DNA of 64,000 nucleotides from Streptomyces mirabilis. Lineage in GTDB: Bacteria > Actinomycetota > Actinomycetes > Streptomycetales > Streptomycetaceae. Shown piece by piece: positions 1-64,000 of the stretch; position 1 is the first letter of the stretch, and each line of letters opens with the position of its first letter. The position numbers and the translations under genes are program-made. Under the pieces are notes generated by a model. The model saw nothing but the letters and a program-made list of their open reading frames with translations. It had not been told where the DNA came from and did not search any database. The stretch lies in the NCBI RefSeq assembly GCF_018310535.1, contig NZ_CP074102.1, positions 8,432,001 to 8,496,000 on the forward strand, written 5' to 3'.

Positions 1-390
1 CACTCCACCGATCCCCGACTGCCCGCACAGGTACGGGAGCTGACCCACGGCCTGGGCGCCGACGCCGTCTGGGACTGCGTCGGCGGCAACGACTTCTTCC
101 AGCTCTCCCTCGCCTGCACACGGCTCGGCGGCACCGTCATCGTCCTGGGCACACCGACCGACCAGGGATCCCGCCTCGAACTGGACGCACTCGCCCTCAT
201 CGGCCAGCAGGTGACCATCGCCAGCGTCCGCGGCGCCACCCTGCGCGACCAGCAACTATGCCTTCAACTGCTGGCAGACAAAAAGATCACCCCGATCATC
301 GACCGCGCCTACCCCCTTGAACAAGCCGCCGAAGCCCACACCTACCTCGAAAGCCACCGACAGACCGGCAAAGTACTCCTCCTGCCCTAA
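1..390 (+). CDS. Zinc-binding dehydrogenase / quinone oxidoreductase (MDR), C-terminal part
   Basis: The first 129 codons run in frame from base 1 to a TAA stop, so the start lies outside the window. The protein shows the second half of an MDR Rossmann fold: a GADAVWDCVGG stretch, then LGGTVIVLGTP, and a C-terminal helix region ending HRQTGKVLLLP, which is the usual end of zinc-type alcohol dehydrogenases and NADPH:quinone reductases. The catalytic and nucleotide-binding N-terminal half is not visible, so the substrate cannot be inferred. It ends about 255 bases before the next same-strand gene and is probably not co-transcribed with it. Confidence 0.85.
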   Translation, partial: HSTDPRLPAQVRELTHGLGADAVWDCVGGNDFFQLSLACTRLGGTVIVLGTPTDQGSRLELDALALIGQQVTIASVRGATLRDQQLCLQLLADKKITPIIDRAYPLEQAAEAHTYLESHRQTGKVLLLP

Positions 391-505
391 CGATCACTGA
401 CGAGGTGAAGGCGGCAGAACCCTGCCAGAGGTCGGTGGGACCGCTGTGGTAGTCCCACTTGTACGCGTCCTGCTCGGTGACCGAGAGCTTGTCGACCCAC
501 CCCGG
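391..505 (-). pseudogene. Truncated coding remnant, unidentified
   Basis: On the minus strand this short stretch reads as a peptide containing DKLSVTEQDAYKWDYHSGP and then DLWQGSAAF, with almost every third base G or C, as in real genes here. The open frame continues into the antisense of the dehydrogenase, where it loses protein character. It is best read as a clipped gene piece abutting the dehydrogenase. I do not recognise the family. Confidence 0.3.
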
Positions 506-645
506 ACCTGCGGGCCGGGGAGCCGGCTCACAGCGGGTGATGTCTCCTTGAACAGCGACGCCCAAGCCGCCATGTGCCCTCGGCGAATCCGGAATCCGCC
601 CCCCTTCTCTCTCCCCTCTTCCCTCCACGATTGAGGAACGCGTTC

Positions 646-1590
646 ATGCGCATCGACACGCACGCGCACGTCTACCCCAGCGACTACCTGGACTTCCTGG
701 CCGACTCGGGCGTCACCACCACCGGCGGCCAGCGTGGGCTCGGGGCCGACGACACCGACAAGGAACTCGAGGCCCGCTTCTCCCTGATGGACCGGGCCGG
801 TGTGGACCGGCAGGTGATCTCCGCCTCGCCGCTGACGGGCGCCCTGCCGGATCCGGATCGGGCCGCTGCCGCCGCGCGCCTGATCAACGACCGGTACGTC
901 GCCCTGGTGGACCGCCACCCCGACCGCTTCCTGGCCTTCGTCGTGCTTCCTCTGCCGCACGTCGACGCGGCCCTGGCGGAACTCGACCGCGTCCTCGACG
1001 CGCCGGGGGTGGTGGGCGTGGCCCTGACCACCTCGGCCGCGGGCCGGGCGCTGACCGACCCGGCCTTCGCGCCGGTGTGGCAGGAACTCGACCGCCGCGG
1101 CACCGTGATGTACCTCCACCCCGCCGGCGACGGCGTCGCCTCCCCGCAGATCATTGACCACCACCTCACCTGGATGGTCGGCGCGCCCGTGGAGGACACC
1201 GTCGTAGCGGCCCAGCTCATCACCCGTGGCTTTGTGACGCGCTACCCCCATGTGCGCATCCTCAACTCCCATTTCGGAGGGGCGTTGCCCATGCTGCTGG
1301 AGCGGTGGGACAACCTTGCCCACTTCGAGGCACCTGAGGCCCCCCTCCCGCCGAGCCAGGCGGCGCGCCGAATGTGGTACGACACCGTTGCCCACAGTTC
1401 CCAGACGGCGCTGCGGGCCGCGGTCCAGGCCGTTGGCGCGGACCGACTCGTCCTCGGCAGCGACTTCCCGTACCAGGGCGGCGAGCACTACCTCGACACT
1501 GTCGCCTACATCGAACGGGCAGGTCTCGACGCAGAGGACACCCAGGGCATCCTGGCCGGCAACGCCGAAGCGCTTCTGGGACTGGCCTGA
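646..1590 (+). CDS. Amidohydrolase family 2 (ACMSD-like) protein
   Basis: A 314-residue metal-dependent hydrolase or decarboxylase of the amidohydrolase_2 type, the group that includes 2-amino-3-carboxymuconate-6-semialdehyde decarboxylase. The start MRIDTHAHVYP supplies the HxH metal ligands (residues 6 and 8). Later come the histidines of YLHPAGD and LNSHFGG and the aspartate of LGSDFPY near the end, in family order. The ATG at 646 follows a GAGGA ribosome site at 633-637, so I prefer it to the in-frame ATG at 574. It stands alone between decayed sequences, so its substrate, possibly an aromatic-ring cleavage product, is a guess. Confidence 0.85.
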   Translation: MRIDTHAHVYPSDYLDFLADSGVTTTGGQRGLGADDTDKELEARFSLMDRAGVDRQVISASPLTGALPDPDRAAAAARLINDRYVALVDRHPDRFLAFVVLPLPHVDAALAELDRVLDAPGVVGVALTTSAAGRALTDPAFAPVWQELDRRGTVMYLHPAGDGVASPQIIDHHLTWMVGAPVEDTVVAAQLITRGFVTRYPHVRILNSHFGGALPMLLERWDNLAHFEAPEAPLPPSQAARRMWYDTVAHSSQTALRAAVQAVGADRLVLGSDFPYQGGEHYLDTVAYIERAGLDAEDTQGILAGNAEALLGLA

Positions 1591-2052
1591 TCATCGGGGT
1601 GCGCTGACGAGACCATCCGTGGCCGACAGGACAGCGGTGCGACGGATCGCCGGCACACACTGCCTGGCACCTTCTTCGTGACCAGCGGTATCGGGACCTG
1701 AAGTCCGTCGGCCGCACACGGGGGAGCCTCACGCCCGGAGGACAGCTGGATCTCCTACTCCAGCGACACGCCTTGTGACCTGCGCTGTACCAAAGTGCCA
1801 ACTATCTCTCTGATTCCGTACCTCCAATCGCTGAACCTAGTTGGCATCGGTGCAGGTCACGAATGTTGCCTGGTGCCAACTAGCGATCCTTGTCACAGTG
1901 ATGTCACTACCGACGCTAGTTGTCACATACCGAGGCTGGTTGGCACTAGGTGGGATCGAGATGGCGGCTGAGCGGTGACACGACAGTTGGCACTCTGCGA
2001 CGAGGACTTGAACCGACGTCGACTACGACTCCTCGGCAAGGGTGGCCCCAAT
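1591..2052. other. Intergenic region with repeat cluster, no gene
   Basis: No reading frame here has convincing protein character. The 3' half carries the AGTTGGCA/TGCCAACT repeat cluster described separately. The sequence GGACTTGAACC near 2005 resembles a tRNA T-loop on the minus strand but has no pairing T-stem. Confidence 0.5.
1794..1994. repeat. Cluster of six AGTTGGCA(C) motifs in both orientations
   Basis: Six copies of the core AGTTGGCA or its complement lie within 200 bases, some imperfect: AGTGCCAACTA at 1794-1804, CTAGTTGGCA at 1837-1846, GGTGCCAACTAG at 1872-1883, CTAGTTGTCACA at 1916-1927 (one mismatch), GTTGGCACTAG at 1939-1949 and AGTTGGCACT at 1985-1994. Interleaved are four copies of TGTCAC or its complement (1891, 1902, 1921, 1975). 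Density and mixed orientation suggest a multi-site operator or a partition/recombination site. No adjacent intact gene explains it. Confidence 0.6.
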
Positions 2053-2545
2053 TCAAGATCGAGTGGTTGCCGTCTGCTGGGCCGCGAGTTCTCCGTTGGC
2101 GCCGCGTCCGAGGTTGCCCGTGGTCGTGCACCAGCGGCAGCGGGCGTTCTGGCGGGGATCTTGGAGAGGCCGTTCGCGAGTTCGCGGGCGGTGGATGATT
2201 GATCCGAGATCGTCGTCGTTCTCGTGCAGGCCGACAGATGCGAGGAGGAAGTGAGTCACGGCCTCGCCGACGGCGAGCGTGTCGAAGGGCATCACGCTGG
2301 GTGCGGGCACGCCGGGGACGTACCGGGCTTGCTTGCGCTCGGCCTCGGGGTGCGTCTCGATGGCGAGTTCGGTCGGGTCGATGAGCCCGTTGCACCACGT
2401 GCAGCCGATGCCGGGGCGATCAAGCGAGTGGCGGTGTGGATCTGTCCGACGGCGCCGTCTGGGGAGGTGGGGATCTTCACGCCGACTTGAGTGGCGGCGA
2501 TGAGGAACTCGTGGACGACGGCGTCGACCCGGTGCCGAGCGCGGC
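2053..2545 (-). pseudogene. Truncated and frameshifted ThiF-family (E1-like) adenylyltransferase
   Basis: The minus strand encodes the C-terminal part of a ThiF/MoeB/E1-like protein. It begins near VVHEFLIAATQVGVK and shifts frame near 2418. It then continues as GCTWCNGLIDP with a first CxxC pair, a long helical region (PEAERKQARYVPGVPAPS), the family-typical IHRPRTRE, and a second pair RCRWC. The adenylation Rossmann fold with GxGxxG is absent, so the 5' end is deleted. It meets the UvrD remnant head-to-head near 2547. In actinobacteria such ThiF proteins often occur in island-borne ubiquitin-like or defence loci; that link is inference. Confidence 0.65.
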
Positions 2546-2548
2546 GTC

Positions 2549-3543
2549 ATGCGTTTCGAGCACGACCACCACCTGAATATGTGGGCCCTGACCGACACGA
2601 AGATTGAGGCCGACTTCCTCTGTCTCGACGAGGCCCAGGACACGAACCCGGTCCTGGAGCAAAGTATTCGCCGCTCAGCGCACCCACGCCCAGCTGGTCA
2701 TGGTCGGTGACTCCGCTCAGGCCAACTACGGCCGGCGAGGCGCTCGCCACGTGATGACCGGCTTCGACGCCACCCACCCCACCTTGACCCGCTCGTTCCG
2801 CTTCGGCCCTGCCCTGGCCGCAGAGGCCAACCGATGGCTGTCGTTCACGAAGGCCCCCATTCGGCTGACCGGCACTGACGAGATCCCCACGAGGTCGGCG
2901 TTGTCACCAGCCCCGACGCCGTGCTGTGCCGGACCAACATCGGCACAGTGACCGAGGTGATGCGACTGCTGACCGCCGGCCACCGGGTCGTCCTGCCCCG
3001 CGGCGGGCAGACGCTGACCGGGCTCGCTCTCGCCGCGCAGGACCTCAAGGAGGGCCGCCGCACATCCCACCCGGAACTGGCTCTCTTCTCCTCCTGGGGC
3101 GAGTTGCAGGACTACGCGAACTACGATCCCGCTGGCCGCGACCTCCAGCCCTTCGTGGAACTCCTGGACACACACGGCCCACAGCCCATCATCGCCGCAG
3201 TCGGCGCTCTGACCGACGAGCACAGTGCCGACGTCACAGTCTCCACCGCACACAAAGCGAAAGGCCGGGAGTGGCCCCAGGTGCGGATCGCCGACGACTT
3301 TCCTCAGCCTCCGGATACCGACCGGAACGACGACTGCGGCCGCCCGAACCCGGCACCCGTGAATGAAACGGACGCCCGACTCGCGTACGTTGCGGTGACC
3401 GCGCCCGTCGCCGACTCGATCTCGGGGGCCTCTCGTGGATCGAAAACCGTCCGGCCCCTGAGGTCCTCGTACCAACGAACAGCAAGGGAAACGACGTCTG
3501 CGATCGCAGGGACCGCGAGTGTGACGGCGAGCCCGACCAGTGA
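2549..3543 (+). pseudogene. Decayed UvrD/Rep-type helicase
   Basis: A superfamily 1 helicase can be read across at least three frame changes. Frame one gives motif II as CLDEAQDTNPVLE. A shift near 2660 leads to VMVGDSAQ and LTRSFRFGPALAAEANRWL (motifs III and IV). A shift near 2915 gives VSTAHKAKGREWPQV (motif V region) and ARLAYVAVT. A last shift near 3402 restores ARRRLDLGGLSWIENRP before TGA. The Walker A region is missing. The order matches UvrD proteins exactly, so this is a dead 5'-truncated gene and not a chance frame. A hairpin at 3603-3635 may be its old terminator. Confidence 0.8.
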
Positions 3544-3602
3544 GTTACCTGCCCCGCACTTGCGCCCTGCGCCGCCCTGTCGACGTCATCGTCGGTGCAA
3601 AA

Positions 3603-3635
3603 CCTCCTCGCCCCGACAGTGCTCAGGCGAGGAGG
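3603..3635. terminator. Hairpin, possible terminator
   Basis: CCTCCTCGCC at 3603-3612 pairs perfectly with GGCGAGGAGG at 3626-3635 across a 13-base loop. There is no T-run, as is common for streptomycete terminators. It lies 60 bases after the helicase remnant's stop. Confidence 0.45.
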
Positions 3636-3789
3636 GAGTGAAACCGCGACAGCGTTGAACCGCAGCCCCCACCACACACCGGACCGCCGTGACCTCCCAA
3701 GACTGACTCGCCGTTCGCCGCGTGGCAGCCACGATCGTTCATACCCGCTCACCCATGCTGTTGGTACGTCGCTCTGGTGAAGACGAAGC

Positions 3790-3822
3790 TCCCAGCATGT
3801 TCTTCGTCTGCTGGTGGTACAG
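3790..3822 (-). pseudogene. Aldehyde dehydrogenase C-terminal tail remnant (copy 1)
   Basis: The minus strand reads LYHQQTKNML, then departs from the family. It matches the copy at 42771-42836, which keeps the full family-typical ending. Only about ten residues are recognisable. Confidence 0.35.
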
Positions 3823-4192
3823 CAGTTGCACCCAAGCTGACCAGCGGAAACAGTAGATGGTGCGGCTCTCTGGCGGGGGCTGGTCCGGAAATGGTCCGGA
3901 TCTTGGTCCGTATCGGCTTGCGCAATGTGCTGCTGCTGGGCGGGGCCTTCTCGGACCGGCGCTGTGATCGGCAGTGCGACGAGCTGGATTCCGCAGGGTT
4001 CAGACGTTCAGACGGCGCCGGGCAGGCAGTTGAGGAAGTCGGTCGCCTTGTGGCCTTCGGCGGTCAATGAGTCGCAGCGGAACCGTTCGGACGCTGCGGA
4101 GGCGGAGGCAGGAGCGGCAGCGAGGAGCATGTCGGCGCCAACCCCGAGGGACGACGCAGTACGTCGTAGGGGAGGAGCGGCCAGGGTCATTA

Positions 4193-5286
4193 GGGCCTGT
4201 TCTGAGTTGAGATCACAGGATCGGTCATTCCCGCTTCAGGAGGGCGCTGGCTGCGGTAGACCGGTCGCGTGACTCGTGGTGATCTGACCGATGCCGAGTT
4301 TGAGTTGATCGAGCCGCACCTGCCGCTGGGGGCGTTCGGACCGATCCCTGACCTGCGCAGCTACTTCAACGCGGTGATGTGGCGGTTCCGCACCGGCAGC
4401 CCCTGGCGGGATGTGCCGGAGAGCTACGGCTCCTGGTCGACGATCTACGACCGGTTCCGGATGTGGGCGCATGGCGAAGTCTTCCAGGCCCTCATGGAAA
4501 CGATGATCGCCGAGGCGGCGGCCCGCGACGATGTCGATCTCAGCCTGGTCAGCGTGGACTCGACCGTTGCCCGCGCGCATCACCACGCGGCGGGCATGGT
4601 CGTCGACCCGGAGCTCCTTGAGGACCTGGAGAAGGCCGTGGCGGAAGAAAAGGGGCTGCAGCAAAGGGGCAAAACAACCCCGTAGGTGAGGGGTCCGCGG
4701 ACAGGGAGGACCCCGAGCGGGAACAGCGCCGCGCCGTGCGCCGACGCCGCAGGGCCCGACTGCGGGCCGCCGAACTGGGCCGCTCCCGGGGCGGGCTCAC
4801 CAGCAAGGTCCACCTCGCCGTCGAGCGACGCTGCCGCCCGCTGGCCATCATCCTCACCCCCGGGCAGTCCGCGGACAGCCCGCGCTTCATCCCGGTCCTC
4901 AAGAAGATCAAGGTGCGCGTCCCGGTCGGCCGCCCCAGGACACGGCCGGACGCGGTCGCCGGAGACAAGGCGTACTCCTCCCGCGCCAACCGCGCCCACC
5001 TGCACAGACGCAACATCAAGGCAGTGATCCCGGAAAAGGCCGACCAGGCCGCCAACCGCAGGAAGAAGGGACGTTCCGGCGGCCGCCCGGTCAGCCACGA
5101 CGCCACGCTCTACAAAGATCGCAACACGGTCGAGCGCGCCATCAACAAGTTCAAGGAATGGCGGGGACTGGCCAGCCGGTACGACAAGACATCCGAGAGC
5201 TACGCCGCAGGACTCCACCTGCGCGGATCCATCCTCTGGTTACGCAGCCTGCCAGCCCTCCCGTGATCTCAACTCAGAACACGCCC
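4193..5286 (+). mobile_element. IS5-family (IS427-like) insertion sequence, intact
   Basis: The element is 1094 bp, bounded by inverted repeats that begin GGGCCTGTTCTGAGTTGAGA on the left and read GGGCGTGTTCTGAGTTGAGA from the right, with one mismatch in the first 24 bases. A TA dinucleotide is duplicated on both sides (4191-4192 and 5287-5288). It holds one transposase made from two frames. The right end lies inside the stop codon of the FKBP gene. The related element at 39212-40309 and the remnant at 37604-37823 have different end sequences, so these are three separate acquisitions. Confidence 0.92.
4269..5266 (+). CDS. IS5-family transposase (two frames, probable -1 frameshift)
   Basis: The first frame (4269-4685, 138 residues) carries the DUF4096-like N-terminal domain (LTDAEFELIEPHLP, GSPWRDVPE) and the first catalytic aspartate in VSVDSTVARAHHHA. 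The second frame, ending at 5266, carries the second aspartate in AVAGDKAYSS and the glutamate in DRNTVERAINKFKEWR, completing a DDE domain. The second frame is -1 relative to the first and stays open from at least 4649 across the first stop. A GAAAAGG tract at 4647-4653 is a plausible slip site. Programmed -1 fusion is usual in the IS427 group, so I read this as one functional protein. Confidence 0.85.
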
Positions 5287-5690
5287 TAGGCGTTGCTCCA
5301 CCCGGTTGTGCTGGAATACGAGTCCAGCAGGTCCACCACGAAGACCAGGGTCGAGCCCGCCGGGATCAACGGCGAGTGCGACTGATTGCCGTAGCCGAGA
5401 CGCGGGGGAACGATGATCTCGCGCCGACCGCCGACCTTCATCCCCCTCACCCCCCGGTCCCAGCCCTTGATGACCTTGCCACTGCCCAGGGCGAACTTGA
5501 ACGGCTGGCCCCGGTCCCAGGAGGCATCGAACTCCTTCCCGGACTCGAAGGTCACCCCGACATAGTGGACCCTTACCACCATGCCCGGCTTCACCTCAGC
5601 CCCGTCCCCGACGACCAGGTCCCGGATGGTCAGCTCGGTAGGAGCGTCACCCTCCGGAACGTCGACCTCGGGCTTCGTCAGTTCACTCAT
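5286..5690 (-). CDS. FKBP-type peptidyl-prolyl cis-trans isomerase
   Basis: A 134-residue cytoplasmic FKBP. After a short acidic leader (MSELTKPEVDVPEGD) it shows VHYVGVTFESGKEFDASWDR, then KVIKGWDRGVRGMKVGGRR and PPRLGYGN, and ends in a beta strand, LVFVVDLLD. These are the drug- and proline-binding residues of single-domain FKBPs. I chose the start at 5690 because it matches the family N-terminus; an in-frame ATG at 5741 adds 17 unlike residues. Its TAG stop is made from the IS target site: TA is host and G is the first base of the IS. Without the IS the codon would read TAA followed by TGA, so the protein is unchanged. Confidence 0.93.
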   Translation of the reverse strand: MSELTKPEVDVPEGDAPTELTIRDLVVGDGAEVKPGMVVRVHYVGVTFESGKEFDASWDRGQPFKFALGSGKVIKGWDRGVRGMKVGGRREIIVPPRLGYGNQSHSPLIPAGSTLVFVVDLLDSYSSTTGWSNA

Positions 5691-5951
5691 TGCAGCATCA
5701 TCACTCTCCGTCGGAAGCCGCCGCACGCACCAGCCGGACACATGGACACTCCATGCAGCAGATGGTCACGCTACCGAGAATGCCGGCCCCCGGAGCACAC
5801 CAGATCCAGCAGCCACACGTGATGATCTTTCACACAGCCGATGAACGCGACCGCCACGCACAGGTTACGCAGTAATCGCCAGCAGGCGCAGCTAGGTGAA
5901 GACGCTGGCCGGGTCGCCAGCGGTGAGCAGGGCGGGCGTCGTCACGATTTT

Positions 5952-6326
5952 TCAGGGCGCGGGCCGGCGATCGGGGGTGGGCAGGGTTGCGTGGGCGAGG
6001 TCGGTGTCGCTGAGTTCGTGGTGGATCCCGATTTGGTAAAGCGTGCACTGGGTCACCGACAACTCGTGGCGGGGTCCGGTCGTGTGAGTGCGGGCCAGGC
6101 GTCGGGCTGTCTGCTCGGCCAGGGTGGCTCAGTCCTGGGCGAGGAGCGGCTGGCGGGCCTGGGCGGCGGTCAGCGCGATCGTCCCCGCCGCGTCCCAGGC
6201 GGTGGGGGCGGGCCGGGAAGCCGCGGTCAACTGGTGCACTTCGTGAACCGAGGGGGATGGTGATCGGTCGGCCACGGCCTTGGGGAATTTTGCGCTGGTC
6301 GAGGTCCTGCTCCGCTCCGCCGACAT
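5952..6326 (-). pseudogene. Broken unidentified coding remnant
   Basis: The minus strand reads a protein-like segment (VHEVHQLTAASRPAPTAWDA) up to an in-frame stop at about 6129. It resumes with TLAEQTARRLARTHTTGPRH and continues to a second stop at 5952-5954. Alanine-rich helical composition and high third-position GC suggest a dead gene. I do not recognise the family. Confidence 0.3.
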
Positions 6327-6447
6327 GTTTCCGATGACGCATCACGTGGAGTGCGTAGCGATCCTGGAGCCTGCCGCAAAGGCCATCTGACCTGCAGGTT
6401 CGGGTGGTGTGCGTTATGTGCGCTGTGGGCGTTACGGGCGATATCTT

Positions 6448-6487
6448 GACGCATATTCGACGCACGTGACGCACGTATGACGCACGT
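6448..6487 (+). repeat. Short direct-repeat array, GACGCACGT
   Basis: Three perfect copies of GACGCACGT (6459, 6468, 6479) follow a variant GACGCATAT (6448), with steps of 11, 9 and 11 bases, about one helical turn. A weaker GACGGGGCG follows at 6491. Helical phasing suggests a protein-binding array. No replication or regulatory gene lies beside it. Confidence 0.5.
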
Positions 6488-6739
6488 TCTGACGGGGCGT
6501 CACCCAGCTGATCGTGCAGGTCATGCGGGGCGGGAGGCGCAGTTCCTGAGGTCCGTCTTTGCGGAAACTTGGCGAAGATCGGTCTGGTTTTGCCGACGCT
6601 GATTGCGGCGGCGGGCGCGCTTCGATTCGTGGTTTGGCGGGCCGGGAGTCCGGCGGAGCGTGCGGTCACTAGGCGGGTCCGTAGGGGCTCCAGCCGCGCA
6701 TTGCCGATGCCCGAGTACACCGTCAACTCGATCTGGCAC

Positions 6740-6784
6740 CGCGCGCACGAGGACTACGGCATCACCCCGGATCCAGGACTCCTC
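6740..6784 (+). pseudogene. LacI-family regulator fragment (effector-domain piece)
   Basis: The plus strand encodes RAHEDYGITPDPGLL, identical to the same stretch of the intact LacI-family protein at 12816-13886. Flanking residues diverge at once. It is a paralogue's fragment, oriented opposite to the piece at 6855-6902. Confidence 0.55.
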
Positions 6785-6854
6785 ACCTTCCGCGGCTCCC
6801 GCGACAAGAACACGATCGAGTCCCTGATGCGCGAGCGCAGCGTCACCCGGGCCG

Positions 6855-6902
6855 CAGGTGCATGCCCAGCATGACGTTCTGGTCGCTGTACATCGGGTCG
6901 CC
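6855..6902 (-). pseudogene. LacI-family regulator fragment (C-terminal piece)
   Basis: The minus strand encodes GDPMYSDQNVMLGMHL, matching DDPLHSAQSVMLGTHL near the C-terminus of the intact LacI protein at 12816-13886. With the 6740-6784 fragment on the other strand, it shows that a lost LacI gene was broken and inverted here. Confidence 0.5.
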
Positions 6903-7132
6903 ACTGTGACCGACGACCCCGCTCACGTCTGGCTCCGCCACCTGGTCGCTGCGCGTACTGTGCGGCCGTAGACACGGGACCGAACGGCACCCCGGCCGTT
7001 GCCTGGCCGAAATTCGTGCGAAACACACCCTCCCTAGGGTCGCCCGCACGTCGGTCATGGCTGCAACGGCCGACGGGTGACCGGCAGCCCGGCGCTAACC
7101 AGCCACCTTTCACCGCGTTTTGAGGAGGAAGG

Positions 7133-8488
7133 ATGGCTGTGCAGCCTCCTGCCGACACGCGCGCCCCAGAAGCCGCCGCGCACCCCGTCGACGTACGACC
7201 GCCCCTGCACCGCATGGTGCCGCTGAGCCTGCAGCATGTGCTCGTCGCTTACTCGGGCCTGGCCACCATGCCGCTGCTCGTGGGCGTCGCGCTGGATCTG
7301 CCGGACGACCGGATCCGGCTGCTGATCAGCGCCAACCTTCTGGTCAGCGGTCTGGCGACGCTGCTGCAGACACTCGGTTTCAAGTGGTTCGGGGCGCGGT
7401 TGCCGATCGTGATGGGGTCGACGTTCACCGCGATCACTCCGGCCGTGCTCATCGGCCAGGAGCACGGCCTGGCCGCAGTGTTCGGGGCGACCATCGTCGC
7501 CGGGCTCGTGACGGTGGCGGTCGCGCCATGGTTCGGGCGGATCCTGCATCTGTTTCCGCCGCTCGTCACCGGCTCGGTCATCGCGGTCATCGGGTTCTCC
7601 CTGGTGCCGTCGGCGGCCGGGCTCATCACCGGAAGCGGGAACGAGGACGGCAGCGGCGCGCGAGGGCTCGCCCTCGCCGCCGTCACCGTCGCCCTCGTCG
7701 TCCTTGTCGAACGGCTGGCGCCCCCCGCCATGGCCCGCTTCTCCGTGCTGGTCGCGATGGCCGCTGGTGCGCTTCTGGCCGTACCTCTGGGCCTGTTCGA
7801 CGGTTCGGCGGTAGGCGAGGCGCAGGCCCTGTCGGTGCCGGATCCAACCGCGTTCGGGGCGCCCACGTTCGTCGTGCCGGCGATCGTCGCCCTTCTCGTC
7901 GTGCAGGTGGTCAACATGGTCGAGTCGGTGGGCGACACCCTCGCCGTGGGACAGATCGTGGAGCGCGGCGACGACCCGGGGACCGTGGTGAGGGCGCTGC
8001 GCGCCGATGGGGCGGCCACCGTGGTCTCCGGCGGTCTCTCGTCCTTCCCGATCGTGACGTTCGGGCAGTCCGTCGGTCTGTTGAGCGTGACGCGGGTGAT
8101 GAGCCGTCATGTCGTCGCGCTGTCCGGCGCGTTGATGGTGCTGCTCGCCTTCGTTCCGGTGTTCGGGGCGGCGGTTGCGGCGGTACCGGGACCTGTGCTC
8201 GGCGGGGTGTCACTCGTGACGTTCGGCACCGTCGGCGCGGTCGGGCTGAGGATCCTGAGCCGTGCCGACCTCTCCGACGGGCGCAATCTGCTGACGGCGG
8301 CACTCGCGTTCGGTCTCGGCATGATCCCGGTCGGCGCGCCCGACTTCTACGCGCCGCTGCCGTCGTACCTGCGCACCGTCCTGGACAGCGGCATCGCGGT
8401 GACCGGGATCGTCGCCTTCACGCTGAATCTGCTGTTCCACCACACGGGTCATTCCCGTCGCCTGCCTCGTGGCAAGGAGCAGTCCTGA
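7133..8488 (+). CDS. NCS2 nucleobase:cation symporter (uracil-xanthine permease family)
   Basis: A 451-residue polytopic membrane protein of the UraA/PbuX/UapA family. After a soluble N-terminus it has the opening PLSLQHVLVAYSG, successive hydrophobic helices, the substrate-site helix VNMVESVGDTLAVG with its conserved glutamate, and the partner motif FGQSVGLLSVTRVMSRHV. Most relatives have Asn where this has Ser in the Q-N-G part of the last motif. The ATG at 7133 follows a strong GAGGAGGAAGG site. Its stop overlaps the next start (TGATG), so it is translationally coupled to the deaminase-like enzyme, which suggests uptake of that enzyme's substrate, probably a purine or related heterocycle. 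Confidence 0.9.
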   Translation: MAVQPPADTRAPEAAAHPVDVRPPLHRMVPLSLQHVLVAYSGLATMPLLVGVALDLPDDRIRLLISANLLVSGLATLLQTLGFKWFGARLPIVMGSTFTAITPAVLIGQEHGLAAVFGATIVAGLVTVAVAPWFGRILHLFPPLVTGSVIAVIGFSLVPSAAGLITGSGNEDGSGARGLALAAVTVALVVLVERLAPPAMARFSVLVAMAAGALLAVPLGLFDGSAVGEAQALSVPDPTAFGAPTFVVPAIVALLVVQVVNMVESVGDTLAVGQIVERGDDPGTVVRALRADGAATVVSGGLSSFPIVTFGQSVGLLSVTRVMSRHVVALSGALMVLLAFVPVFGAAVAAVPGPVLGGVSLVTFGTVGAVGLRILSRADLSDGRNLLTAALAFGLGMIPVGAPDFYAPLPSYLRTVLDSGIAVTGIVAFTLNLLFHHTGHSRRLPRGKEQS

Positions 8489-9795
8489 TGTACGTCGACA
8501 CGATCACCGACGTCTGTGTGTGGAGCGGCGGGCGGTGGCTGGACGCGCGGGACGTGCACGTGGCGGACGGGCGGGTGACGGCGGTCGTCGGGGCCGGCGA
8601 ACTGCCCTGTGGACAGCGGGTATTGGCGGCGGCGGGCGGGCATCTGATCCCGGGCCTCGTCAACACGCATACCCACCTCCACCAGGCGTGCATGCGCGGC
8701 ATCGGCGAAGGCGAGCCGCTGCTGTCCTGGCTGCGAACCGTCGGCGAGGAGACCGTCGCGCTCACTCCCGATCGCGCCTACGCAGCGGCCGCCGCCGCGG
8801 CGACGGAGGCCCTGCGCAGCGGCACCACCACCCTGGTGGACCACATGTGGCCGAACCCGTCCGCCGAGATCCACGACGCGGTGCTGCGCGCCCTGCACGA
8901 CTCGGGGATCCGCGCGGTGCTGTGCCGCGGCATGGCCGACCGGGCGGACCCGTCCCGCAGGTGGGGCTTCGACCCACGTCTCATGCAGCCGCTGGACAGC
9001 GCCCTCGCGCACACCGACGAGTTGGTGGACGCCACGGCGGGCAGCCGCGTCTCGGTGGGGCTCGCCGTACCCAATCCGCGCAGCCTCACTCCTTCGGGAA
9101 TGCGGCAGGTACGGACGTACGCCGAAGAGCGGGACCTGCCGGTGTCGATCCACCTCCTGGAGACGGCGACGGACGACTTGATGTGCCGGGAGCACACCGG
9201 TCAAGGAGCCGTGGAATACCTGGAGGCGGCCGGATTCCTGTGGGAGCGGCTGCTCGCCGTGCACTGTGTGGAGCTGGACGCGGCGGGCCGTGCGGCGCTC
9301 GCCCGGCACAGAGTCGGCGTCTCCTACAACCCGCTCAGCAATATGCGGCTGGGCAGCGGCATCGCCCCCGTGATCGCCATGCGGGAAGCGGGACTTCGGG
9401 TAGGGCTCGGGGTCGACGGGGCCGCCAGCAACGACACCCAGGACATTCTGGAGGCCATGCGGATCGGGGCGTATCTGCAGCGTGCAGCGCACCAGCGGGC
9501 CGATCTGCTCGGCTTCACCGAGATGCTGGCCATCGCCGCCGGCGGCGCCAACGAGGTGCTCGGGCTCGATTCCCGCGCGGACGGTGTGGTGGCCGGTGCC
9601 AGGGCCGACCTCGTGCTGCACCGCTTCGAGCGGGACTACGCGTGCCTTCCGGTGCACGATCCGGGCGCAACGCTGCTGACCTGCGCGAGCAGCCGGACCG
9701 TGGACACGGTCCTGGTGGCGGGCGAGGCGGTGGTGCGGGACGGGCGCAGTGCGCGCCTGTCCGAGGCGTTCCTGGTGGACCTGTTGTCGCGATAG
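8488..9795 (+). CDS. Amidohydrolase of the chlorohydrolase / guanine-deaminase type
   Basis: A 435-residue cytosolic metal-dependent deaminase or hydrolase. It shows LVNTHTHLHQ (HxH at residues 61 and 63), the SGTTTLVDHMW strand, a metal histidine in LLAVHCVEL, and the catalytic aspartate in GLGVDGAASND, the pattern of the TRZ/ATZ/guanine deaminase/8-oxoguanine deaminase/SAH deaminase group. A C-terminal VDTVLVAGEAVVRDGR strand completes the composite domain. Its ATG overlaps the permease stop by one base. Next to two nucleobase permeases, a purine deaminase role is most likely; aminopterin or triazine substrates are possible. The exact ring cannot be read from the sequence. Confidence 0.85.
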   Translation: MYVDTITDVCVWSGGRWLDARDVHVADGRVTAVVGAGELPCGQRVLAAAGGHLIPGLVNTHTHLHQACMRGIGEGEPLLSWLRTVGEETVALTPDRAYAAAAAAATEALRSGTTTLVDHMWPNPSAEIHDAVLRALHDSGIRAVLCRGMADRADPSRRWGFDPRLMQPLDSALAHTDELVDATAGSRVSVGLAVPNPRSLTPSGMRQVRTYAEERDLPVSIHLLETATDDLMCREHTGQGAVEYLEAAGFLWERLLAVHCVELDAAGRAALARHRVGVSYNPLSNMRLGSGIAPVIAMREAGLRVGLGVDGAASNDTQDILEAMRIGAYLQRAAHQRADLLGFTEMLAIAAGGANEVLGLDSRADGVVAGARADLVLHRFERDYACLPVHDPGATLLTCASSRTVDTVLVAGEAVVRDGRSARLSEAFLVDLLSR

Positions 9796-10156
9796 AGGCC
9801 ACCCTCTGGTGATCGCCCTTCGAATACGGTGGGCGGCGCCGAGCGCACAGCATCGGGGGTGGTCCCGATTTCGGCCCGTACCGCCGCCACACCGACGTCG
9901 TCGTTCGTCGTGGACGTGCTGTCGCAGTAACAGAACTGGTTCCCGGACGAAACACGGTGCCGCCAGGCTGACTTCATCGCGCATGGCCCCTGTCGACGGG
10001 GCGAATGCCAGCCCACGGCGCCGGGCCCACGGACGGGTCCGAGGCTGACCGTGCCCGCGGACCTCTGTGTGTCCGCGGTGGGGGTGCAGGGGCGGTGACT
10101 GCACCCCGTAGGACTCGGAGAACAACACTCCGACGTACTCAGGGGTACTTGCCGCG
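9796..10156. other. Intergenic region between deaminase and oxygenase
   Basis: There is no gene in these 361 bases. Two adjacent hairpins lie at 10055-10107. The rest shows no clear motif. Confidence 0.5.
10055..10107. terminator. Pair of adjacent GC hairpins
   Basis: CCGCGGAC at 10055-10062 pairs with GTCCGCGG at 10071-10078, and GGGGTGCA at 10081-10088 pairs with TGCACCCC at 10100-10107. Both stems are perfect over 8 bp and they are two bases apart. They may terminate the permease-deaminase transcript, or form a leader structure 50 bases before the oxygenase start. There is no T-run. Confidence 0.45.
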
Positions 10157-11179
10157 ATGACTGACATCACGACGCGTGCTGTGCCGCACACGAAGCCTCA
10201 ATCGACGTACGGCCTCGCCGAACTCGAGAAGGAAACCCGCATGGGCGGGGCCGGAAGCGAGACCACGGCGCGGGAGATCCGCTGCATCGACCTCTCCGGC
10301 TTCGAGGCCCGCAAGGCCGAGATCACCGAGGAGCTGTGGGCGGCGGCCACGGACATCGGGTTCTTCCAGCTGGTCAACCACGGCATCGAACAGGCTTTGG
10401 TGGACGAGGCGTTCTCGAACGCCGAGGGATTTTTCGCGCTGCCCGAGGCCCACAAGGCCCGGCATGGGCTGAAGAAGGGCCTCAACTCCGGGTGGGAGTC
10501 CATGACCCAGGTCAGGCCGTCCGTCGGGACACCGGACCAGAAGGAGTCGTACCAGGTCACCCGCCCTCACATGGAGGGGCTCTGGCCCGACGACGTCCTG
10601 CCTGAATTCCGGCTGCGCGCCCTCGACTTCGAGGCGCGCTGCCGCGAGGTGGCGATGCGGGTCCTGTCCTGCTTCGCGGACAAGCTGGGCTTCGACAGCG
10701 ACTTCTTCACTCGCGCCCACGACCCGCGGAGCGAGCACTACCAGTCCACCCTGCGGATGCTGCACTACTTCGCGCTCCCCGAGGACGCCGAGCCCGACCC
10801 GAGCGTGTGGCGGGCCGGTGCGCACACCGACTTCGACTGCCTGACGCTGCTCTTCCAGCGGGACGGGCAGGGCGGGCTGCAGGTGTGCCCGGGAAAGGAG
10901 GCTGCGGCACAGGAGTGGACTCCCGTGGTGCCCTCGGCCGACGCCGTCACCTGCAACATCGGCGACATGCTGATGCGGTGGAGCGACGACCGGCTTCCGT
11001 CCAACTTCCACCGGGTCAAGTCCCCGGGCCCCGGCGAGGACCGGGGCGCCCGCTACAGCATCGCCTTCTTCGCCCAGGCCGATCGTGACGTGGTGATCGA
11101 GGGGCCGGACGGCCGGTATCTGCCGATCACGGCGGAGCAGTATATCCAGCAGCGCATCGCCGCCAACTTCGCACGGTAA
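10157..11179 (+). CDS. 2-oxoglutarate/Fe(II) oxygenase, isopenicillin N synthase family
   Basis: A 340-residue soluble dioxygenase. The N-terminal DIOX_N region reads DIGFFQLVNHGI. The catalytic jelly roll carries the iron triad H223 and D225 in AGAHTDFDCLTLL and H285 in LPSNFHRVKSP, plus the 2-oxoglutarate-binding R299 in ARYSIAFF. IPNS-family members hydroxylate, desaturate or cyclise diverse small molecules. It sits ten bases upstream of the second NCS2 permease and after the deaminase, so a hydroxylation step on an imported purine or pyrimidine is a reasonable inference, as in thymine 7-hydroxylase. The substrate itself is not determinable. Confidence 0.88.
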   Translation: MTDITTRAVPHTKPQSTYGLAELEKETRMGGAGSETTAREIRCIDLSGFEARKAEITEELWAAATDIGFFQLVNHGIEQALVDEAFSNAEGFFALPEAHKARHGLKKGLNSGWESMTQVRPSVGTPDQKESYQVTRPHMEGLWPDDVLPEFRLRALDFEARCREVAMRVLSCFADKLGFDSDFFTRAHDPRSEHYQSTLRMLHYFALPEDAEPDPSVWRAGAHTDFDCLTLLFQRDGQGGLQVCPGKEAAAQEWTPVVPSADAVTCNIGDMLMRWSDDRLPSNFHRVKSPGPGEDRGARYSIAFFAQADRDVVIEGPDGRYLPITAEQYIQQRIAANFAR

Positions 11180-11189
11180 GGGGTCTGTT

Positions 11190-12557
11190 GTGATGATGTC
11201 CGCGAAGGAGCGGGCGCCGTTCGGGCGGCTCGCGGTGCTGGGTCTCCAGCACGTTCTGGTGATGTACACGGGCTGTGTCACGGTGCCGCTCGTCTTCGGC
11301 GCGGCCGCCGGGCTCGATGCCTCGACCATTGCTCTGCTCATCAACGCGGACCTGCTGGTCGCGGGCGTCGTCACGATGATTCAGGGCGCGGGCGTCGGGC
11401 GGGTGCTCGGCGTCCGCATGCCCGTGATGGCCGGCGCGGCCTTCACCGCCGTGACGCCGATGATCCTGATCGCCGGTGAGTACGGGCTCCAGGCCGTATA
11501 CGGTTCGATGCTCGCCGCAGGACTCTTCGGCCTGCTCGTCGCCTGGCCGTTCGCCAAGGCAGCGCGCTTCTTCCCGCCGCTGGTGAGCGGTGTGGTGATC
11601 ACCGTGGTCGGCCTGGCGCTGATCGGTGTCGGCGTCAACCTTGTCGTCGGCAGCGACCCCAAGGCGGCGGACTACGCGGCGCCGTCGCGCCTCGCCCTCG
11701 CCGCCTTCGTCGTCATCGTGATCCTGCTGGTGGCGAGGTTCGGCCGGGGTTTTCTGGCCCAGACCGGTGTCCTGCTCGGGCTGCTGGCCGGTACCGCGGT
11801 CGCTGTACCGCTGGGTCTGGTGGACCTGTCCGCCGCCCGTGGCGCCGACTGGATCGGGCTGTCTGCTCCGTTCCACTTCGGCGCGCCCGAGTTCCCGCCG
11901 GTCGCGGTCATCTCCATGTGTGTCGTGATGCTGGTCCTGTTCGCCGAGTCGACCGCGGATCTGATCGCGGTCGCCGAACTCACCGGCAAGGAGCTGACGA
12001 CCGCGGACATGGCGCGCGGGCTGGCCGCCGACGGCCTGTCGGGGGTGCTCGGCGGAGTGATGAACGCCTTCATCGACACCGTCTTCGCCCAGAACGTGGG
12101 CCTGGTGTCGATGACCCGGGTGCGCAGCCGTCATGTGGTCACCGTCGCGGGCGCCATCCTGGTTGCCCTGGGCCTGGTTCCCAAGCTGGGGGCGGTGGTG
12201 GCCGGGCTGCCCGGACCGGTCGTGGGCGCGGCGGGACTGGTCATGTTCGCCACGGTCGCTGCCGTCGGCATCAGCACACTGCGGAAGGTCGAGTTCGAGG
12301 GAACGCACAACCTGCTGATCGTCGCCGTGTCGATCGGCGTGGGCATGGCGCCCGACGTGGCACCGGACCTCTACTCCCGTTTCCCGGACGGTGTGCGCAT
12401 CGTGCTGGGCTCACCGGTGACGAGCGCGACCCTGATCGCGTTCGGGCTGAACCTGGCCTTCAACCGGACCCGCCCGGCACGCACGGCGGAGGACGAGGCA
12501 GAGGCAGAGAAGCAGACTCGGCCGACGTCCACCACTCCGGCGGAATACGTCCCATAG
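11190..12557 (+). CDS. NCS2 nucleobase permease, xanthine/uric acid type
   Basis: A second NCS2 symporter of 455 residues and about 14 helices. It has LGLQHVLVMYTG at the start, the glutamate-bearing helix LFAESTADLIAVAEL and the FAQNVGLVSMTRVRSRHV motif. The QNVGL form is the one usual in xanthine/urate transporters such as PbuX. The start is GTG at 11190 or the ATG at 11193; an AAGGGG site precedes both. The last 30 residues are a charged tail. It follows the oxygenase by ten bases, so the two form an operon. Confidence 0.9.
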   Translation: MMMSAKERAPFGRLAVLGLQHVLVMYTGCVTVPLVFGAAAGLDASTIALLINADLLVAGVVTMIQGAGVGRVLGVRMPVMAGAAFTAVTPMILIAGEYGLQAVYGSMLAAGLFGLLVAWPFAKAARFFPPLVSGVVITVVGLALIGVGVNLVVGSDPKAADYAAPSRLALAAFVVIVILLVARFGRGFLAQTGVLLGLLAGTAVAVPLGLVDLSAARGADWIGLSAPFHFGAPEFPPVAVISMCVVMLVLFAESTADLIAVAELTGKELTTADMARGLAADGLSGVLGGVMNAFIDTVFAQNVGLVSMTRVRSRHVVTVAGAILVALGLVPKLGAVVAGLPGPVVGAAGLVMFATVAAVGISTLRKVEFEGTHNLLIVAVSIGVGMAPDVAPDLYSRFPDGVRIVLGSPVTSATLIAFGLNLAFNRTRPARTAEDEAEAEKQTRPTSTTPAEYVP

Positions 12558-12716
12558 CGCGGGTAAGGGCAGGGCAAGGGCAAGGGCGCGAGGTCGTTCA
12601 GGCTCTCGACGTCCGGCGGATCGGGCAGCGCGCAGGCATCGCCACGAATCGGACCTGCTGGAGTGGCCGACCAAGATGATTGAGCAGCTATCGTCGACTG
12701 CGGCTGCCGCCACCCG

Positions 12717-12736
12717 CCTGAGTACGGGGACTCAGG
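12717..12736. terminator. Small hairpin between convergent genes
   Basis: CCTGAGT at 12717-12723 pairs with ACTCAGG at 12730-12736. It lies between the permease and the LacI gene, which converge, and may terminate both transcripts. Confidence 0.35.
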
Positions 12737-12815
12737 CCCCTGCCACCGAGCGCGCCGGGGATCTTTGGAGGGTCGGTGGGAGCGTCCGCCACGGCGTCCT
12801 TCAACCGCCGCGTAC

Positions 12816-13886
12816 CTACGGTCTCGCATTGATGGAGCGCGCACTCTGGCGCATGACCAGGTGTGTGCCGAGCATGACGCTCTGGGCGGAGTGCAACGGG
12901 TCGTCGCGGTGCAGCGCCATCCGCACCGCGGTGCGGCCCAGTTCGTCGAAGGGCACGTGCACGGAATTCAGCGGTGGGTAGAGGTCGGCGCAGATCGGCT
13001 CGTCGTTGTAGCCGATGAGCGACAGGTCGTCCGGAATGGACAGGCCGGCCTCGCGGGCGGCGGCCATCGCGCCGGCAGCGAGGTAGTCGTCGAAGCAGAA
13101 CACCGCGGTGTACGGCAGTGGCCCGGAGGCCAGGTGGGTGCGCACGGTCTCATAACCGAACGGCCGGTCGGCCCGTCCGACGTAGAGGAGTCCCGGATCC
13201 GGGGTGATGCCGTAGTCCTCATGCGCGCGGCGGTATCCGGCGATGCGCAGGTTGGTCGTGGTGTGGTCATGGAGGCCGCCGAGGAGGGCGATGCGCCGGT
13301 GGCCCAGGGACAGCAGGTGGCTGACGGCGGCGTGGGCGCCGCCTTCGTTGTCGTAGTCCACGACCGTGATCGGCAGGTCGGGCGCGGGGGCGGGGCGACC
13401 GCAGAGCACCAGCCGGGAGCCGCTGGCGTCGAGGACGCGGGCGAAGCGGGAGATGCGCTCGGCGTAGTGGGGCGTGACGAACGTTCCGCCGATGAGCACG
13501 ACCGCCTCGGTGCTGTGCTGGCGCAGTGTCTCCAGCAGTGCCATCTCCCGGTCCGGGTCGCTCCTGGTGGAACAGACGATGCAGAGCCGGTTCTCGTTGA
13601 TGGCCTGCTCTTCGATGCCGCCGGCGACCCGGTTGTGGAACTGCCAGGACAGCGACGGCAACAGGATCGCCACGGTGCGTGAGTGCGGTGCCGACAAGGC
13701 GCGCGCCTGGGCGTTGACCACGTAGTCGAGATCTCTGATGGCCCGCTGCACGCGGGCCTGAGCCGTGGGGGAGACCGGGCGGTTGCCGGTCAGAACCCGG
13801 GAGACGGTCGCCGGGGAGACGCCGGCCCGGGCGGCGACATCGCGGATGGTGGCGGCACGCGGAGCCGCGTCCTGGCTGTCGTGCAT
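12816..13886 (-). CDS. LacI-family transcriptional regulator
   Basis: A 356-residue DNA-binding repressor. Residues about 12-60 form the LacI helix-turn-helix and hinge (TIRDVAARAGVSPATVSRVL, then DLDYVVNAQARAL). The rest is a periplasmic-binding-protein-like effector domain with VAILLPSLSWQFHNRV, YRRAHEDYGITPDPGLL, a CFDDYLAAGAM segment and the usual SLIGYNDEP. It is the last gene of the leftward sugar-import operon, 47 bases after the second permease. Perfect AACCGGTT-centred palindromes in the divergent promoter and before the DUF2264 gene fit the known LacI-family operator type, so it probably represses the whole locus until a lyase product binds it. Confidence 0.92.
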   Translation of the reverse strand: MHDSQDAAPRAATIRDVAARAGVSPATVSRVLTGNRPVSPTAQARVQRAIRDLDYVVNAQARALSAPHSRTVAILLPSLSWQFHNRVAGGIEEQAINENRLCIVCSTRSDPDREMALLETLRQHSTEAVVLIGGTFVTPHYAERISRFARVLDASGSRLVLCGRPAPAPDLPITVVDYDNEGGAHAAVSHLLSLGHRRIALLGGLHDHTTTNLRIAGYRRAHEDYGITPDPGLLYVGRADRPFGYETVRTHLASGPLPYTAVFCFDDYLAAGAMAAAREAGLSIPDDLSLIGYNDEPICADLYPPLNSVHVPFDELGRTAVRMALHRDDPLHSAQSVMLGTHLVMRQSARSINARP

Positions 13887-13933
13887 ATCTGAAGTATACG
13901 GTTGCCTGTCTGTTTCCTCTGGAGCCAACGGGC

Positions 13934-14860
13934 TCACTTGAGCATCCCCACGGTGAGGCCGGCCTGGATGCGCCGCTGGAGCATCAGATAGAGGGCGATC
14001 ACGGGGACGGCCGCGATGACGAGTCCGGCGAACAGGGCGCTCCAGTCCGCCTCGTAGCCCTGCTGGCTGGACAGGCTCGCCAGGCCCTGGGACAGGACGT
14101 ACTTGTCGCGGTCGGTGTTGAGCGCGACCGGCAGCAGGTACTGGTTCCACATGCCGAGGAAGTTGAAGATGCCGACCGACAGCAGACCGGGCTTGGCCAT
14201 GGGCAGCATGATTCGGAAGAATATGGCCTCCTGCGAGGCGCCGTCGATGAGGGCGGCCTCGGCGACGGCCGTGGGCAGGGTGCGGAAGAAACTGGTCAGG
14301 AAGAAGACCGTGAACGGCAGCGCGTACGCCGTGTAGACCAGGATCATTCCCTCGTAACTGCCGAGCAGGCCGAGGTTCTTGACGATGAAGAAGAGCGGGA
14401 CGAGGGCGAGGACGACGGGGAAGGCCATGCCGGCGACGAACGTGTAGTAGATCAGCCGGGATCCGGGGAAGGTGAACCGGGCCAGCACGTAGGCGACCAT
14501 CGAACCCAGGATCATCGTGAGGGCCAGCGCGCCGAACACGACGATGAGGGTGTTGACGAAGAAGTCGCCGATGCTCGCCTTGGACCAGGCCCGGGCGAAG
14601 TTGTCGGCGTGCCAGGTGCTGGGGAGCTGCCACGGGTTGCCGAACAGCTCGCTGTTGTCCTTGAAAGCGCTGATCAGGGCCCACAGCAGAGGCACGGTGG
14701 ACAGCAGGGCCCAGACGGCGAGCAGAGCGTGGGTCACGCCGGTGGCCAGGGGAGCGCCGGGGCGGGTGCGGTGGGGCGAAGTCGTCGTCGGGCCGGCCTC
14801 AGAACTCGATCGTTCGGCCAGGGGGGCAGTGGGGCGGGTGCGTTGGGGCGAAGTCGTCAT
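13934..14860 (-). CDS. Carbohydrate ABC transporter permease, MalG/NgcG type
   Basis: A 308-residue inner-membrane permease with six predicted helices, starting TGVTHALLAVWALLSTVPLLW. The EAA loop, which contacts the ATPase, reads EAALIDGASQEAIFFRIMLP and is followed by PMAKPGLLSVGIF. It pairs with the permease at 14871 and the lipoprotein at 15849. No ATPase gene is present; in Streptomyces such importers share the MsiK ATPase encoded elsewhere. The first 24 residues come from a 72-bp tandem duplication that relocated the start codon: the ATG at 14860 is intact and the former start, 72 bases inside, is now ACG. Confidence 0.9.
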   Translation of the reverse strand: MTTSPQRTRPTAPLAERSSSEAGPTTTSPHRTRPGAPLATGVTHALLAVWALLSTVPLLWALISAFKDNSELFGNPWQLPSTWHADNFARAWSKASIGDFFVNTLIVVFGALALTMILGSMVAYVLARFTFPGSRLIYYTFVAGMAFPVVLALVPLFFIVKNLGLLGSYEGMILVYTAYALPFTVFFLTSFFRTLPTAVAEAALIDGASQEAIFFRIMLPMAKPGLLSVGIFNFLGMWNQYLLPVALNTDRDKYVLSQGLASLSSQQGYEADWSALFAGLVIAAVPVIALYLMLQRRIQAGLTVGMLK

Positions 14861-14885
14861 CGGGCCGGCCTCAGAACTCGATCGT
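14761..14885. repeat. 72-bp-period tandem duplication across a gene junction
   Basis: Bases 14761-14813 repeat at 14833-14885 with two differences in 53. Each copy holds the final codons and TGA of the upstream permease, the spacer and the first codons of the downstream permease. One difference turns the inner ATG into ACG. The period is 24 codons, so the downstream frame is kept and the old stop region is read in another frame as an SSSEAGP linker. Confidence 0.85.
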
Positions 14886-15779
14886 GGTCTTCTTGCGGGA
14901 GGTGCCGAAGGTGAGCGCCGTCATCAGCAGGCTCAGCAGGCTCAGCAGCACACCGATCGCGGTGGCGTAGCCGAAGTTGCCCTTCTGGAACGCGGACAGG
15001 TAGAGGTACTGGGACAGCACCATGGTGGAGTTGTCCGGTCCGCCGGAGGGGGCGAGAACCATGAACAAGGCGAACGCGTCGAGCGCGTGGATGCCCAGAT
15101 ATATCCAGGCGACCTGGACGGTCTCCCGCAGCAGCGGCAGGGTGATGCGGGTCAGTGTCTGGAACCGTCCGGCGCCGTCCAGTTCGGCGGCCTCGAAGAT
15201 GTCCTTGGGAATGGACTGCATCGCGGCGCTGAACAGCACGACGTAGAACCCGACGCCGGCCCAGACCAGCACGCCGATCAGCGCCCACAGCGCGACGGTC
15301 GGGTCGCCGAGCCAGGAGTGCGCCAGCCCGCCCAGCCCGATTGCCTCCAGCCCCCCGTTGAGCAGCCCGATCTGAGGGTTGTAGATGAACTGCCAGAGAA
15401 CCGCCGTGATCACCACGGGGAGGATGTGCGGAAGGAAGTAGACGCGGCTGTAGAAGGCCGAGCCGCGGACTCCCGCCACCTTGCCCCCCGAGCCGCCGAC
15501 GTTGAGCATGGCGGCGAAGAACAGTCCGAGCGCGATCGTGACCAGCGGCACCACCACCAGAAGCAACCCGTTGTGAGCCAAGGCCCGCCAGAATTCCGGG
15601 TCCTGAAGCAGGCGCTGGAAGTTGTCGAACCCGACGAAGGGCTTGTCTGCGGTGAACCCCGACCAGCTGGTCAGCGAGATCTGGAACGCCTGCGCGTAGG
15701 GGGAGACCACCAGCACCGCGTACAGGGTGAGCGGCAGTGCCAGGAAGAGAAGGATGATGCGGGTTTTTCCGTGGTTCAC
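14871..15779 (-). CDS. Carbohydrate ABC transporter permease, MalF/NgcF type
   Basis: A 302-residue permease with a first helix IILLFLALPLTLYAVLVV, later helices, and an EAA loop FEAAELDGAGRFQTLTRITLP. It forms the transmembrane pair with the following gene, whose start lies 11 bases past this stop. It follows the binding protein at 15849 by about 70 bases. Together the three encode a CUT1 importer for oligosaccharides. Confidence 0.92.
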   Translation of the reverse strand: MNHGKTRIILLFLALPLTLYAVLVVSPYAQAFQISLTSWSGFTADKPFVGFDNFQRLLQDPEFWRALAHNGLLLVVVPLVTIALGLFFAAMLNVGGSGGKVAGVRGSAFYSRVYFLPHILPVVITAVLWQFIYNPQIGLLNGGLEAIGLGGLAHSWLGDPTVALWALIGVLVWAGVGFYVVLFSAAMQSIPKDIFEAAELDGAGRFQTLTRITLPLLRETVQVAWIYLGIHALDAFALFMVLAPSGGPDNSTMVLSQYLYLSAFQKGNFGYATAIGVLLSLLSLLMTALTFGTSRKKTTIEF

Positions 15780-15848
15780 AAACGACTCCGGAAGTAGGGA
15801 GACGGGATCTGCCGCCCCAACCTCGTGAGGGCGGCAGATCGGATCCGG

Positions 15849-17270
15849 CTAGCGCTTGAACTTCGTGATGGAGGAGTCGGCGGCGACGGCGTCGGCCTTG
15901 GCCTGCATCTTGGAGAGGAAGACGGCCGCGTCGGTGCGCCCGGCGAGCAGGTTGGCTATCTCGGTCTTCAACGTGGTGGCCAGGTCGGCGTACCAGCTGG
16001 GGAACAGGTAGGAGAACAGGTCGTCCCCGGCCGCGTCGATGGCCTTCGTCACCGATCCCAGCGCGGTGGAACCGAAGTCCTCCTCGCCCGTTGCCCCCTT
16101 GACGACGGTGAGGGCATGGGTCGTCTTCGTGAAGTTGACCGCTGCCTCCTTGGAGAGCATCGTCCGCAGGTACTCCTTGCCGCCACGGACGTTCTTGGCC
16201 TTGGCGGGCACGACGTAGATCTCCCCGGCGACGGCGTGCAGCGCGGTCTGCGGCAGGCTGCCGGTCTTCGAGAGCGGGGGGACCGTGCCGAAGACCATGT
16301 CGAACCCGTCCGGGGTGATCGCCTTCATCTCGTTCTCGATGAACGATCCGGAGTGGTACAGCGCGGCCTTGCCCTGCACCCACGCGGTCTGCGCCTGGGT
16401 GTGGTCCAGTCCCTCGCTGCCCTTGAGGAAGTACCCGGACGAGGCCAGCGAGGCGATTGCCTCGGCGGCGGCCTTCACCGGCTCGGCCTGCCACGCCTTG
16501 GCTTCCAGATTGTCGATCGCCTTGATCACGTCGACCCCGCCCTGCTTCGCCGCGAGCGCCATCAGCGGGCTGAAGAAGTAGTCGGGCGCCGTCGTGCCGC
16601 CGTACGCGAACGGTGCGATGCCCGCCTTCTTGATCTTGGCGGCCAGCGCGGTCAGGCCGTCCCAGGTGGTCGGCCAGGTCCACCCGTGCTTGTCGAGCAG
16701 TGTCTTGGAGTACCAGAAGCCGCTGACGGTGAAGACGTACGGAAGACCCATCACCTTGCCGTCGAACGTGGCGGGGTCCAGCGCGCCCGACAGGAGGGTG
16801 TCCTCGACCGTGGTGTCCGGGTCGTCGGCCGAGGGGGCCTTCAGCAGGTCGGACAGGTTGGCCAGCTGACCGTCGGCAACCAGCGTGCCCAACACCATCT
16901 TCTTGGCACCACTGTTGTCGACGACGTCCGGCGGGTCGCCGGCGACGAACCGCGGCTGCAGTTCGGTCCCGATCTCGGTGATGCCGGAGTGGCTGACCTT
17001 CGCCTTCGGGAACTTCTTGGCGTACAGCTTCTCGTCGAACTTGGCGTAGTCGTCGCTGTAGCCGCCCTTGAAGACGACGACGTCCAGCGCGGCGTCCTCA
17101 GCGACGCCGAACGGGTTGGCGGCGGTGACCTTGCCTTCAGCCGCAGTGCCGCTGTCGCCGCTGGAGCCGGCGCACGCGGCCAGCAGGCCGGCGGCGGGCA
17201 CGGCGAGAGCGACGGCCGCTGTGGATCTCAGCAGGGCCCGCCGTGAGAAGGACGGGGGGAGGGTGTTCAT
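15849..17270 (-). CDS. Sugar ABC transporter substrate-binding lipoprotein, NgcE-like
   Basis: A 473-residue extracellular binding protein. The N-terminus SRRALLRSTAAVALAVPA carries twin arginines followed by a lipobox ending LLAAC, so it is a Tat-type lipoprotein. The mature part has the NgcE-like stretch KGGYSDDYAKFDEKLYAKKFPKA and LQPRFVAGDPPDVVDNSGA. NgcE proteins bind N-acetylglucosamine or chitobiose. Here the neighbours are a PL8 lyase and a glucuronyl-hydrolase-like protein, so an N-acetylhexosamine-uronate disaccharide is a likely ligand. The ATG at 17270 gives the signal peptide directly; the longer open frame upstream has no protein character. Confidence 0.92.
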   Translation of the reverse strand: MNTLPPSFSRRALLRSTAAVALAVPAAGLLAACAGSSGDSGTAAEGKVTAANPFGVAEDAALDVVVFKGGYSDDYAKFDEKLYAKKFPKAKVSHSGITEIGTELQPRFVAGDPPDVVDNSGAKKMVLGTLVADGQLANLSDLLKAPSADDPDTTVEDTLLSGALDPATFDGKVMGLPYVFTVSGFWYSKTLLDKHGWTWPTTWDGLTALAAKIKKAGIAPFAYGGTTAPDYFFSPLMALAAKQGGVDVIKAIDNLEAKAWQAEPVKAAAEAIASLASSGYFLKGSEGLDHTQAQTAWVQGKAALYHSGSFIENEMKAITPDGFDMVFGTVPPLSKTGSLPQTALHAVAGEIYVVPAKAKNVRGGKEYLRTMLSKEAAVNFTKTTHALTVVKGATGEEDFGSTALGSVTKAIDAAGDDLFSYLFPSWYADLATTLKTEIANLLAGRTDAAVFLSKMQAKADAVAADSSITKFKR

Positions 17271-17334
17271 TGGTGCCTCTCCTTGATTGCGATGGGGACG
17301 GTGCTGCGATGGGGTCGGCGCCGGACAGGCCGGG

Positions 17335-18345
17335 TCAGGCCAGCAGCGCGAGTTGGTCGCCGCGGATGAGCCCGTGCAGGGGCTGGTCGGCGGCGAGGCG
17401 TTCGATCTCGGCGACGGCGAACTCGCCGAGCCGACGTATCTCGGTGCCCATCGCCCCGGCCACATGTGGCGTGACCGTGACGTTGGGCAGTGCCAGCAGC
17501 GGGTGGCCGGCGGGCAGGGGTTCGGGGTCGGTGACATCCAGCACGGCGTCGATCCGGCCGGTGGCGCAGTGTTGGAGCAGCGCCTCGGTGTCGATCAGCT
17601 GTCCGCGCGCGGTATTGATCAGGACGGCGCCGTCACGCAGCAGAGCGAGACGGCGGTCGTCGAGCAGGTGGTGGGTCTCGGGCAGGGCCGGTGCGTGCAG
17701 GCTGACCACGTCGCTGCGGCGCAGCAGGTCGTCAAGCTCGACCAGTTGCACCTGTCCGGCCGGAAGCAGCTCGGCCGCCGCGCGCGCCTCCAGGGTCGGG
17801 TCGCTGACCAGCAGCTGGAAGCCGTGCGGGGCGAGCAGCTCCAGAACCAGACGACCGGTCCGGGAGGCGCCGACGACCCCGACGACCCGTTCGTGGTTGC
17901 CGGTGTCGTCGGCGAGCTTGTTCTTGTAGTGGCCCCGCGAGTACGCGTCGGCCAGTCGGAAGGCGCGCTTGCCCGCGAGCAGGATCGCGCTGACGGTGTA
18001 TTGCGCGACCGGGAAGGCGTTGGCGGAAACCGCCGAGGAAACGAGGATTCCTCGCTCCCAGACCTCGGGCGTGAGGTGGTGCTTGACCGACCCCGCGGCG
18101 TGCACGATCGCGCGCAGCCGGAGTGCGGCGTCGAGGACGTCGCGGTCGACGAGGGGACAGCCCCAGCCGGTGAGGAGCACGTCGATGTCCGACAGGCGCT
18201 CGCCGGCGGCCGGATCGGTGAAGTCGGTGATGACGTCGGGCTGTACGGCCGCGCTCTCTTCCAGCCGGGCGACGAGCGCCTCGGTGAGGGCGAGTGCGGC
18301 GACCTCAGGCTGCATCGCGATCGCGACGGTCATGCGGCGGCTCAC
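17335..18345 (-). CDS. D-isomer 2-hydroxyacid dehydrogenase family protein
   Basis: A 336-residue NAD-dependent dehydrogenase. The substrate domain contains SANAFPVAQYTVSAILL. The Rossmann part shows VVGVVGASRTGRLVLELL, then catalytic-region motifs INTARGQLIDTEAL and LDVTDPEPLPAGHPL, and the active-site histidine in VTPHVAG. I chose GTG at 18345 because AAGGAG lies nine bases upstream; the ATG at 18333 is too far from it. It is the first gene of the leftward operon and is probably under the LacI operators. A role in handling a sugar-acid product is inferred from context only. Confidence 0.88.
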   Translation of the reverse strand: MSRRMTVAIAMQPEVAALALTEALVARLEESAAVQPDVITDFTDPAAGERLSDIDVLLTGWGCPLVDRDVLDAALRLRAIVHAAGSVKHHLTPEVWERGILVSSAVSANAFPVAQYTVSAILLAGKRAFRLADAYSRGHYKNKLADDTGNHERVVGVVGASRTGRLVLELLAPHGFQLLVSDPTLEARAAAELLPAGQVQLVELDDLLRRSDVVSLHAPALPETHHLLDDRRLALLRDGAVLINTARGQLIDTEALLQHCATGRIDAVLDVTDPEPLPAGHPLLALPNVTVTPHVAGAMGTEIRRLGEFAVAEIERLAADQPLHGLIRGDQLALLA

Positions 18346-18386
18346 CGGTTCACTGCTCCTTGGGAAAGGTGGTTGCTCCTGTGTGT

Positions 18387-18398
18387 GCAACCGGTTTC
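18387..18398. promoter_or_regulatory. Predicted LacI-type operator 1
   Basis: GCAACCGGTTTC is a near-perfect palindrome centred on CG, 42 bases before the dehydrogenase start. It matches the sites at 18530 and 21573 (consensus GMAACCGGTTKC). Confidence 0.7.
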
Positions 18399-18529
18399 AT
18401 ATTTGGGCGTCGTCAAGGTAGAGGCCGTCGAGACGCTGCGTCAAGAGACGGCGGTGAGGAGACGATTTCGCCATGAAAATCGGCTAAGAGTTGGGAACGA
18501 TGACGGTCGGAGAGATTGCCTCTCATGAT

Positions 18530-18541
18530 GAAACCGGTTTA
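18530..18541. promoter_or_regulatory. Predicted LacI-type operator 2
   Basis: GAAACCGGTTTA carries the perfect decamer AAACCGGTTT, about 114 bases before the PL8 lyase start. Confidence 0.65.
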
Positions 18542-18654
18542 CCGTCCCCGCCAACTGACCTGCCCCAGCTACCGGGGGGAGCTGGCCCACCGTCCACCGC
18601 GGACGTCTGCGTCCGCCTGACCACACCCCGCACGGGGTGCGGAGGGGATCCCCG

Positions 18655-21552
18655 ATGCTCACTCGCCGACAGTTGCTGCAAGTCGCCAGCGCCACAGCCG
18701 GCATCACCCTGGGCCTGGCCGCGACCGGTGCGCCGCCGGCCTTCGCCGCCGATGAGTACGACACCCTGCGCCTGCGCTGGATCGACAAGACCCTGCTGGG
18801 TACCGGCTACGACTCCTCGGACGAGCCGTTCGCCACCCTCCTCGCCCTCATCGGCAGCACCGCGACCGGCTTCCTGACTGACATGAACCCGACCAGTGCG
18901 TCGCTCTGGGACGACCTGCCGGTCGGCAGCGTCAGCGGCAACGTCACCTCCAGCTATGCGCGCCTGAAGTGGATGGCTCAGGCGTGGGCCTTCGACGGCA
19001 CCGGGCTGACCGGGGACGCCGATCTCCTCTCCGGCCTCCTGACCGGCCTGGACTGGATGTACGCCAACGCCTACACCCCGACGACCACCACCTACGACAA
19101 CTGGTGGGACTGGCAGATCGGCGCACCGCGCCTCTCGCTGGACATCTCCTGCCTGGTGTACGCCGAGCTCAGCAGCGGCCAACTCGCCAATTACTGCGCG
19201 GCGGTCGACACCTTCGTGCCGGATTCGGCGGTCTCCTCCTACAGCGGGGTCAGCACCGGAGCGAACCGGGTCGACCTGTGCCGCGTACTCATCCTGCGCG
19301 GCGTCCTCGCCAAGAGCTCAGCGAAGATCACCACCGGGGTCACCGGACTCTCACCGGTGTTCCCGCTGGTCAGCAGCGGCGACGGGTTCTACGCCGACGG
19401 CTCGTTCATCCAGCACACCACCGTGCCCTACACCGGGTCCTACGGCTCCGTTCTGATCAGCGGACTGGCCGGCCTGCTGTCGCTGCTGGCGGGATCGAGC
19501 TGGGAGGTGACCGACGGCAACCGGCAGCTCCTCTTCGACGCCGTCACCGACGCCTTCGCCCCGTTCCTGTTCAACGGGCTGATGATGGACGGCGTGTCCG
19601 GGCGGGCGATCAGCCGCGGCGTCAAGGTCGTCGACAATCCGCTGGGGATTCAGCAGGACGACCATGTTCGCGGCCATCTCATCATCGGAAGCATCCTGAT
19701 GCTGGCGGACGCCGCCTCGGACACCGAGGCCGCCACGTGGAACGCGATGGCCAGAGGCTGGCTGGAGCGCGACTACTGGGCCCCGCTGCTCGAGGACTCG
19801 GACCAGACGCTTCCCGTCCTGGCGCTCGGCAAGTCCGTTCTCGAGGACACCTCGATCACCCCGACCGCCGAACCGGTCGCCGCCCGGGTCTTCGGCAGCA
19901 TGGACCGCGCCACCCACCGACGCGGCTCCTGGGCCCTCGCCGTCTCCATGTGCTCAGGTCGGACCGCGTTCTACGAGTGCATCAACGGCGAGAACCTGCA
20001 CGGCTGGCACACCAGCTCCGGAATGACCTACTGGTGGGGCGACACCTACGGCAACGGCCAGTACTCCGACGCGTACTGGCCGACCGTCGACCCCTACCGC
20101 CTCCCCGGCACGACCGTGTCCCGCATCCCGCTGTCGGACGGCCAAGGCGGTTCCCGGCCGGCGCCGTCATCCAGCGTCGTCTGGGTCGGCGGCGCCACCG
20201 ACGGCACCTACAGCGCGCTCGGCCAGGACACCCGCGGCCTCGGCTCCACACTGGTAGCCAAGAAGTCCTGGTTCTGCCTCGACGACCAGGTCGTCTGCCT
20301 GGGCGCCGGGATCACCGCCACCGACGGATACACCGTCGAGACCACTGCCGACAACCGCAACCTCGGCGCCACCGCCTCCAACGGGCTGGTCGTCGACGGG
20401 GTCACCCAGTCGACCACGCTGGGCTGGTCCGCCACCTTCACCGGCGCCTCCTGGGCGTCGATCAACGGGGTCGGCGGCTACGTCTTTCCCGGCGGGGCCA
20501 CCGTGAAGGCGGTGCGCGAGGCCCGCACCGGCGCCTGGAGCGACATCAACACCGAGAGTTCGACCACCTCCCTGACCCGCCGTTACCTGACCCTGTGGTT
20601 CGACCACGGCACCGATCCCACCGCCGCCGCCTACAGCTACATCCTCCTGCCCGGCGCCACGTCCACGGTCACTGCCGCCCGCGCCGCCGCCCCGACGGTG
20701 AGCGTCCTGGCCAACACCAGCTCCATCCAGGCGGTCACGGACACCGCCACCGGCGTGACCGCCGCCAACTTCTTCGCCGCCGGCACCGCAGGCCCGATCA
20801 CCGTCTCGGCCCCCTGCTCCGTCCTCATACGGGAGTCCGACGACGCGCTGTCGGTCAGCGTCGCCGACCCCACCCGCGCCGCCGCCACCATCACCGTCAC
20901 CATCAACCGCAGCGGATACACCAAGGCCACCGCGGACGACGGCGTCAGCGTCGTCGGCCTGTCTCCCCTCACACTGATCGTGGAGGTCGGTGGCGCGCAG
21001 GGCGCCTCCCGCACCATCACGTTCGGCACCGGCACGACCGTCACCGCCGGCGGATACACCAAGCTCACCCCGACCGCGGACGCGTACGTCCGCGACGGCT
21101 CCTACGCCACAACCAACTACGGCAGCTCCACCGACCTGGACATCAAGTCCACCAGCAGCACCGGCTACAACCGCCGGTCCTTCCTCAAGTTCGACCTGTC
21201 CGGCCTCGCGGCCACGCCCAGGCGCGCGGTGCTGTGGGTCCAGGGGGCCACCTCCGATTCCGCCGGCACCCAGGCCATCGTCACCGGGTACGCGGTGAGC
21301 AGCGACAGCTGGACGGAGACCGGCCTGACCTGGAACACCCAGCCTGCGCTGGGCAGCGCGCTCTCCTCCGGCTCGATCGGTAGCGCCAAGGACTGGATCC
21401 CGATCGACGTCACCAGCCACATCCAGACCCAGTACGCCGGCGACGCGACCGCGACGGTCGCCCTCGACGAGGCCTCGGCCGGGGTCCTCGTCCTCCTGGC
21501 CAGCCGGACCAATTCCACGAATCCGCCGTTCTTGCAGGTCATCACAGGATGA
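18655..21552 (+). CDS. Secreted polysaccharide lyase family 8 with C-terminal DNRLRE (CBM96-like) domain
   Basis: A 965-residue exported lyase. The signal MLTRRQLLQVASATAGITLG has a Tat twin-arginine (residues 4-5) with likely cleavage after AFA near residue 31. The alpha-toroid shows NWWDWQIGAPR (from residue 149), GSFIQHT with the catalytic histidine near 254, and the tyrosine region YTGSYG. The sandwich domain has NGENLHGWHTSSGMTYWW and WPTVDPYRLPGTT, hallmarks of hyaluronate, chondroitin AC and xanthan lyases. About residues 801-965 form a DNRLRE beta domain (PTADAYVRDG, FLKFDLSGL, SDSWTETGLTWNTQP). It cleaves uronate-containing polysaccharide outside the cell; which polymer is unclear. 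GGAGGGG precedes the chosen ATG. Confidence 0.92.
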   Translation: MLTRRQLLQVASATAGITLGLAATGAPPAFAADEYDTLRLRWIDKTLLGTGYDSSDEPFATLLALIGSTATGFLTDMNPTSASLWDDLPVGSVSGNVTSSYARLKWMAQAWAFDGTGLTGDADLLSGLLTGLDWMYANAYTPTTTTYDNWWDWQIGAPRLSLDISCLVYAELSSGQLANYCAAVDTFVPDSAVSSYSGVSTGANRVDLCRVLILRGVLAKSSAKITTGVTGLSPVFPLVSSGDGFYADGSFIQHTTVPYTGSYGSVLISGLAGLLSLLAGSSWEVTDGNRQLLFDAVTDAFAPFLFNGLMMDGVSGRAISRGVKVVDNPLGIQQDDHVRGHLIIGSILMLADAASDTEAATWNAMARGWLERDYWAPLLEDSDQTLPVLALGKSVLEDTSITPTAEPVAARVFGSMDRATHRRGSWALAVSMCSGRTAFYECINGENLHGWHTSSGMTYWWGDTYGNGQYSDAYWPTVDPYRLPGTTVSRIPLSDGQGGSRPAPSSSVVWVGGATDGTYSALGQDTRGLGSTLVAKKSWFCLDDQVVCLGAGITATDGYTVETTADNRNLGATASNGLVVDGVTQSTTLGWSATFTGASWASINGVGGYVFPGGATVKAVREARTGAWSDINTESSTTSLTRRYLTLWFDHGTDPTAAAYSYILLPGATSTVTAARAAAPTVSVLANTSSIQAVTDTATGVTAANFFAAGTAGPITVSAPCSVLIRESDDALSVSVADPTRAAATITVTINRSGYTKATADDGVSVVGLSPLTLIVEVGGAQGASRTITFGTGTTVTAGGYTKLTPTADAYVRDGSYATTNYGSSTDLDIKSTSSTGYNRRSFLKFDLSGLAATPRRAVLWVQGATSDSAGTQAIVTGYAVSSDSWTETGLTWNTQPALGSALSSGSIGSAKDWIPIDVTSHIQTQYAGDATATVALDEASAGVLVLLASRTNSTNPPFLQVITG

Positions 21553-21572
21553 TCTGTCTGATGAAATTATAG

Positions 21573-21584
21573 GCAACCGGTTGC
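21573..21584. promoter_or_regulatory. Predicted LacI-type operator 3
   Basis: GCAACCGGTTGC is a perfect 12-bp palindrome in the 56-base gap between the lyase stop and the DUF2264 start, just before the GGAGG site. It suggests a second regulated promoter or roadblock inside the operon. Confidence 0.75.
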
Positions 21585-21608
21585 ACGCTGGGAGGCTTGA
21601 TCCATACG

Positions 21609-23369
21609 ATGGCGGCCATGCCCACCCCGTCACAGCTGTTCGGCCCAGCCCCCACCACCCGGGAGGGCTGGGCCGACGCGCTGCTCGCCCTTGCCGCACC
21701 GGCCACGTGCATGGCGGCCGCCGGGCCCGAGCGCATGCCGGTCTACCCGAGCATGAGCGACCGTGGGGCGGTCTGGTTCGAACTCGTCGCCCGCCCGCTG
21801 TGGGGACTCGCCGGGCACGCCGCCGGCGGCCTGTCCGGCGCGGACCGGCAGTGGGACGAACTGCGCCGCGCGTTGACGGCCGCCGTCGACCCCGAACATC
21901 CCTGGTACGTGGGCCGACCGGCCGACATGGACCAGCGCCTCGTCGAATCCGCCGCCGTCGGCTACGCCCTTGCCGTCGCGAAGGACCGGCTCTGGGATCC
22001 CCTCACCGAACGGCAGCGGGAACAGCTCGCCGACTGGCTGTCGGCGGCGGCGTCGGCAACGCCCTTTGACAACAACTGGTGCTTCTTCCCTGTGCTCGCC
22101 GCCGTGGGACTGCGTTCGGTGGGCGTACCCGTGGACGAGGGGCGGGTGGCCGCGCATCTGGATCGCATCGAGGACTTCGCACTGCGCGACGGCTGGTATG
22201 CCGACGGGCCCGGCACGCCCGAGCGGCCCGGCTCCCGCGACTACTACGTCCCGTTCGGGTTCCATTTCTACGGGCTCCTGCTGGCGTCGTTGAAAGCGGT
22301 CGACGACGAGCGGTGCCGACGCTACGGGCAGCGGGCGACCGAGTTCGCGGCGCAGTTCCAGCACTGGTTCGCCGCCGACGGAGCCGCCGTGCCCTTCGGC
22401 CGCAGCCTCGGCTACCGGTTCGCCCAGGGCTCCTTCTGGTCGGCGCTGGCCGCGGCCGACCTACCCGCCGTCGACTGGGCCACCGCGCGCACCCTGGCGC
22501 AGCGCAACCTCGGCTGGTGGTGGCAGCAGCCGATCCTTGCCGAGGACGGCTCCCTCACTGTCGGCTACGCCTACCCGAACGCCGGTGTCGTCGAGCAGTA
22601 CATGGCCGGCGGGTCGCCGTACTGGGGCATGAAGATCTTCGCGAGCCTCGCCGCGGCCGACCATCATCCATTCTGGACGGCGACGCCCGCGTCGGACCTG
22701 CATCCTCGCGTCAGCCCGCAACCGGCCGCGGCGATGATCCTCGCGCGGGACGCGGCGGGGGATGTCATCGCGCTCGCCGGGCAGAACGCGCCCGGCTGGA
22801 ACCCCCGTGGCGGGAACGCCAAGTACGCGAAGTTCGCCTACTCCACCCTTGCCGGGGTCAGTGTGCCCACCGGCGAACCGGCCCTGGACCAGGGCGGCTT
22901 CGACAGCGCGCTGGCCCTGTCCGACGACGGCGAACACTGGCGCACGCGGTCCGCCGGAGAGTCCGGGATCGACGGCGAGACCCTGGTCGTGCGCTGGCGG
23001 CCGTGGCCGGACGTGGTCGTCGACACCCGACTGCGGCACGTCGACGGCGGGCACGTCCGCGAGCACCGCATCACCACCGGGCGCCGGCTGTACACGGCCG
23101 AAGGCGCGTTCTGCGTCCCGAAGACCGGCCTCGGCGCGACGCCCCACAACGTCACGGAGCGCCCCGGCCTGGCCCGGGCGACGGCCGACGTGACCGTCAG
23201 CGAGATCGTCTGCCTGGCCGCCGACGAGTCACCACGCGACGGCGTCGTCGTGCTGCAGATGCCGGGCTCCCACCTCCTGTACCCGCGCACGGTCCTTCCG
23301 GCTCTGCGAGGCGTCCTCGATCCGGGCGAGCACACCCTGCGCTGCCGTGTTTCCCTCACCCGCCGGTGA
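21609..23369 (+). CDS. DUF2264 protein, probable polysaccharide-degradation enzyme
   Basis: A 586-residue cytoplasmic protein of the DUF2264 family, a mostly alpha/alpha-barrel group found with uronate lyases. The N-terminal region reads TREGWADALLALAAP and RLVESAAVGYALAVAKDRLW, followed by NNWCFFPVLAAVGL and DGWYADG, typical toroid segments. A C-terminal beta region runs from about VVVDTRLRHVDGGHVREHRI. Family members are thought to act on unsaturated oligosaccharides, but no catalytic residue can be named here. I chose ATG 21609, 13 bases after GGAGG; ATG 21618 is also possible. It follows the lyase with an operator between them. Confidence 0.8.
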   Translation: MAAMPTPSQLFGPAPTTREGWADALLALAAPATCMAAAGPERMPVYPSMSDRGAVWFELVARPLWGLAGHAAGGLSGADRQWDELRRALTAAVDPEHPWYVGRPADMDQRLVESAAVGYALAVAKDRLWDPLTERQREQLADWLSAAASATPFDNNWCFFPVLAAVGLRSVGVPVDEGRVAAHLDRIEDFALRDGWYADGPGTPERPGSRDYYVPFGFHFYGLLLASLKAVDDERCRRYGQRATEFAAQFQHWFAADGAAVPFGRSLGYRFAQGSFWSALAAADLPAVDWATARTLAQRNLGWWWQQPILAEDGSLTVGYAYPNAGVVEQYMAGGSPYWGMKIFASLAAADHHPFWTATPASDLHPRVSPQPAAAMILARDAAGDVIALAGQNAPGWNPRGGNAKYAKFAYSTLAGVSVPTGEPALDQGGFDSALALSDDGEHWRTRSAGESGIDGETLVVRWRPWPDVVVDTRLRHVDGGHVREHRITTGRRLYTAEGAFCVPKTGLGATPHNVTERPGLARATADVTVSEIVCLAADESPRDGVVVLQMPGSHLLYPRTVLPALRGVLDPGEHTLRCRVSLTRR

Positions 23370-23433
23370 TGACAGCGCCATCCGAAGGGGCAGCGGGTGG
23401 CGATAAAGATCGTTTTCCAGCACTGGAGCGTGC

Positions 23434-24111
23434 ATGTCCACCAGACAGGTTCTCGTGTACACAGCGACCGCCGCATACCGGCACGAGTCCATTCCCGCCG
23501 CCGTCGCCGCCATCGGCGAGCTGGGCGCCGAGCACGGTTTCAAGGTCCACGCCACTGAGGAGCCACTGCGTTCCCTCGACGGGTACGACGCGGTCGTGTT
23601 CCTGTCGACCAGCGGCGAAGTCCTCGACGAAGCGGGCCGGGTGGCACTGCTCGATCACATCGCGGGAGGCGGGGGATTCTTGGGCGTTCACTCCGCCGCC
23701 TGCACCGAGTACGAGTGGCCCGCCTACGGCGAACTCCTCGGCGCCAGGTTCGCCGGACATCCCCCGGTGCAGCCGGCCGTACTCACCGTCGACCGCTCAC
23801 ATCCGGCCACCGCACACCTTCCCCGGCAGTGGCACTGGACCGACGAGTGGTACGACTTCAGGTCACCGCCCCGCGACGTCACTGTCCTGGCCACCGTCGA
23901 CGAAGCGACCTACGTCGGCGGCGGTATGGGCGTCGGCCATCCCCTCGTCTGGCACCGGCGCCATGGCCGCGGACGCAGCTTCTACACTGCGCTCGGCCAT
24001 GCGACCGAGGCCTACGGCGACCCGGTCTTTCGGGCCCACCTGCTCGGCGCCCTGCGATGGGTTGCCTCCTGGCCGGAGGGAACGGAGCGTTTGTCGGGGC
24101 GCTCCCTGTGA
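23434..24111 (+). CDS. ThuA-like domain protein
   Basis: A 225-residue protein of the ThuA (trehalose utilization) glutamine-amidotransferase-like fold. Visible motifs are VLVYTATAAYRHESIPAA at the start, FLSTSGEVLDEAGR, then GGGGFLGVHSAACTEYEWPAYG, WTDEWYDF and RGRSFYTALGHATEAYGDP, the usual ThuA series. The exact reaction is not established for the family; it often occurs in sugar-degradation loci with oxidoreductases. It is the third gene of the lyase operon and is followed by a strong hairpin at 24116-24143. Confidence 0.88.
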   Translation: MSTRQVLVYTATAAYRHESIPAAVAAIGELGAEHGFKVHATEEPLRSLDGYDAVVFLSTSGEVLDEAGRVALLDHIAGGGGFLGVHSAACTEYEWPAYGELLGARFAGHPPVQPAVLTVDRSHPATAHLPRQWHWTDEWYDFRSPPRDVTVLATVDEATYVGGGMGVGHPLVWHRRHGRGRSFYTALGHATEAYGDPVFRAHLLGALRWVASWPEGTERLSGRSL

Positions 24112-24115
24112 AAGG

Positions 24116-24143
24116 CGTCGCCCGAGACGGCGCTCGGGCGACG
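24116..24143 (+). terminator. Strong hairpin terminator after ThuA
   Basis: CGTCGCCCGAG at 24116-24126 pairs perfectly with CTCGGGCGACG at 24133-24143 around a six-base loop, five bases after the ThuA stop. It closes the polysaccharide operon. Confidence 0.75.
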
Positions 24144-24312
24144 TACAACGGACCGCGCAGCACCGCCTGACCCATCAGCGCGAAGGCATGCCCGAGTGCG
24201 TGCCACTCCCCGCAGGGGAAGGCGAACCGGCCACCCTGGCTGTCGAGTACGGCCGATCCGGAGCCAGGGTCGCGGGCCTTCTGCACTGTCCCGTCGCTCC
24301 TGGTTCGGCGTT

Positions 24313-24906
24313 CTAGCGAGGCGCGTTCTGTACGGCGAGGATGCGCACCCCGAGGATGTCCTGATCCTCCGTCAGAACCCGCCAGCGGTGCGGGGTTCCG
24401 CCTGGGTAGAGCAGGCTGTCTCCGGCCGAGAGCCGGTGCAGTTCGCGGCCGCCGGGGCCCAGCAGGTCGACCTCGATCGCGCCGTGCACCACATAGAGGA
24501 ACTCGTCGCCCGGGTGGTCGTAGTACTCCTCGAAGCCGGTGGGTCCTCCGGTGTACTCGACCGGGTGGACGGCGAATTGGGGTGCCCCGAGCATCCGGGC
24601 CGAGCCGCCGCTGTTGGCGACGGGGGTGCCGGTCCCTTCCCGTACGACATGGATGTCGGCGGGGGAGGTGGCCGAGTGCGCCAGCAGGGCCTGCTGGGTG
24701 GTGCCGAGTGCCTGGGCGATCCGGTGCAGCGAGGGCATGCTCGGGCGGGTCAGCCCGCGCTCCAGCTGGCTGAGGAAGGGGTGCGAAAGACCTGCGCTGC
24801 CCGCGAGCTGGACAAGGGTGAGGCCGCGCTTCTTGCGCAGCCGACGGATCGCGTTACCGAGCTGCTGGTCCGGATCGGCGGGGGTTTCGGTGGGGCGGTC
24901 TGCCAT
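24313..24906 (-). CDS. XRE-family regulator with C-terminal cupin domain
   Basis: A 197-residue regulator. Residues about 15-72 form a lambda-Cro/XRE helix-turn-helix (AIRRLRKKRGLTLVQLAGSA, HPFLSQLERGLTRPS). Residues about 110-190 form a small-molecule-binding cupin (YYDHPGDEFLYVVHGAIEVD, SLLYPGGTPHRW). Such HTH_3-cupin proteins commonly control amine, amino-acid and other nitrogen catabolism. It is divergent from the twelve-gene operon starting at 25012. Two inverted repeats lie in the 105-base gap, and one of them recurs before the importer genes, so this protein is the obvious local regulator. Confidence 0.92.
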   Translation of the reverse strand: MADRPTETPADPDQQLGNAIRRLRKKRGLTLVQLAGSAGLSHPFLSQLERGLTRPSMPSLHRIAQALGTTQQALLAHSATSPADIHVVREGTGTPVANSGGSARMLGAPQFAVHPVEYTGGPTGFEEYYDHPGDEFLYVVHGAIEVDLLGPGGRELHRLSAGDSLLYPGGTPHRWRVLTEDQDILGVRILAVQNAPR

Positions 24907-24931
24907 GGCGGAAATCCTAAACGGTCACTTC

Positions 24932-24948
24932 GGAGTGGGATTTACTCC
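24932..24948. promoter_or_regulatory. Inverted repeat GGAGT-N7-ACTCC in the divergent promoter
   Basis: GGAGT at 24932-24936 is mirrored by ACTCC at 24944-24948, 26 bases from the regulator start. It could be an autoregulatory site or part of its leader. It is not repeated at the second promoter. Confidence 0.4.
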
Positions 24949-24973
24949 TGCGAAACACATGTCTCCTACGCTC

Positions 24974-24994
24974 AATGTTGATGTGACGAACATT
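24974..24994. promoter_or_regulatory. Predicted operator of the XRE-cupin regulator, site 1
   Basis: AATGTT-N9-AACATT forms a 21-bp inverted repeat 17 bases upstream of the flavin reductase start. The full 21 bases match the site at 27643-27663 at 19 positions, including the spacer. Confidence 0.75.
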
Positions 24995-25011
24995 CTAGGC
25001 GAGGAGCCCGA

Positions 25012-25515
25012 ATGACCGCGACCACCGCCGACCGACCCGCCACGGCCGGATTCCTCGATGCCATGGCCGCCCTCGCGGGCGGCGTCTGCGTGGTCACCGC
25101 CATCGCAACCGATGGCACACCTGCCGGATTCACCAGCACCGCCGTGATGAGCCTCAGCCGCACGCCGCAGCTGATCGCGATCGGTGTCCAGCGCGGCAGC
25201 CGCACCCTGCCGCTGCTCCAGGACGGCGGCAGGTTCGCCCTCAATATTCTTGCCGCGGACGGCGAATCCGTTTCGCGGCGGTTCGCCGATCCGGCCGCCG
25301 ACCGGTTCGCCGGGCTGGAGTGGACGGCCGGAGGGGAAGGTGTCCCGCTGCTGCTCGCGCAGAGCACGTACACCGTTCTGTGCCGCGTACGGGAAGAGGT
25401 GGCGGCCGGGGACCACCTGCTGCTGATAGCCGACATCGACGAGATCATCGCCGGGCAGGGCGGGGTCAGCGCTCTTGTCCACCACGCCCGCCGCTACCAC
25501 GGCATCGGCGCATGA
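25012..25515 (+). CDS. Flavin reductase-like protein (RutF/HpaC family)
   Basis: A 167-residue flavin reductase-like split-barrel protein. Typical segments are FLDAMAALAGGVCVVTAI, GFTSTAVMSLSRTPQL, then GRFALNILAADGESVSRRFA and the histidine near the end (HHARRYHGIG). Family members reduce FMN or FAD with NAD(P)H to supply a two-component monooxygenase. No luciferase-like or RutA-type monooxygenase is encoded in the operon, so its partner is elsewhere or is the FAD enzyme at 30689. It is the first gene of the operon, with GGAG upstream, and its stop overlaps the next start (ATGA). Confidence 0.88.
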   Translation: MTATTADRPATAGFLDAMAALAGGVCVVTAIATDGTPAGFTSTAVMSLSRTPQLIAIGVQRGSRTLPLLQDGGRFALNILAADGESVSRRFADPAADRFAGLEWTAGGEGVPLLLAQSTYTVLCRVREEVAAGDHLLLIADIDEIIAGQGGVSALVHHARRYHGIGA

Positions 25516-26399
25516 GCGGGCGCGACTGGTTCTCCGTGCGGGAGACCGGACCCGGGACCTTCCTCATCGCCGAGCCGGGGCACGTCAACAGCTATCTCGT
25601 CGTGGGCGACGACCTCGCCCTGCTGTACGACACCGGGATGGGTATCGGGGACATCGGGCGCGAGGTGCGCGCATTGACCTCGTTGCCGCTGCTCGTCGTC
25701 AACTCCCACCACCACTACGACCACCGGGGCGGAAACGTCTCACTCGTGGGCGAGGCCAAGGACTTCGCCGTCCACGAGGCGGGCGCGGACCTGCACGGCG
25801 AGCCCGCACCGCGCGAGTGGCTCGAGGCGTACGAGCACATCGCCCAGGACATGCGACAGCGTTACATCGAGTTGAGCGCACTCTCCGCCGAGGGCTTCTT
25901 CCTCACCGACTCGCGGATCGAGGTGCGGCCCGTCCCCGAACTGACCCAATGGCGTATCGACGCGGTGCGCCCGACCCGGCTGCTCGGGGAAGGGGAGCAG
26001 CTCGACCTGGGCGGGCGGAGGCTGCACGTCCTGCACACCCCCGGCCACTCGCCCGACGGCATCTGCCTCTGGGAGCCGGAGAGCGGCCAGCTCCTCGCCG
26101 GCGACACCCTGATCAGCGGCACCTTCTTCGCCCATGTGCCGGGCGCCGATGTACCCGCCTTCGCCGCATCGACTCGGCGATTGGCCGAACTGCCGGTCAG
26201 AACGGCCCTGTTGGGGCACAACCTCCGCCATCGTGAGGGCCATTACTTCGTGGGACGGGTTGCCGAAGGTTTCGACCAGGTGGTACGCGGACGGACCCGC
26301 CCGGTCCGCCGCCAGGACATGTTCGGCGCGCCCGCGATGTGGCACGCCTTCGACGGCTTCGCGGTACTCACGGCAGCGGAGAACGGGGACGTACGATGA
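25512..26399 (+). CDS. Metallo-beta-lactamase-fold hydrolase
   Basis: A 295-residue MBL-fold protein. The zinc motif is NSHHHYDHRGGN (H66, H68, D70, H71). Later ligands are in LHVLHTPGHSPDG and LLAGDTLISG, the usual third histidine and bridging aspartate, with GHN near the end. The group hydrolyses thioesters, lactones and cyclic amides, so opening of a ring or ester is plausible. It overlaps both neighbours by four bases and is translationally coupled in the operon. Confidence 0.88.
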   Translation: MSGRDWFSVRETGPGTFLIAEPGHVNSYLVVGDDLALLYDTGMGIGDIGREVRALTSLPLLVVNSHHHYDHRGGNVSLVGEAKDFAVHEAGADLHGEPAPREWLEAYEHIAQDMRQRYIELSALSAEGFFLTDSRIEVRPVPELTQWRIDAVRPTRLLGEGEQLDLGGRRLHVLHTPGHSPDGICLWEPESGQLLAGDTLISGTFFAHVPGADVPAFAASTRRLAELPVRTALLGHNLRHREGHYFVGRVAEGFDQVVRGRTRPVRRQDMFGAPAMWHAFDGFAVLTAAENGDVR

Positions 26400-27598
26400 C
26401 GGCGACGGCACTGCTGCTGCGCGGGGCGCGGCTGCCCGAAGGGCAGGTCCGGGACGTACTGATCGAGGACGGGCGGGTATCGGCCGTTGCACAGGCCGGT
26501 CAACTCCCCTCCGTATGCGAGGAGATGCACCTCTCCGGCTTTCTGCTGTTGCCCGCCCCCGCCGAACCCCACGCCCACCTCGACAAGGCCCTCACCTGGG
26601 ACCTGGCCGGTGCGCCGCCCTGCGACCTGCCGGGGGCGGTCGCCGCCTGGCGCGGCTATGCCGAGCAGGTGACCGAGGAGGACGTGCTGATCAGGGCCCG
26701 CCGTGCCCTGGACGAGCTGGTCGCCAATGGTGCGACCGCCGTCCGCACCCACGCCGACGTCCTGCCCGGCCCCGATCCGCTCCGGGGGCTGCGGGCGCTG
26801 CTGCGGCTGCGCGCGGAGCTGAGCGAGCGGGTTGCCCTGCAGATCGCCGTACTGCACATCGAGGCGCCCGACGAAGTCCTGGACAAGGCACTGGAGTTGG
26901 GGGCCGACCTGCTCGGTGGCTGCCCGCACCTCTCCGACGACCCGCAGGCCGCAGTCGCCCGCGCCCTGACCATCGCCGAGCGGCACGGCGCCGGCGTCGA
27001 TCTGCACGCGGACGAGCATCTCCGCCCGGACCCGAAGGATCTGCTGCTGCTCGCCCAGGCGGTGCGGGAGCGGGGCTTCGCCCACGGCGCGACCGCCAGC
27101 CACTGCGTGGGCCTGGGCGGTCTGGACCCGGCCGAGGCCGCCCGGATCGCCAAGGAGGCGGCGGCATCCCGGATCGGGGTCGTCGCACTGCCGCTCACCA
27201 ACCTCTACCTCCAGGGCCGCGATACCCCTGCCCGCACCCCGCGCGGTCTCACCGCCGTACGCGCCCTCCTGGACGCGGGCGTGCCCCTGGCCGGAGGCGG
27301 CGACAACATCCGCGACCCCTTCAACCCGGTGGGCAGGGCCGACCCCCTGGAGACCGCCGGACTCCTCGTCGCGGCAGGACACTTGACGCTGCCCGAGGCC
27401 GTCCACGCGGTGACCACCGGCGCCCGTGCGGTCCTCGGGCTACCCGCCGCAGGGCCGTACGAGGGCGCGATCGCCGACCTCCTCGCCGTACGGGCCGACT
27501 CGCTCTCCGGGGCTGTCGGGGCCTCGTACCCGGACCGGATCGTCTTCAAGGGCGGGCGAGCGGTGAGCCGTACCACGGTGATCCGCGAAGCGCTCTGA
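26396..27598 (+). CDS. Cytosine deaminase-like amidohydrolase
   Basis: A 400-residue amidohydrolase of the cytosine deaminase/CodA type. The metal HxH is in PAEPHAHLDKA (H59, H61). Further on are VRTHADV, VDLHADEH, the ATASHCVGL histidine, and GGGDNIRDPFNPVGRADPLE, which carries the catalytic aspartate and is highly characteristic of CodA-like enzymes. CodA relatives deaminate cytosine, creatinine, isocytosine and other small heterocycles. In this operon it most likely deaminates the imported ring. Its start overlaps the MBL gene by four bases. The operator-bearing gap follows. Confidence 0.87.
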   Translation: MTATALLLRGARLPEGQVRDVLIEDGRVSAVAQAGQLPSVCEEMHLSGFLLLPAPAEPHAHLDKALTWDLAGAPPCDLPGAVAAWRGYAEQVTEEDVLIRARRALDELVANGATAVRTHADVLPGPDPLRGLRALLRLRAELSERVALQIAVLHIEAPDEVLDKALELGADLLGGCPHLSDDPQAAVARALTIAERHGAGVDLHADEHLRPDPKDLLLLAQAVRERGFAHGATASHCVGLGGLDPAEAARIAKEAAASRIGVVALPLTNLYLQGRDTPARTPRGLTAVRALLDAGVPLAGGGDNIRDPFNPVGRADPLETAGLLVAAGHLTLPEAVHAVTTGARAVLGLPAAGPYEGAIADLLAVRADSLSGAVGASYPDRIVFKGGRAVSRTTVIREAL

Positions 27599-27642
27599 CT
27601 GGTCCAGGGCGTAAACGCCCAGGACATCCCCCCGAAACAATG

Positions 27643-27663
27643 AATGTTGATGCTACGAACATT
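27643..27663. promoter_or_regulatory. Predicted operator of the XRE-cupin regulator, site 2
   Basis: A second AATGTT-N9-AACATT repeat, 19 of 21 bases identical to site 1, lies 36 bases before the ATPase start in the only large gap (101 bases) of the operon. It implies an internal promoter for the importer and downstream genes under the same regulator. Confidence 0.75.
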
Positions 27664-27699
27664 GGTGATTGCGGCACAGTCCTGAAGGAAGGAGCCGAC

Positions 27700-28446
27700 G
27701 TGGCGACAGCAGTGCAGACGGCGCTGAGATTCGCAGCCGTCGACAAGCGTTTCGACAGCGGGACCACCGCGCTCTCGGGTGTGGATCTCCGCGTCGAGGC
27801 AGGGGAGTTCGTGGCGGTCGTGGGCCCTTCCGGATGCGGGAAGTCCACACTGCTGCGGCTCGCCTCCGGGCTGGATGCCCCCAGCGCGGGGGAGATCGAC
27901 ATCCCGGGCGGGGACGTCGGTTACGTCTTCCAGGACGCCACCCTGCTGCCCTGGCGGAGCGTCCTCGCCAATGTGGCGCTGCCGGCCGAACTGGCCGGCC
28001 GCCCCAAGACCGAACGGCGCGAGCAGGCCATGGAGGCCATCCGCCTCGTCGGCCTCGACGGCTTCGAGAAGCAGTTGCCGGGGCAGCTCTCGGGCGGGAT
28101 GCGGATGCGGGTGTCGCTGGCCCGCGCGCTGATGATGCGCCCCGCGCTCTTCCTCTTCGACGAACCCTTCGGTGCGCTGGACGAGATGACCCGGCTTCGT
28201 ATGCAGGAGGAGCTCCAGCGGATCTTCGCGGAGACGGGATTCGCGGGTCTCTTCATCACGCACTCGGTGACCGAGGCGGTCTTCCTGGCCAACCGGATCG
28301 TGGTGATGTCGGCCCGACCTGGACGTATCACCGCCGAGTTCGAGGTCCCGTTCGCCCACCCCAGGCCCGCATCGCTCCGTTACGAACCGGAGTTCGCCGC
28401 GATCGCGGGCGCGGTCTCCGGGGCCCTGCGAGGAGACGCCCAGTGA
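27700..28446 (+). CDS. ABC transporter ATPase, NitT/TauT/THI5 type
   Basis: A 248-residue cytoplasmic ATPase. Walker A is GPSGCGKST (residues 42-50), the Q-loop FQDATLLPW, signature LSGGMRMRVSLARAL, Walker B LFLFDEPFGALDE, and the switch histidine in FITHSVTEAVFLA. The LLPW and MSARPGRI segments are typical of nitrate/taurine/HMP-pyrimidine importers. GTG at 27700 follows AAGGAAGGA. The stop overlaps the permease start (GTGA). It forms an importer with the next two genes. Confidence 0.92.
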   Translation: MATAVQTALRFAAVDKRFDSGTTALSGVDLRVEAGEFVAVVGPSGCGKSTLLRLASGLDAPSAGEIDIPGGDVGYVFQDATLLPWRSVLANVALPAELAGRPKTERREQAMEAIRLVGLDGFEKQLPGQLSGGMRMRVSLARALMMRPALFLFDEPFGALDEMTRLRMQEELQRIFAETGFAGLFITHSVTEAVFLANRIVVMSARPGRITAEFEVPFAHPRPASLRYEPEFAAIAGAVSGALRGDAQ

Positions 28447-29462
28447 CCACGAACACCCCGGCTGCCACGCCCGCCGACGCGCCGACCGCACACGCAACCA
28501 CTGCCGCCTCGGTCACAGTCGGCCCGAGCGGCGAACCGTCTGCCGCTTCCGAACCGGCCGTCACCGGTTCGAACGCTGCCGCTCCGGCCCACGAGGCGAA
28601 GAGCCCTGTGCGCCAGTCGGAGGCTGCCACCGACGCCACTGTCACGATTGTCCCGGCCGTCGAGGCGCCCGCCCGCACCCGCCGGGGCCCCGTCGCCCTG
28701 CTCGCCCCCGTCGGCTCGCTCGTCGTCGCCATCGGCCTCTGGTACGCGGTGAGTTACCTGCTCCTCGCCCCCGCCCGCCGCTTCCTGGTACCGCCCCCGC
28801 ACCAGGTCCTCCAGGTCGCCGTCCTCGACTGGACCCACCTGCAGCCCATGCTCCAGGCCCTCGCCCTCACCGCACAGGTCGCTCTCGCCGGGCTCGCCAT
28901 CGCCGCCGCCCTCGGCATCACCGGGGCCGTCGTGATGAGCCGCGCCCGCTGGCTGGAGCGCTCCCTCTATCCGTACGCCGTCATCCTGCAGACCGTCCCG
29001 ATCCTCGCCATCGTCCCCCTCATCGGCCTCTGGTTCGGCTTCGGCTTCACCAGCCGGGTCATCGTCTGCGTCCTCATCGCCCTCTTTCCGATGATCGCCA
29101 ACACCCTCTTCGGACTGCAGTCCGTGGACCGCGCACACCACGACCTCTTCACCCTCCAGAAGGCGAGCCACTGGGACCGCCTGCGCAAGCTCGAACTGCC
29201 CGCAGCGCTCCCCGCCATCTTCACCGGGCTGCGCACCTCCTCCGGGCTCTCCGTCATCGGCGCGATCGTCGGCGACATGTTCTTCAAGCAGGGCGCGCCC
29301 GGCATCGGCACCCTCCTCGACGTCTACCGCTCACGCCTCCAGTCCGAGGACCTCTTCGCCGCGATCATCCTCGCCTCCCTCTTCGGGGTCGCCGTCTTCG
29401 CGCTCTTCACGCTCCTGTCCCGCCTCGCCGTCGGTTCCTGGCACGCGTCCGGCCGCAGCTGA
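28443..29462 (+). CDS. ABC transporter permease, NitT/TauT/THI5 type
   Basis: A 339-residue inner-membrane permease of the BPD_transp_1 type with about six helices after residue 80. The coupling loop reads DLFTLQKASHWDRLRKLELP, followed by FTGLRTSSGLSVIGAIVGD, typical of SsuC/TauC/ThiX. The first 75 or so residues are an unusual Ala/Thr/Pro/Glu-rich tail with no hydrophobic segment, absent from most relatives. A later start is not obvious because the GTG overlaps the ATPase stop, so the extension may be real and cytoplasmic. Confidence 0.88.
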   Translation: MTTNTPAATPADAPTAHATTAASVTVGPSGEPSAASEPAVTGSNAAAPAHEAKSPVRQSEAATDATVTIVPAVEAPARTRRGPVALLAPVGSLVVAIGLWYAVSYLLLAPARRFLVPPPHQVLQVAVLDWTHLQPMLQALALTAQVALAGLAIAAALGITGAVVMSRARWLERSLYPYAVILQTVPILAIVPLIGLWFGFGFTSRVIVCVLIALFPMIANTLFGLQSVDRAHHDLFTLQKASHWDRLRKLELPAALPAIFTGLRTSSGLSVIGAIVGDMFFKQGAPGIGTLLDVYRSRLQSEDLFAAIILASLFGVAVFALFTLLSRLAVGSWHASGRS

Positions 29463-29516
29463 GCCGGCCCCACCCCCTCTCCGCTTCCTCGTCAGAGCCC
29501 CTTCCGGGAGACAGCC

Positions 29517-30689
29517 ATGCCCATTGCCGCCAGAAGAAGCCTTGTTGCGGGACTGAGCGCCTCGCTCCTTGTCGCCGCCACCGGCTGCGGCGCCGGCGCC
29601 ACCACCACCACCGCCGGTTCGTCCGCCGACCTCAAGCCCGCCCCCGCCGCCCAGCGCCTCGACAAGGTCTGTCCCGCCACCGTCGTCGTCCAGGCCGACT
29701 GGGAGCCCGAGGCCGAACACGGTCCGATCTACAACCTTGTCGGCCCCGGCTACACCGTCGACACCGACAAGAAGCGGGTCACCGGCCCCCTCGTCATCGG
29801 CGGCAAGGACACCGGCGTCAAGATCCAGGTACGGGCGGGAGGTTCTGCCGTCGGGTACCAGACCCCCGCCTCGGAGATGTACATCGACCAGTCCATCACC
29901 CTTGGCATGGTCACCACCGACAGCGCCATCCAGACAGTCGGCAAGCGGCCCGTCACCGCGGTCGCCGCGCTGATGAAGAAGAGTCCACAGGTCCTGATGT
30001 GGGACCCCAAGACCCACCCGGACTGGAAGACCGTCGCCGACATCGGCAAGAGCGGCGCCAAGGTCGTGTACCGCGACGGCGAGGTCTTCGCCCCGATGCT
30101 GGTGGCGAAGGGGCTCATCAAGGAGAGCCAGCTGGACGGGAGTTACGACAGCTCACCGTCCCGTTTCGTCGCCGACCCCTCCATCGCGCAGCAGGGCTTC
30201 GCGACCGCGGAACCGTACATCTATGAGCACGAGGTCGCCGCCTGGAAGAAGCCGGTCAAGTTCCAGCTGCTGTCCGATGTCGGCTACACCGTCTACCCGG
30301 AGGCTCTCTCCGTCCGCACCGGTGCGCTGAAGAAGCTCAGCCCCTGCCTGAAGAAGCTGGTCCCCGTCATCCAGCAGTCGGCCGCCGACTTCGCCGCCGC
30401 TCCGGACACCGCGGTCACGCTCATCGACGACATCGTGAAGCAGTACGGCACGAGCTGGGTCTACTCCAAGGGCACCGGCCAGTACGCCGCCAAGGAGATG
30501 GTCAAGCTCGGCATCCTCGGCAACGAGGCCGACGGATCGATCGCGAGCTTCGACAAGAAGCGGGTGACCGACTCCCTGAGGACCTTCGGGCCGATCCTCG
30601 CCAAGGGCGGCGTCAAGATCCCGGCCGGGCTGAGCGCCGACGACCTGGCGACCAACGAATTCATCGACACCAAGATCGGAATGAAGTGA
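29517..30689 (+). CDS. ABC transporter substrate-binding lipoprotein (NMT1/THI5-like)
   Basis: A 390-residue extracellular lipoprotein. The signal SLVAGLSASLLVAATGCG ends in a lipobox with Cys near residue 24. The mature part has TVVVQADWEPEAEHGPIYNL, SEMYIDQSITLGMVTTD, LMWDPKTHPDWKTVADI and GFATAEPYIYEHEV, which fit the THI5/SsuA-like fold that binds pyrimidine precursors, sulfonates and similar small anions. The stop overlaps the next gene by one base (TGATG). The ligand is presumably the substrate of the downstream hydrolases. Confidence 0.88.
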   Translation: MPIAARRSLVAGLSASLLVAATGCGAGATTTTAGSSADLKPAPAAQRLDKVCPATVVVQADWEPEAEHGPIYNLVGPGYTVDTDKKRVTGPLVIGGKDTGVKIQVRAGGSAVGYQTPASEMYIDQSITLGMVTTDSAIQTVGKRPVTAVAALMKKSPQVLMWDPKTHPDWKTVADIGKSGAKVVYRDGEVFAPMLVAKGLIKESQLDGSYDSSPSRFVADPSIAQQGFATAEPYIYEHEVAAWKKPVKFQLLSDVGYTVYPEALSVRTGALKKLSPCLKKLVPVIQQSAADFAAAPDTAVTLIDDIVKQYGTSWVYSKGTGQYAAKEMVKLGILGNEADGSIASFDKKRVTDSLRTFGPILAKGGVKIPAGLSADDLATNEFIDTKIGMK

Positions 30690-32086
30690 TGGCCGTCGAC
30701 CCCAAGGGCACGACCCTGTCCGCTGCCGAACTGCGCCGGATGACCGAACTGGTCGCGGACGACGCGATGGTGGGCGCCGGCCCAGGTGCCACGCACCGCA
30801 CCCCCGGCATCGAGGAATTCTGTGCGGAGGCCGCCGCACTGCTGGGCGAGGATGCCGTCGTACGCGAGGACTCCGCCCTCGACAAGGCGTCCCGCGACTG
30901 GGCGCACATGTCGCCGATCCTCGCCGCCAAGCTCCCCGCCGGTCGCGCCGAGGTGGTGCTGCGCCCGTCCTCGTACGAGCAGATCCAGCCCCTCGTCGCT
31001 CTCGCCCATCGCCTGCGCATCCCGCTCACCCCGCGCGGCAAAGGCACCGGCAACTACGGTCAGGCGATCCCGCTGCACGGCGGCGCCGTCCTCGACCTCA
31101 CCGGATGCGGACGCATCCTGGGCGCGGGCGACGGGTGGATCAGGGCCGAGGCGGGCGCGAAGATGTCCGACCTGGAGGCGCATGCGCGCACGCTGGGTCA
31201 GGAGTTGTGGATGTTCCCCTCCACCTTCGGGACATCGCTCGGCGGCTTCCTCTCCGGTGGGAACGGCGGCACGGGATCGCTCGCCAACGGCACCAACGGG
31301 GACGGTTTTGTACGGGAGTTGACCATCGTCCCGTGCACGGCGGAGGCCGAGCCCTTCACCGTACGCGGCGAGGAAGCACTCCCGTACATCCACGCCTACG
31401 GCACCACCGGCATCACCACGACCGCGACCGTCGCCCTCCAGCCGGCCCACGACTGGACCGGCCTCTTCGCCTCCTTCGACACCTGGACCTCCGCCACCGC
31501 CGCACTCTCCGACCTCGTGCGTCTGGAGCCCGCCCCGCGCCTGGTCTCCCTCGACGAGCCCGGCCTCGTCGAGGCCTTCGAGACCGACCCGGCCCTCGAC
31601 CCGGCCGCGCTCAGCGTCCGCGCGATCATCGAGGAGCGGGCCGAGGACGACGCCCGCGCGGTCATCGAGAAGCACGGCGGTCGGGTGACGGAGGTGCGTC
31701 CCGCGCCGCGCGGTCCCGCCCTCATCTCCTCGCTCTCCTTCAACCACCCCACGTACCACCTGATGAAGGCCGAGGCAGGCTACTTCCACCTGGAGATCGG
31801 CGGCGACGTACTGCTCGGCGACCCGGCGGCGGTCAAGGCCGTCTTCCCCGGGACGGTGCTGCACCTGGAGGGGATGCGCTCGGGGACCGTCGGCATGCTG
31901 ATGGCGCACTACCAGGACGAAGCCACCGTGTACGAGGGGATCGCCGCCCTGGAGGCGCTGGGCGTCGGCGTCCATGACGTCCACAACTGGTACGTCGACC
32001 GGCGCCTCGACCTCGCCCGCGCCGCCGCCCGCACGGCCGACCCGCTGGGGCTGCTCAACCCCGGCCACCTCCTGGGAGCGCGCTGA
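30689..32086 (+). CDS. FAD-linked oxidase (VAO/GlcD type)
   Basis: A 465-residue flavoprotein. The PCMH FAD-binding domain shows VVLRPSSYEQIQPLVALAHR, PLTPRGKGTGNYGQAIP, LDLTGCGRIL and the phosphate-binding STFGTSLGGFLSGGNGG. The C-terminal half is the cap/oxidase domain ending ADPLGLLNPGHLLG, as in GlcD and vanillyl-alcohol oxidases. It probably dehydrogenates a hydroxylated or saturated carbon of the substrate. It is coupled to the lipoprotein gene before it and sits two bases upstream of the creatininase-like gene. Confidence 0.88.
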   Translation: MAVDPKGTTLSAAELRRMTELVADDAMVGAGPGATHRTPGIEEFCAEAAALLGEDAVVREDSALDKASRDWAHMSPILAAKLPAGRAEVVLRPSSYEQIQPLVALAHRLRIPLTPRGKGTGNYGQAIPLHGGAVLDLTGCGRILGAGDGWIRAEAGAKMSDLEAHARTLGQELWMFPSTFGTSLGGFLSGGNGGTGSLANGTNGDGFVRELTIVPCTAEAEPFTVRGEEALPYIHAYGTTGITTTATVALQPAHDWTGLFASFDTWTSATAALSDLVRLEPAPRLVSLDEPGLVEAFETDPALDPAALSVRAIIEERAEDDARAVIEKHGGRVTEVRPAPRGPALISSLSFNHPTYHLMKAEAGYFHLEIGGDVLLGDPAAVKAVFPGTVLHLEGMRSGTVGMLMAHYQDEATVYEGIAALEALGVGVHDVHNWYVDRRLDLARAAARTADPLGLLNPGHLLGAR

Positions 32087-32088
32087 CC

Positions 32089-32862
32089 ATGACCTTCACG
32101 CGTTTCACCGACCTCAGCGGACCGTCGGTCACCGACCTGTCCGCCGACACCGTGGCCGTCCTCCCCGTCGGCGCGATCGAGCAGCACGGGCCCCATCTGC
32201 CCGTCGCCACGGACTACTTCATGGCGGAGGCGATAGCGGAGGGAGCGGCCCTGGCCGCCTCCGACAGCTGCGACATCACCCTGCTGCCGGGCCTCGCGTA
32301 CACCAAGTCCGACGAACACGCCTGGTCGCCCGGGACACTGTGGCTCAGCGCCGCGACGCTCTTCGCGGTACTGGACGACCTCGGACGGTCCCTCGCCAAA
32401 GGGCCCGTCCGGCGGCTCGCGTTCCTCAACGCGCACGGCGGTAACAGTGCGCTGCTGGGAGTCGCTCTGCGCGAACTCCGCACCAAATACGGTCTGTTCA
32501 CCTTCCTGCTGCACGCCGCGCTCCCCGTGGACCAGGGCGGCGCGTCCCCGTCCGGCGAGCTGGGTCTGGGGGTGCACGGCGGGCTGAACGAGACCGCGGC
32601 GATGCTCCACCTCCACCCGGAGACGGTGGACATGTCGCTGGCCGAGCGGAGTGTCCCGGAGCACCTGACCGCCTACGAGCACATCGGCTTCGGCAAGTCC
32701 GTCTCCTTCGGCTGGACGAGCGACGACTTCGGTACGGGCAACGGCGTCATCGGCGACCCCACCGGAGCCACCCCAGAACTCGGCCGCAAGCTCGTCGACA
32801 CCGCGATCGCCGACAACGCGGCCGCACTGCGCGAATGCGCCCGCTTCCTGCCTTCCGCCTGA
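32089..32862 (+). CDS. Creatininase-family protein
   Basis: A 257-residue metal-dependent amidohydrolase of the creatininase superfamily. The metal and active-site motifs are LPVGAIEQHGPHLPVATD, then FLNAHGGNS, and the glutamate in HGGLNETAAML. The superfamily opens small cyclic amides (creatinine), removes formyl groups in FAPy intermediates, and processes mycofactocin. In this operon opening of a cyclic amide is the natural reading. It may be the step after CodA-like deamination or act on a lactam product. Confidence 0.88.
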   Translation: MTFTRFTDLSGPSVTDLSADTVAVLPVGAIEQHGPHLPVATDYFMAEAIAEGAALAASDSCDITLLPGLAYTKSDEHAWSPGTLWLSAATLFAVLDDLGRSLAKGPVRRLAFLNAHGGNSALLGVALRELRTKYGLFTFLLHAALPVDQGGASPSGELGLGVHGGLNETAAMLHLHPETVDMSLAERSVPEHLTAYEHIGFGKSVSFGWTSDDFGTGNGVIGDPTGATPELGRKLVDTAIADNAAALRECARFLPSA

Positions 32863-32901
32863 CCGCCTCTTCCTGAACGCCTGACGTCGAGGACACCTGC
32901 C

Positions 32902-33330
32902 ATGGCCATCCCCCCGCTCCACAAGCCGCTCAGCGAGATCACCGCTCACCACATCACCGCGGGCGACACGGTCAAGCTCGCCGTCCTTACCGGACCGGCT
33001 GACGGCTCACCGACCACCGTCGTCTTCGAGGTGTGGGAACCGGGCGGCACCCAGCCGCTCAACTGGCATCCCGAGTCCGTGGAGACCTTCGTGGTGATCG
33101 CGGGCGAGGGCCGCGCGGTCAGCGACGAGCACGAACGCGACCTCGCACCCGGCGACGTACTGGTCCTGCCCGTCGGCTCCAAGCACCGAATCACCAACAC
33201 CTCGGCCACCGAGCGGCTCTACACCCTCACGATCATGTCCCCCGACGAGGGCTTCGCCGACCTGATCCAGCGCGGCCCCCTCGCGGTGCTCGACGACGCG
33301 GACCTGGCCGTCCTCGGAGCCGCCCGATGA
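32902..33330 (+). CDS. Small cupin-domain protein
   Basis: A 142-residue single cupin. Motif 1 is LNWHPESVETFVVIAGEGRAV with a metal His and Glu, motif 2 is LAPGDVLVLPVGSKHRITNT with the last His. It could be an isomerase, a dioxygenase or a ligand sensor; nothing decides. Its stop overlaps the next start (ATGA), so it is made together with the AtzH-amidase fusion. Confidence 0.82.
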   Translation: MAIPPLHKPLSEITAHHITAGDTVKLAVLTGPADGSPTTVVFEVWEPGGTQPLNWHPESVETFVVIAGEGRAVSDEHERDLAPGDVLVLPVGSKHRITNTSATERLYTLTIMSPDEGFADLIQRGPLAVLDDADLAVLGAAR

Positions 33331-34850
33331 GCGAACTCCTCGACGCCTTCTGGTCGTACGAGCAGGCCCTCGGCGCCAATGACGTGGCGGGCCTCGACCA
33401 CTGGTTCCTGGACGCCCCGGACACGGTGCGCGCCGAGGGTTCCATGGTGCTGAGCGGGCATGCGGCCATCTCGGACTTCCGTCGCGGCCGCAGCGGGGGA
33501 GCGCCGGCCCGTACGGTCGAGCGCGTCCATGAGGTGTGGATCGCCGAGGACGTTGCCGTGCTGACCGCCGAAACGCTGCGGGCCGACGGGGCGCGCGGGA
33601 TGCAGACGCAGGTGTGGCGGCTGATGGGGGAGGGCTGGCGGATCGCGGCCGCGCACGTCAGCGCGGTGCCGGGCCCGGTGGCGGACGAGGCTTTGGACCC
33701 CGCGGTGTGGCGGGTCGTGGGCGAGCCGCTGGTCGCCGGGGCGGAGGCGGGGCCGCTCGCCGGTGTACGTACTGCCGTCAAGGACCTCTTCGCCGTTGCC
33801 GGACAGCGGATCGGTGGGGGCAACCCGCAGTGGCTGGCCGATGCGCCGATGGAGTCCCAACACGCCGACGCGGTAAGGGAATTGCTCAGCGCTGGCGCCC
33901 AGCTCGCCGGGATCGCCCAAACCGACGAACTCGCCTACAGTCTCGCCGGGACCAACATCCACTACGGCACCCCCGTCAACCCCGCCGCCCCCGGCCGCAT
34001 CACCGGCGGCTCCAGCAGCGGCCCGGCGGCGGCGGTCGCCCGCGGCTGGGCGGATCTGGGACTGGCCACGGACACCGCGGGCTCGATCCGGGTCCCCGCC
34101 TCCTACTGCGGCCTCTACGGCTGGCGCCCCACCCACGGAGCCGTCCCCATCAGCGGCCTGCTCCCGCTGGCCCCGTCCTTCGACACGGCGGGACTGCTCG
34201 CCCGGGACCCCTACCTGCTGCGTACAGCGGCGAAGGTGCTCCTGCCCCGGGACGACGAAGCCCCGATGACCACGCTTCTGGTCGACGACGCCCTCACCGC
34301 GCTCGCCGAACCCGAAGTCCAGGCATCCTTCGAGGCGGCATGCCGGGCGCTCTCCCTCCGCATCGGCCTGGAGCTCGTACGAACCGACACCGGCATGGCC
34401 CCACACCTGGAGGAGTGGCTGCCCGCCTTCCGTACCGTCCAGGCGGCCGAGGCATGGGCCGCGCACGGGGAGTGGATCGAGAAGCACCCAGGCGCGCTGG
34501 GGGCCGACATCGAGGCCCGGTTCGCCGGGGGGAGCCAGGTCGCGGAGGGCGAAGTGCGTGACGCCACCTCCGGGCTCCTGTCCGCCCGTTCGGTCATCGT
34601 CGAAGCCCTCCCGCCCGGCAGCGCGCTCCTTCTCCCCGCCACGAGCAGCCCGGCCCCCCGCGCCGATGCGACACCGACCGAGGTCGAGACCGTACGAGCC
34701 GCAACCCTCCGCCTCACCTGCCTTGCCTCGCTCGCCGGGCTGCCCGCCGTCACCATGCCCCGGCTGCGGGTCCGCGACCTCCCGGTCGGCCTCTGCGCGA
34801 TCGGCGCACCGGGCACGGACCACGCCCTCCTGGAGCTGACCCATGCATGA
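33327..34850 (+). CDS. AtzH-like domain fused to amidase-signature hydrolase
   Basis: A 507-residue two-domain protein. Residues 1-115 form an NTF2/SnoaL-like AtzH (DUF3225) domain (LLDAFWSYEQALGANDVAGL, RVHEVWIAEDVAVLTAE, QTQVWRLMGEGWRIAAAHVS). From about 130 onward it is an amidase-signature enzyme: KDLFAV with the catalytic lysine, GITGGSSSGPAAAVA-type Gly/Ser motif (RITGGSSSGPAAAVARG) with the cis-serine, and DTAGSIRVPASYCGLYGWRPTHG with the nucleophile serine. AtzH and the amidase AtzE are separate proteins in the cyanuric-acid pathway of Pseudomonas; here they are one chain. It should hydrolyse a linear amide or ureide. Confidence 0.87.
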   Translation: MSELLDAFWSYEQALGANDVAGLDHWFLDAPDTVRAEGSMVLSGHAAISDFRRGRSGGAPARTVERVHEVWIAEDVAVLTAETLRADGARGMQTQVWRLMGEGWRIAAAHVSAVPGPVADEALDPAVWRVVGEPLVAGAEAGPLAGVRTAVKDLFAVAGQRIGGGNPQWLADAPMESQHADAVRELLSAGAQLAGIAQTDELAYSLAGTNIHYGTPVNPAAPGRITGGSSSGPAAAVARGWADLGLATDTAGSIRVPASYCGLYGWRPTHGAVPISGLLPLAPSFDTAGLLARDPYLLRTAAKVLLPRDDEAPMTTLLVDDALTALAEPEVQASFEAACRALSLRIGLELVRTDTGMAPHLEEWLPAFRTVQAAEAWAAHGEWIEKHPGALGADIEARFAGGSQVAEGEVRDATSGLLSARSVIVEALPPGSALLLPATSSPAPRADATPTEVETVRAATLRLTCLASLAGLPAVTMPRLRVRDLPVGLCAIGAPGTDHALLELTHA

Positions 34851-35595
34851 AATCGGCCCCAACTCCCGCAACTCCTGGCGCGCGGACGCCACTCACGTCG
34901 ACCTCCGCCGCCCGCAGCGCCCGGCCCGCCCCGTGACCGTGGAGGCTCAGCCCCAGATCCTGACGCTCGACCTGGCCTCAACGGCGATCGTCGTCATCGA
35001 CATGCAGAACGACTTCTGCTCGCCCGACGGCTGGCTGGCCTCGATCGGCGTGGACGTGTCCCCGGCCCGCACCCCCATCCCCGTACTCCAGCGGCTCCTC
35101 CCCGCTCTCCGGGCGGCCGACGTCCCCGTCGTCTGGCTCAACTGGGGCAACCGCCCCGACCGCGCGAACCTCCCGCCCGGCGTCCTCCACGTCTACGACC
35201 AGGATGGAACCGGAGGCGGCCTTGGCTCCCAACTGCCCACCGGCGCAAAGGTTCTGGAACGCGACAGCGCGTCCGCCGACATCACCGCACCCCTCTTTGC
35301 GGCACCCGGCGACCTGCACGTCGCCAAGTACCGCATGAGCGGTTTCCACGACACCGAACTCGACAGCGTCCTGCGCAATCTCCGCGCCGACACGCTCCTG
35401 TTCGCCGGAGTCAACGCCGATCAGTGCGTCCTCGCCACCCTCATGGACGCGGCGAGCCTCGGCTACGACGTGCTGATGCTGGAGGACGCGGTGGCCACCA
35501 CCTCACCCGCGTACTGCATGGACGCCACCGTCTACAACGTCCGCCAGTGCTTCGGCTTCACCCTCACCGCCGCCGACCTCCAGGAAGCCCTGTGA
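34843..35595 (+). CDS. Isochorismatase-like cysteine hydrolase
   Basis: A 250-residue cysteine hydrolase. The triad is the Asp of IVVIDMQNDFC, the Lys of VAKYRMSGFHDTELD, and the Cys of FAGVNADQCVLATLMDAAS, in the order of biuret hydrolase, N-carbamoylsarcosine amidase and RutB. These enzymes release ammonia or carbamate from ureido or amide compounds. The gene overlaps the amidase by eight bases and the next gene by four, so coupling is tight. A ureido intermediate is the likely substrate. Confidence 0.88.
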   Translation: MHEIGPNSRNSWRADATHVDLRRPQRPARPVTVEAQPQILTLDLASTAIVVIDMQNDFCSPDGWLASIGVDVSPARTPIPVLQRLLPALRAADVPVVWLNWGNRPDRANLPPGVLHVYDQDGTGGGLGSQLPTGAKVLERDSASADITAPLFAAPGDLHVAKYRMSGFHDTELDSVLRNLRADTLLFAGVNADQCVLATLMDAASLGYDVLMLEDAVATTSPAYCMDATVYNVRQCFGFTLTAADLQEAL

Positions 35596-36653
35596 CCCTC
35601 CTCCAACCCCACCGGGGCCCCGTCGACGGCGACCACTACCTGCCCGCAGACCCGGCCGCGGTCCACTGGGGTCTGCTCCCCAACGCCCTTTCCAAGCCAG
35701 CCCTTTCGGTCCCCACCGGCGCGAGCGTCAGCCTCGACACCATCAGCCACGAGGGCATCCTCGCCGACCAGGGCCGAGACCCGGCCGCCTTCTTCGCCGC
35801 GGCCGGCATCCACGGCATCCTCCACGACACGGTCGAACTCGCCGATTCCACGCGCCTTCACGACCCCGCCGCCCACGGCCCGCACGTGGTCACAGGACCC
35901 GTCCACATCCAGGGGGCCGAGCCCGGCGACGTACTCGAAGTGGAAGTCCTCCGCCTGCGCCGCCGCGCCCCCTACGGCGTGATCAGCAATCGCCACGGCA
36001 AGGGCGCGCTCCCCGGCGAGTACCCCCAGGGCCCCGGCCCCGACCCGGTCAGCCTGGTCGCCACCGTCGACGACGACGGCCGTGGCCGCCTCCCCGTGGG
36101 CGACGGCCGCGACTTCCGCTTCCCGCTCCGTCCCTTCCTCGGCATCATGGGCACCGCCCCCGCAACCGTTGCCCCGGTCCACTCGGTGCCTCCGGGCCCG
36201 CACGGAGGCAATCTCGACGTACGCCACCTCGGCATCGGCGCCCGCCTCTTCCTGCCCGTTGCCGTCGAGGGCGCTCTCTTCTACGCCGGTGACCCGCACT
36301 TCTCCCAGGGCGACGGCGAAGTGGCCCTCACCGCCTTCGAAGCCCCTCTGCGCGCGACCCTCCGCCTCACCGTCCACCGCGACCCCGCCCTGCGCCGACT
36401 CGCATCCCGCCTGCGCGCCCCCTTCGCCGAGACCGACACCGAGCACATCGTCATGGGCCTGGACATCGACCTCGACGAGGCGATGCGCCATGCCGTACGC
36501 GACGCCCTCACCTTCCTCGACGAGCGCTTCTCCGTCCCCGGCCCGGTTGCCCTCGCCTACCTCAGCGCGGCCGCCGATTTCCAGGTCTCCCAGGTGGTCG
36601 ACATCGTCAAGGGCGTCCACTGCCGCATTTCCAAGGCCGACCTGACCTTCTGA
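35592..36653 (+). CDS. Acetamidase/formamidase family protein
   Basis: A 353-residue hydrolase of the FmdA/AmdA family. Family segments seen are SVPTGASVSLDTISHEG, VTGPVHIQGAEPGDVLEVEV, a FRFPLRPFLGIMGTAP stretch, VPPGPHGGNLDVRHLGIGARLFLPVAVEGALFYAGDPHFSQGDGE in pieces, and a C-terminal LSAAADFQVSQVVD. Members release ammonia from formamide and small amides. It starts at GTG 35592, overlapping the cysteine hydrolase stop, and is the last gene of the operon; it fits a final step freeing ammonia from a short amide. Confidence 0.9.
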   Translation: MTLLQPHRGPVDGDHYLPADPAAVHWGLLPNALSKPALSVPTGASVSLDTISHEGILADQGRDPAAFFAAAGIHGILHDTVELADSTRLHDPAAHGPHVVTGPVHIQGAEPGDVLEVEVLRLRRRAPYGVISNRHGKGALPGEYPQGPGPDPVSLVATVDDDGRGRLPVGDGRDFRFPLRPFLGIMGTAPATVAPVHSVPPGPHGGNLDVRHLGIGARLFLPVAVEGALFYAGDPHFSQGDGEVALTAFEAPLRATLRLTVHRDPALRRLASRLRAPFAETDTEHIVMGLDIDLDEAMRHAVRDALTFLDERFSVPGPVALAYLSAAADFQVSQVVDIVKGVHCRISKADLTF

Positions 36654-37102
36654 CGCCACACTGCTCGCGCTCTGTCAGGGGGGCGAGCCTGGATCTCAGG
36701 ATTCGATTGCAGGCGACATCACGCCGGTGCGCGAGTGGATCGAGCGGGAACTCGGCCTGCCCGCCGAGCATGTCGTCGTCACTGTGACGCGCGCGCACAA
36801 AGGGCTCCGCACCGCTGACGTCTCGCCGGGTGCGCTCGCGCACGCGGGAAGTCAACGGAGCCGCCAAGTACATGACGGATTCACGGAGTTATGACCGGAT
36901 CACCTTCGAGGCGATGAACTCCCGCTACTCGCGAGGAGCGGCCGGGCGTGGTCACGCGCCTCACGGAGCTCCTGCGGTTGATGTGAACCAGCGGGCCCCG
37001 GACGACGGAGTACCGACCCGCGTGGGCCGGCCCTCGGGCCGCCATCAACTCGACGCTGCGCGAACAGTTCGTCGGGAGGCGCCATGAACGGCTGGTCTGC
37101 TC
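36654..37102. other. Gene-free stretch after the catabolic operon
   Basis: No supportable gene. A short plus-strand frame near 36717-36893 reads EWIERELGLPAEHVVVTVTR before losing protein character, and a second piece near 36920-37080 is also protein-like in fragments. Both look like decayed coding DNA of unknown family. No clear terminator was found for the operon. Confidence 0.4.
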
Positions 37103-37411
37103 GTGATGTACCGCCCCGGTGGCCAGGGGCTCGTCTTCGACGTTACGGCAGTGGAGGTCGTTCATCAGCAGGCCCCGGGGACTCGCCGTACGAACGCGGT
37201 GACTCGGAAGATCGTGCGCGACGGAGAGACGCTTGACGCCTCGCAGGCGCCGTGGACAGTCTTCTATCTCAACGAGGTCGGCATGATCGACAAGGTCTCA
37301 CCGGTGATCCAACAGGGACGGTATCTTCGGGTCGTCGACATTCGACAGGCGCTGTCATCCAGCTACCTCGCCGTCCCCACGCTCGACGAGGCGTTCCCCG
37401 CCCGAAAGTGA
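37103..37411 (+). CDS. Hypothetical protein, possibly a C-terminal remnant
   Basis: A 102-residue frame from GTG 37103 or ATG 37106. It contains LVFDVTAVEVVHQ, TRKIVRDGETLDASQAPWTV and VGMIDKVSPVIQQGRYLRVVDI, a plausible beta-rich domain loosely like SnoaL/NTF2 proteins, with mostly GC-ending codons. No ribosome site stands out, and upstream DNA is decayed, so it may be the surviving end of a longer gene. Confidence 0.4.
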   Translation: MMYRPGGQGLVFDVTAVEVVHQQAPGTRRTNAVTRKIVRDGETLDASQAPWTVFYLNEVGMIDKVSPVIQQGRYLRVVDIRQALSSSYLAVPTLDEAFPARK

Positions 37412-37527
37412 CCGGCGCCAAGCTGTCCGTTGCAGGGTTAGGGGCTGCGTCTATCAGTCGTCGATCTCCTCGACCACACCTCAGGCCATGCAAGTCGGCT
37501 GCTACGAAGCGCGGGGGAGCTCACTGC

Positions 37528-37603
37528 TCAGATCTTGATCACGGTGGCGCGTGCGCCGCACAGAGTGGCGATGTCCTCCGGGTCGGAGGTGAGGATTGTG
37601 ATG
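37528..37603 (-). pseudogene. PIN-domain toxin (VapC-like) C-terminal fragment
   Basis: The minus strand reads ITILTSDPEDIATLCGARAT and VIKI before TGA. TSDPEDI followed by a short beta strand is the usual ending of actinobacterial PIN/VapC nucleases. It is cut at about 37604, where IS5 transposase sequence begins in the same direction. Confidence 0.5.
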
Positions 37604-37823
37604 GGGCGACTCGCCGGGCATCTCCCGCCACTGGCTGCTGGTACGGAACCGCCAGATCACCCCCTCGAACTGATCCCGCAGCCGTGCGGGGTACGGCCCG
37701 TACTCGCCTATCGGCAGGAACGGCTCGATCAACTTCCACTGCTCGTCGGTGAGTTGCCTGCGTGTCACGATCGTCTTCCTACCGGATCCCCCTTCAAGAT
37801 TGATCACGACACCACACAGGCCC
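37604..37823 (-). mobile_element. IS5-family insertion sequence remnant (5' end only)
   Basis: The minus strand keeps about 50 N-terminal residues of an IS5-type transposase (RRQLTDEQWKLIEPFLP, EGVIWRFRTSSQWREMP), close to the protein at 39232-40235. The outer inverted repeat is present, reading GGGCCTGTGTGGTGTCGTGA inward from 37823, next to a TA at 37824-37825. The rest of the element is gone, replaced by the PIN fragment. Confidence 0.8.
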
Positions 37824-37850
37824 TAGGGCCTCGGGGCCACGCACGACCCC

Positions 37851-37973
37851 ATGGCCCTCCCGGCGATCGAGCCCTCCTCAACCACCCCCGACCAGGTCGC
37901 GCGCGAGGAAGCACGCCTCGCCGCAGCCGAGATCACCGCATCAAACCCAGAAGACACCATCCACAAGTCTTGA
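37851..37973 (+). CDS. Possible 40-residue ORF of unknown function
   Basis: ATG 37851 opens a 40-codon frame reading MALPAIEPSSTTPDQVAREE and a short helical tail before TGA. Codon bias fits the genome, but it ends exactly where IS256 sequence begins, so it is probably the truncated start of a larger gene. Confidence 0.25.
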   Translation: MALPAIEPSSTTPDQVAREEARLAAAEITASNPEDTIHKS

Positions 37974-38595
37974 CGATTACTCCGGAGGCGAGGGTGCCAA
38001 GTACTGGCTGCACGTGTTCACCGCGCTGAAGAACCGCGGCCTGGACGATGTGCTGATGCTGGTCTGCGACGGGCTCAAGGGCCTACCCGAGGCGGTGGAG
38101 GCCGTCCGGCCTCGCACGATTGTCCAGACGTGTGTGGTTCACCTGCTGCGGAACTCGTTCCGATACGCCGCCCGTCAGGACTGGGACAAAGTCGCCAAGG
38201 CCCTCAAGCCCGTCTACACCGCACCCAGCGAAGACGCGGCGACTGAGCGGTTCTTGGAGCTCCAGGAAGCGTGGGGCCAGAAATATCCGGCGATCGTGAA
38301 GCTGTGGTCGGACGCCTGGGCCGAGTTCGTGCCGTTCCTCTCCTTCGACATCGAGATCCGCAAGGTCATCTGCAGCACGAACGCGATCGAGAGCGTCAAT
38401 GCCCGCATCCGCAAGGCCGTCCGTTCCCGCGGACACTTCCCCAACGAAGCCGCCGCCCTCAAGTGCATCTACATGGCGCTGATGAGCCTGGACCCGACGG
38501 GGAAGGGCCGCAAGCGGTGGACCATACGCTGGAAAGCACCATTGAACGCGTTCCAGATCGCTTTCGAAGGCCGCCTGACCCCGAGCAACAACTGA
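37972..38595 (+). pseudogene. IS256-family transposase, C-terminal half
   Basis: The frame runs GGEGAKYWLHVFTALKNRG, VLMLVCDGLKGLPEAVEAV, TCVVHLLRNSFRYAARQDWD, and VICSTNAIESVNARIRKAVR with the catalytic glutamate region, ending at TGA 38595. This is about half of the 400-residue family length and lacks the first catalytic aspartate, so it is dead unless helped in trans. Confidence 0.88.
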
Positions 38596-38635
38596 CCGCT
38601 CAACAACCAAGATCAGCTGTTAAATTGACACACCC
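37972..38635 (+). mobile_element. IS256-family (Mutator) element remnant
   Basis: The 3' half of an IS256-type element. It contains the C-terminal part of the transposase and a right end with TTAAATTGACACACCC, a typical IS256-group terminus, at about 38620-38635. The left part is missing. Confidence 0.8.
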
Positions 38636-38764
38636 TCACCCGAGCCGGTCGCGGACCAGGTGCTCGAACTCGGCGCGATGGTCCATCAGCCATGCCAGGT
38701 AGAACAGGCCCTGGTTGATGACGCCGGCATCGACGCCGCGCTTGTACTCCACTTTACCGACCGC
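38636..38764 (-). pseudogene. Truncated hypothetical, endonuclease-like
   Basis: The minus strand reads VEYKRGVDAGVINQGLFYLA and WLMDHRAEFEHLVRDRLG, then TGA exactly at the IS256 end. It is a clear protein piece, reminiscent of NucS/DUF91-like nuclease domains with a V-E-Y-K core. It is cut at both sides. Confidence 0.45.
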
Positions 38765-39211
38765 AGGAGCTCGTAGACCGTCTCTGAACTGCGATGATTC
38801 ATAGACTACATGTCTGCGACGGGGAGTTGGGGGAGGTATTGTCAAATCCTGTGGACTGCTCGGACAGTCCAATGAGAGGTTTTCACCGTGATTTCGCAGG
38901 TCGCGGGGATGGTGTGGGTCGGGAGTGACCTACTCGCGCAGGCCGTGAGCGTGATCGCTTGACGGAGATCGTCCGTTACCTCTGCACTTCGGTGTTCGCA
39001 AGGACGAGCGGAGCCCGCAGGAGGGTGGTCGCGTGACGGGCGTTCATGCGGACCTTGGCCAGGAAGCGCCAGGACTCCGTCTCCATGACTGGCTCAACGC
39101 ACCCCGATCGGATGAGTCACGAACCACCACTACCCTGGCGATCCGTCAGATCACTACCCTCGAAACAGGCACCGTGACCAGAGGAAATGGAGTACCGCAA
39201 CTGGAGTACTA
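38765..39211. other. Gene-poor stretch before the second intact IS
   Basis: No complete gene is present. Apart from a 36-codon minus-strand piece at 38976-39086, I see no motif here. Confidence 0.45.
38976..39086 (-). pseudogene. Short unidentified C-terminal remnant
   Basis: The minus strand reads METESWRFLAKVRMNARHAT and a short hydrophobic tail to TAA. The codon bias is genome-like and the frame extends a few codons further upstream. The family is not recognised. Confidence 0.3.
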
Positions 39212-40309
39212 GGGCGCGTATCGAGTCGTGATCAATGGGTGGTCCGGGTGAGGTCTTTGATCCAGATCATCGAGGCGCGTAGGTGGAGGCCGGCGAGGTA
39301 GCTGTCCGGGGTCTTGTCGTATCGGGTGGCGATGCCTCGCCAGGCCTTGAGCTTGTTGATCAGGCGCTCGACGGTGTTCCTCTCCTTGTAGAGGTCGGCG
39401 TCGTGGCTGACGGGGCGGCCGCCCCCGGAGCCCTTCTTCTTTCGGTTGGCGGCCTGGTCCTTCTTCTCCGGGATGACTGCCTTGATGCCGCGTTGGCGCA
39501 GGTGGGCCCGGTTGCCGCGGGACGAGTAGGCCTTGTCTCCGGCGACCGCGTCCGGCCGGGTGCGGGGACGGCCGACGGGGCCGCGGACCCTTAACTTCTT
39601 GAGCACCGGGATGAACTGCGGACTGTCCGCGGCCTGGCCCGCGGTCAGCACGAACGCCAGCGGGCGGCACTTGCGGTCGGCGGCCAGGTGGACCTTGCTG
39701 GTCTGCCCGCCCCTGGAGCGTCCGAGGAGAGCGGCCTTCAGGCGGAGTCTTCGCCGACGCCGGATGCGTCGTCGTTCCTCCCACTCGGGATCTGCTGTGA
39801 CGTCCTGCCCGCTTTGTTCTTCGAGGCTGCCCCCTTTGACCTGGTCTTCTCCTCCTCGGCGGCAGCCTTCTCCAGTGCAGTGATGACGTCCTCGCCCAGG
39901 TGCATCCCGGCGGCGTCGTGGTGTGCCCGCGCGGTGGTGGAGTCGATGCTGACCAGGGACAGGTCCACCTCGCCCCGCTTCGCCGCTTCCGCGATCAGGC
40001 CCTCCGGCAGGGCCTCGAAGACGCCGGCGTCACGCCACTGCCGGAAGCGGTTGTGCACGGTCGACCAGGCGCCGAACTCCCGCGGCATCTCCCGCCACTG
40101 CCCGCCGGTCTTGAACCGCCAGATCACACCCTCGAACTGGTACCGAAGCCGTTCGGGGTACGGGCCGTACGCGCCGATCGGCAGGTACGGCCCGATGAAC
40201 TCCCACTCTGCATCCGTCAGTTGCACTCGCGTCACGCAAGAAGGCCTACCGGACCAGACCCCGCCGCGAGAGCAAATCCCGCAGATTGATCACGACTCGA
40301 TACGCGCCC
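39212..40309 (-). mobile_element. IS5-family (IS427-like) insertion sequence, intact
   Basis: The element is 1098 bp with perfect 24-bp terminal inverted repeats, each beginning GGGCGCGTATCGAGTCGTGA, and flanked by a duplicated TA (39210-39211 and 40310-40311). It carries one two-frame transposase on the minus strand. The perfect ends suggest a recent arrival. It sits in the TAG stop codon of the truncated gene at 40309-40443. Confidence 0.93.
39232..40235 (-). CDS. IS5-family transposase (two frames, probable -1 frameshift)
   Basis: Frame one (40235 down to 39738, 165 residues) has LTDAEWEFIGPYLPIGAYGP, GGQWREMPREFG and the first catalytic Asp in VSIDSTTARAHHDA. Frame two, ending at 39232, has RSRGGQTSKVHLAADRKCRP, AVAGDKAYSSRG with the second Asp, and ERNTVERLINKLKAWRG with the Glu. 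The second frame is -1 to the first, as in the IS at 4193. The end of frame one (KTRSKGAASKNKAGRTSQQ) is the usual frameshift window. Confidence 0.87.
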
Positions 40310-40443
40310 TAGATCGCGTGCCTGAGAAGTTCGGGTTCCATCGACGGCATGGCAGCCGCCAGCGGTTTGACGAGGTCAAGGGGCAGGCTGTGGTGGTTGA
40401 ACGCCTCGCTGACCGCGTTCAGATCTGACAGCAGTGCCTTGAC
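40309..40443 (-). pseudogene. Truncated C-terminal gene fragment
   Basis: The minus strand reads VKALLSDLNAVSEAFNHHSL, then PLDLVKPLAAAMPSMEPELL and a stop TAG at 40309-40311. It resembles the C-terminal helix bundle of NAD-binding 6-phosphogluconate/imine-reductase-like proteins, but that is a weak match. The TA of the stop is the IS target. The upstream part has been lost at the junction with the LysR gene. Confidence 0.35.
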
Positions 40444-40461
40444 CTGGCTGCCCGCTGCCCG

Positions 40462-41361
40462 TCAGATGGCGGAGCCGGCGGCCCGCAGCTCCCGCACCAG
40501 AGCACGCACGACGGCGGAGCTGGCGAGCTCCGGGGTGGTCACATAGCCGACACGGCGCGTCGGGCGCTCCGGACCGAGATCGGTGATCTCGATCGAGTCC
40601 GTTGCTCCGACCAGGGAGAGCGCGGGCATAATCGCCATTCCGTGTCCCCTGCTCACGAGCGAGAGCACTGCTCCGTCGTCCTCGGCCTCGATCGTGGCCC
40701 TCGGGATCCAGTCCTGCGCGCCCCACCAGGCGCGGGTGTACGAGCCGCAGTTCTCGACCCAGTCGACCAGCGGCAGCGAGCGCGGAGCCGGGTGTCCGGC
40801 CGGATGCACCAGGGAGTAGCTCTCTTCGAAGAGTCCGCTCGCCACCAGTCCCGCCGGCAGCTGCGCTCCGTCCAAGGTGGCAATGGCGAGATCCGACCGC
40901 CCGTCGGCCACCTCGCCCGCCGTGCCGCGCCCGAGCTCGCGGACGATCCGCACCTGCGGCTCGATCCCGGGATACCGCGCGCGCAGCCGCTGCAGGACCG
41001 GCGGCAGCAGGTGCAGCGCGGTGCTGCGGAAGGCCGCGATCCGCAGCGGGCCCTCCGGCCCCTGCGTCGCCTCGGACCGGGCGGCTTGCCGCGCCTCGGC
41101 GACGAGCACGTCAAGCAGCCGCAGGGTACGGCGCGCATGCGCCACAGCCTTCTCCCCCGCCGGAGTGGGTCTCGCACCGCCGCGGCCGCGTTCGAACAGA
41201 ACGGCGCCGATCTTGCGCTCGCTGCCGCGCACCGAGTGGGAGACCGCGGACTGTGTTAGGCCGAGTGCCTCGGCCCCGGCCGAGAAGCCGCCGGCGTCCG
41301 CAACCGCCACCAGGATGCGCAGTTCGTGCGGAGCGAGATCGGTGTCGGTCGTGCGGGCCAC
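40462..41361 (-). CDS. LysR-family transcriptional regulator
   Basis: A 299-residue LysR regulator. The winged HTH reads HELRILVAVADAGGFSAGAE and LTQSAVSHSVRGSERKIGAVLF; the effector domain begins near GPEGPLRIAAFRSTALHLLP. It uses a GTG start at 41361. It is divergent from the oxidoreductase at 41462 with a 100-base gap holding an inverted repeat, so it most likely controls that gene, the commonest LysR arrangement. Confidence 0.92.
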   Translation of the reverse strand: MARTTDTDLAPHELRILVAVADAGGFSAGAEALGLTQSAVSHSVRGSERKIGAVLFERGRGGARPTPAGEKAVAHARRTLRLLDVLVAEARQAARSEATQGPEGPLRIAAFRSTALHLLPPVLQRLRARYPGIEPQVRIVRELGRGTAGEVADGRSDLAIATLDGAQLPAGLVASGLFEESYSLVHPAGHPAPRSLPLVDWVENCGSYTRAWWGAQDWIPRATIEAEDDGAVLSLVSRGHGMAIMPALSLVGATDSIEITDLGPERPTRRVGYVTTPELASSAVVRALVRELRAAGSAI

Positions 41362-41380
41362 AGGGCGCTCACCTCGAGGT

Positions 41381-41395
41381 ATGAGAACTGCTCAT
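41381..41395. promoter_or_regulatory. Inverted repeat in the LysR/oxidoreductase promoter
   Basis: ATGAG-aactg-CTCAT, with five-base arms around a five-base spacer, has dyad form and sits 19 bases from the regulator start. It is a candidate LysR site. Confidence 0.5.
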
Positions 41396-41461
41396 GGAAC
41401 GGGGCGTCACATGAGTCCAACCGCCTGCCCGAGGGCTCCATTCCCGTCCTACGGTCCCGTC

Positions 41462-42466
41462 ATGACCGAGAACGCGATCACCGTCCAGCAGACCGCCCGC
41501 CCCCACGGTTTCCCCACCACCAAGGATTTCGCCTTCGTCGAGTCCGCGATTCCCGATCCTGCGGTCGGCACCGCGCTCGTGGAGAACCTCTACTGGTCCG
41601 TCGACCCGTACCACCGCGAGATGATGGACGACGTGCCCGGCGGCTTCGCGCTCCACACACCGCTCGAGGGCCGGACCCTCGGGCGCGTCGTCGCCTCGCG
41701 GACGCCGGAGCTGCCCGAGGGCGAGATCGTGTTCCACCGGCTGGGCTGGCGCACGCACTCCGTGGTCCGACCCGAGGAGATCCGCAAACTCCCCCGCTTC
41801 GACGGGGTCCCCCTGACGGCGTACCTGAGCGTCCTCGGCGGCACCGGACTGACCGCCTACGTGGGCCTCACCCGCATCGCCCGGCTCCGCGAGGGCGACG
41901 ACCTCTTCGTCTCCGCCGCAGCCGGCGGCGTCGGCACGGCCACTGGCCGGTTCGCCCGGCTGCTGGACGCCGGCCGACTCGTGGGCAGCGCGGGCTCGGC
42001 GGCCAAGGTCGACCACCTGACCCGGGAGGTGGGCTACGACGCGGCGTTCGACTACCATGACGGCCTCGCCGCTGAACTGCTCGCCAAGGCTGCACCGGAC
42101 GGCATCGACGTCTTCGTCGACAACGTCGGCGGCGAACAACTGGCCGCCGCGGTGGGCGCACTGCGCGAGTTCGGGCGCATCGTCCGGATCGGCACCATCA
42201 GCCGCTACAACACCCCGGACGCGCCCCCGCCGCACTTCAACTACTCGGACATCGTGGAGAAGAGCCTCCGCATGGAGGGCTTCCTGGTCAGCAACTACCG
42301 CGACCTGCAGGACGAGCTGTACAAGTTCGCGGTCCCCCATCTACAGAGCGGCCGACTAGCGCTGGACCAGACGATGGTGGACGGGTTCGAGCACATCGTG
42401 GACGCATTCCTGGGCATGCTGCACGGCAAGAACACCGGAAAGATCATCGTGCGGGACCACGCGTAG
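41462..42466 (+). CDS. NADP-dependent oxidoreductase (MDR; CurA / leukotriene B4 dehydrogenase-like)
   Basis: A 334-residue zinc-free MDR reductase. It shows YWSVDPYHREMM near the N-terminus, typical of the 2-alkenal reductase subgroup, then LGGTGLTAYVGLTRIA, the nucleotide loop VSAAAGGVGTATG, and FDNVGG-type VFVDNVGGEQ. The end is NTGKIIVRD. Such enzymes reduce conjugated carbonyls with NADPH and aid detoxification. It is divergently paired with the LysR gene. Confidence 0.92.
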   Translation: MTENAITVQQTARPHGFPTTKDFAFVESAIPDPAVGTALVENLYWSVDPYHREMMDDVPGGFALHTPLEGRTLGRVVASRTPELPEGEIVFHRLGWRTHSVVRPEEIRKLPRFDGVPLTAYLSVLGGTGLTAYVGLTRIARLREGDDLFVSAAAGGVGTATGRFARLLDAGRLVGSAGSAAKVDHLTREVGYDAAFDYHDGLAAELLAKAAPDGIDVFVDNVGGEQLAAAVGALREFGRIVRIGTISRYNTPDAPPPHFNYSDIVEKSLRMEGFLVSNYRDLQDELYKFAVPHLQSGRLALDQTMVDGFEHIVDAFLGMLHGKNTGKIIVRDHA

Positions 42467-42615
42467 GCCTGGTCCGGCCGTCGCGCGAGTGCCGCATCAC
42501 TTCGGCGGCCGCGCACCGAAGCAGAGAACACCGACCGGCAACCAGCCCACTACACTCACCCAAACCGCCCCTGAACAGGGAAAACGTCAAAGTGCTGCTG
42601 GAGTATTAGGTGCAG

Positions 42616-42642
42616 GCTGGTCCGGAAATATTCCGGACCAGC
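42616..42642. repeat. 27-bp near-perfect palindrome
   Basis: GCTGGTCCGGAA at 42616-42627 is mirrored by TTCCGGACCAGC at 42631-42642 around ATA. The left arm recurs near 3875 in the other remnant region. It is a possible operator, IS end or DNA hairpin. Confidence 0.6.
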
Positions 42643-42720
42643 TGGTCAGGGCGGGGATGACGGTGGGACGAACTGGGAGTAAGGGAGCATTTTGCCTCGC
42701 TCCTTGATTGCGGTTAATGA

Positions 42721-42762
42721 AGGGCGCCTGGCTGGGAGTTTCCCCAGTTCAGGCGCCCTTTT
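42721..42762 (+). terminator. Intrinsic terminator with nested stem and T-run
   Basis: AGGGCGCCTG at 42721-42730 pairs with CAGGCGCCCT at 42750-42759, with an inner CTGGG/CCCAG stem, followed by TTTT. It is the cleanest rho-independent terminator in the window. It ends plus-strand transcription 250 bases after the oxidoreductase, or it belonged to a lost small RNA or gene. Confidence 0.75.
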
Positions 42763-42770
42763 CCATGCCT

Positions 42771-42836
42771 CTAGAAGAAGCCCAGCTTCTTCGGCGAGTA
42801 CGACACGAGGAGGTTCTTGGTCTGCTGGTGGTACAG
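42771..42836 (-). pseudogene. Aldehyde dehydrogenase C-terminal tail remnant (copy 2)
   Basis: The minus strand ends LYHQQTKNLLVSYSPKKLGF plus Phe and TAG. This is the usual C-terminus of bacterial ExaC/acetaldehyde-dehydrogenase-type enzymes (YQQTKNLLVSYS). Only about 21 residues are left; upstream sequence is unrelated. Confidence 0.55.
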
Positions 42837-43387
42837 CGCCAGCGGATCGCTGACCTGCGCACACAGCAGCCATCGATGCCGCGTTGGAGTCGTTGGCCCG
42901 GGAATGGTCCGGATCTTGATCGATGCGGACCTGGGACTGCGGCTTGGCTTGGATAGGCCTTCGCCTCGTTCCTTGATCGGTGGTCGGCGCCCATGACGGA
43001 GCCTTTGCCGGGGCGGCTGCCCGGCGGCATGCAACGGACGGGCCTGTGGCAACCGCTCGCACTCCTGGCCAGGCAGTGGTACCAGCCAATACCGCCCTGC
43101 ATGCTGCTGGCGCAGGGCGAGCTACTTCGTCGTCGCCGACTCCGGCTGCTGAATCGGCAAGGGCCACCATGCCTGCGTCGGTCAGGATCAGCTGGCGCAG
43201 GCGACGCCCGGCGACGGCTCCGGCTTCGTCGACTCCGCTTCGAGCCCGTGCCGCCGCCGACGCGTCGTCGGGCCCGGCGAGTGACCTCTGCTGGGTTGGA
43301 CGAGACAGAAGCAAGGCGGGAGCTTCTTTGCGTTTCGCTTGTTTTGTGCCGGTGCCCGTTCGCCGCACAGCTGATGGGCGACGGGGA
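42837..43387. other. Gene-free stretch downstream of the orphan binding protein
   Basis: About 550 bases with no supportable gene. A GGTCCGGATCTTG segment near 42910 matches one near 3888. The place where the permease and ATPase genes of the binding protein at 43388 would be expected is occupied by this decayed DNA. Confidence 0.45.
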
Positions 43388-44536
43388 TCATCCCAGCTGG
43401 CCGGAGACGGCCTTCGCCCAGCCCTGGGTGACCGTCTCCTTCGCCTTCTCCAGTTGCGCGTCTGTCGGGAACTGCGGCGTTCCCTCAACCGTCGGCAGTC
43501 GAGCAGCGGCGGCCTTGTCGAGGGTGCCGTCCTGCCTCATGGCGTCCATGAGTACCGGGCGGGCATAGGCGCGCAGCCGGAGGTTCTGGCCCTCCGGGCT
43601 GAAGAGGTACTCATGCCACAGGCGGGCAGCCGCCGGGTGTGGGGCGTTCTTGTTGATCGCCAGCGCGAAATACTGGGCGAAGCTGCCGTCGAAGGGGATC
43701 GCGACCTGCCAGTTCACGCCCTTGTCGCGGAGTTGGTCGGCGTAGTGGAGGTTGATGTAGTCCCAGTTGATGCTGATGGGTGTCCGACCGCTCGCGACCG
43801 TCACCGAGTTGGAATTGAGAGGGTTGAAGTTGCCGCGATTATTGAGTTCGGCGAAGAAGTCGAGACCGGGCCGGACGTCGTCGAACGACCCGTTGTTCGC
43901 CAGCGCGGCCGCGTAGACACTGGCGAAGGCGGTGGCCGAACGGGGCGGGTCGCCTTCGAGTGCGACCTTGCCCCTGTAACCGGGCTTCAGCAGATCGGCG
44001 AAGGTCTCCGGACAGGGTTTGACCCGGTTGGCGTCGCAGCCGATGGAGATGTAGCCCCCGTAGTTGTCGGACCAGCGGGCCTTCGAGTCCTTCTCATTAT
44101 CGGGAATCAAATCGTAAGCGGCTACCTTGTACGGCGCGAGAAGATTCTGCGCCGCTGCTTTCCGTGCGAACGTATCGCCCACGTCGATCACGTCGGGCGC
44201 TGTCGGCCGGTTCCCCCGCTTGCTCAGGACGTCGATCTCGTCCTCGCTGTGGCCCAGCGGATCCTCGACGGTGACCTTGATCCCGTACTTCTTCTCGAAA
44301 CCGTTGATCAGGCCGCCGTAGTTGGCCCAGTCACGCGGCAGCGCGATCGCTCTGAGTGTGCCCTCGTGTTTCGCTGCGGCGATCAGTGCGCGCATGCCGC
44401 CCATGCTCCCGGCGGACGTGGCCACCGACGGCTTCGCGAGGTTGGCGGTAGGTGCGTTCTCGCAAGCGCTCAGGCCCAGTGCCACGAGAGCGAGGCAGCC
44501 GAAGACCGACGCTGCTCGGGCACACGGTGTAGTCAC
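43388..44536 (-). CDS. Orphan ABC substrate-binding lipoprotein (Fe3+/polyamine PotD-AfuA type)
   Basis: A 382-residue extracellular binding lipoprotein. The signal ends LALVALGLSAC, a clear lipobox. The mature part has LRAIALPRDWANYGGLINGF, KYGIKVTVEDPLGHSEDEID, RWSDNYGGYISIGCDANRV and FADLLKPGYRGKVALEGDPP, as in spermidine/putrescine and iron-type binding proteins. GTG at 44536 lies six bases after GGGAG. No permease or ATPase is nearby, which is unusual; the rest of the operon seems deleted, or the protein serves a distant transporter. Its 300-base leader is rich in inverted repeats. Confidence 0.88.
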   Translation of the reverse strand: MTTPCARAASVFGCLALVALGLSACENAPTANLAKPSVATSAGSMGGMRALIAAAKHEGTLRAIALPRDWANYGGLINGFEKKYGIKVTVEDPLGHSEDEIDVLSKRGNRPTAPDVIDVGDTFARKAAAQNLLAPYKVAAYDLIPDNEKDSKARWSDNYGGYISIGCDANRVKPCPETFADLLKPGYRGKVALEGDPPRSATAFASVYAAALANNGSFDDVRPGLDFFAELNNRGNFNPLNSNSVTVASGRTPISINWDYINLHYADQLRDKGVNWQVAIPFDGSFAQYFALAINKNAPHPAAARLWHEYLFSPEGQNLRLRAYARPVLMDAMRQDGTLDKAAAARLPTVEGTPQFPTDAQLEKAKETVTQGWAKAVSGQLG

Positions 44537-44560
44537 GGCTGCTCCCGGACGTAGGGGGAC

Positions 44561-44591
44561 GAGGTGGTCACCTCGACCGGCTGCCGGCAGC
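44561..44591. promoter_or_regulatory. Two palindromes just upstream of the binding-protein gene
   Basis: GAGGTG-GT-CACCTC (44561-44574) and GCTGCCGGCAGC (44580-44591) are perfect palindromes, 25-55 bases before the start codon at 44536. They could be operators or a leader stem that hides the start. Confidence 0.5.
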
Positions 44592-44723
44592 GCCACTCGG
44601 TCCGGAGTGGCGGGCCTCCCGCTGTGCCTCCCGGCTTCCTCGGCTCCATGGCGCCGAGGAAGTGGTCATCGAGGCCAGGGTACCCGGCAGCCTCGATGGC
44701 GGAATGCCGCCCGGGAGGCCCGC
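44591..44723. other. Multi-stem structured element
   Basis: A 12-bp outer stem joins GCGGGCCTCCCG (44610-44621) to CGGGAGGCCCGC (44712-44723). Inside lie a 10-bp hairpin (44635-44644 with 44653-44662), a 9-bp hairpin (44667-44675 with 44690-44698) and a 5-bp hairpin (44698-44702 with 44707-44711). Outside is an 8-bp hairpin at 44591-44612 that overlaps the outer stem by three bases. A second segment, GCCTCCCGG at 44626-44634, can compete for the same 3' partner. Such alternative pairing resembles an attenuator or structured RNA. Confidence 0.55.
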
Positions 44724-44836
44724 GATCACCGTCTTTTCCCTGGCACTCGGCTTCTCCGTACGCCCCGGGCCCTCGCCGCGCCCCAGCCGGCACGCGGCGT
44801 GCGCGACGGTGGAGGGGCGGGACGTACCGGCTCACC

Positions 44837-47668
44837 TCACAGTGCGGTGTCGTCCCATTGGTCGAGCAGGAGCTCGCCGAGTCCTTCCGCCTCCGGCGCG
44901 GCGTCGTGGTGCAGAGACTGTTCGGCCCAGATGACCTTGCCGGTGGTCGTGTAGCGGGTCCCCCAGCGTTCGGTGAAGCGGGCGACCAGGAAGAGTCCGC
45001 GGCCGCCTTCGTCGGTGACCTTCGCCCAGCGCAGCCGCGGCGAGGTGCTGCTGCCGTCGGCGACCTCGAAGATCAGGGTGCCCGCATCGGGGCTGCCGAT
45101 AGGCTCCGTGCGGAGCAGCCGCACGGCGATGGGCTCGGCGCCGTAGCGGATGGCGTTGGTGATCAGCTCGCTGAGGATGAGTTCGGCGGTGAAGGCGACC
45201 TGCTCCAGCCCCCACTCCGCCAGCCGACGGGCGCAGGCGGTGCGCACGGGGGCCACCGCCGCCGGGTCACGGGGCACCTCCCACTCCGCGACCTGACCCG
45301 GTCCGAGCCGGCGCGTGCGGGCCACCAGCAGCGCGATGTCATCCCGGGGCCGGTCGGACAGCATGGCCTCCATCACCGCCGCGCAGGTGGCCTCCGGCGT
45401 GCGATCGGGCCCTGTCAGAGCATCGCGCAGGGCCTCCAGGCCGGCGTCCAGGTCCCGGGTACGGTCCTCGATCAGCCCGTCGGTGTAGAGCACCAGTCGG
45501 GAATCCTCGGGCACGGTGAACTCGGCGGTCTCGACAGGCAGGCCGGCTCCGAGTCCCAGTGGCGGGGAGACGGGCAGCTGAGGGAAGTCGACGGTCCCGT
45601 CGGGCCGGACCACCGCCGGTCCCGGGTGGCCGGCGGTGGCGATGGCCAGTCGCCCGGAGGTGGGGTCGTAGACGGCGTACTGGCAGGTCGCCCCAGTGAT
45701 CACCCCCTGCCAGTCCTCCGCTGCGGTGACCTCCTCGGCGTCGATCTGCGCCACCAGCTCGTCCATCCGGCCCAGCAGCTCCTCCACGGGCATCTCCAGG
45801 CTGGCGAAGTTGTGCACGGCGGTGCGCAGCCGACCCATCGTCGCCGCGGCGTGCAGACCGTGGCCGACGACATCGCCCACGACCAGCGCCACCCGGGTAC
45901 CGGACAGCGGGATGACGTCGAACCAGTCCCCGCCCACCCCGGCCTGGGCCGGCAGATAGCGGTAGGCGACCTCGAGGGCGGACTGCTCGGGCAGCGCGCG
46001 GGGCAGCAGGCTGTGCTGCAGGGTGACGGCCATGGCGTGTTCGCGGGTGTAGCGGCGGGCGTTGTCGATGCACACCGCTGCCCGGGCTGCCAGCTCCTCG
46101 GCGAAGAACACGTCCTCGTCCTCGAACGACGGGGAGCCCCTCGCGCGCCAGAAGCCCACCACGCCCAGCACCCCGCCGCGGGCGCGGAGGGGCGCCACGA
46201 GCATGGAGTGGATGCCGTGATCGAGGATCCGCCGGGCACCTTCGGGCTGCTGGGACCGCCAGGCGCCGGAGGCGCTCAGGTCCCCGAGCAGGACCGGGCG
46301 GCCCTCGGCCATCGCCGTGGAGACGGGGTGGGCCGGGACGAACCGGATCAGCTCGCGGACGGGGTGGAGGGGATGGCCCGCGTCGAGACCGGCGACAGCG
46401 CTGCGGCGCAGCTCGGTGATCCCGGCGGGCGCACCGGAGGTCTCCTCGCCGCGCAGGACCGGGTCCAGCAGATCGACCGTGACGACGTCGGCGAACCGGG
46501 TCACCGCCACCTCGGCCAGTTCCTCGGCCGTGCGCTTCACATCGAGCGTGGTGCCGATCCGCAGTCCGGCGTCGTAGAGCGACTGCAACCGTTCGCGCGC
46601 CACCTCCGCCCGGCCGGAGAGGGCCCGCAGCTCGGTGGTGTCCCGGAGCGTGACCACGCTGCCGGCCGGTCCGTGAGGTGTGGTGAGCCGCTTGCTGACC
46701 GCGAGCAGCCGGTCGGCCGCCAGGTACACCTCGTCGGTGGCGGGGCGGTCGGAGGCCAGCAGCCTGGCGAAGTCCTCGTCCAGCCCCAGATCGGTGATGT
46801 GCCGCCGCTCCGCGTCCGCCGGCAGGTCCAGAAGCCGTCGTGCCTCGTCGTTGGCCAGCAGCAGCCGGCTGTCACCGCCGACGATCAGCACTCCTTCCCG
46901 CACCGCGTGCAGCACCGCGTCGTGGTGCTCGTACATCTGGGTCATCTCGGTCGGTCCCAGGTCGTGGGTCTGCCGCCGCAACCGCCGGCTCACCAGGCCC
47001 GACCCGCCTGCGGCGACGACCAGGGCCGTGGCGGCGCCGCCGAGGAGGAACGGTAGCTGCCGGTTCACGTTGTGCTGCACCCTCTCGACCGTGACGGGCA
47101 CGGAGACGATGGCGATGACCGAACCGTCGGGCCCCCTGACGGGCACCGCCGAGATCACGGAGAGCCCAAGTGAGCCCTTGAACTTACTCGTGAACGGCTT
47201 GCCGGTCGCCGCCGCCGCGTAAGGCCCGATGACGCGTTTCCCGATCTGACGCGGGTCGCTGTGGGCGAGGGTGATCCCGTTCAGCCCGTACACGATGACG
47301 GCGTCGACGCCTGCGGCCTTCTGGGCCGCCTCGGCGGGCGGCTGCAGCACCGCGGTCGGGTTCGCGCTGTTCAGTGCCGCCACGATCCCCGGGGAGTTCG
47401 CGAAGGTCTGCGCCACGCTGAGCGTCCGGTGGCGGGCGTCCGCCATCACGTCGCGTTGAGCCTGCACAACGAGCGCCACCAGGGCGGCGGCGACGAGCAG
47501 CATCACAACCGCCAGCTGGAGCAGGAAGACCTGGCCCGCGAGGCTGTGCACGCTCAGCAGCGAACCCGACCGCCACGCCCCTTCCGCCTGACGTGGCCGA
47601 CCGGGCTGATGAGTCCTCATGGACGCATCAGGCGCATTTTGCCCGGACTGACCTGAAACTCCGCTCAT
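44837..47668 (-). CDS. SpoIIE-type PP2C phosphatase with sensor, PAS, GAF and HATPase domains
   Basis: A 943-residue membrane signalling protein. A first helix at about 46-68 (VFLLQLAVVMLLVAAALVAL) and a second near 205-225 flank an extracellular Cache-like sensor. Then come a PAS region (HAVREGVLIVGGDSRLLLAN), a GAF domain (ILDHGIHSMLVAPLRARGGV), the SpoIIE phosphatase (GGDWFDVIPL, VGDVVGHGLHAAATMGRLR, LVLYTDGLIE, RDDIALLVAR) and a C-terminal RsbW-like ATPase (LILSELITNAIRYG, DEGGRGLFLV). It should dephosphorylate an anti-sigma antagonist and may also bind or phosphorylate a partner, controlling a sigma factor elsewhere. No anti-sigma partner is adjacent. Confidence 0.93.
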   Translation of the reverse strand: MSGVSGQSGQNAPDASMRTHQPGRPRQAEGAWRSGSLLSVHSLAGQVFLLQLAVVMLLVAAALVALVVQAQRDVMADARHRTLSVAQTFANSPGIVAALNSANPTAVLQPPAEAAQKAAGVDAVIVYGLNGITLAHSDPRQIGKRVIGPYAAAATGKPFTSKFKGSLGLSVISAVPVRGPDGSVIAIVSVPVTVERVQHNVNRQLPFLLGGAATALVVAAGGSGLVSRRLRRQTHDLGPTEMTQMYEHHDAVLHAVREGVLIVGGDSRLLLANDEARRLLDLPADAERRHITDLGLDEDFARLLASDRPATDEVYLAADRLLAVSKRLTTPHGPAGSVVTLRDTTELRALSGRAEVARERLQSLYDAGLRIGTTLDVKRTAEELAEVAVTRFADVVTVDLLDPVLRGEETSGAPAGITELRRSAVAGLDAGHPLHPVRELIRFVPAHPVSTAMAEGRPVLLGDLSASGAWRSQQPEGARRILDHGIHSMLVAPLRARGGVLGVVGFWRARGSPSFEDEDVFFAEELAARAAVCIDNARRYTREHAMAVTLQHSLLPRALPEQSALEVAYRYLPAQAGVGGDWFDVIPLSGTRVALVVGDVVGHGLHAAATMGRLRTAVHNFASLEMPVEELLGRMDELVAQIDAEEVTAAEDWQGVITGATCQYAVYDPTSGRLAIATAGHPGPAVVRPDGTVDFPQLPVSPPLGLGAGLPVETAEFTVPEDSRLVLYTDGLIEDRTRDLDAGLEALRDALTGPDRTPEATCAAVMEAMLSDRPRDDIALLVARTRRLGPGQVAEWEVPRDPAAVAPVRTACARRLAEWGLEQVAFTAELILSELITNAIRYGAEPIAVRLLRTEPIGSPDAGTLIFEVADGSSTSPRLRWAKVTDEGGRGLFLVARFTERWGTRYTTTGKVIWAEQSLHHDAAPEAEGLGELLLDQWDDTAL

Positions 47669-47934
47669 ATACCCTTTCTATCGTTTATGGCTGGCCGACG
47701 ACGAAGCGACCGGGACGGACTGGTCCGCTCAGGGACGGCGACGAGCGCATGTGCCCTGCCGGGTGCCCGCGGTCACGCACAGCCCCTGAGGTCCGGTTCG
47801 AGCCCACAGGGCGACGTCATTCGGCACCAGCACCGGCGGAGTGTGTGTCGCGTGGGGATGAGCCGCACCCACGTGATCCACTTTTCGTCGGGCGCGAGTT
47901 CGTAAATGCCCTTACCGGGCCCTGGCCACTCCAG
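47669..47934. other. Intergenic region upstream of the phosphatase
   Basis: These 266 bases should hold the phosphatase promoter. I see no firm motif. Confidence 0.4.
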
Positions 47935-48132
47935 ATGTGGGCCGACCCGTTCATGAGCCAGGTCATGTCCGACGTGATCAACCGCATCTTCTCTGCGGGA
48001 CTGGACCTTGCCGGTGCCCTGTCGCGCGCCACCGACAAGGCCGTCGCGCAGCGCGTGCAGGCCGGCATGGACAAGCTCGACCGGGCGATCAGCTCGATCC
48101 AGTCAGCTGCACTGGACCGCCTCTTGAGTTGA
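47935..48132 (+). CDS. Small helical hypothetical protein (65 aa)
   Basis: ATG 47935 opens a 65-codon frame with almost uniform G/C third bases. The protein (FMSQVMSDVINRIFSAGLDL then TDKAVAQRVQAGMDKLDRAI) is amphipathic and helical without a signal or membrane segment. It is divergent from the phosphatase gene, about 270 bases away. No family is recognised, but codon bias makes it likely to be a real gene. Confidence 0.5.
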   Translation: MWADPFMSQVMSDVINRIFSAGLDLAGALSRATDKAVAQRVQAGMDKLDRAISSIQSAALDRLLS

Positions 48133-49281
48133 AGAGCGGTCGTTGAGCAGACCGTCACGTGCCGGCCTCACCCATTGGTCCGAATGGGCTCGTCGTCACG
48201 CCGGTGCTGAGTGATACAAGATCGACCGACTCATCTGTGTGGCGGTTCGGAGCAGCCAACTGGAGTGGTTATGGCGTCTTCTGATGGGTCCAACGCGAGC
48301 GGCTTCAACGGGGCGTGCTGTGGAGGCGGTTGATGAAGAACGAGCGTCTTGATCTGGCCCGGTTGTGTCCCGATTCCGCATGCTTGAGGCCGCTCGCGAG
48401 GAGGCCGTACTCCTGGGGCCAGGCGACCGTGGGTGCCGTTCGGTACAGGCGCCAAGGCCGACTCCACTTCTGACGTGCGGCGCCCCCGCCGGGCGCCGCC
48501 GATCTCCTGGGCCGACGAATCCCTTCCCCGCCGACGCGCGACAGAGGTCGGAAATGCTCTGTCCACCCTTCAGGACTGCAGCTAATTCGTTCTTGCGCTC
48601 GATCAACTTGAAGGTGTGCGCCGATGCCTTCAGCGGCGTGCCCGGTGGCAGTTGCTCTACCGATCCCATCGCGTGACAGGCGGCGTGCCCATCCGGTGAC
48701 GACTACAGCACCTCTCCAACGCGAAAACGCGGGTCGAAAACTTCCGCTGGTGACACCTATCCTGCGGCGACACACTCCGGGTGCGGTCGAAGGCGTATGC
48801 CTGGCGCCTTGCCGTTGGCCGTCTCCGATGCGGACCCTGGGGCTCACTGTGCCGCCTCGGACGAACAACCCGCGGATTCCGTGAGACACCAACTGGCTCA
48901 GGCACACCGACAGGTCACATAACGCCGTCGAGGACGGCCCCGGCCGGGAGGTGGTGGCCGGCGGTGAGGTCTCCCCATGCGGCGGTGACGTCGCGTCAGG
49001 AGCGGGCCTGCAGCCGGACCCCGTCGTCGCCCTGCCACCTGATCATTCTGTGGCTGGCGTTCTCCAGACTGAGCCATGTCTCATGAGGCATGTGTGCGCA
49101 GTTTCATCGGGGGTTCGCTCTGAACCCTTGTTCGACGCTTCCGGCGTGCCGGTGGGTGTGTCGCTCCTGGGGTGGGGGAGGCCGGTATGCCACTCGGCCC
49201 GCTGCGCCAAGAACCCATGCGGGCAGGGGCGCCGTGGGCCTCGGCTCCTGCGGCGGGCGGAAGAGCTGACATGTACCGACG
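48133..49281. other. Long region without a recognisable gene
   Basis: More than 1.1 kb with only low-quality frames. One minus-strand piece near 48545-48669 (TPLKASAHTFKLIERKNELA) looks protein-like, then breaks up. The rest shows mixed codon character. It is probably decayed coding DNA; no IS ends were found. Confidence 0.4.
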
Positions 49282-49746
49282 TCAGGATCCGGCAGCGGAC
49301 ACGTGGCGAGCCAACTCGGTGGCCAGGCGTCGCATGACCGTGCGGTTGGCGCGTCGTATCGTGGCCCGGACGACGAGTGCCAGTAGGCGGTCGGCGAGCG
49401 GGGTGCGCGCCCAGGCGTACGTGAACGACACCTGACTCCCGCCGGTCCCCAGCGGCTTGATGGCGTAGGTGCCGTGGGCCAGGCGTCGGCCGGCGGCACT
49501 GACGTTCCGTTCGACGATGCGCCGTGGCGGGTCGGCCTCGACGACCTCGATGGTGACGTCGGTCTTCGCGCCGCCCAGCGCGGCTGTGACCGTGGCGCAC
49601 GATCCGACGCCACGGCCTGGGCCGCTGTAGCGCCAGTCGGTCAGGTAGTGGTTGGTGAATCGCTCGTGGTGAGCCATGACATCGAGGAAGTCGTAGACCT
49701 GCTCGGGCGTCTGCGGTACGTCGATCGACACGGTGACAGACTTCAT
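49282..49746 (-). CDS. SRPBCC-family protein (polyketide cyclase/START-like)
   Basis: A 154-residue ligand-binding helix-grip protein: MKSVTVSIDVPQTPEQVYDF, LDVMAHHERFTNHYLTDWRY, VTIEVVEADPPRRIVERNVS, and a strand YAIKPLGTGGSQVSFTYAW. The family binds lipids or aromatics or forms immunity-like partners. The start codon at 49746 has no ribosome site upstream; it follows GTACC-type operator sequence directly, so the mRNA may be leaderless. It is divergent from a TetR gene, sharing two operators. Confidence 0.85.
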   Translation of the reverse strand: MKSVTVSIDVPQTPEQVYDFLDVMAHHERFTNHYLTDWRYSGPGRGVGSCATVTAALGGAKTDVTIEVVEADPPRRIVERNVSAAGRRLAHGTYAIKPLGTGGSQVSFTYAWARTPLADRLLALVVRATIRRANRTVMRRLATELARHVSAAGS

Positions 49747-49761
49747 GTACCACACGGTACA
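49746..49761. promoter_or_regulatory. Predicted TetR operator, site A
   Basis: TGTACC-acac-GGTACA is a 16-bp dyad whose first base is also the first base of the SRPBCC start codon. It is the sister of site B, 23 bases away centre to centre. Confidence 0.7.
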
Positions 49762-49768
49762 CAGGGCA

Positions 49769-49784
49769 TGTACCAATTGGTACA
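49769..49784. promoter_or_regulatory. Predicted TetR operator, site B
   Basis: TGTACCAATTGGTACA is a perfect 16-bp palindrome, nine bases before the TetR start codon. Its arms equal those of site A. Confidence 0.75.
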
Positions 49785-49792
49785 CTTCCGAC

Positions 49793-50401
49793 GTGGTGAA
49801 TACGGACGGCTCGCATCCTGAGGGCGGGGCAGCGCCCGGCACGGACGGGGGCCGGCGCGCTGAATTGGTGAACGCGGCCGTCGATTACGTCGCGGCACAC
49901 GGCATCGCGGACCTGAGCCTGCGTGGCCTGGGCGCTGCGATCGGCGTCAGTCACCGCATGCTGATCCACTATTTCGGCTCCAAGGAACACCTGTTCGTCG
50001 AGATCGTCCGGACGTCGGAGCAGCGCCAGCGTGATCTGCTGTCCCGGCTGCGCCTGGAGCCCGGTCTCTCGCCCGCGGATGCTGCGCGGCTCCTCTGGCA
50101 GCAGCTGACGGACCCTCGGCTGGCCGGTCAGGAGCGGCTCTTCTTCGAAATCTACGGGCACGCGCTGCGGGGCCGCCCCGAGGCTGCCCCGGTCCTCGCA
50201 GGGCTCGTGAACGACTGGCTGGAGCCGCTCGTGGCCGCCGAGGTCGCCGCAGGGGTGGACCCTGCCATGGCCCGGAACCGCGCCAGGCTGGGACTGGCCA
50301 CCGTCCGCGGTCTGCTGCTCGATCTGCTCGCCACCGGTGACCGCGCCGGCGTCGACGCGGCGATGGAGGACTTCCTCCGGCTGTATTACGGCTCGAAGTG
50401 A
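49793..50401 (+). CDS. TetR-family transcriptional regulator
   Basis: A 202-residue repressor. The HTH reads RRAELVNAAVDYVAAHGIAD, LSLRGLGAAIGVSHRMLIHY and FGSKEHLFVEIV. The C-terminal ligand domain has RLFFEIYGHALRG and a last helix MEDFLRLYYG. GTG at 49793 (or 49796) starts right after the palindrome. The divergent SRPBCC gene and shared operators make autoregulation and control of that gene likely. Confidence 0.92.
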   Translation: MVNTDGSHPEGGAAPGTDGGRRAELVNAAVDYVAAHGIADLSLRGLGAAIGVSHRMLIHYFGSKEHLFVEIVRTSEQRQRDLLSRLRLEPGLSPADAARLLWQQLTDPRLAGQERLFFEIYGHALRGRPEAAPVLAGLVNDWLEPLVAAEVAAGVDPAMARNRARLGLATVRGLLLDLLATGDRAGVDAAMEDFLRLYYGSK

Positions 50402-50570
50402 CGGAGTCGCCGATCAGGCCAAGCAGATGGGCCGGACATGGATGCATGCCCGGCGCAACGGCCGTGCCGTCAATCGGTCACCGGGATCCCAGAGTGTTCA
50501 ACGCAGCGTTCGAGCAACGGCATGGGGTTCCGTCTTGGAGGAGCGGCGCGAGTGGTACGTCTGGCACGCG

Positions 50571-50606
50571 TGTCACCCCGCGGCCTTGTCAGGCCGCGGG
50601 GTGACA
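50571..50606. terminator. 16-bp perfect hairpin, bidirectional terminator
   Basis: TGTCACCCCGCGGCCT at 50571-50586 pairs with its exact complement at 50591-50606 around a TGTC loop. It stands between the convergent TetR and collagenase genes, 48 bases past the latter's stop. Confidence 0.85.
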
Positions 50607-50653
50607 GGGAGAGGCAGGGGCAGGGGGCGGCTGGCTCAGCCGTCAGCGCTCGG

Positions 50654-52660
50654 TCAACTGCTGCTCACCCGGCAGGCGCCGGCCGCGCACGTGTCGAGCC
50701 AGGCGGCGAAGTCCGCGTCGTAACGGGTGCCGATGTCGGTGTTGTAGACCGCATAGGCTCCGGCGTAGTCGCCGGTGCGGAACTTGGTCAGCATGGCCTG
50801 CACGTCGTCCGGGTGGTTCTCAACCATGTAGCGGACGGCCAGGTAGCCCCATGGGTAGGTGCGGGTCAGGTCGGAGTTGGCGTACGTGCTCTGCCACAGG
50901 GTGCTCAGGGCGTAGGTGTGCTTCCCGGCATCGGAGAGCGCCTCGCTGTCGGGCACGCCCCGATAGCTGTACGAGACGTACTCGGCGAAGCCCTCGATCC
51001 ACCAGATGTCCGGGACCGTCTGGCCCGCGGAGAAGTCGCCGTACGTGTCGTAGCGGCCGTCGAGGTAGTGGGTGTACTCGTGGTTCAGGTTCCAGATGTC
51101 CGCCGGGAAGCCGTCGCCCACGCTCTTCACGTAGGCGACGAAGCGGGCCTGGTTGTTGGGGTCGGCGGGGTTGCCCTCCAGGTATTCGCCGCCGTTGTCG
51201 GTGCTGTTGCCGAAGATCCAGCCCGAGTACGTCTGGTAGTCCCTGGGGCTCGCGAAGACGACGATCTGTATGTTGGTGTTGCGGTCGTCGGCGACCGGGC
51301 CGCTGTCCTTGACAATGCCGTGGAAGTAGGCGTCCTGTCCCTGCACGCTCTTGCAGGCCTCGGCGAGCGCCGAGTCGGTCAGGGACTGGGCCAGGAAAGT
51401 GTGCCCGTCATCGCACTTGTAGGTGATGGGGAGTGCGGCCGCGGTGAGCTTGGACGTCAGGTCGCAGGTGTCGTAGTACGAGCATTGGGCCGCGTCGTGC
51501 GCGGAAGTCATCTCGGCGGCGCCGACCCACAGCGGAGCGGTCGGGCCGGTGATCGAGGAGGCGTCCAGCAGGCCCTTCACCATCGGCCGCACCTTGTCCT
51601 GGAGCCCGGCCGTGTCGAGGAAGCGCGCCGTCTCGGTTCCGGCGTTGGAGGCCATGAAGTACCAGGTCCCGCTCAGCATCGACATGTGGTTCAGGGCGAA
51701 CGAGTTCAACGTGTCGATGATGCTCGGGTCGGCGGTGACAGCGCTGATGAATGCGGGGTTGAAGTGGCCACGGAAGAGCGGGGTGAAGACGTCGTTGACG
51801 GCCGTGTCCATGCTCCAGTAGGCGTCGTAGGAGCTGTCGTAGGCGTTCAGCACTCTCTTGTACGTGTCCAGGTAGCGAGCCTGCTCGTTGGCGCTGTCCG
51901 TCAGGATGATGACGTCGCCCAGGACGTTGCCGTGTTCCGAACTGACGTCCATGAAATGGCAGTTGGCGGTGAAGGCGTCCAGTCCGCCTTCGGTGGCCGC
52001 AGCCAGGGTCGGGCCGTAGTCGCCGACGTCGGCCGAGTCGTTGTACTGCACGTAGTAGCCGGCGCGCAGGAACAGCACGAGCTGCCACACATGGGTGGAG
52101 TTGTCGCCGGGATACGTCTGCGACGCGTCCTGGAAGGCGCCTGCGACGGTCACCATCTGCGCCTCGCGGAACACGTTCCGGGCGTCCGTGCCGGTGATGC
52201 CGAACAGCGTATTGATGCAGTCGGTGGTCGAGTCCTGGATGTACGCGACCAGTTCGGATCCGGTCCGGGTGCCGAAGTCGGCCGGGGTGCACGGCGCGGC
52301 TGCCGCGTGCCTCGTGGCTGTGGGAGGCCGTACGGCCTTCGAGGTCGAGGAGGTCTGCGGCAACTGCGGGCTGAGCGGCCGGACATGGGCGGCGGCCAGC
52401 CGCCCGCTCCGGACGTCTGCTTGATCGGACGCAGCGGTGTTCGCGCCGAGCGGCGACAGCGCGCGCGGCTTGGGCTTGGACACGGCGGTGGTCGTCGGAG
52501 CAGCCATTGCGGAGGTCCTCGGTCCGGCTGCCGCGAGGGCCGGTGCGGCCGGCAGGCCTGCTATCAGGGCGCTGACCGCCAGGCTGACGGCCAGGAAACC
52601 GGACGCGAATCTGGACGGACTTCCGGGATGGAATCCGGGCAGGGCAGGTCGACGACGCAT
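50654..52660 (-). CDS. Secreted M9-family collagenase-like metallopeptidase
   Basis: A 668-residue exported zinc protease. The signal RFASGFLAVSLAVSALIAGL ends near ALAAAG. A long activator-like helical domain (about 130-430) includes TDCINTLFGITGTDARNVFR. The peptidase domain carries HEYTH at residues 527-531 in LNHEYTHYLDGRYDTYGDF and the third ligand Glu in WWIEGFAEYVSYSYRG, as in clostridial and Streptomyces collagenases. It ends soon after the catalytic domain and lacks PKD or collagen-binding domains, so it resembles short streptomycete forms. The ATG at 52660 fits the signal; an upstream in-frame start has none. Confidence 0.9.
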   Translation of the reverse strand: MRRRPALPGFHPGSPSRFASGFLAVSLAVSALIAGLPAAPALAAAGPRTSAMAAPTTTAVSKPKPRALSPLGANTAASDQADVRSGRLAAAHVRPLSPQLPQTSSTSKAVRPPTATRHAAAAPCTPADFGTRTGSELVAYIQDSTTDCINTLFGITGTDARNVFREAQMVTVAGAFQDASQTYPGDNSTHVWQLVLFLRAGYYVQYNDSADVGDYGPTLAAATEGGLDAFTANCHFMDVSSEHGNVLGDVIILTDSANEQARYLDTYKRVLNAYDSSYDAYWSMDTAVNDVFTPLFRGHFNPAFISAVTADPSIIDTLNSFALNHMSMLSGTWYFMASNAGTETARFLDTAGLQDKVRPMVKGLLDASSITGPTAPLWVGAAEMTSAHDAAQCSYYDTCDLTSKLTAAALPITYKCDDGHTFLAQSLTDSALAEACKSVQGQDAYFHGIVKDSGPVADDRNTNIQIVVFASPRDYQTYSGWIFGNSTDNGGEYLEGNPADPNNQARFVAYVKSVGDGFPADIWNLNHEYTHYLDGRYDTYGDFSAGQTVPDIWWIEGFAEYVSYSYRGVPDSEALSDAGKHTYALSTLWQSTYANSDLTRTYPWGYLAVRYMVENHPDDVQAMLTKFRTGDYAGAYAVYNTDIGTRYDADFAAWLDTCAAGACRVSSS

Positions 52661-52908
52661 CAATGCTCCTTCGTGAGTGGGGGTCGCTTCGAGCACGAGC
52701 GGCGAGGCGTGGGGGGAACGTCCCACTCACAGTGGCCAATGACAACGGACTGAGGGATACGACAATGGAGGGGCTGGCCATAACATCCGTGCCCACAGAG
52801 GCAGTTGGCGGTCAGGGCGGGACGCCGAGCAGGTCTCCGCCTCGTGTTATGCGTGCGGCGGAAAAACGGTATGGGGCGGGGCGGTCCCCTGCTCCCTACG
52901 ATCCCGGT

Positions 52909-54342
52909 ATGACGACGAAGAAGCCGCTCCACACCGGTTCGCACGACCTTCCGGTCTCCTCGGCGCTCGCCGAGTTCCTCATGGGGAACTGGGAGTCTTC
53001 GCCGCGCGCCGATCCGCCCCCGCAGTCGATCGCACCGTGGGCGGCCAAACGGCGCGACCGGCTGTCCGCGCGCTTCCCCGGCGAACGGCTCGTCGTTCCC
53101 TCAGGCGTCCTCAAGGTGCGCAGCAACGACTGCGACTACCGGTTCCGGCCGCACACCGCGTTCTCGTACCTGACGGGTGGTACCGAGCCGGGCAGCGTCC
53201 TGATCCTCGAACCGACCGCCTCTGGTCACGAGGCGGTACTGCACGTCCGCCCGCGATCCCCGCGCGACACCGGGGAGTTCTACCGCGACCGCCGCTACGG
53301 TGAGATCTGGGTCGGCCGCCGCGCCACCCTCGACGAGGCCTCCTCACTGCTCGGCGTGGCGACCCAGGGCCTCGACGACGTGCCCGCCCGGTTGAACGGC
53401 GCGCGGCCGACCCGCTTGCTGCGCGGCGTCGACCCGGAGATCGACGCGCTCGTCGACAGCACCGGCCGCGAAGAGGCCGACCTCGAATTCGCCTCGTTCC
53501 TGTCCGAGATGCGCCTGGTCAAGGATGAGTGGGAGGTCGAGCAGCTGCAGATCGCGGTGGACGCCACGGCGGCCGGATTCACCGACGTCGTGCGCGCACT
53601 GCGCGAGGCCGTCCGCCATCCACGCGGCGAACGCTGGATCGAGGGCGTCTTCGGCCTGCGCGCCCGCCTCGAGGGCAACGGCCTCGGCTACGAGACAATC
53701 GCCGCCGCCGGAGCGCACGCGTGCGTACTGCACTGGATCGCCAACGACGGTCCGGTCCATCCCGGTGACCTGCTGCTGCTCGACGCCGGCGTCGAGTCGG
53801 ACACGCTCTACACCGCCGACATCACGCGCACCCTTCCGGTGAGCGGCACCTTCACCGCCGCGCAGCGCGACCTCTACGACCTCGTGCTCGCCGCGCAGGA
53901 CGCCGGTATCGCGGCGCTCCGCCCGGGCGCGCGCTTTCGTGACTTCCACCTCGCTGCGATGCGGGTCATCGCCGAGGGGCTGCACTCCTGGGGCCTGCTC
54001 CCGGTGACGCCGGACGAGGCCCTTGAGCCCGAGAGCGGTCTGTTCCGCCGCTACACGTGGTGCAGCAGCGGCCACATGCTGGGCATGGACGTCCACGACT
54101 GCGCCGCGGCCCGTGCCGAGCAGTACCTGGACGGCGTCCTGGAGGCGGGCCACGTCCTGACCGTCGAGCCGGGCCTGTATCTCCAGCCGGACGACCTGAC
54201 GCTGCCGCCGGAGCTGCGTGGCGTCGGCGTGCGCGTCGAGGACGATCTGGTCGTCACGGAGGACGGCGCCCGCCTCATGTCGTCGGCGCTGCCGCGCACC
54301 GCGTCGGCGATCGAGACGTGGATGGGCGAGCTCCTGGCCTGA
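52909..54342 (+). CDS. pepP: Xaa-Pro aminopeptidase (PepP, M24B)
   Basis: A 477-residue aminopeptidase P. The N-terminal creatinase-like domain has SNDCDYRFRPHTAFSYLTGG. The pita-bread domain has the five metal ligands: Asp in LLLDAGVESD, Asp in YTADITRTLP, His in GHMLGMDVHD, Glu in VLTVEPGLY and Glu in VGVRVEDDLVV. It removes an N-terminal residue before proline, which suits peptides such as those made by the neighbouring collagenase from proline-rich collagen. ATG 52909 was chosen because codon bias begins there; the longer frame runs into the collagenase leader. Confidence 0.92.
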   Translation: MTTKKPLHTGSHDLPVSSALAEFLMGNWESSPRADPPPQSIAPWAAKRRDRLSARFPGERLVVPSGVLKVRSNDCDYRFRPHTAFSYLTGGTEPGSVLILEPTASGHEAVLHVRPRSPRDTGEFYRDRRYGEIWVGRRATLDEASSLLGVATQGLDDVPARLNGARPTRLLRGVDPEIDALVDSTGREEADLEFASFLSEMRLVKDEWEVEQLQIAVDATAAGFTDVVRALREAVRHPRGERWIEGVFGLRARLEGNGLGYETIAAAGAHACVLHWIANDGPVHPGDLLLLDAGVESDTLYTADITRTLPVSGTFTAAQRDLYDLVLAAQDAGIAALRPGARFRDFHLAAMRVIAEGLHSWGLLPVTPDEALEPESGLFRRYTWCSSGHMLGMDVHDCAAARAEQYLDGVLEAGHVLTVEPGLYLQPDDLTLPPELRGVGVRVEDDLVVTEDGARLMSSALPRTASAIETWMGELLA

Positions 54343-54379
54343 CCCTGCGTCCCAAGGCGCGGGCGCCGCCGTCACTGCC

Positions 54380-55339
54380 CTAGGAACGCGGCAGATGGAA
54401 CGTCTGCGCCGCCCACGCCTGAAAGTGCACCGACCGCGCGATGAGGTCGCGGTAGGACGCGTGCGCGGAGCTGAACAGTGTCTCCGTGATGTCCTCCGTG
54501 ACCTGGTCGCGGCGCCATGCGAGCAGATAGCGGGTCCACAGCGGTGTGCCGGTCAGCGGTTTGACGATCACGCCCTGGTTCGGCCGGGTCGTAGCCTGCA
54601 CGATGGAGACGCCGAGCCCCTCGGCGATCATGTCCTGGAGCTGGAGCCGGTCACCGAGGTACTCATGGACGGCCGCGGGCGTGAACCCGGCTGCCGCGCA
54701 GGCCGCGTAGAAAACGCCCGGCCAGCCGGCACCGTCGTCGGGGGTCAGGAACCAAGCCTCGTCGGCGAGTTCGGCGAGGGGGACCTCCATGCGGTGCTTG
54801 AGCCGGTGACCGGCGGGCAGGGCCACGAACGCGGGTTCGTTGACGATCTCGCGATGCGCCACGGCCGCGGAGTGCCGAAGCTCCATACCGGGGTAGTCCG
54901 CGGCGATCGCGGCGTCCAGCTCGCCCTTCTCCAAGTGCTCGACTATCTCCGACGACGGGTAGACGCTGCTCACCGTCAGCGTGAGATCAGGCCTCCGGCT
55001 GCGTATACGGATGACCATGCCGGACAGGACGGGCGAGTTGGTCGCCGCAAGGCGCAGGACCCGGGGTGCTCCGACGCCGTCCCCCGCCGGACGACGCCTG
55101 ATGGCATCCGCACGGGCCAGAATGTCGCGCGCCTGAGTCAGGACCTCAAGGCCGTACTGGGTCGGCTCGACTCCCGACGTGGTACGCACGAACAAGTCCT
55201 CACCGAAGAGCCGCTCGATGCGGCGCAGTTGGGTGCTCATCGCCGGCTGCGAGTACTTCAGGAGTGCCGCGGCTCGCCCCAGACTCCCGGCGTCGGCGAT
55301 CGCACACAAGGTCCGTAGATGCCGAAGCTCCAGGTCCAT
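54380..55339 (-). CDS. LysR-family transcriptional regulator
   Basis: A 319-residue LysR regulator with HTH LRHLRTLCAIADAGSLGRAA and YSQPAMSTQLRRIERLFGED, then an effector domain from about residue 90 (RVLRLAATNSPVLSGMVIRI). It converges with the aminopeptidase gene, and no intact divergent target remains; the region upstream is decayed. Confidence 0.9.
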   Translation of the reverse strand: MDLELRHLRTLCAIADAGSLGRAAALLKYSQPAMSTQLRRIERLFGEDLFVRTTSGVEPTQYGLEVLTQARDILARADAIRRRPAGDGVGAPRVLRLAATNSPVLSGMVIRIRSRRPDLTLTVSSVYPSSEIVEHLEKGELDAAIAADYPGMELRHSAAVAHREIVNEPAFVALPAGHRLKHRMEVPLAELADEAWFLTPDDGAGWPGVFYAACAAAGFTPAAVHEYLGDRLQLQDMIAEGLGVSIVQATTRPNQGVIVKPLTGTPLWTRYLLAWRRDQVTEDITETLFSSAHASYRDLIARSVHFQAWAAQTFHLPRS

Positions 55340-55402
55340 CGTCCGGGCTCCTCGTCTCGGCGCTCCTGCCGTCCGCGGTCACCGGGCGACTCTAGCGGTG
55401 GT

Positions 55403-55615
55403 TCATCGCGGGGTCAGCAGACGGGCATCGACCTGGGGGAGAGCGGTCAGCGCGTCGCGGGCGGCATCGAAGGGACGCAGGAACTCCGGCGTTGCGGTGA
55501 CATACAGGTCACTCTCGTCGAGGACGAGGTTGTCCAGACGCCAGTCGTTGTGGATGACGGAGGTCGTCGCGTCGTCGGGCCGGTCGTCGGAGAGCCGCGC
55601 CGTTAAGGTCCGCAA
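55403..55615 (-). pseudogene. Aminoglycoside phosphotransferase-like fragment
   Basis: The minus strand reads TSVIHNDWRLDNLVLDE, the catalytic loop (His-x-Asp, then Asn) of APH/choline-kinase-like phosphotransferases. The sequence then changes to ATPEFLRPFDAARDALTALP, which does not follow in that family, so two gene pieces are joined. It is not functional. Confidence 0.55.
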
Positions 55616-55678
55616 GTGAAAGGGCCGCGGGCGTTCACGGGCGCCGCCGTCCTCGTCCGGGTTTCGGTCGGCTCCCCT

Positions 55679-55900
55679 TCACGAGTGTGCGATCGCCTTG
55701 TGGGTGAAAGTGGGCGACGTTCCCGGGTTGGCCCAGGAGGCGGTCAGTTCGCTGGAGGGGAAGAACTGCAGGAACCGGGGGTCGGCCTGGGAGCGGTCGA
55801 CCAGCGTCTTCTCGACGATCAGAGAGTTGTACTGCTCGGCGGTCGTCTCGATGGTGTTGGCCGTCTGCTGCCTCCCGCATTGGGCGAGTTCAACGAGCGA
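55679..55900 (-). pseudogene. C-terminal remnant of an unidentified protein
   Basis: The minus strand reads ANTIETTAEQYNSLIVEKTL, VDRSQADPRFLQFFPSSELT and ends FTHKAIAHS with TGA. Codon bias is strongly coding. The 5' part is lost at the LCAT-like gene. The family is not recognised. Confidence 0.4.
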
Positions 55901-55909
55901 CTGTGAGCC

Positions 55910-56692
55910 GTGGCACAGACCTTTCCCTCCGTGGCCGAACTGCTCCCCACGTATCGGTGCGTCACCACGGACAAGGGCGGTGAGCCCGCGAGTCCGGCCG
56001 ACCGGTGCATTCCCGACCTCGACGGGCAGGCGCTGCGCCACTCCCTCGCCTTCCACTCGAAGCTGACCAGGCACGAGGCCGGCGAACGGCGGAGCGGCTC
56101 CGCGTGGCATGTGTTCGTCCGCGAACGGCGGAGCGACTGCACGTGGCATGTGTTCGCCGGCGACCGGCAACCGACAGAGCAGAGCGTCGTAGTGGGCAGG
56201 GACGGGATCCGCTTCGCCCGGCAGCGGCGAGGTGAGGACTTCGGCGGTGACGGCACTGTGCCCCGCTTCAGCAGTGTCCCACCCCGGTGGAGGGACGACT
56301 CGTCGGCCAATTTCTGTCCCGCGAGCCATGTCGGGCTGCCACGCCAGGAAGGACTGCTCCAGGACCTGGCGGGCGAGATCGTTCCCGTTGCGCCCGGCAG
56401 GGTTCTGACCCCTCCGCGGCCCCTCTCCCTCCCACTGCCCTCCGTGGCCCTAGCCGGCCGGAAGGTACCCGTCCACGTGTCCGCGGAGCAGCCCGACCTG
56501 GTTCTGGGTGCCGAGCTCTTCGGAGCCGACGGAGGTGCGCTCGGTCCCGCTGTTCCCCTCCTGCCGGACAACAGGGGCAACTACTTCAACCAGGTGTCCC
56601 TGGCCCCCGGAGTATGGCGGGTGGTCGTGAAAACCGGATCCGAGCGTCCGGCCGGCACGATCGACGACCTCCTCGTCGTCGCCGAGGCCTGA
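55910..56692 (+). pseudogene. LCAT-like lipase/acyltransferase, C-terminal part
   Basis: A 260-residue frame. It matches the rear half of streptomycete lecithin:cholesterol acyltransferase-like proteins: PSVAELLPTYRCVTTDKGGE, ALRHSLAFHSKL, the acid/histidine region GDGTVPRFSSVP, and a beta domain from VALAGRKVPVHVSAEQPD. The front half with the GHSxGG nucleophile is missing, so it cannot be active alone. A 39-bp tandem repeat at 56082 interrupts it. Translation is possible but I treat it as a truncated gene. Confidence 0.6.
56082..56159 (+). repeat. 39-bp tandem duplication
   Basis: Bases 56082-56120 repeat at 56121-56159 with several mismatches; both units begin GCGAACGGCGGAGCG and hold GTGGCATGTGTTCG. 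It adds 13 residues in frame inside the LCAT-like remnant. Confidence 0.75.
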
Positions 56693-56755
56693 ACCAGGAA
56701 CACCCTTCCCGCCGGGTGGGTGGGCGGCGGCGGCCCGCTCCGGTCGGGGTGCGGC

Positions 56756-57649
56756 ATGGTTTCCCGCAGCTCCAGGAGTCACACTGACAGGGTGGACGCG
56801 CTTCGCACGGGTGACCAGGGACTGTTCGGCCCCTCCTCGGTGACCTGGCAGATGCACGGTGACCCCATGATGTGGGTCGCCGGGATCCGCGCGCTCTACC
56901 TTCAGGCCCTGCACCCCCGCGCGGTCCGGGGCGTCATGCAGAATTCCGACTTCCGGCGCGACGCCTGGGGCCGGCTGATGCGCACCGCGAACTTCGTCGG
57001 CACGGCGACGTACGGCACGACCGACGCCGCCGAGAAGGCCGGCGCCCGGGTCCGGAAGATCCACACCCTGCTCAAGGCCACCGACCCGGACACGGGGGAG
57101 CGGTACCGGATCGACGAGCCCGAGCTGCTGCTGTGGGTGCACTGCGCCGAGATCGACTCCTATCTGCACGTCCTGCGCCGCTCGGGGTTCCCGATGACGG
57201 ACGCGCACGCCGACCGGTACATCGACGAACACCGGGTCAGCGCACGCCTGGTGGGCCTCGACCCTGCCGACGTACCGGCGAATCGGGCGGAGTTGGCCGC
57301 CTACTTCGAGCAGGTGCTGCCGGAGCTCGCCGCCGGGTCCGAGGCGCGGGACGTGGACGACTTCCTGTCGCGCCCGCCGACCCACCCGCTGCTCGTCCCG
57401 GCGCGCGCCCTGCTGTGGCGGCGCGTGGCGCATCTGGCGTATGCCGCTCTGCCGCCGTACGCCCACGAGCTGTACGGCAGACCCGCACCAGCCCCCTCCG
57501 CGGTGACCCGGCGCCTGCGTGTCACGGGCACCGTGCTGCGCTGCGTTCCCGCACGTCTTCGCTGGCAACTCCCGCCCAAACACATTCCGCGGGCCATGGC
57601 GCGGCTCGGCCCCGGCTCCCGACCGGCGCCGTACAAAGTCGGCAGATAA
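56756..57649 (+). CDS. Oxygenase MpaB family protein (DUF2236)
   Basis: A 297-residue protein of the MpaB/Lcp-like DUF2236 family of haem proteins. Visible segments: GLFGPSSVTWQMHGDPMMWV, RALYLQALHPRAVRGVMQNS, DAWGRLMRTANFVGTATYGT, and LLLWVHCAEIDSYLHVLRRS; the conserved histidines in these helices fit a haem site. Members oxidise farnesyl or polyisoprenoid chains or are of unknown role. The start at ATG 56756 follows GGGGTG. It lies upstream of the kinase gene but is not clearly in an operon with it. Confidence 0.85.
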   Translation: MVSRSSRSHTDRVDALRTGDQGLFGPSSVTWQMHGDPMMWVAGIRALYLQALHPRAVRGVMQNSDFRRDAWGRLMRTANFVGTATYGTTDAAEKAGARVRKIHTLLKATDPDTGERYRIDEPELLLWVHCAEIDSYLHVLRRSGFPMTDAHADRYIDEHRVSARLVGLDPADVPANRAELAAYFEQVLPELAAGSEARDVDDFLSRPPTHPLLVPARALLWRRVAHLAYAALPPYAHELYGRPAPAPSAVTRRLRVTGTVLRCVPARLRWQLPPKHIPRAMARLGPGSRPAPYKVGR

Positions 57650-57711
57650 CTCGCCATACTGGACGAGCCAGGGGAGGGCGCGGCGAGCAGCGACGGGGGC
57701 GATCGCACGAG

Positions 57712-59988
57712 ATGGCGGAGACCAGGCTGATCCAGAGCCGGTACCGACTGCTCGATCTGATCGGGCGGGGAGGTATGGGTGAGGTGTGGCGCGCCCGCGA
57801 CGAGTCGCTGGGGCGGCAGGTGGCCGTGAAGTGCCTCAAACCACTCGGCCCGCACCACGATCAGTCGTTCACCCGGGTGCTGCGGGAGAGATTCCGGCGC
57901 GAGGCCCGGGTGGCCGCCGCGCTGCAACACCGCGGGGTGACCGTGGTGCACGACTTCGGCGAGTCGGAGGGCGTGCTGTACCTGGTCATGGAGCTGCTGG
58001 AGGGCCGCAACCTCAGCCAGCTCCTGGAGGACAACAAGCAGCATCCGCTCCCCGTCGCCGATGTCGTCGACATCGCCGACCAGGTGTCCGGGGCCCTCGC
58101 CTACACCCACCAACAGGGCATCGTGCACCGCGACCTGAAGCCCGCCAACATCATGCGGCTGGCCGACGGCACGGTGAAGATCTGCGACTTCGGCATCGCG
58201 CGCCTCGGCCACGACATCGGCTTCACGGCCCGGCTGACCGGCACCGGCATCGCGATGGGCACCCCGCACTACATGTCGCCGGAGCAGATCAGCGGTGCCC
58301 AGGTCGACCAGCGCAGTGATCTGTACTCCTTCGGATGTGTGCTCTACGAAATCGCCACCGGGGCACCGCCGTTCGATCTGGACGACGCGTGGGCGATCCT
58401 CGTCGGCCACCGTGACACGCTTCCCGAGCCGCCGCGCCACCACCGCGCCGAGCTCCCCGAGTACTTCGAGCGGATCATCCTGGATCTGCTGGCCAAGGAG
58501 CCGGAGCGGCGGCCGCAGGACGCGCGCGAGCTCGGCCGGCGGATCGGCACGGGGCGTACGACTCCGGTGTACGTTCCGACGGTCGTGTCCCCCGCGGTGG
58601 GCCGTCCTGCCGATGAGCAGCGGATGCTGGAGCCGTCGAGGAGAGCTCCCACGCCCTCTTCCTCACGTGAACCCCGGCTGCCCTCCTGGACCCGGGGCAT
58701 GACCACCGGCCACAAGGCGACCGGTGCCGGACTGGGCGGCGCCCTGCCGGACGCGGCGGCGGGCCTGACCGGCGAATGGACGGCGCGCCCGGCCATGTCC
58801 GTACCGGAGGCGCCGGAGCGCGTCGAACGCCCGACCCCCTCCCCGGAGTTGCTCACCACCCTGACGGGCCGGCACAACGCCGGACTGAGCCTCGGGCGGC
58901 TCGGCCGGTGGACCGAGGCGGGGGAGGTGCACCGCGCGGTCGCCGCCGAGCGCGAGCACGTCCTCGGCCCCGACCACCCCGACACCCTCGCCAGCCGCTA
59001 CGAGGTCGGCTTCACCCTCAGCCGCACCGGACGCGCCGCCGAAGCGCTGCGCGAGTACGCGCGGGTCGCCCAGGGCAGGGAGCGGGCGCTCGGCCCCGGC
59101 CATCCCGACACCCTGGCCGCGCGCCAGGAAATGGCGTACATGCTGGGTCAGTTGGGTCGCCACTTCGAGGCGCACCAGGCGTACATCGAGGTGCTCGCCG
59201 CCCGGGAGCGCGCCATGGGCCCCGACCATCCCGACACCCTGCGCTGCCGCCACAACCTCGCCTTCAACCTGAGCAGGCTGGGCCGCCTGGAGGACTCGTA
59301 CCGAATGGCGAGCGAGGTCGCCGCCGCGCGGACCCGGGTGCTCGGTGCGAACCACCCCGACACGCTTGTGACACGATACGAAGTCGCATACGCGCTCGGT
59401 CAGTTGGGGCACTGGCCCGAGGCGTTGGGGACCTACCGGGAAGTGGCCGAGGCACGGGCCCAGGCCCTCGGCCCCGACCACCCGGACACCCTCTCCGCCC
59501 GCTACGAGGTCGGCATCAGTCTCGGCCGGCTCGGCCGCAGCGCGCAGGCCCTGGAGCTGTACCGGGACCTGATCGACGACCGCACCCGGGTGCACGGCCC
59601 CGCCCACCCCGAGACCCTGCGCGCCCGGCACGGTCTCGGCGTCAACCTGGGTCGGATGGGGCGCTGGGAAGAGGCGCTCGCCGAATCCCGCGACGTGTGG
59701 GCGATCCGTGAGCGCGTCCTCGGCCCCGACCACCCGGACACCCTCGTCAGCCGCCGCGAGGTCGCGGTCGGCCTCGGCTGGCTGGGCCGCTGGTCCGACG
59801 CCCTCACCGAGTACCGGGGCGTCGCCACCGCCCGCGAACGCGTCCTCGGCCCCGACCACCCCGACGCCCTGGCCAGCCGCAACGACGAGGCACACTGCCT
59901 GGAGCAACTGGGCCGGGGCCAAGAGGCGGTGGAGTTGTACCGGAGGGTGGCGGCGTTACGCCAACAGCGGGCCGCACGGGGAGGCTGA
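57712..59988 (+). CDS. Soluble Ser/Thr protein kinase fused to TPR repeats
   Basis: A 758-residue kinase. The N-terminal Hanks domain has the glycine loop IGRGGMGEVW (residue 17 on), catalytic Lys in VAVKCLKP, HRDLKPAN with D141, DFGIARL, and GTPHYMSPEQISG. A Pro-rich linker of about 100 residues follows, with no transmembrane helix. From about 385 to the end are eight full 42-residue TPR_10/TPR_12-type repeats, each with GRxxEA and LGPDHPDTLxxR, plus a partial ninth. Such repeats bind proteins, so substrate recruitment by the TPR array is likely. The repeats are visible as 126-base periodicity in the DNA. Confidence 0.93.
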   Translation: MAETRLIQSRYRLLDLIGRGGMGEVWRARDESLGRQVAVKCLKPLGPHHDQSFTRVLRERFRREARVAAALQHRGVTVVHDFGESEGVLYLVMELLEGRNLSQLLEDNKQHPLPVADVVDIADQVSGALAYTHQQGIVHRDLKPANIMRLADGTVKICDFGIARLGHDIGFTARLTGTGIAMGTPHYMSPEQISGAQVDQRSDLYSFGCVLYEIATGAPPFDLDDAWAILVGHRDTLPEPPRHHRAELPEYFERIILDLLAKEPERRPQDARELGRRIGTGRTTPVYVPTVVSPAVGRPADEQRMLEPSRRAPTPSSSREPRLPSWTRGMTTGHKATGAGLGGALPDAAAGLTGEWTARPAMSVPEAPERVERPTPSPELLTTLTGRHNAGLSLGRLGRWTEAGEVHRAVAAEREHVLGPDHPDTLASRYEVGFTLSRTGRAAEALREYARVAQGRERALGPGHPDTLAARQEMAYMLGQLGRHFEAHQAYIEVLAARERAMGPDHPDTLRCRHNLAFNLSRLGRLEDSYRMASEVAAARTRVLGANHPDTLVTRYEVAYALGQLGHWPEALGTYREVAEARAQALGPDHPDTLSARYEVGISLGRLGRSAQALELYRDLIDDRTRVHGPAHPETLRARHGLGVNLGRMGRWEEALAESRDVWAIRERVLGPDHPDTLVSRREVAVGLGWLGRWSDALTEYRGVATARERVLGPDHPDALASRNDEAHCLEQLGRGQEAVELYRRVAALRQQRAARGG

Positions 59989-60170
59989 GGGGCTCTCGTG
60001 CAGGGTTGCGCTCGCCCTGTTCGAGCGGCGGCACCGGCCATACGGCGGAAGGCTCCCGGGCGGCCCCGCCCGCGCCGCCGCGCAGGGGTGGGCGCCCGCA
60101 CCCCGTCCGGATGCCCGCCGGGTGCCGCGTACCTCTGGCCGTTCTAGATCATCGCGTGCTACGAAGAACC

Positions 60171-61730
60171 ATGCCTGCACACGAGGGATACGACGTCGTG
60201 ATCGTCGGCGGGGGCCACAACGGTCTCGTCGCCGCCGCCTACCTGGCCCGGGCCGGCCGGTCCGTGCTGGTGCTCGAGCGCCTGGGGAGCACCGGCGGCG
60301 CCGCCGTGTCCACCCGGCCGTTCGCCGGAGTCGACGCGCGGCTGTCGCGCTACTCCTACCTGGTCAGCCTGCTGCCCCGGAAGATCGTGCGGGATCTGAG
60401 CCTCGACTTCCGCGTGCGTGGCCGCACCGTGTCCTCGTACACGCCGGTCGAACGCGACGGCCGGCCCACCGGCCTGCTCGTCGGCGGTGGCGAGCGCCGC
60501 ACCCGCGAGGCCTTCGCGCGTCTGACCGGCTCGGACCGCGAGTACGAGGCCTGGCAGCGCTTCTACGGCATGACCGGCCATGTCGCCCAGCAGGTCTTCC
60601 CGACGCTCACCGAACCGCTCCCCACCCGCGAGGAACTCCGCGCCCGCATCGACGACGAGGAGGCCTGGCGGGTCCTCTTCGAGGAGCCGGTCGGTGTCGC
60701 CGTGGAGGAGAACTTCACCGACGACCTCGTACGCGGTGTGGTCCTCACCGACGCGCTCATCGGGACCTTCGCGGACGCCCACGACCCGTCCCTGCGCCAG
60801 AACCGCTGCTTCCTTTACCACGTGATCGGCGGCGGCACCGGCGCCTGGGACGTGCCGGTCGGCGGCATGGGTGCCCTCACCGACGCGATCGCCGCGGCGG
60901 CGCGCGCCGCGGGCGCGGTGATCGTCACCGGCCACGAGGCGGTACGCATCGAGACCGACGGGCGGGCCGCCGAGGTCACCTACCGCACCGCGGACGGCGA
61001 GGGCGTCGTTCCGGCCCGGCACGTCCTCGTGAACGCCTCGCCGCAGGAACTCGCGCACCTCACCGGCGACGAACCGCCCACCCCCGCCGAGGGCGCCCAG
61101 CTGAAGGTCAACATGCTGCTCAAACGGCTGCCGAGGCTGCGCGACACCTCCGTCGACCCGCGCGAGGCGTTCGCCGGCACCTTCCACATCGCCGAGGGCT
61201 ACGAGCAGTTGGCGACCGCCCACGCGCAGGCCGCGTCCGGCGAGCTGCCCACCGCCCCGCCCTCCGAGATCTACTGCCACTCCCTCACCGACCCGAGCAT
61301 CCTCGGCCAGGACCTGGTCGAGCAGGGCTATCAGACCCTCACCCTCTTCGGCCTCCACACGCCCGCCCGGCTGTTCGAGCGGGACAACGACGCCGTACGG
61401 GCGGAGCTGTTGAAGTCGACGCTGGCGCAGCTGGAGGCACACCTCGCCGAACCGCTCGCCGACTGCCTGGCCACCGACGCGGACGGCCGCCCCTGCATCG
61501 AGGCGAAGACCCCGCTCGACCTGGAGCGCGACCTGCGGCTGCCCGGCGGCAACATCTTCCACCGCGACCTCGCCTTCCCGTACGCCCAGGAGGGCACGGG
61601 CCGCTGGGGCGTCGAGACCCGGCACGCGAACGTCCTGCTGTGCGGGGCGGGCGCGGTGCGCGGGGGCGGCGTGAGCGGGGTACCCGGGCACAACGCGGCC
61701 ATGGCCGTACTGGAGGGCGGGGACGACTAG
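60171..61730 (+). CDS. FAD-dependent oxidoreductase, phytoene desaturase-like (PYROXD2 type)
   Basis: A 519-residue flavoprotein. It begins DVVIVGGGHNGLVAAAYLAR, the FAD-binding GxGxxG, followed by LERLGSTGGAAVS. The C-terminal FAD contact region reads NVLLCGAGAVRGGGVSGVPG and HNAAMAVLEG. Length and motifs match the CrtI/PYROXD2 group. No carotenoid synthase is nearby, so a carotenoid role is not supported. The substrate is unknown. Confidence 0.88.
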   Translation: MPAHEGYDVVIVGGGHNGLVAAAYLARAGRSVLVLERLGSTGGAAVSTRPFAGVDARLSRYSYLVSLLPRKIVRDLSLDFRVRGRTVSSYTPVERDGRPTGLLVGGGERRTREAFARLTGSDREYEAWQRFYGMTGHVAQQVFPTLTEPLPTREELRARIDDEEAWRVLFEEPVGVAVEENFTDDLVRGVVLTDALIGTFADAHDPSLRQNRCFLYHVIGGGTGAWDVPVGGMGALTDAIAAAARAAGAVIVTGHEAVRIETDGRAAEVTYRTADGEGVVPARHVLVNASPQELAHLTGDEPPTPAEGAQLKVNMLLKRLPRLRDTSVDPREAFAGTFHIAEGYEQLATAHAQAASGELPTAPPSEIYCHSLTDPSILGQDLVEQGYQTLTLFGLHTPARLFERDNDAVRAELLKSTLAQLEAHLAEPLADCLATDADGRPCIEAKTPLDLERDLRLPGGNIFHRDLAFPYAQEGTGRWGVETRHANVLLCGAGAVRGGGVSGVPGHNAAMAVLEGGDD

Positions 61731-61865
61731 GGCCTCTCCGGCTGGTCGGTCGTGTGCCGTCGGCGTGACGCGAGGTCTGCAACTCTGTCGAGGGACTGGC
61801 CAGAAAACTGACGGAGCATCAGAAAAGGCCTTCCCTCGTCCGGAGGACTGCGGCATTCTGCGGCC

Positions 61866-62978
61866 ATGCAGACGGAGCTGAGCAAGAAACTGGGAGTCGA
61901 GCACGCCATTTTCGGCTTCACGCCGTTTCCCGCCGTCGCCGCGGCCATCAGTCGCGCGGGCGGATTCGGTGTGCTCGGCGCGGTCCGCTACACCGCACCC
62001 GACGACCTCAAACGCGACCTCGACTGGATCGAGGCGAACGTCGACGGCAAACCGTACGGCCTGGACGTCGTCATGCCCGCGAAGAAGGTCGAGGGGGTGA
62101 CGGAGGCCGACGTCGAGGCGATGATCCCCGAGGGGCACCGGCAGTACGTCAAAGACACCCTCGCCAAGTACGGCGTGCCCGAACTCGCCGAGGGCGAGGC
62201 ATCCGGCTGGCGCATCACCGGCTGGATGGAACAGGTCGCCCGCACCCAGCTCGACGTCGCCTTCGACTACCCGATCAAACTGCTCGCCAACGCGCTGGGC
62301 TCACCGCCCGCCGACGTCGTCGACCGCGCCCACGAACGCGGAGTGCTCGTCGCGGCCCTCGCGGGCAGCGCCCGGCACGCGCGCAAACACGCCGAGGCGG
62401 GCATCGACGTCGTCGTCGCGCAGGGCTACGAGGCCGGCGGCCACACCGGCGAGATCGCCTCGATGGTCCTCACCCCCGAAGTCGTCGACGCCGTCGACCC
62501 GCTGCCCGTACTGGCGGCGGGCGGCATCGGCAGCGGACAGCAGGTGGCCGCCGCCCTCAGCCTCGGCGCCCAGGGGGTGTGGCTCGGCTCCCTGTGGCTG
62601 ACCGTCACGGAAGCCGACATGCACTCGCCCGCCGTGACCCGCAAGCTGCTCGCCGCCGGGTCCGGCGACACCGTCCGCTCGCGCGCGCTGACCGGCAAGC
62701 CCGCCCGCCAGCTGCGCACCGAGTGGACCGACGCCTGGGACGACCCGAACGGCCCCGGCACGCTCCCCATGCCGCTCCAGGGGCTGCTGGTGGCCGAGGC
62801 GGTCTCCCGGATCCAGAAATACGAGGTGAAACCGCTGCTCGGGACGCCGGTGGGGCAGATCGTCGGCCGGATGAACAGCGAGCGCAGTGTCCAGGCCGTC
62901 TTCGACGACCTGACGAGCGGCTTCGAGCGGGCCGTCGAGCGCGTCAACCGGATCGCGGGAAGGGGCGAACAGTCTTGA
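61866..62978 (+). CDS. Nitronate monooxygenase-family protein
   Basis: A 370-residue FMN-dependent TIM-barrel enzyme. Motifs: SRAGGFGVLGAVRYTAPDDL, DVVVAQGYEAGGHTGEIAS with the FMN-phosphate His/Gly region, PVLAAGGIGSGQQVAAALSL and GAQGVWLGSLWL. It oxidises nitronates or related acids. The TGA stop and the last base before it appear to be supplied by the right end of the adjacent IS605-type element, so the native C-terminus may have differed by a few residues. Confidence 0.9.
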   Translation: MQTELSKKLGVEHAIFGFTPFPAVAAAISRAGGFGVLGAVRYTAPDDLKRDLDWIEANVDGKPYGLDVVMPAKKVEGVTEADVEAMIPEGHRQYVKDTLAKYGVPELAEGEASGWRITGWMEQVARTQLDVAFDYPIKLLANALGSPPADVVDRAHERGVLVAALAGSARHARKHAEAGIDVVVAQGYEAGGHTGEIASMVLTPEVVDAVDPLPVLAAGGIGSGQQVAAALSLGAQGVWLGSLWLTVTEADMHSPAVTRKLLAAGSGDTVRSRALTGKPARQLRTEWTDAWDDPNGPGTLPMPLQGLLVAEAVSRIQKYEVKPLLGTPVGQIVGRMNSERSVQAVFDDLTSGFERAVERVNRIAGRGEQS

Positions 62979-62982
62979 CTTC

Positions 62983-63004
62983 TCCCCCTCCTGGAGGAGG
63001 GGGA
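62983..63004 (-). ncRNA. Right-end hairpin, likely 3' part of the omega RNA scaffold
   Basis: TCCCCCTCCT pairs with AGGAGGGGGA around two bases. In TnpB elements the guide RNA overlaps the 3' end of tnpB and the right end, with the guide taken from flanking host DNA just past the end. Here that is about 62955-62974, in the nitronate monooxygenase gene. Confidence 0.5.
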
Positions 63005-63007
63005 TTC

Positions 63008-64000
63008 TTACGGCTCGCGCCGTGAGGGTTTCTGCTTCGTTGCCGACTGCCTGTCCGGAGTACTCCGTTGAGGTCTTACGCCAGCTCCACAGACTGTCAC
63101 CGCCAGCCCGGCGGCCAGGAGGTTGTGCGCCGCGTTCACGTCGCGGTCGTGGGTCGTGCCGCAGTCGCACGTCCAGGTGCGGACGTTCAGCGGCATCGCC
63201 TCTTGCAGGGTGCCGCAGGCGGAGCACAGCTTGGAGGAGGGGAACCACCGGTCCACGGCGATCACCTCGCGGCCGTACCACTGGGCTTTGTACTCCAGCA
63301 TGCTGCGGAACTCGCTCCACGCCGCGTCGCTGATGGCGCGGGCGAGCCGGTGGTTTTTGACCATGTTGCGCACGGTCAGGTCCTCGATCACGATCGTTTG
63401 GTTTTCACGAACGAGCCGAGTGGTGATCTTGTGCAGCGTGTCGCGGCGCCGGTCAGCGATCCGTGCATGGATCTTCGCGACCTTCAGCCGGGCCCTGGCC
63501 CGGTTCGACGAGCCCTTCTCCTTCTTCGCGAGACGCCGCTGTGCCTTGGCCAGAGCGGCACGGTCACGGCGCTCGTGCCGGGGGTTGGTGATCTTCTCTC
63601 CGGTCGAGAGGGTCAGAAGATGCTCCAGCCCGGCGTCGATGCCGACCGCGTTCGCGTTCGCGGACAGCGGCTTGATGCCGGGGTCGTCGCACAGCAGGGA
63701 GACGAACCAGCGGCCCGCCGCGTCCTGCGAGACCGTCACGGTGGACGGGCTCATACCCTCGGGCAGCGGGCGCGACCACACGACGGCCAGCGGCTCGGTC
63801 ATCTTCGCCAGTGTCAGCGCTTTGTCGCGGAAGCGGAATGCGCTGGTGGTGTACTCCGCGCTCTTGCGCGACTTCTTGCGCGACTTGAACCGCGGGTACT
63901 TCGCCCGCTTGCCGAAGAAATGGGTGAACGCTGTCTGCAGGTGCCGCAGAGCCTGCTGGAGGGGGACCGAGGACACCTCGTTCAGGTAGGCCAGCTCCTC
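63008..64000 (-). CDS. tnpB: TnpB, RNA-guided endonuclease (5' end outside window)
   Basis: The visible 330 codons cover most of a TnpB of the OrfB_IS605 family. The RuvC-like aspartate lies in GIDAGLEHLLTLSTGEKI, the glutamate in TIVIEDLTVRNMVKNHRLAR, and the last aspartate in THDRDVNAAHNLLA. The zinc ribbon is CSACG and CDCG (SSKLCSACGTLQEAM, WTCDCGTTHDRD). All catalytic positions are intact, so it is probably active. The open frame runs to the window edge, where ELAYLNEVSSVPLQQALRHL is the family N-terminal region. The stop is TAA at 63008-63010. Confidence 0.93.
   Translation of the reverse strand, partial: EELAYLNEVSSVPLQQALRHLQTAFTHFFGKRAKYPRFKSRKKSRKSAEYTTSAFRFRDKALTLAKMTEPLAVVWSRPLPEGMSPSTVTVSQDAAGRWFVSLLCDDPGIKPLSANANAVGIDAGLEHLLTLSTGEKITNPRHERRDRAALAKAQRRLAKKEKGSSNRARARLKVAKIHARIADRRRDTLHKITTRLVRENQTIVIEDLTVRNMVKNHRLARAISDAAWSEFRSMLEYKAQWYGREVIAVDRWFPSSKLCSACGTLQEAMPLNVRTWTCDCGTTHDRDVNAAHNLLAAGLAVTVCGAGVRPQRSTPDRQSATKQKPSRREP

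Follow-up and report, generated by a model that had tools for sequence, protein, structure and literature searches.

Gene organization of the locus

The window, i.e. the whole stretch of DNA analysed (64,000 nt), lies within a source genome of 9.62 Mb. A regulator gene on its minus strand (24313..24906) encodes a 197-aa protein with an XRE-type helix-turn-helix and a cupin domain (Pfam HTH_31 and Cupin_2), and is followed by twelve plus-strand genes, g1 to g12, of the families that an earlier note on this DNA had named, all of which were present; the divergent regulator gene lies upstream of the coordinates given there. The first three encode a flavin reductase of the RutF/HpaC type (g1, 25012..25515; PF01613), a metallo-beta-lactamase (MBL)-fold hydrolase (g2, 25512..26399; PF00753, with HxHxDH at residue 66) and a CodA-like amidohydrolase (g3, 26396..27598), a probable deaminase judging from its alignment with cytosine deaminase and its conserved residues. 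An ABC transporter follows, consisting of a TauB/SsuB-type ATPase (g4, 27700..28446), a permease (g5, 28443..29462; PF00528) and a lipoprotein substrate-binding protein (g6, 29517..30689). Downstream lie genes for an FAD enzyme, probably a flavin oxygenase (g7, 30689..32086, alternative start GTG 30686), a creatininase-family amidohydrolase (g8, 32089..32862; PF02633, 211 bits), a small cupin (g9, 32902..33330; PF07883), a fusion protein of an AtzH-like domain and an amidase of the amidase-signature family (g10, 33327..34850; PF11533 and PF01425), an isochorismatase-fold, RutB/BiuH-like amidohydrolase (g11, 34843..35595; PF00857) and an acetamidase/formamidase-family protein (g12, 35592..36653; PF03069, 100.7 bits). 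The operon's nearest named relatives are from Streptomyces.

Most genes overlap, as stated earlier (7 of the 11 junctions): by 4 bases at g1/g2, g2/g3, g4/g5, g9/g10 and g11/g12, by 8 at g10/g11 and by 4 at g6/g7 (1 if g7 starts at ATG 30689). Gaps of 101, 54, 2 and 39 bases separate g3/g4, g5/g6, g7/g8 and g8/g9, respectively. The start of g4 was picked by its ribosome-binding site; GTG 27700, preceded by GGAAGGAG, is probably the true start rather than ATG 27640, since the latter abuts an operator. Operator 1 (AATGTTGATGTGACGAACATT, 24974..24994, plus strand) is intergenic between the regulator gene and g1, and operator 2 (AATGTTGATGCTACGAACATT, 27643..27663, plus strand) lies 5' of the importer genes. 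Because operator 2 falls in the 101-base gap before g4, the single operon proposed earlier probably splits into two transcription units (25012-27598 and 27700-36653) that each have an operator copy and share one regulator. Scans for sigma-70 promoters and for terminators found no signal exceeding shuffled sequence, and Rfam and tRNA searches of the whole window were empty.

Enzymes and importer

Family matches confirmed the six hydrolase types announced in the earlier note (Lactamase_B, Amidohydro_3, Creatininase, Amidase, Isochorismatase and FmdA_AmdA). In g3, H59, H61, H204, E207, H236 and D303 were at least 97% conserved over 68 sequences, positions which we take to correspond to the metal ligands and catalytic residues of CodA; its score of 198.4 bits missed the curated CodA cut-off of 403. 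Similarly, E31, H33, D42, H116 and E168 of g8 were at least 97% conserved over 73 sequences. This protein reads NAHGGNS where creatininase has NGHYENS, and with 90.2 bits it missed the curated creatininase cut-off of 235. Creatinine and cytosine were discarded as substrates on account of these missed cut-offs and the altered creatininase motif.

The AtzH-like domain of g10 passed its Pfam cut-off (87.2 bits against 27). Under a presumed numbering offset of 22, its Y11 and R35 align with Tyr22/Arg46 of AtzH, a pair needed in that protein according to PMC6219798. The Lys-Ser-Ser motifs of the amidase part are present (K152, GGSSSG at 227 and DTAGSIR at 249). The Asp, Lys and Cys of RutB, presumably its catalytic triad and consistent with the solved D-to-N and C-to-S variants of RutB, are retained in g11. 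Scores lay under the cut-offs for g11 as RutB (118 bits, cut-off 377.95), g12 as FmdA (73.3, cut-off 500) and g1 as RutF (81.7, cut-off 254.75). The family names given earlier thus hold overall, with the creatininase-, CodA-, RutF- and RutB-like proteins below the curated cut-offs and the FAD protein nearer to an oxygenase than to the oxidase that it had been called.

By both sequence and fold, g7 is related to PDB 6v42/6v43 ahead of other VAO-fold families. This closest solved relative (30% identity) is titled an oxygenase 'involved in folate catabolism', and the stretch PRGxGxGNYGQ is common to g7 and the 6v42-type FAD enzyme. The folate label comes from one PDB title, the paper behind which was not found in the part of the literature covered, and g7 may act on another ring. 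In a tree of 42 proteins the Streptomyces and proteobacterial g7 proteins formed separate supported groups (98/100 and 99/99); the branch uniting all g7 against the genome's own paralogues was weak (85/72), and long branches were flagged.

The binding protein g6 has a THI5/ThiY-type fold, closest to FAMP-binding ThiY and to a thiamin-bound binding protein. This fold supports g4-g6 as a dedicated importer suited to an N-heterocycle, in keeping with the earlier claim of such an importer beside a set of deaminase and amide hydrolases.

Conservation and neighbouring genes

When the g7 alignment was run against a single genome for each species, 325 encoded relatives were found, and the best 80 were taken as the set of loci. 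Contig-end cuts score as misses, and many loci are close kin, so that the counts below are not independent; core-gene counts denote presence within the locus and may include ABC paralogues. All twelve genes and the regulator gene occurred in the same order in 8/80 loci (L013, L014, L015, L019, L020, L021, L022 and L024), an arrangement therefore far beyond chance. The core g3-g8 was complete in 49 of the 80 best loci, with at least five genes in 66 and fewer than five in 14; 36 had the six core genes together with the regulator. Synteny, which the earlier note had proposed to look for across actinobacteria, holds for the full set in these eight loci, and what is widespread is the core alone, which extends beyond actinobacteria into Proteobacteria. 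In a genus survey, g7 was found at E ≤ 1e-100 in 9/392 genomes, including the source genome, so its distribution is patchy.

In S. himalayensis (L017), g1 and g3-g8 were present and g2 and g9-g12 were not seen. As this locus retains g1 and g3-g8 alone, the accessory hydrolases seem to be optional; the core itself would consist of importer, deaminase, oxygenase with reductase and creatininase-type hydrolase. An Actinacidiphila locus (L026) was rejected as a minimal-module variant; its g7 match spans residues 213-461 only and the gene is probably broken.

The FAD enzyme was recurrently paired with a reductase: a flavin reductase in Streptomyces, elsewhere one of the 2Fe-2S or PDR/VanB type or an NAD(P)H-dependent oxidoreductase. 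Neither a g1-type nor a 2Fe-2S reductase was found in 9 of the 80 best loci, six of them cut or short contigs and three (L027, L028 and L033) full-length. VAO-fold flavoproteins often work without a separate reductase, and for this reason g1 may serve some function other than reducing g7.

Other recurrent neighbours in the best 80 loci were a 2Fe-2S reductase (58), a PNPOx-like protein (54; its gene mostly directly 3' of the creatininase gene), an 8-oxoguanine-deaminase/TrzN-like amidohydrolase (47) and an MTHFR-like protein (35). Further recurrent neighbours were allantoinase (31), uricase (26), XdhC (20), hydroxyisourate hydrolase (15) and OHCU decarboxylase (14). Neighbour clusters c11 and c15 were dropped because their ORFs run antisense to the creatininase gene, by which c15 matched 72/80 loci. 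A Pfam survey covered 83 of the 147 unlabelled ORFs, from 35/80 loci, that passed length and score filters; folate-specific genes (carboxypeptidase G, aminobenzoyl-glutamate hydrolase) were not prominent among the 25 families met most often, out of 110.

Operator and regulator

Operators 1 and 2 are the two copies of AATGTTGATNNNACGAACATT in the window (24974-24994 and 27643-27663) and, at ≤3 mismatches, its only sites, where 0.01 was expected. Across the 9.6-Mb genome two sites were found at ≤2 mismatches and a third place at 3 mismatches. The palindrome AATGTTSATNNNATSAACATT occurred in 46 of the 80 best loci at ≤3 mismatches (32/80 at ≤2), in 44 of the 46 next to where the regulator gene or one of the core genes begins, and was lacking at ≤3 mismatches in the other 34. 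Markov-simulated copies of the 80 loci gave zero matches. Both sites were present in 12/14 Streptomycetaceae loci; the remaining two had none (L023, cut by a contig end) and one (L026). Among 25 whole genomes reached via the loci, 23 had an operator match at ≤2 mismatches and none matched the reversed control pattern. Most of these genome-wide matches show letters already known from the locus, although a few with 2 mismatches seem to lie elsewhere.

An extra site lies between the divergent MBL gene and AtzH-amidase gene of two Nocardia loci (L068 and L086), and links these accessory hydrolases with the core in a genus other than Streptomyces. Psychromicrobium has an extra site where a molybdenum-hydroxylase (xanthine-dehydrogenase-like) operon begins, approximately 8 kb away from the site of the core itself; this extra site carries 2 mismatches, which counts against the reading preferred below. 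A relative of the regulator was encoded in 54/80 best loci, on the minus strand wherever it was listed in the gene-order table. The XRE-cupin regulator would act as a repressor, binding AATGTT-N9-AACATT 5' of both transcription units and letting go of the DNA once its cupin pocket is occupied by a compound of the pathway.

Proposed pathway and alternatives

We consider it moderately probable that these genes form a catabolic regulon induced by its substrate, an N-heterocycle of the aminopyrimidine type; the likeliest such compound is a pteridine that stems from folate or pterins. Pteridines are the best substrate class because they agree with the title of 6v42, with a binding protein of the aminopyrimidine type and with a deaminase, and because relatives carry molybdenum-hydroxylase and purine genes. 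Gene content, conservation, the common operator, the retained catalytic residues and the fold relationships are observed, and from them the substrate, the reactions with their order and the role as repressor are inferred. Against this reading stand the single PDB title at 30% identity on which the substrate depends, the folate-specific genes not prominent among the neighbour families listed, the 14 Streptomycetaceae loci with no urate genes within 10 kb, the 34 loci with no operator at ≤3 mismatches, the 14 with fewer than five core genes and the 9 with neither reductase. In short, g4-g6 would bring the substrate into the cell and g3 would strip its exocyclic amino group (in the pterin case, pterin to a lumazine type). 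With the help of g1 as reductase, g7 would attack or open the ring using O2, and g8 would hydrolyse the cyclic amide or formamide thereby exposed. In Streptomyces, g2, g10 (amidase with AtzH), g11 and g12 would then cut ureide and amide bonds to release ammonia and CO2. From the stepwise hydrolysis proposed in the earlier note, the deaminase and amide hydrolases are kept; ring opening by a hydrolase is replaced by what is most likely an attack of the flavin oxygenase g7 on the ring, supplied by the flavin reductase g1, in a way that is Rut-like though not Rut.

A purine or derivative (guanine-type, 8-oxo- or N-alkylpurine), with the module feeding the urate-allantoin route, is an unlikely substrate that nevertheless finds some support among the neighbours: at least two urate-route genes in 29/80 best loci, the 8-oxoguanine-deaminase/TrzN-like amidohydrolase mentioned above, guanine deaminase in 6/80 and the operator-type site in Psychromicrobium. 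Against this, urate genes were found within 10 kb in 0/14 Streptomycetaceae loci and uricase was annotated in 0/11 proteobacterial regions examined, whose gene tables are incomplete; moreover, 6v42 has its folate title and the nearest binding-protein folds hold pyrimidines.

Those same binding-protein folds would suit thiamin or its pyrimidine moiety (HMP or FAMP), imported by g6, stripped of its 4-amino group by g3, oxidized at the hydroxymethyl group or ring by g7 and dismantled by the amidohydrolases. Alcohol-oxidizing enzymes are indeed among the VAO-fold neighbours of g7, but g6 is only 12-15% identical to the two proteins, the 6v42 title points to folate, and urate and xanthine dehydrogenase genes beside the core do not suit thiamin, which makes this substrate quite improbable. 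Least probable is the purely hydrolytic pathway of the earlier note (deamination, creatininase- or MBL-type ring opening, and lastly the cutting of ureides and amides), in which g7 would be no more than an oxidase of side chains, since, for all the six hydrolase types with catalytic residues conserved where examined and the oxidases and dehydrogenases in the fold family of g7, S. himalayensis retains the FAD enzyme and reductase while the accessory hydrolases look dispensable, and the title of the closest structure calls it an oxygenase.

If the pteridine reading is extended, the route might represent the missing bacterial path to full destruction of the pterin ring, through import, deamination, VAO-fold flavin oxygenation and creatininase-type amide hydrolysis. 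Two exits would have evolved, into the xanthine-urate-allantoin route in Microbacteriaceae and allies and into their own ureide/amide hydrolases under the same operator in Streptomyces and Nocardia. This is a speculative proposal, which we hold to be rather doubtful. A conversion of tetraoxypteridine to xanthine-8-carboxylate, reportedly described in old work, was not confirmed among the papers listed and was not used as evidence.

How bacteria dispose of the folate pterin ring beyond the initial step or two is an open question, and the Discussion of PMC9513972 closes by asking if, and by what means, pteroate and deaminopteroate are broken down in bacteria. With a conserved module that combines a named oxygenase family, a dedicated importer and an operator of high specificity, this question becomes directly testable. 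The palindrome and core genes provide a sequence tag for tracing the pathway in many soil, leaf and rhizosphere bacteria and, if the proposal is true, a VAO-fold enzyme joins the flavin oxygenases that attack N-heterocycles.

Comparison with known systems

The earlier note had called the genes apparently undescribed. In the literature covered on these genes as a set, on 6v42 and on the catabolism of folate and pterins, which lay mostly outside subscription journals, the cluster was not described and no paper tied the set to a substrate; one enzyme family, that of g7, is already titled, through the 'folate catabolism' label of 6v42. The note had also placed the locus outside known pathways, and RutA, hydantoinase, AtzD and allophanate hydrolase were likewise not found at cut-offs among the twelve genes.

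Creatinine/creatine degradation shares the creatininase fold and the CodA-type deaminase fold, but differs in the motif and score of g8 noted above. The cyanuric acid operon atzDGEHF has an AtzH-like domain with the catalytic Tyr and Arg and an AtzE-related amidase in common with the locus, whereas AtzH is fused to the amidase in g10; AtzD, AtzG and AtzF were not found at cut-off among the twelve genes. Folate degradation in Variovorax by carboxypeptidase G and pterin deaminase is alike in possible substrate class and deamination step; that work (PMC9513972) ends at deaminopteroate, and the present operon is without carboxypeptidase.

Rhizobium/Agrobacterium clusters of 6v42/6v43 relatives are alike in their homologous FAD enzyme (gene RL_RS34470 in Rhizobium 3841), CodA-like and creatininase-family proteins, ABC importer and reductase. 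They differ in having LysR or TetR regulators in most regions examined (n = 11), plus RidA, and the AtzH-amidase, isochorismatase and FmdA were annotated in 0/11 regions and matched in 0/4 tested.

The Rut system likewise has a flavin oxygenase, a separate flavin reductase and an isochorismatase-fold amidohydrolase (RutB, a ureidoacrylate amidohydrolase by the molecule name in its structure record), and the RidA of proteobacterial relatives, which we assume to be of the RutC type, is a further likeness. RutA, for which RutF reduces flavin (PMC7662398), is of the luciferase fold, in contrast to the VAO-fold FAD enzyme g7, and luciferase-family RutA was not found at E ≤ 0.001 among the twelve genes. 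Unlike Rut, the operon has CodA-like and creatininase-type enzymes and its own ABC importer. Overall, it follows a Rut-like and folate-oxygenase-like logic with a different, extended set of enzymes, together with the operator described above.

Companions of the core and a probably decayed copy

Outside Streptomyces, the core (genes for the CodA-like protein, the importer, the FAD enzyme and the creatininase-family protein) was accompanied by a PNPOx-like FMN protein at 54 and by an MTHFR-like protein at 35 of the 80 loci examined, the best 80 of 325 relatives of the FAD enzyme. These companions were found in loci L029 to L092, for example at L038:8156-9244 and L057:12090-12710. The locus of Actinacidiphila oryziradicis (L026) contained the operator, the flavin reductase, the MBL protein, a piece of the FAD enzyme (residues 213-461) and the creatininase, and neither the importer nor the CodA-like gene was found there. 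From its gene content, this locus is probably a decayed copy.

Operator sites away from the core

In Psychromicrobium (L127), a xanthine-dehydrogenase-like operon carried an operator-type site with two mismatches at its 5′ end (12855-12873). Given this position, the enzyme may be a member of the core's regulon. In two Nocardia loci (L068 and L086), divergent MBL and AtzH-amidase genes had an operator between them, the core's own operator lying 3-4 kb away.

Genomic context and possible mobility

Two transposase fragments, of the Mutator family (38014-38595, + strand) and the DDE type (39232-39651, - strand), lie 1.4 and 2.6 kb 3′ of the operon. The operon is also scattered across the genus, with the FAD enzyme in 9 of 392 genomes at E <= 1e-100, the S. 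mirabilis genome included. Taken together, the fragments and this distribution hint at acquisition by horizontal transfer.

Directly 5′ of the operon, a probable polysaccharide-use locus (15849-24111) encodes a family 8 polysaccharide lyase with CBM96, a DUF2264 protein, a ThuA-like protein, a solute-binding protein and a hydroxyacid dehydrogenase. The gene at 44837-47668 (- strand) encodes a Cache-GAF-SpoIIE phosphatase of 943 aa, which also contains an ATPase domain.

Clusters of the type of 6v42, a PDB flavin oxygenase titled folate catabolism, are carried by large plasmids, some conjugative (L093-L103), mostly in Rhizobium and also in Pantoea, Klebsiella and roseobacters.
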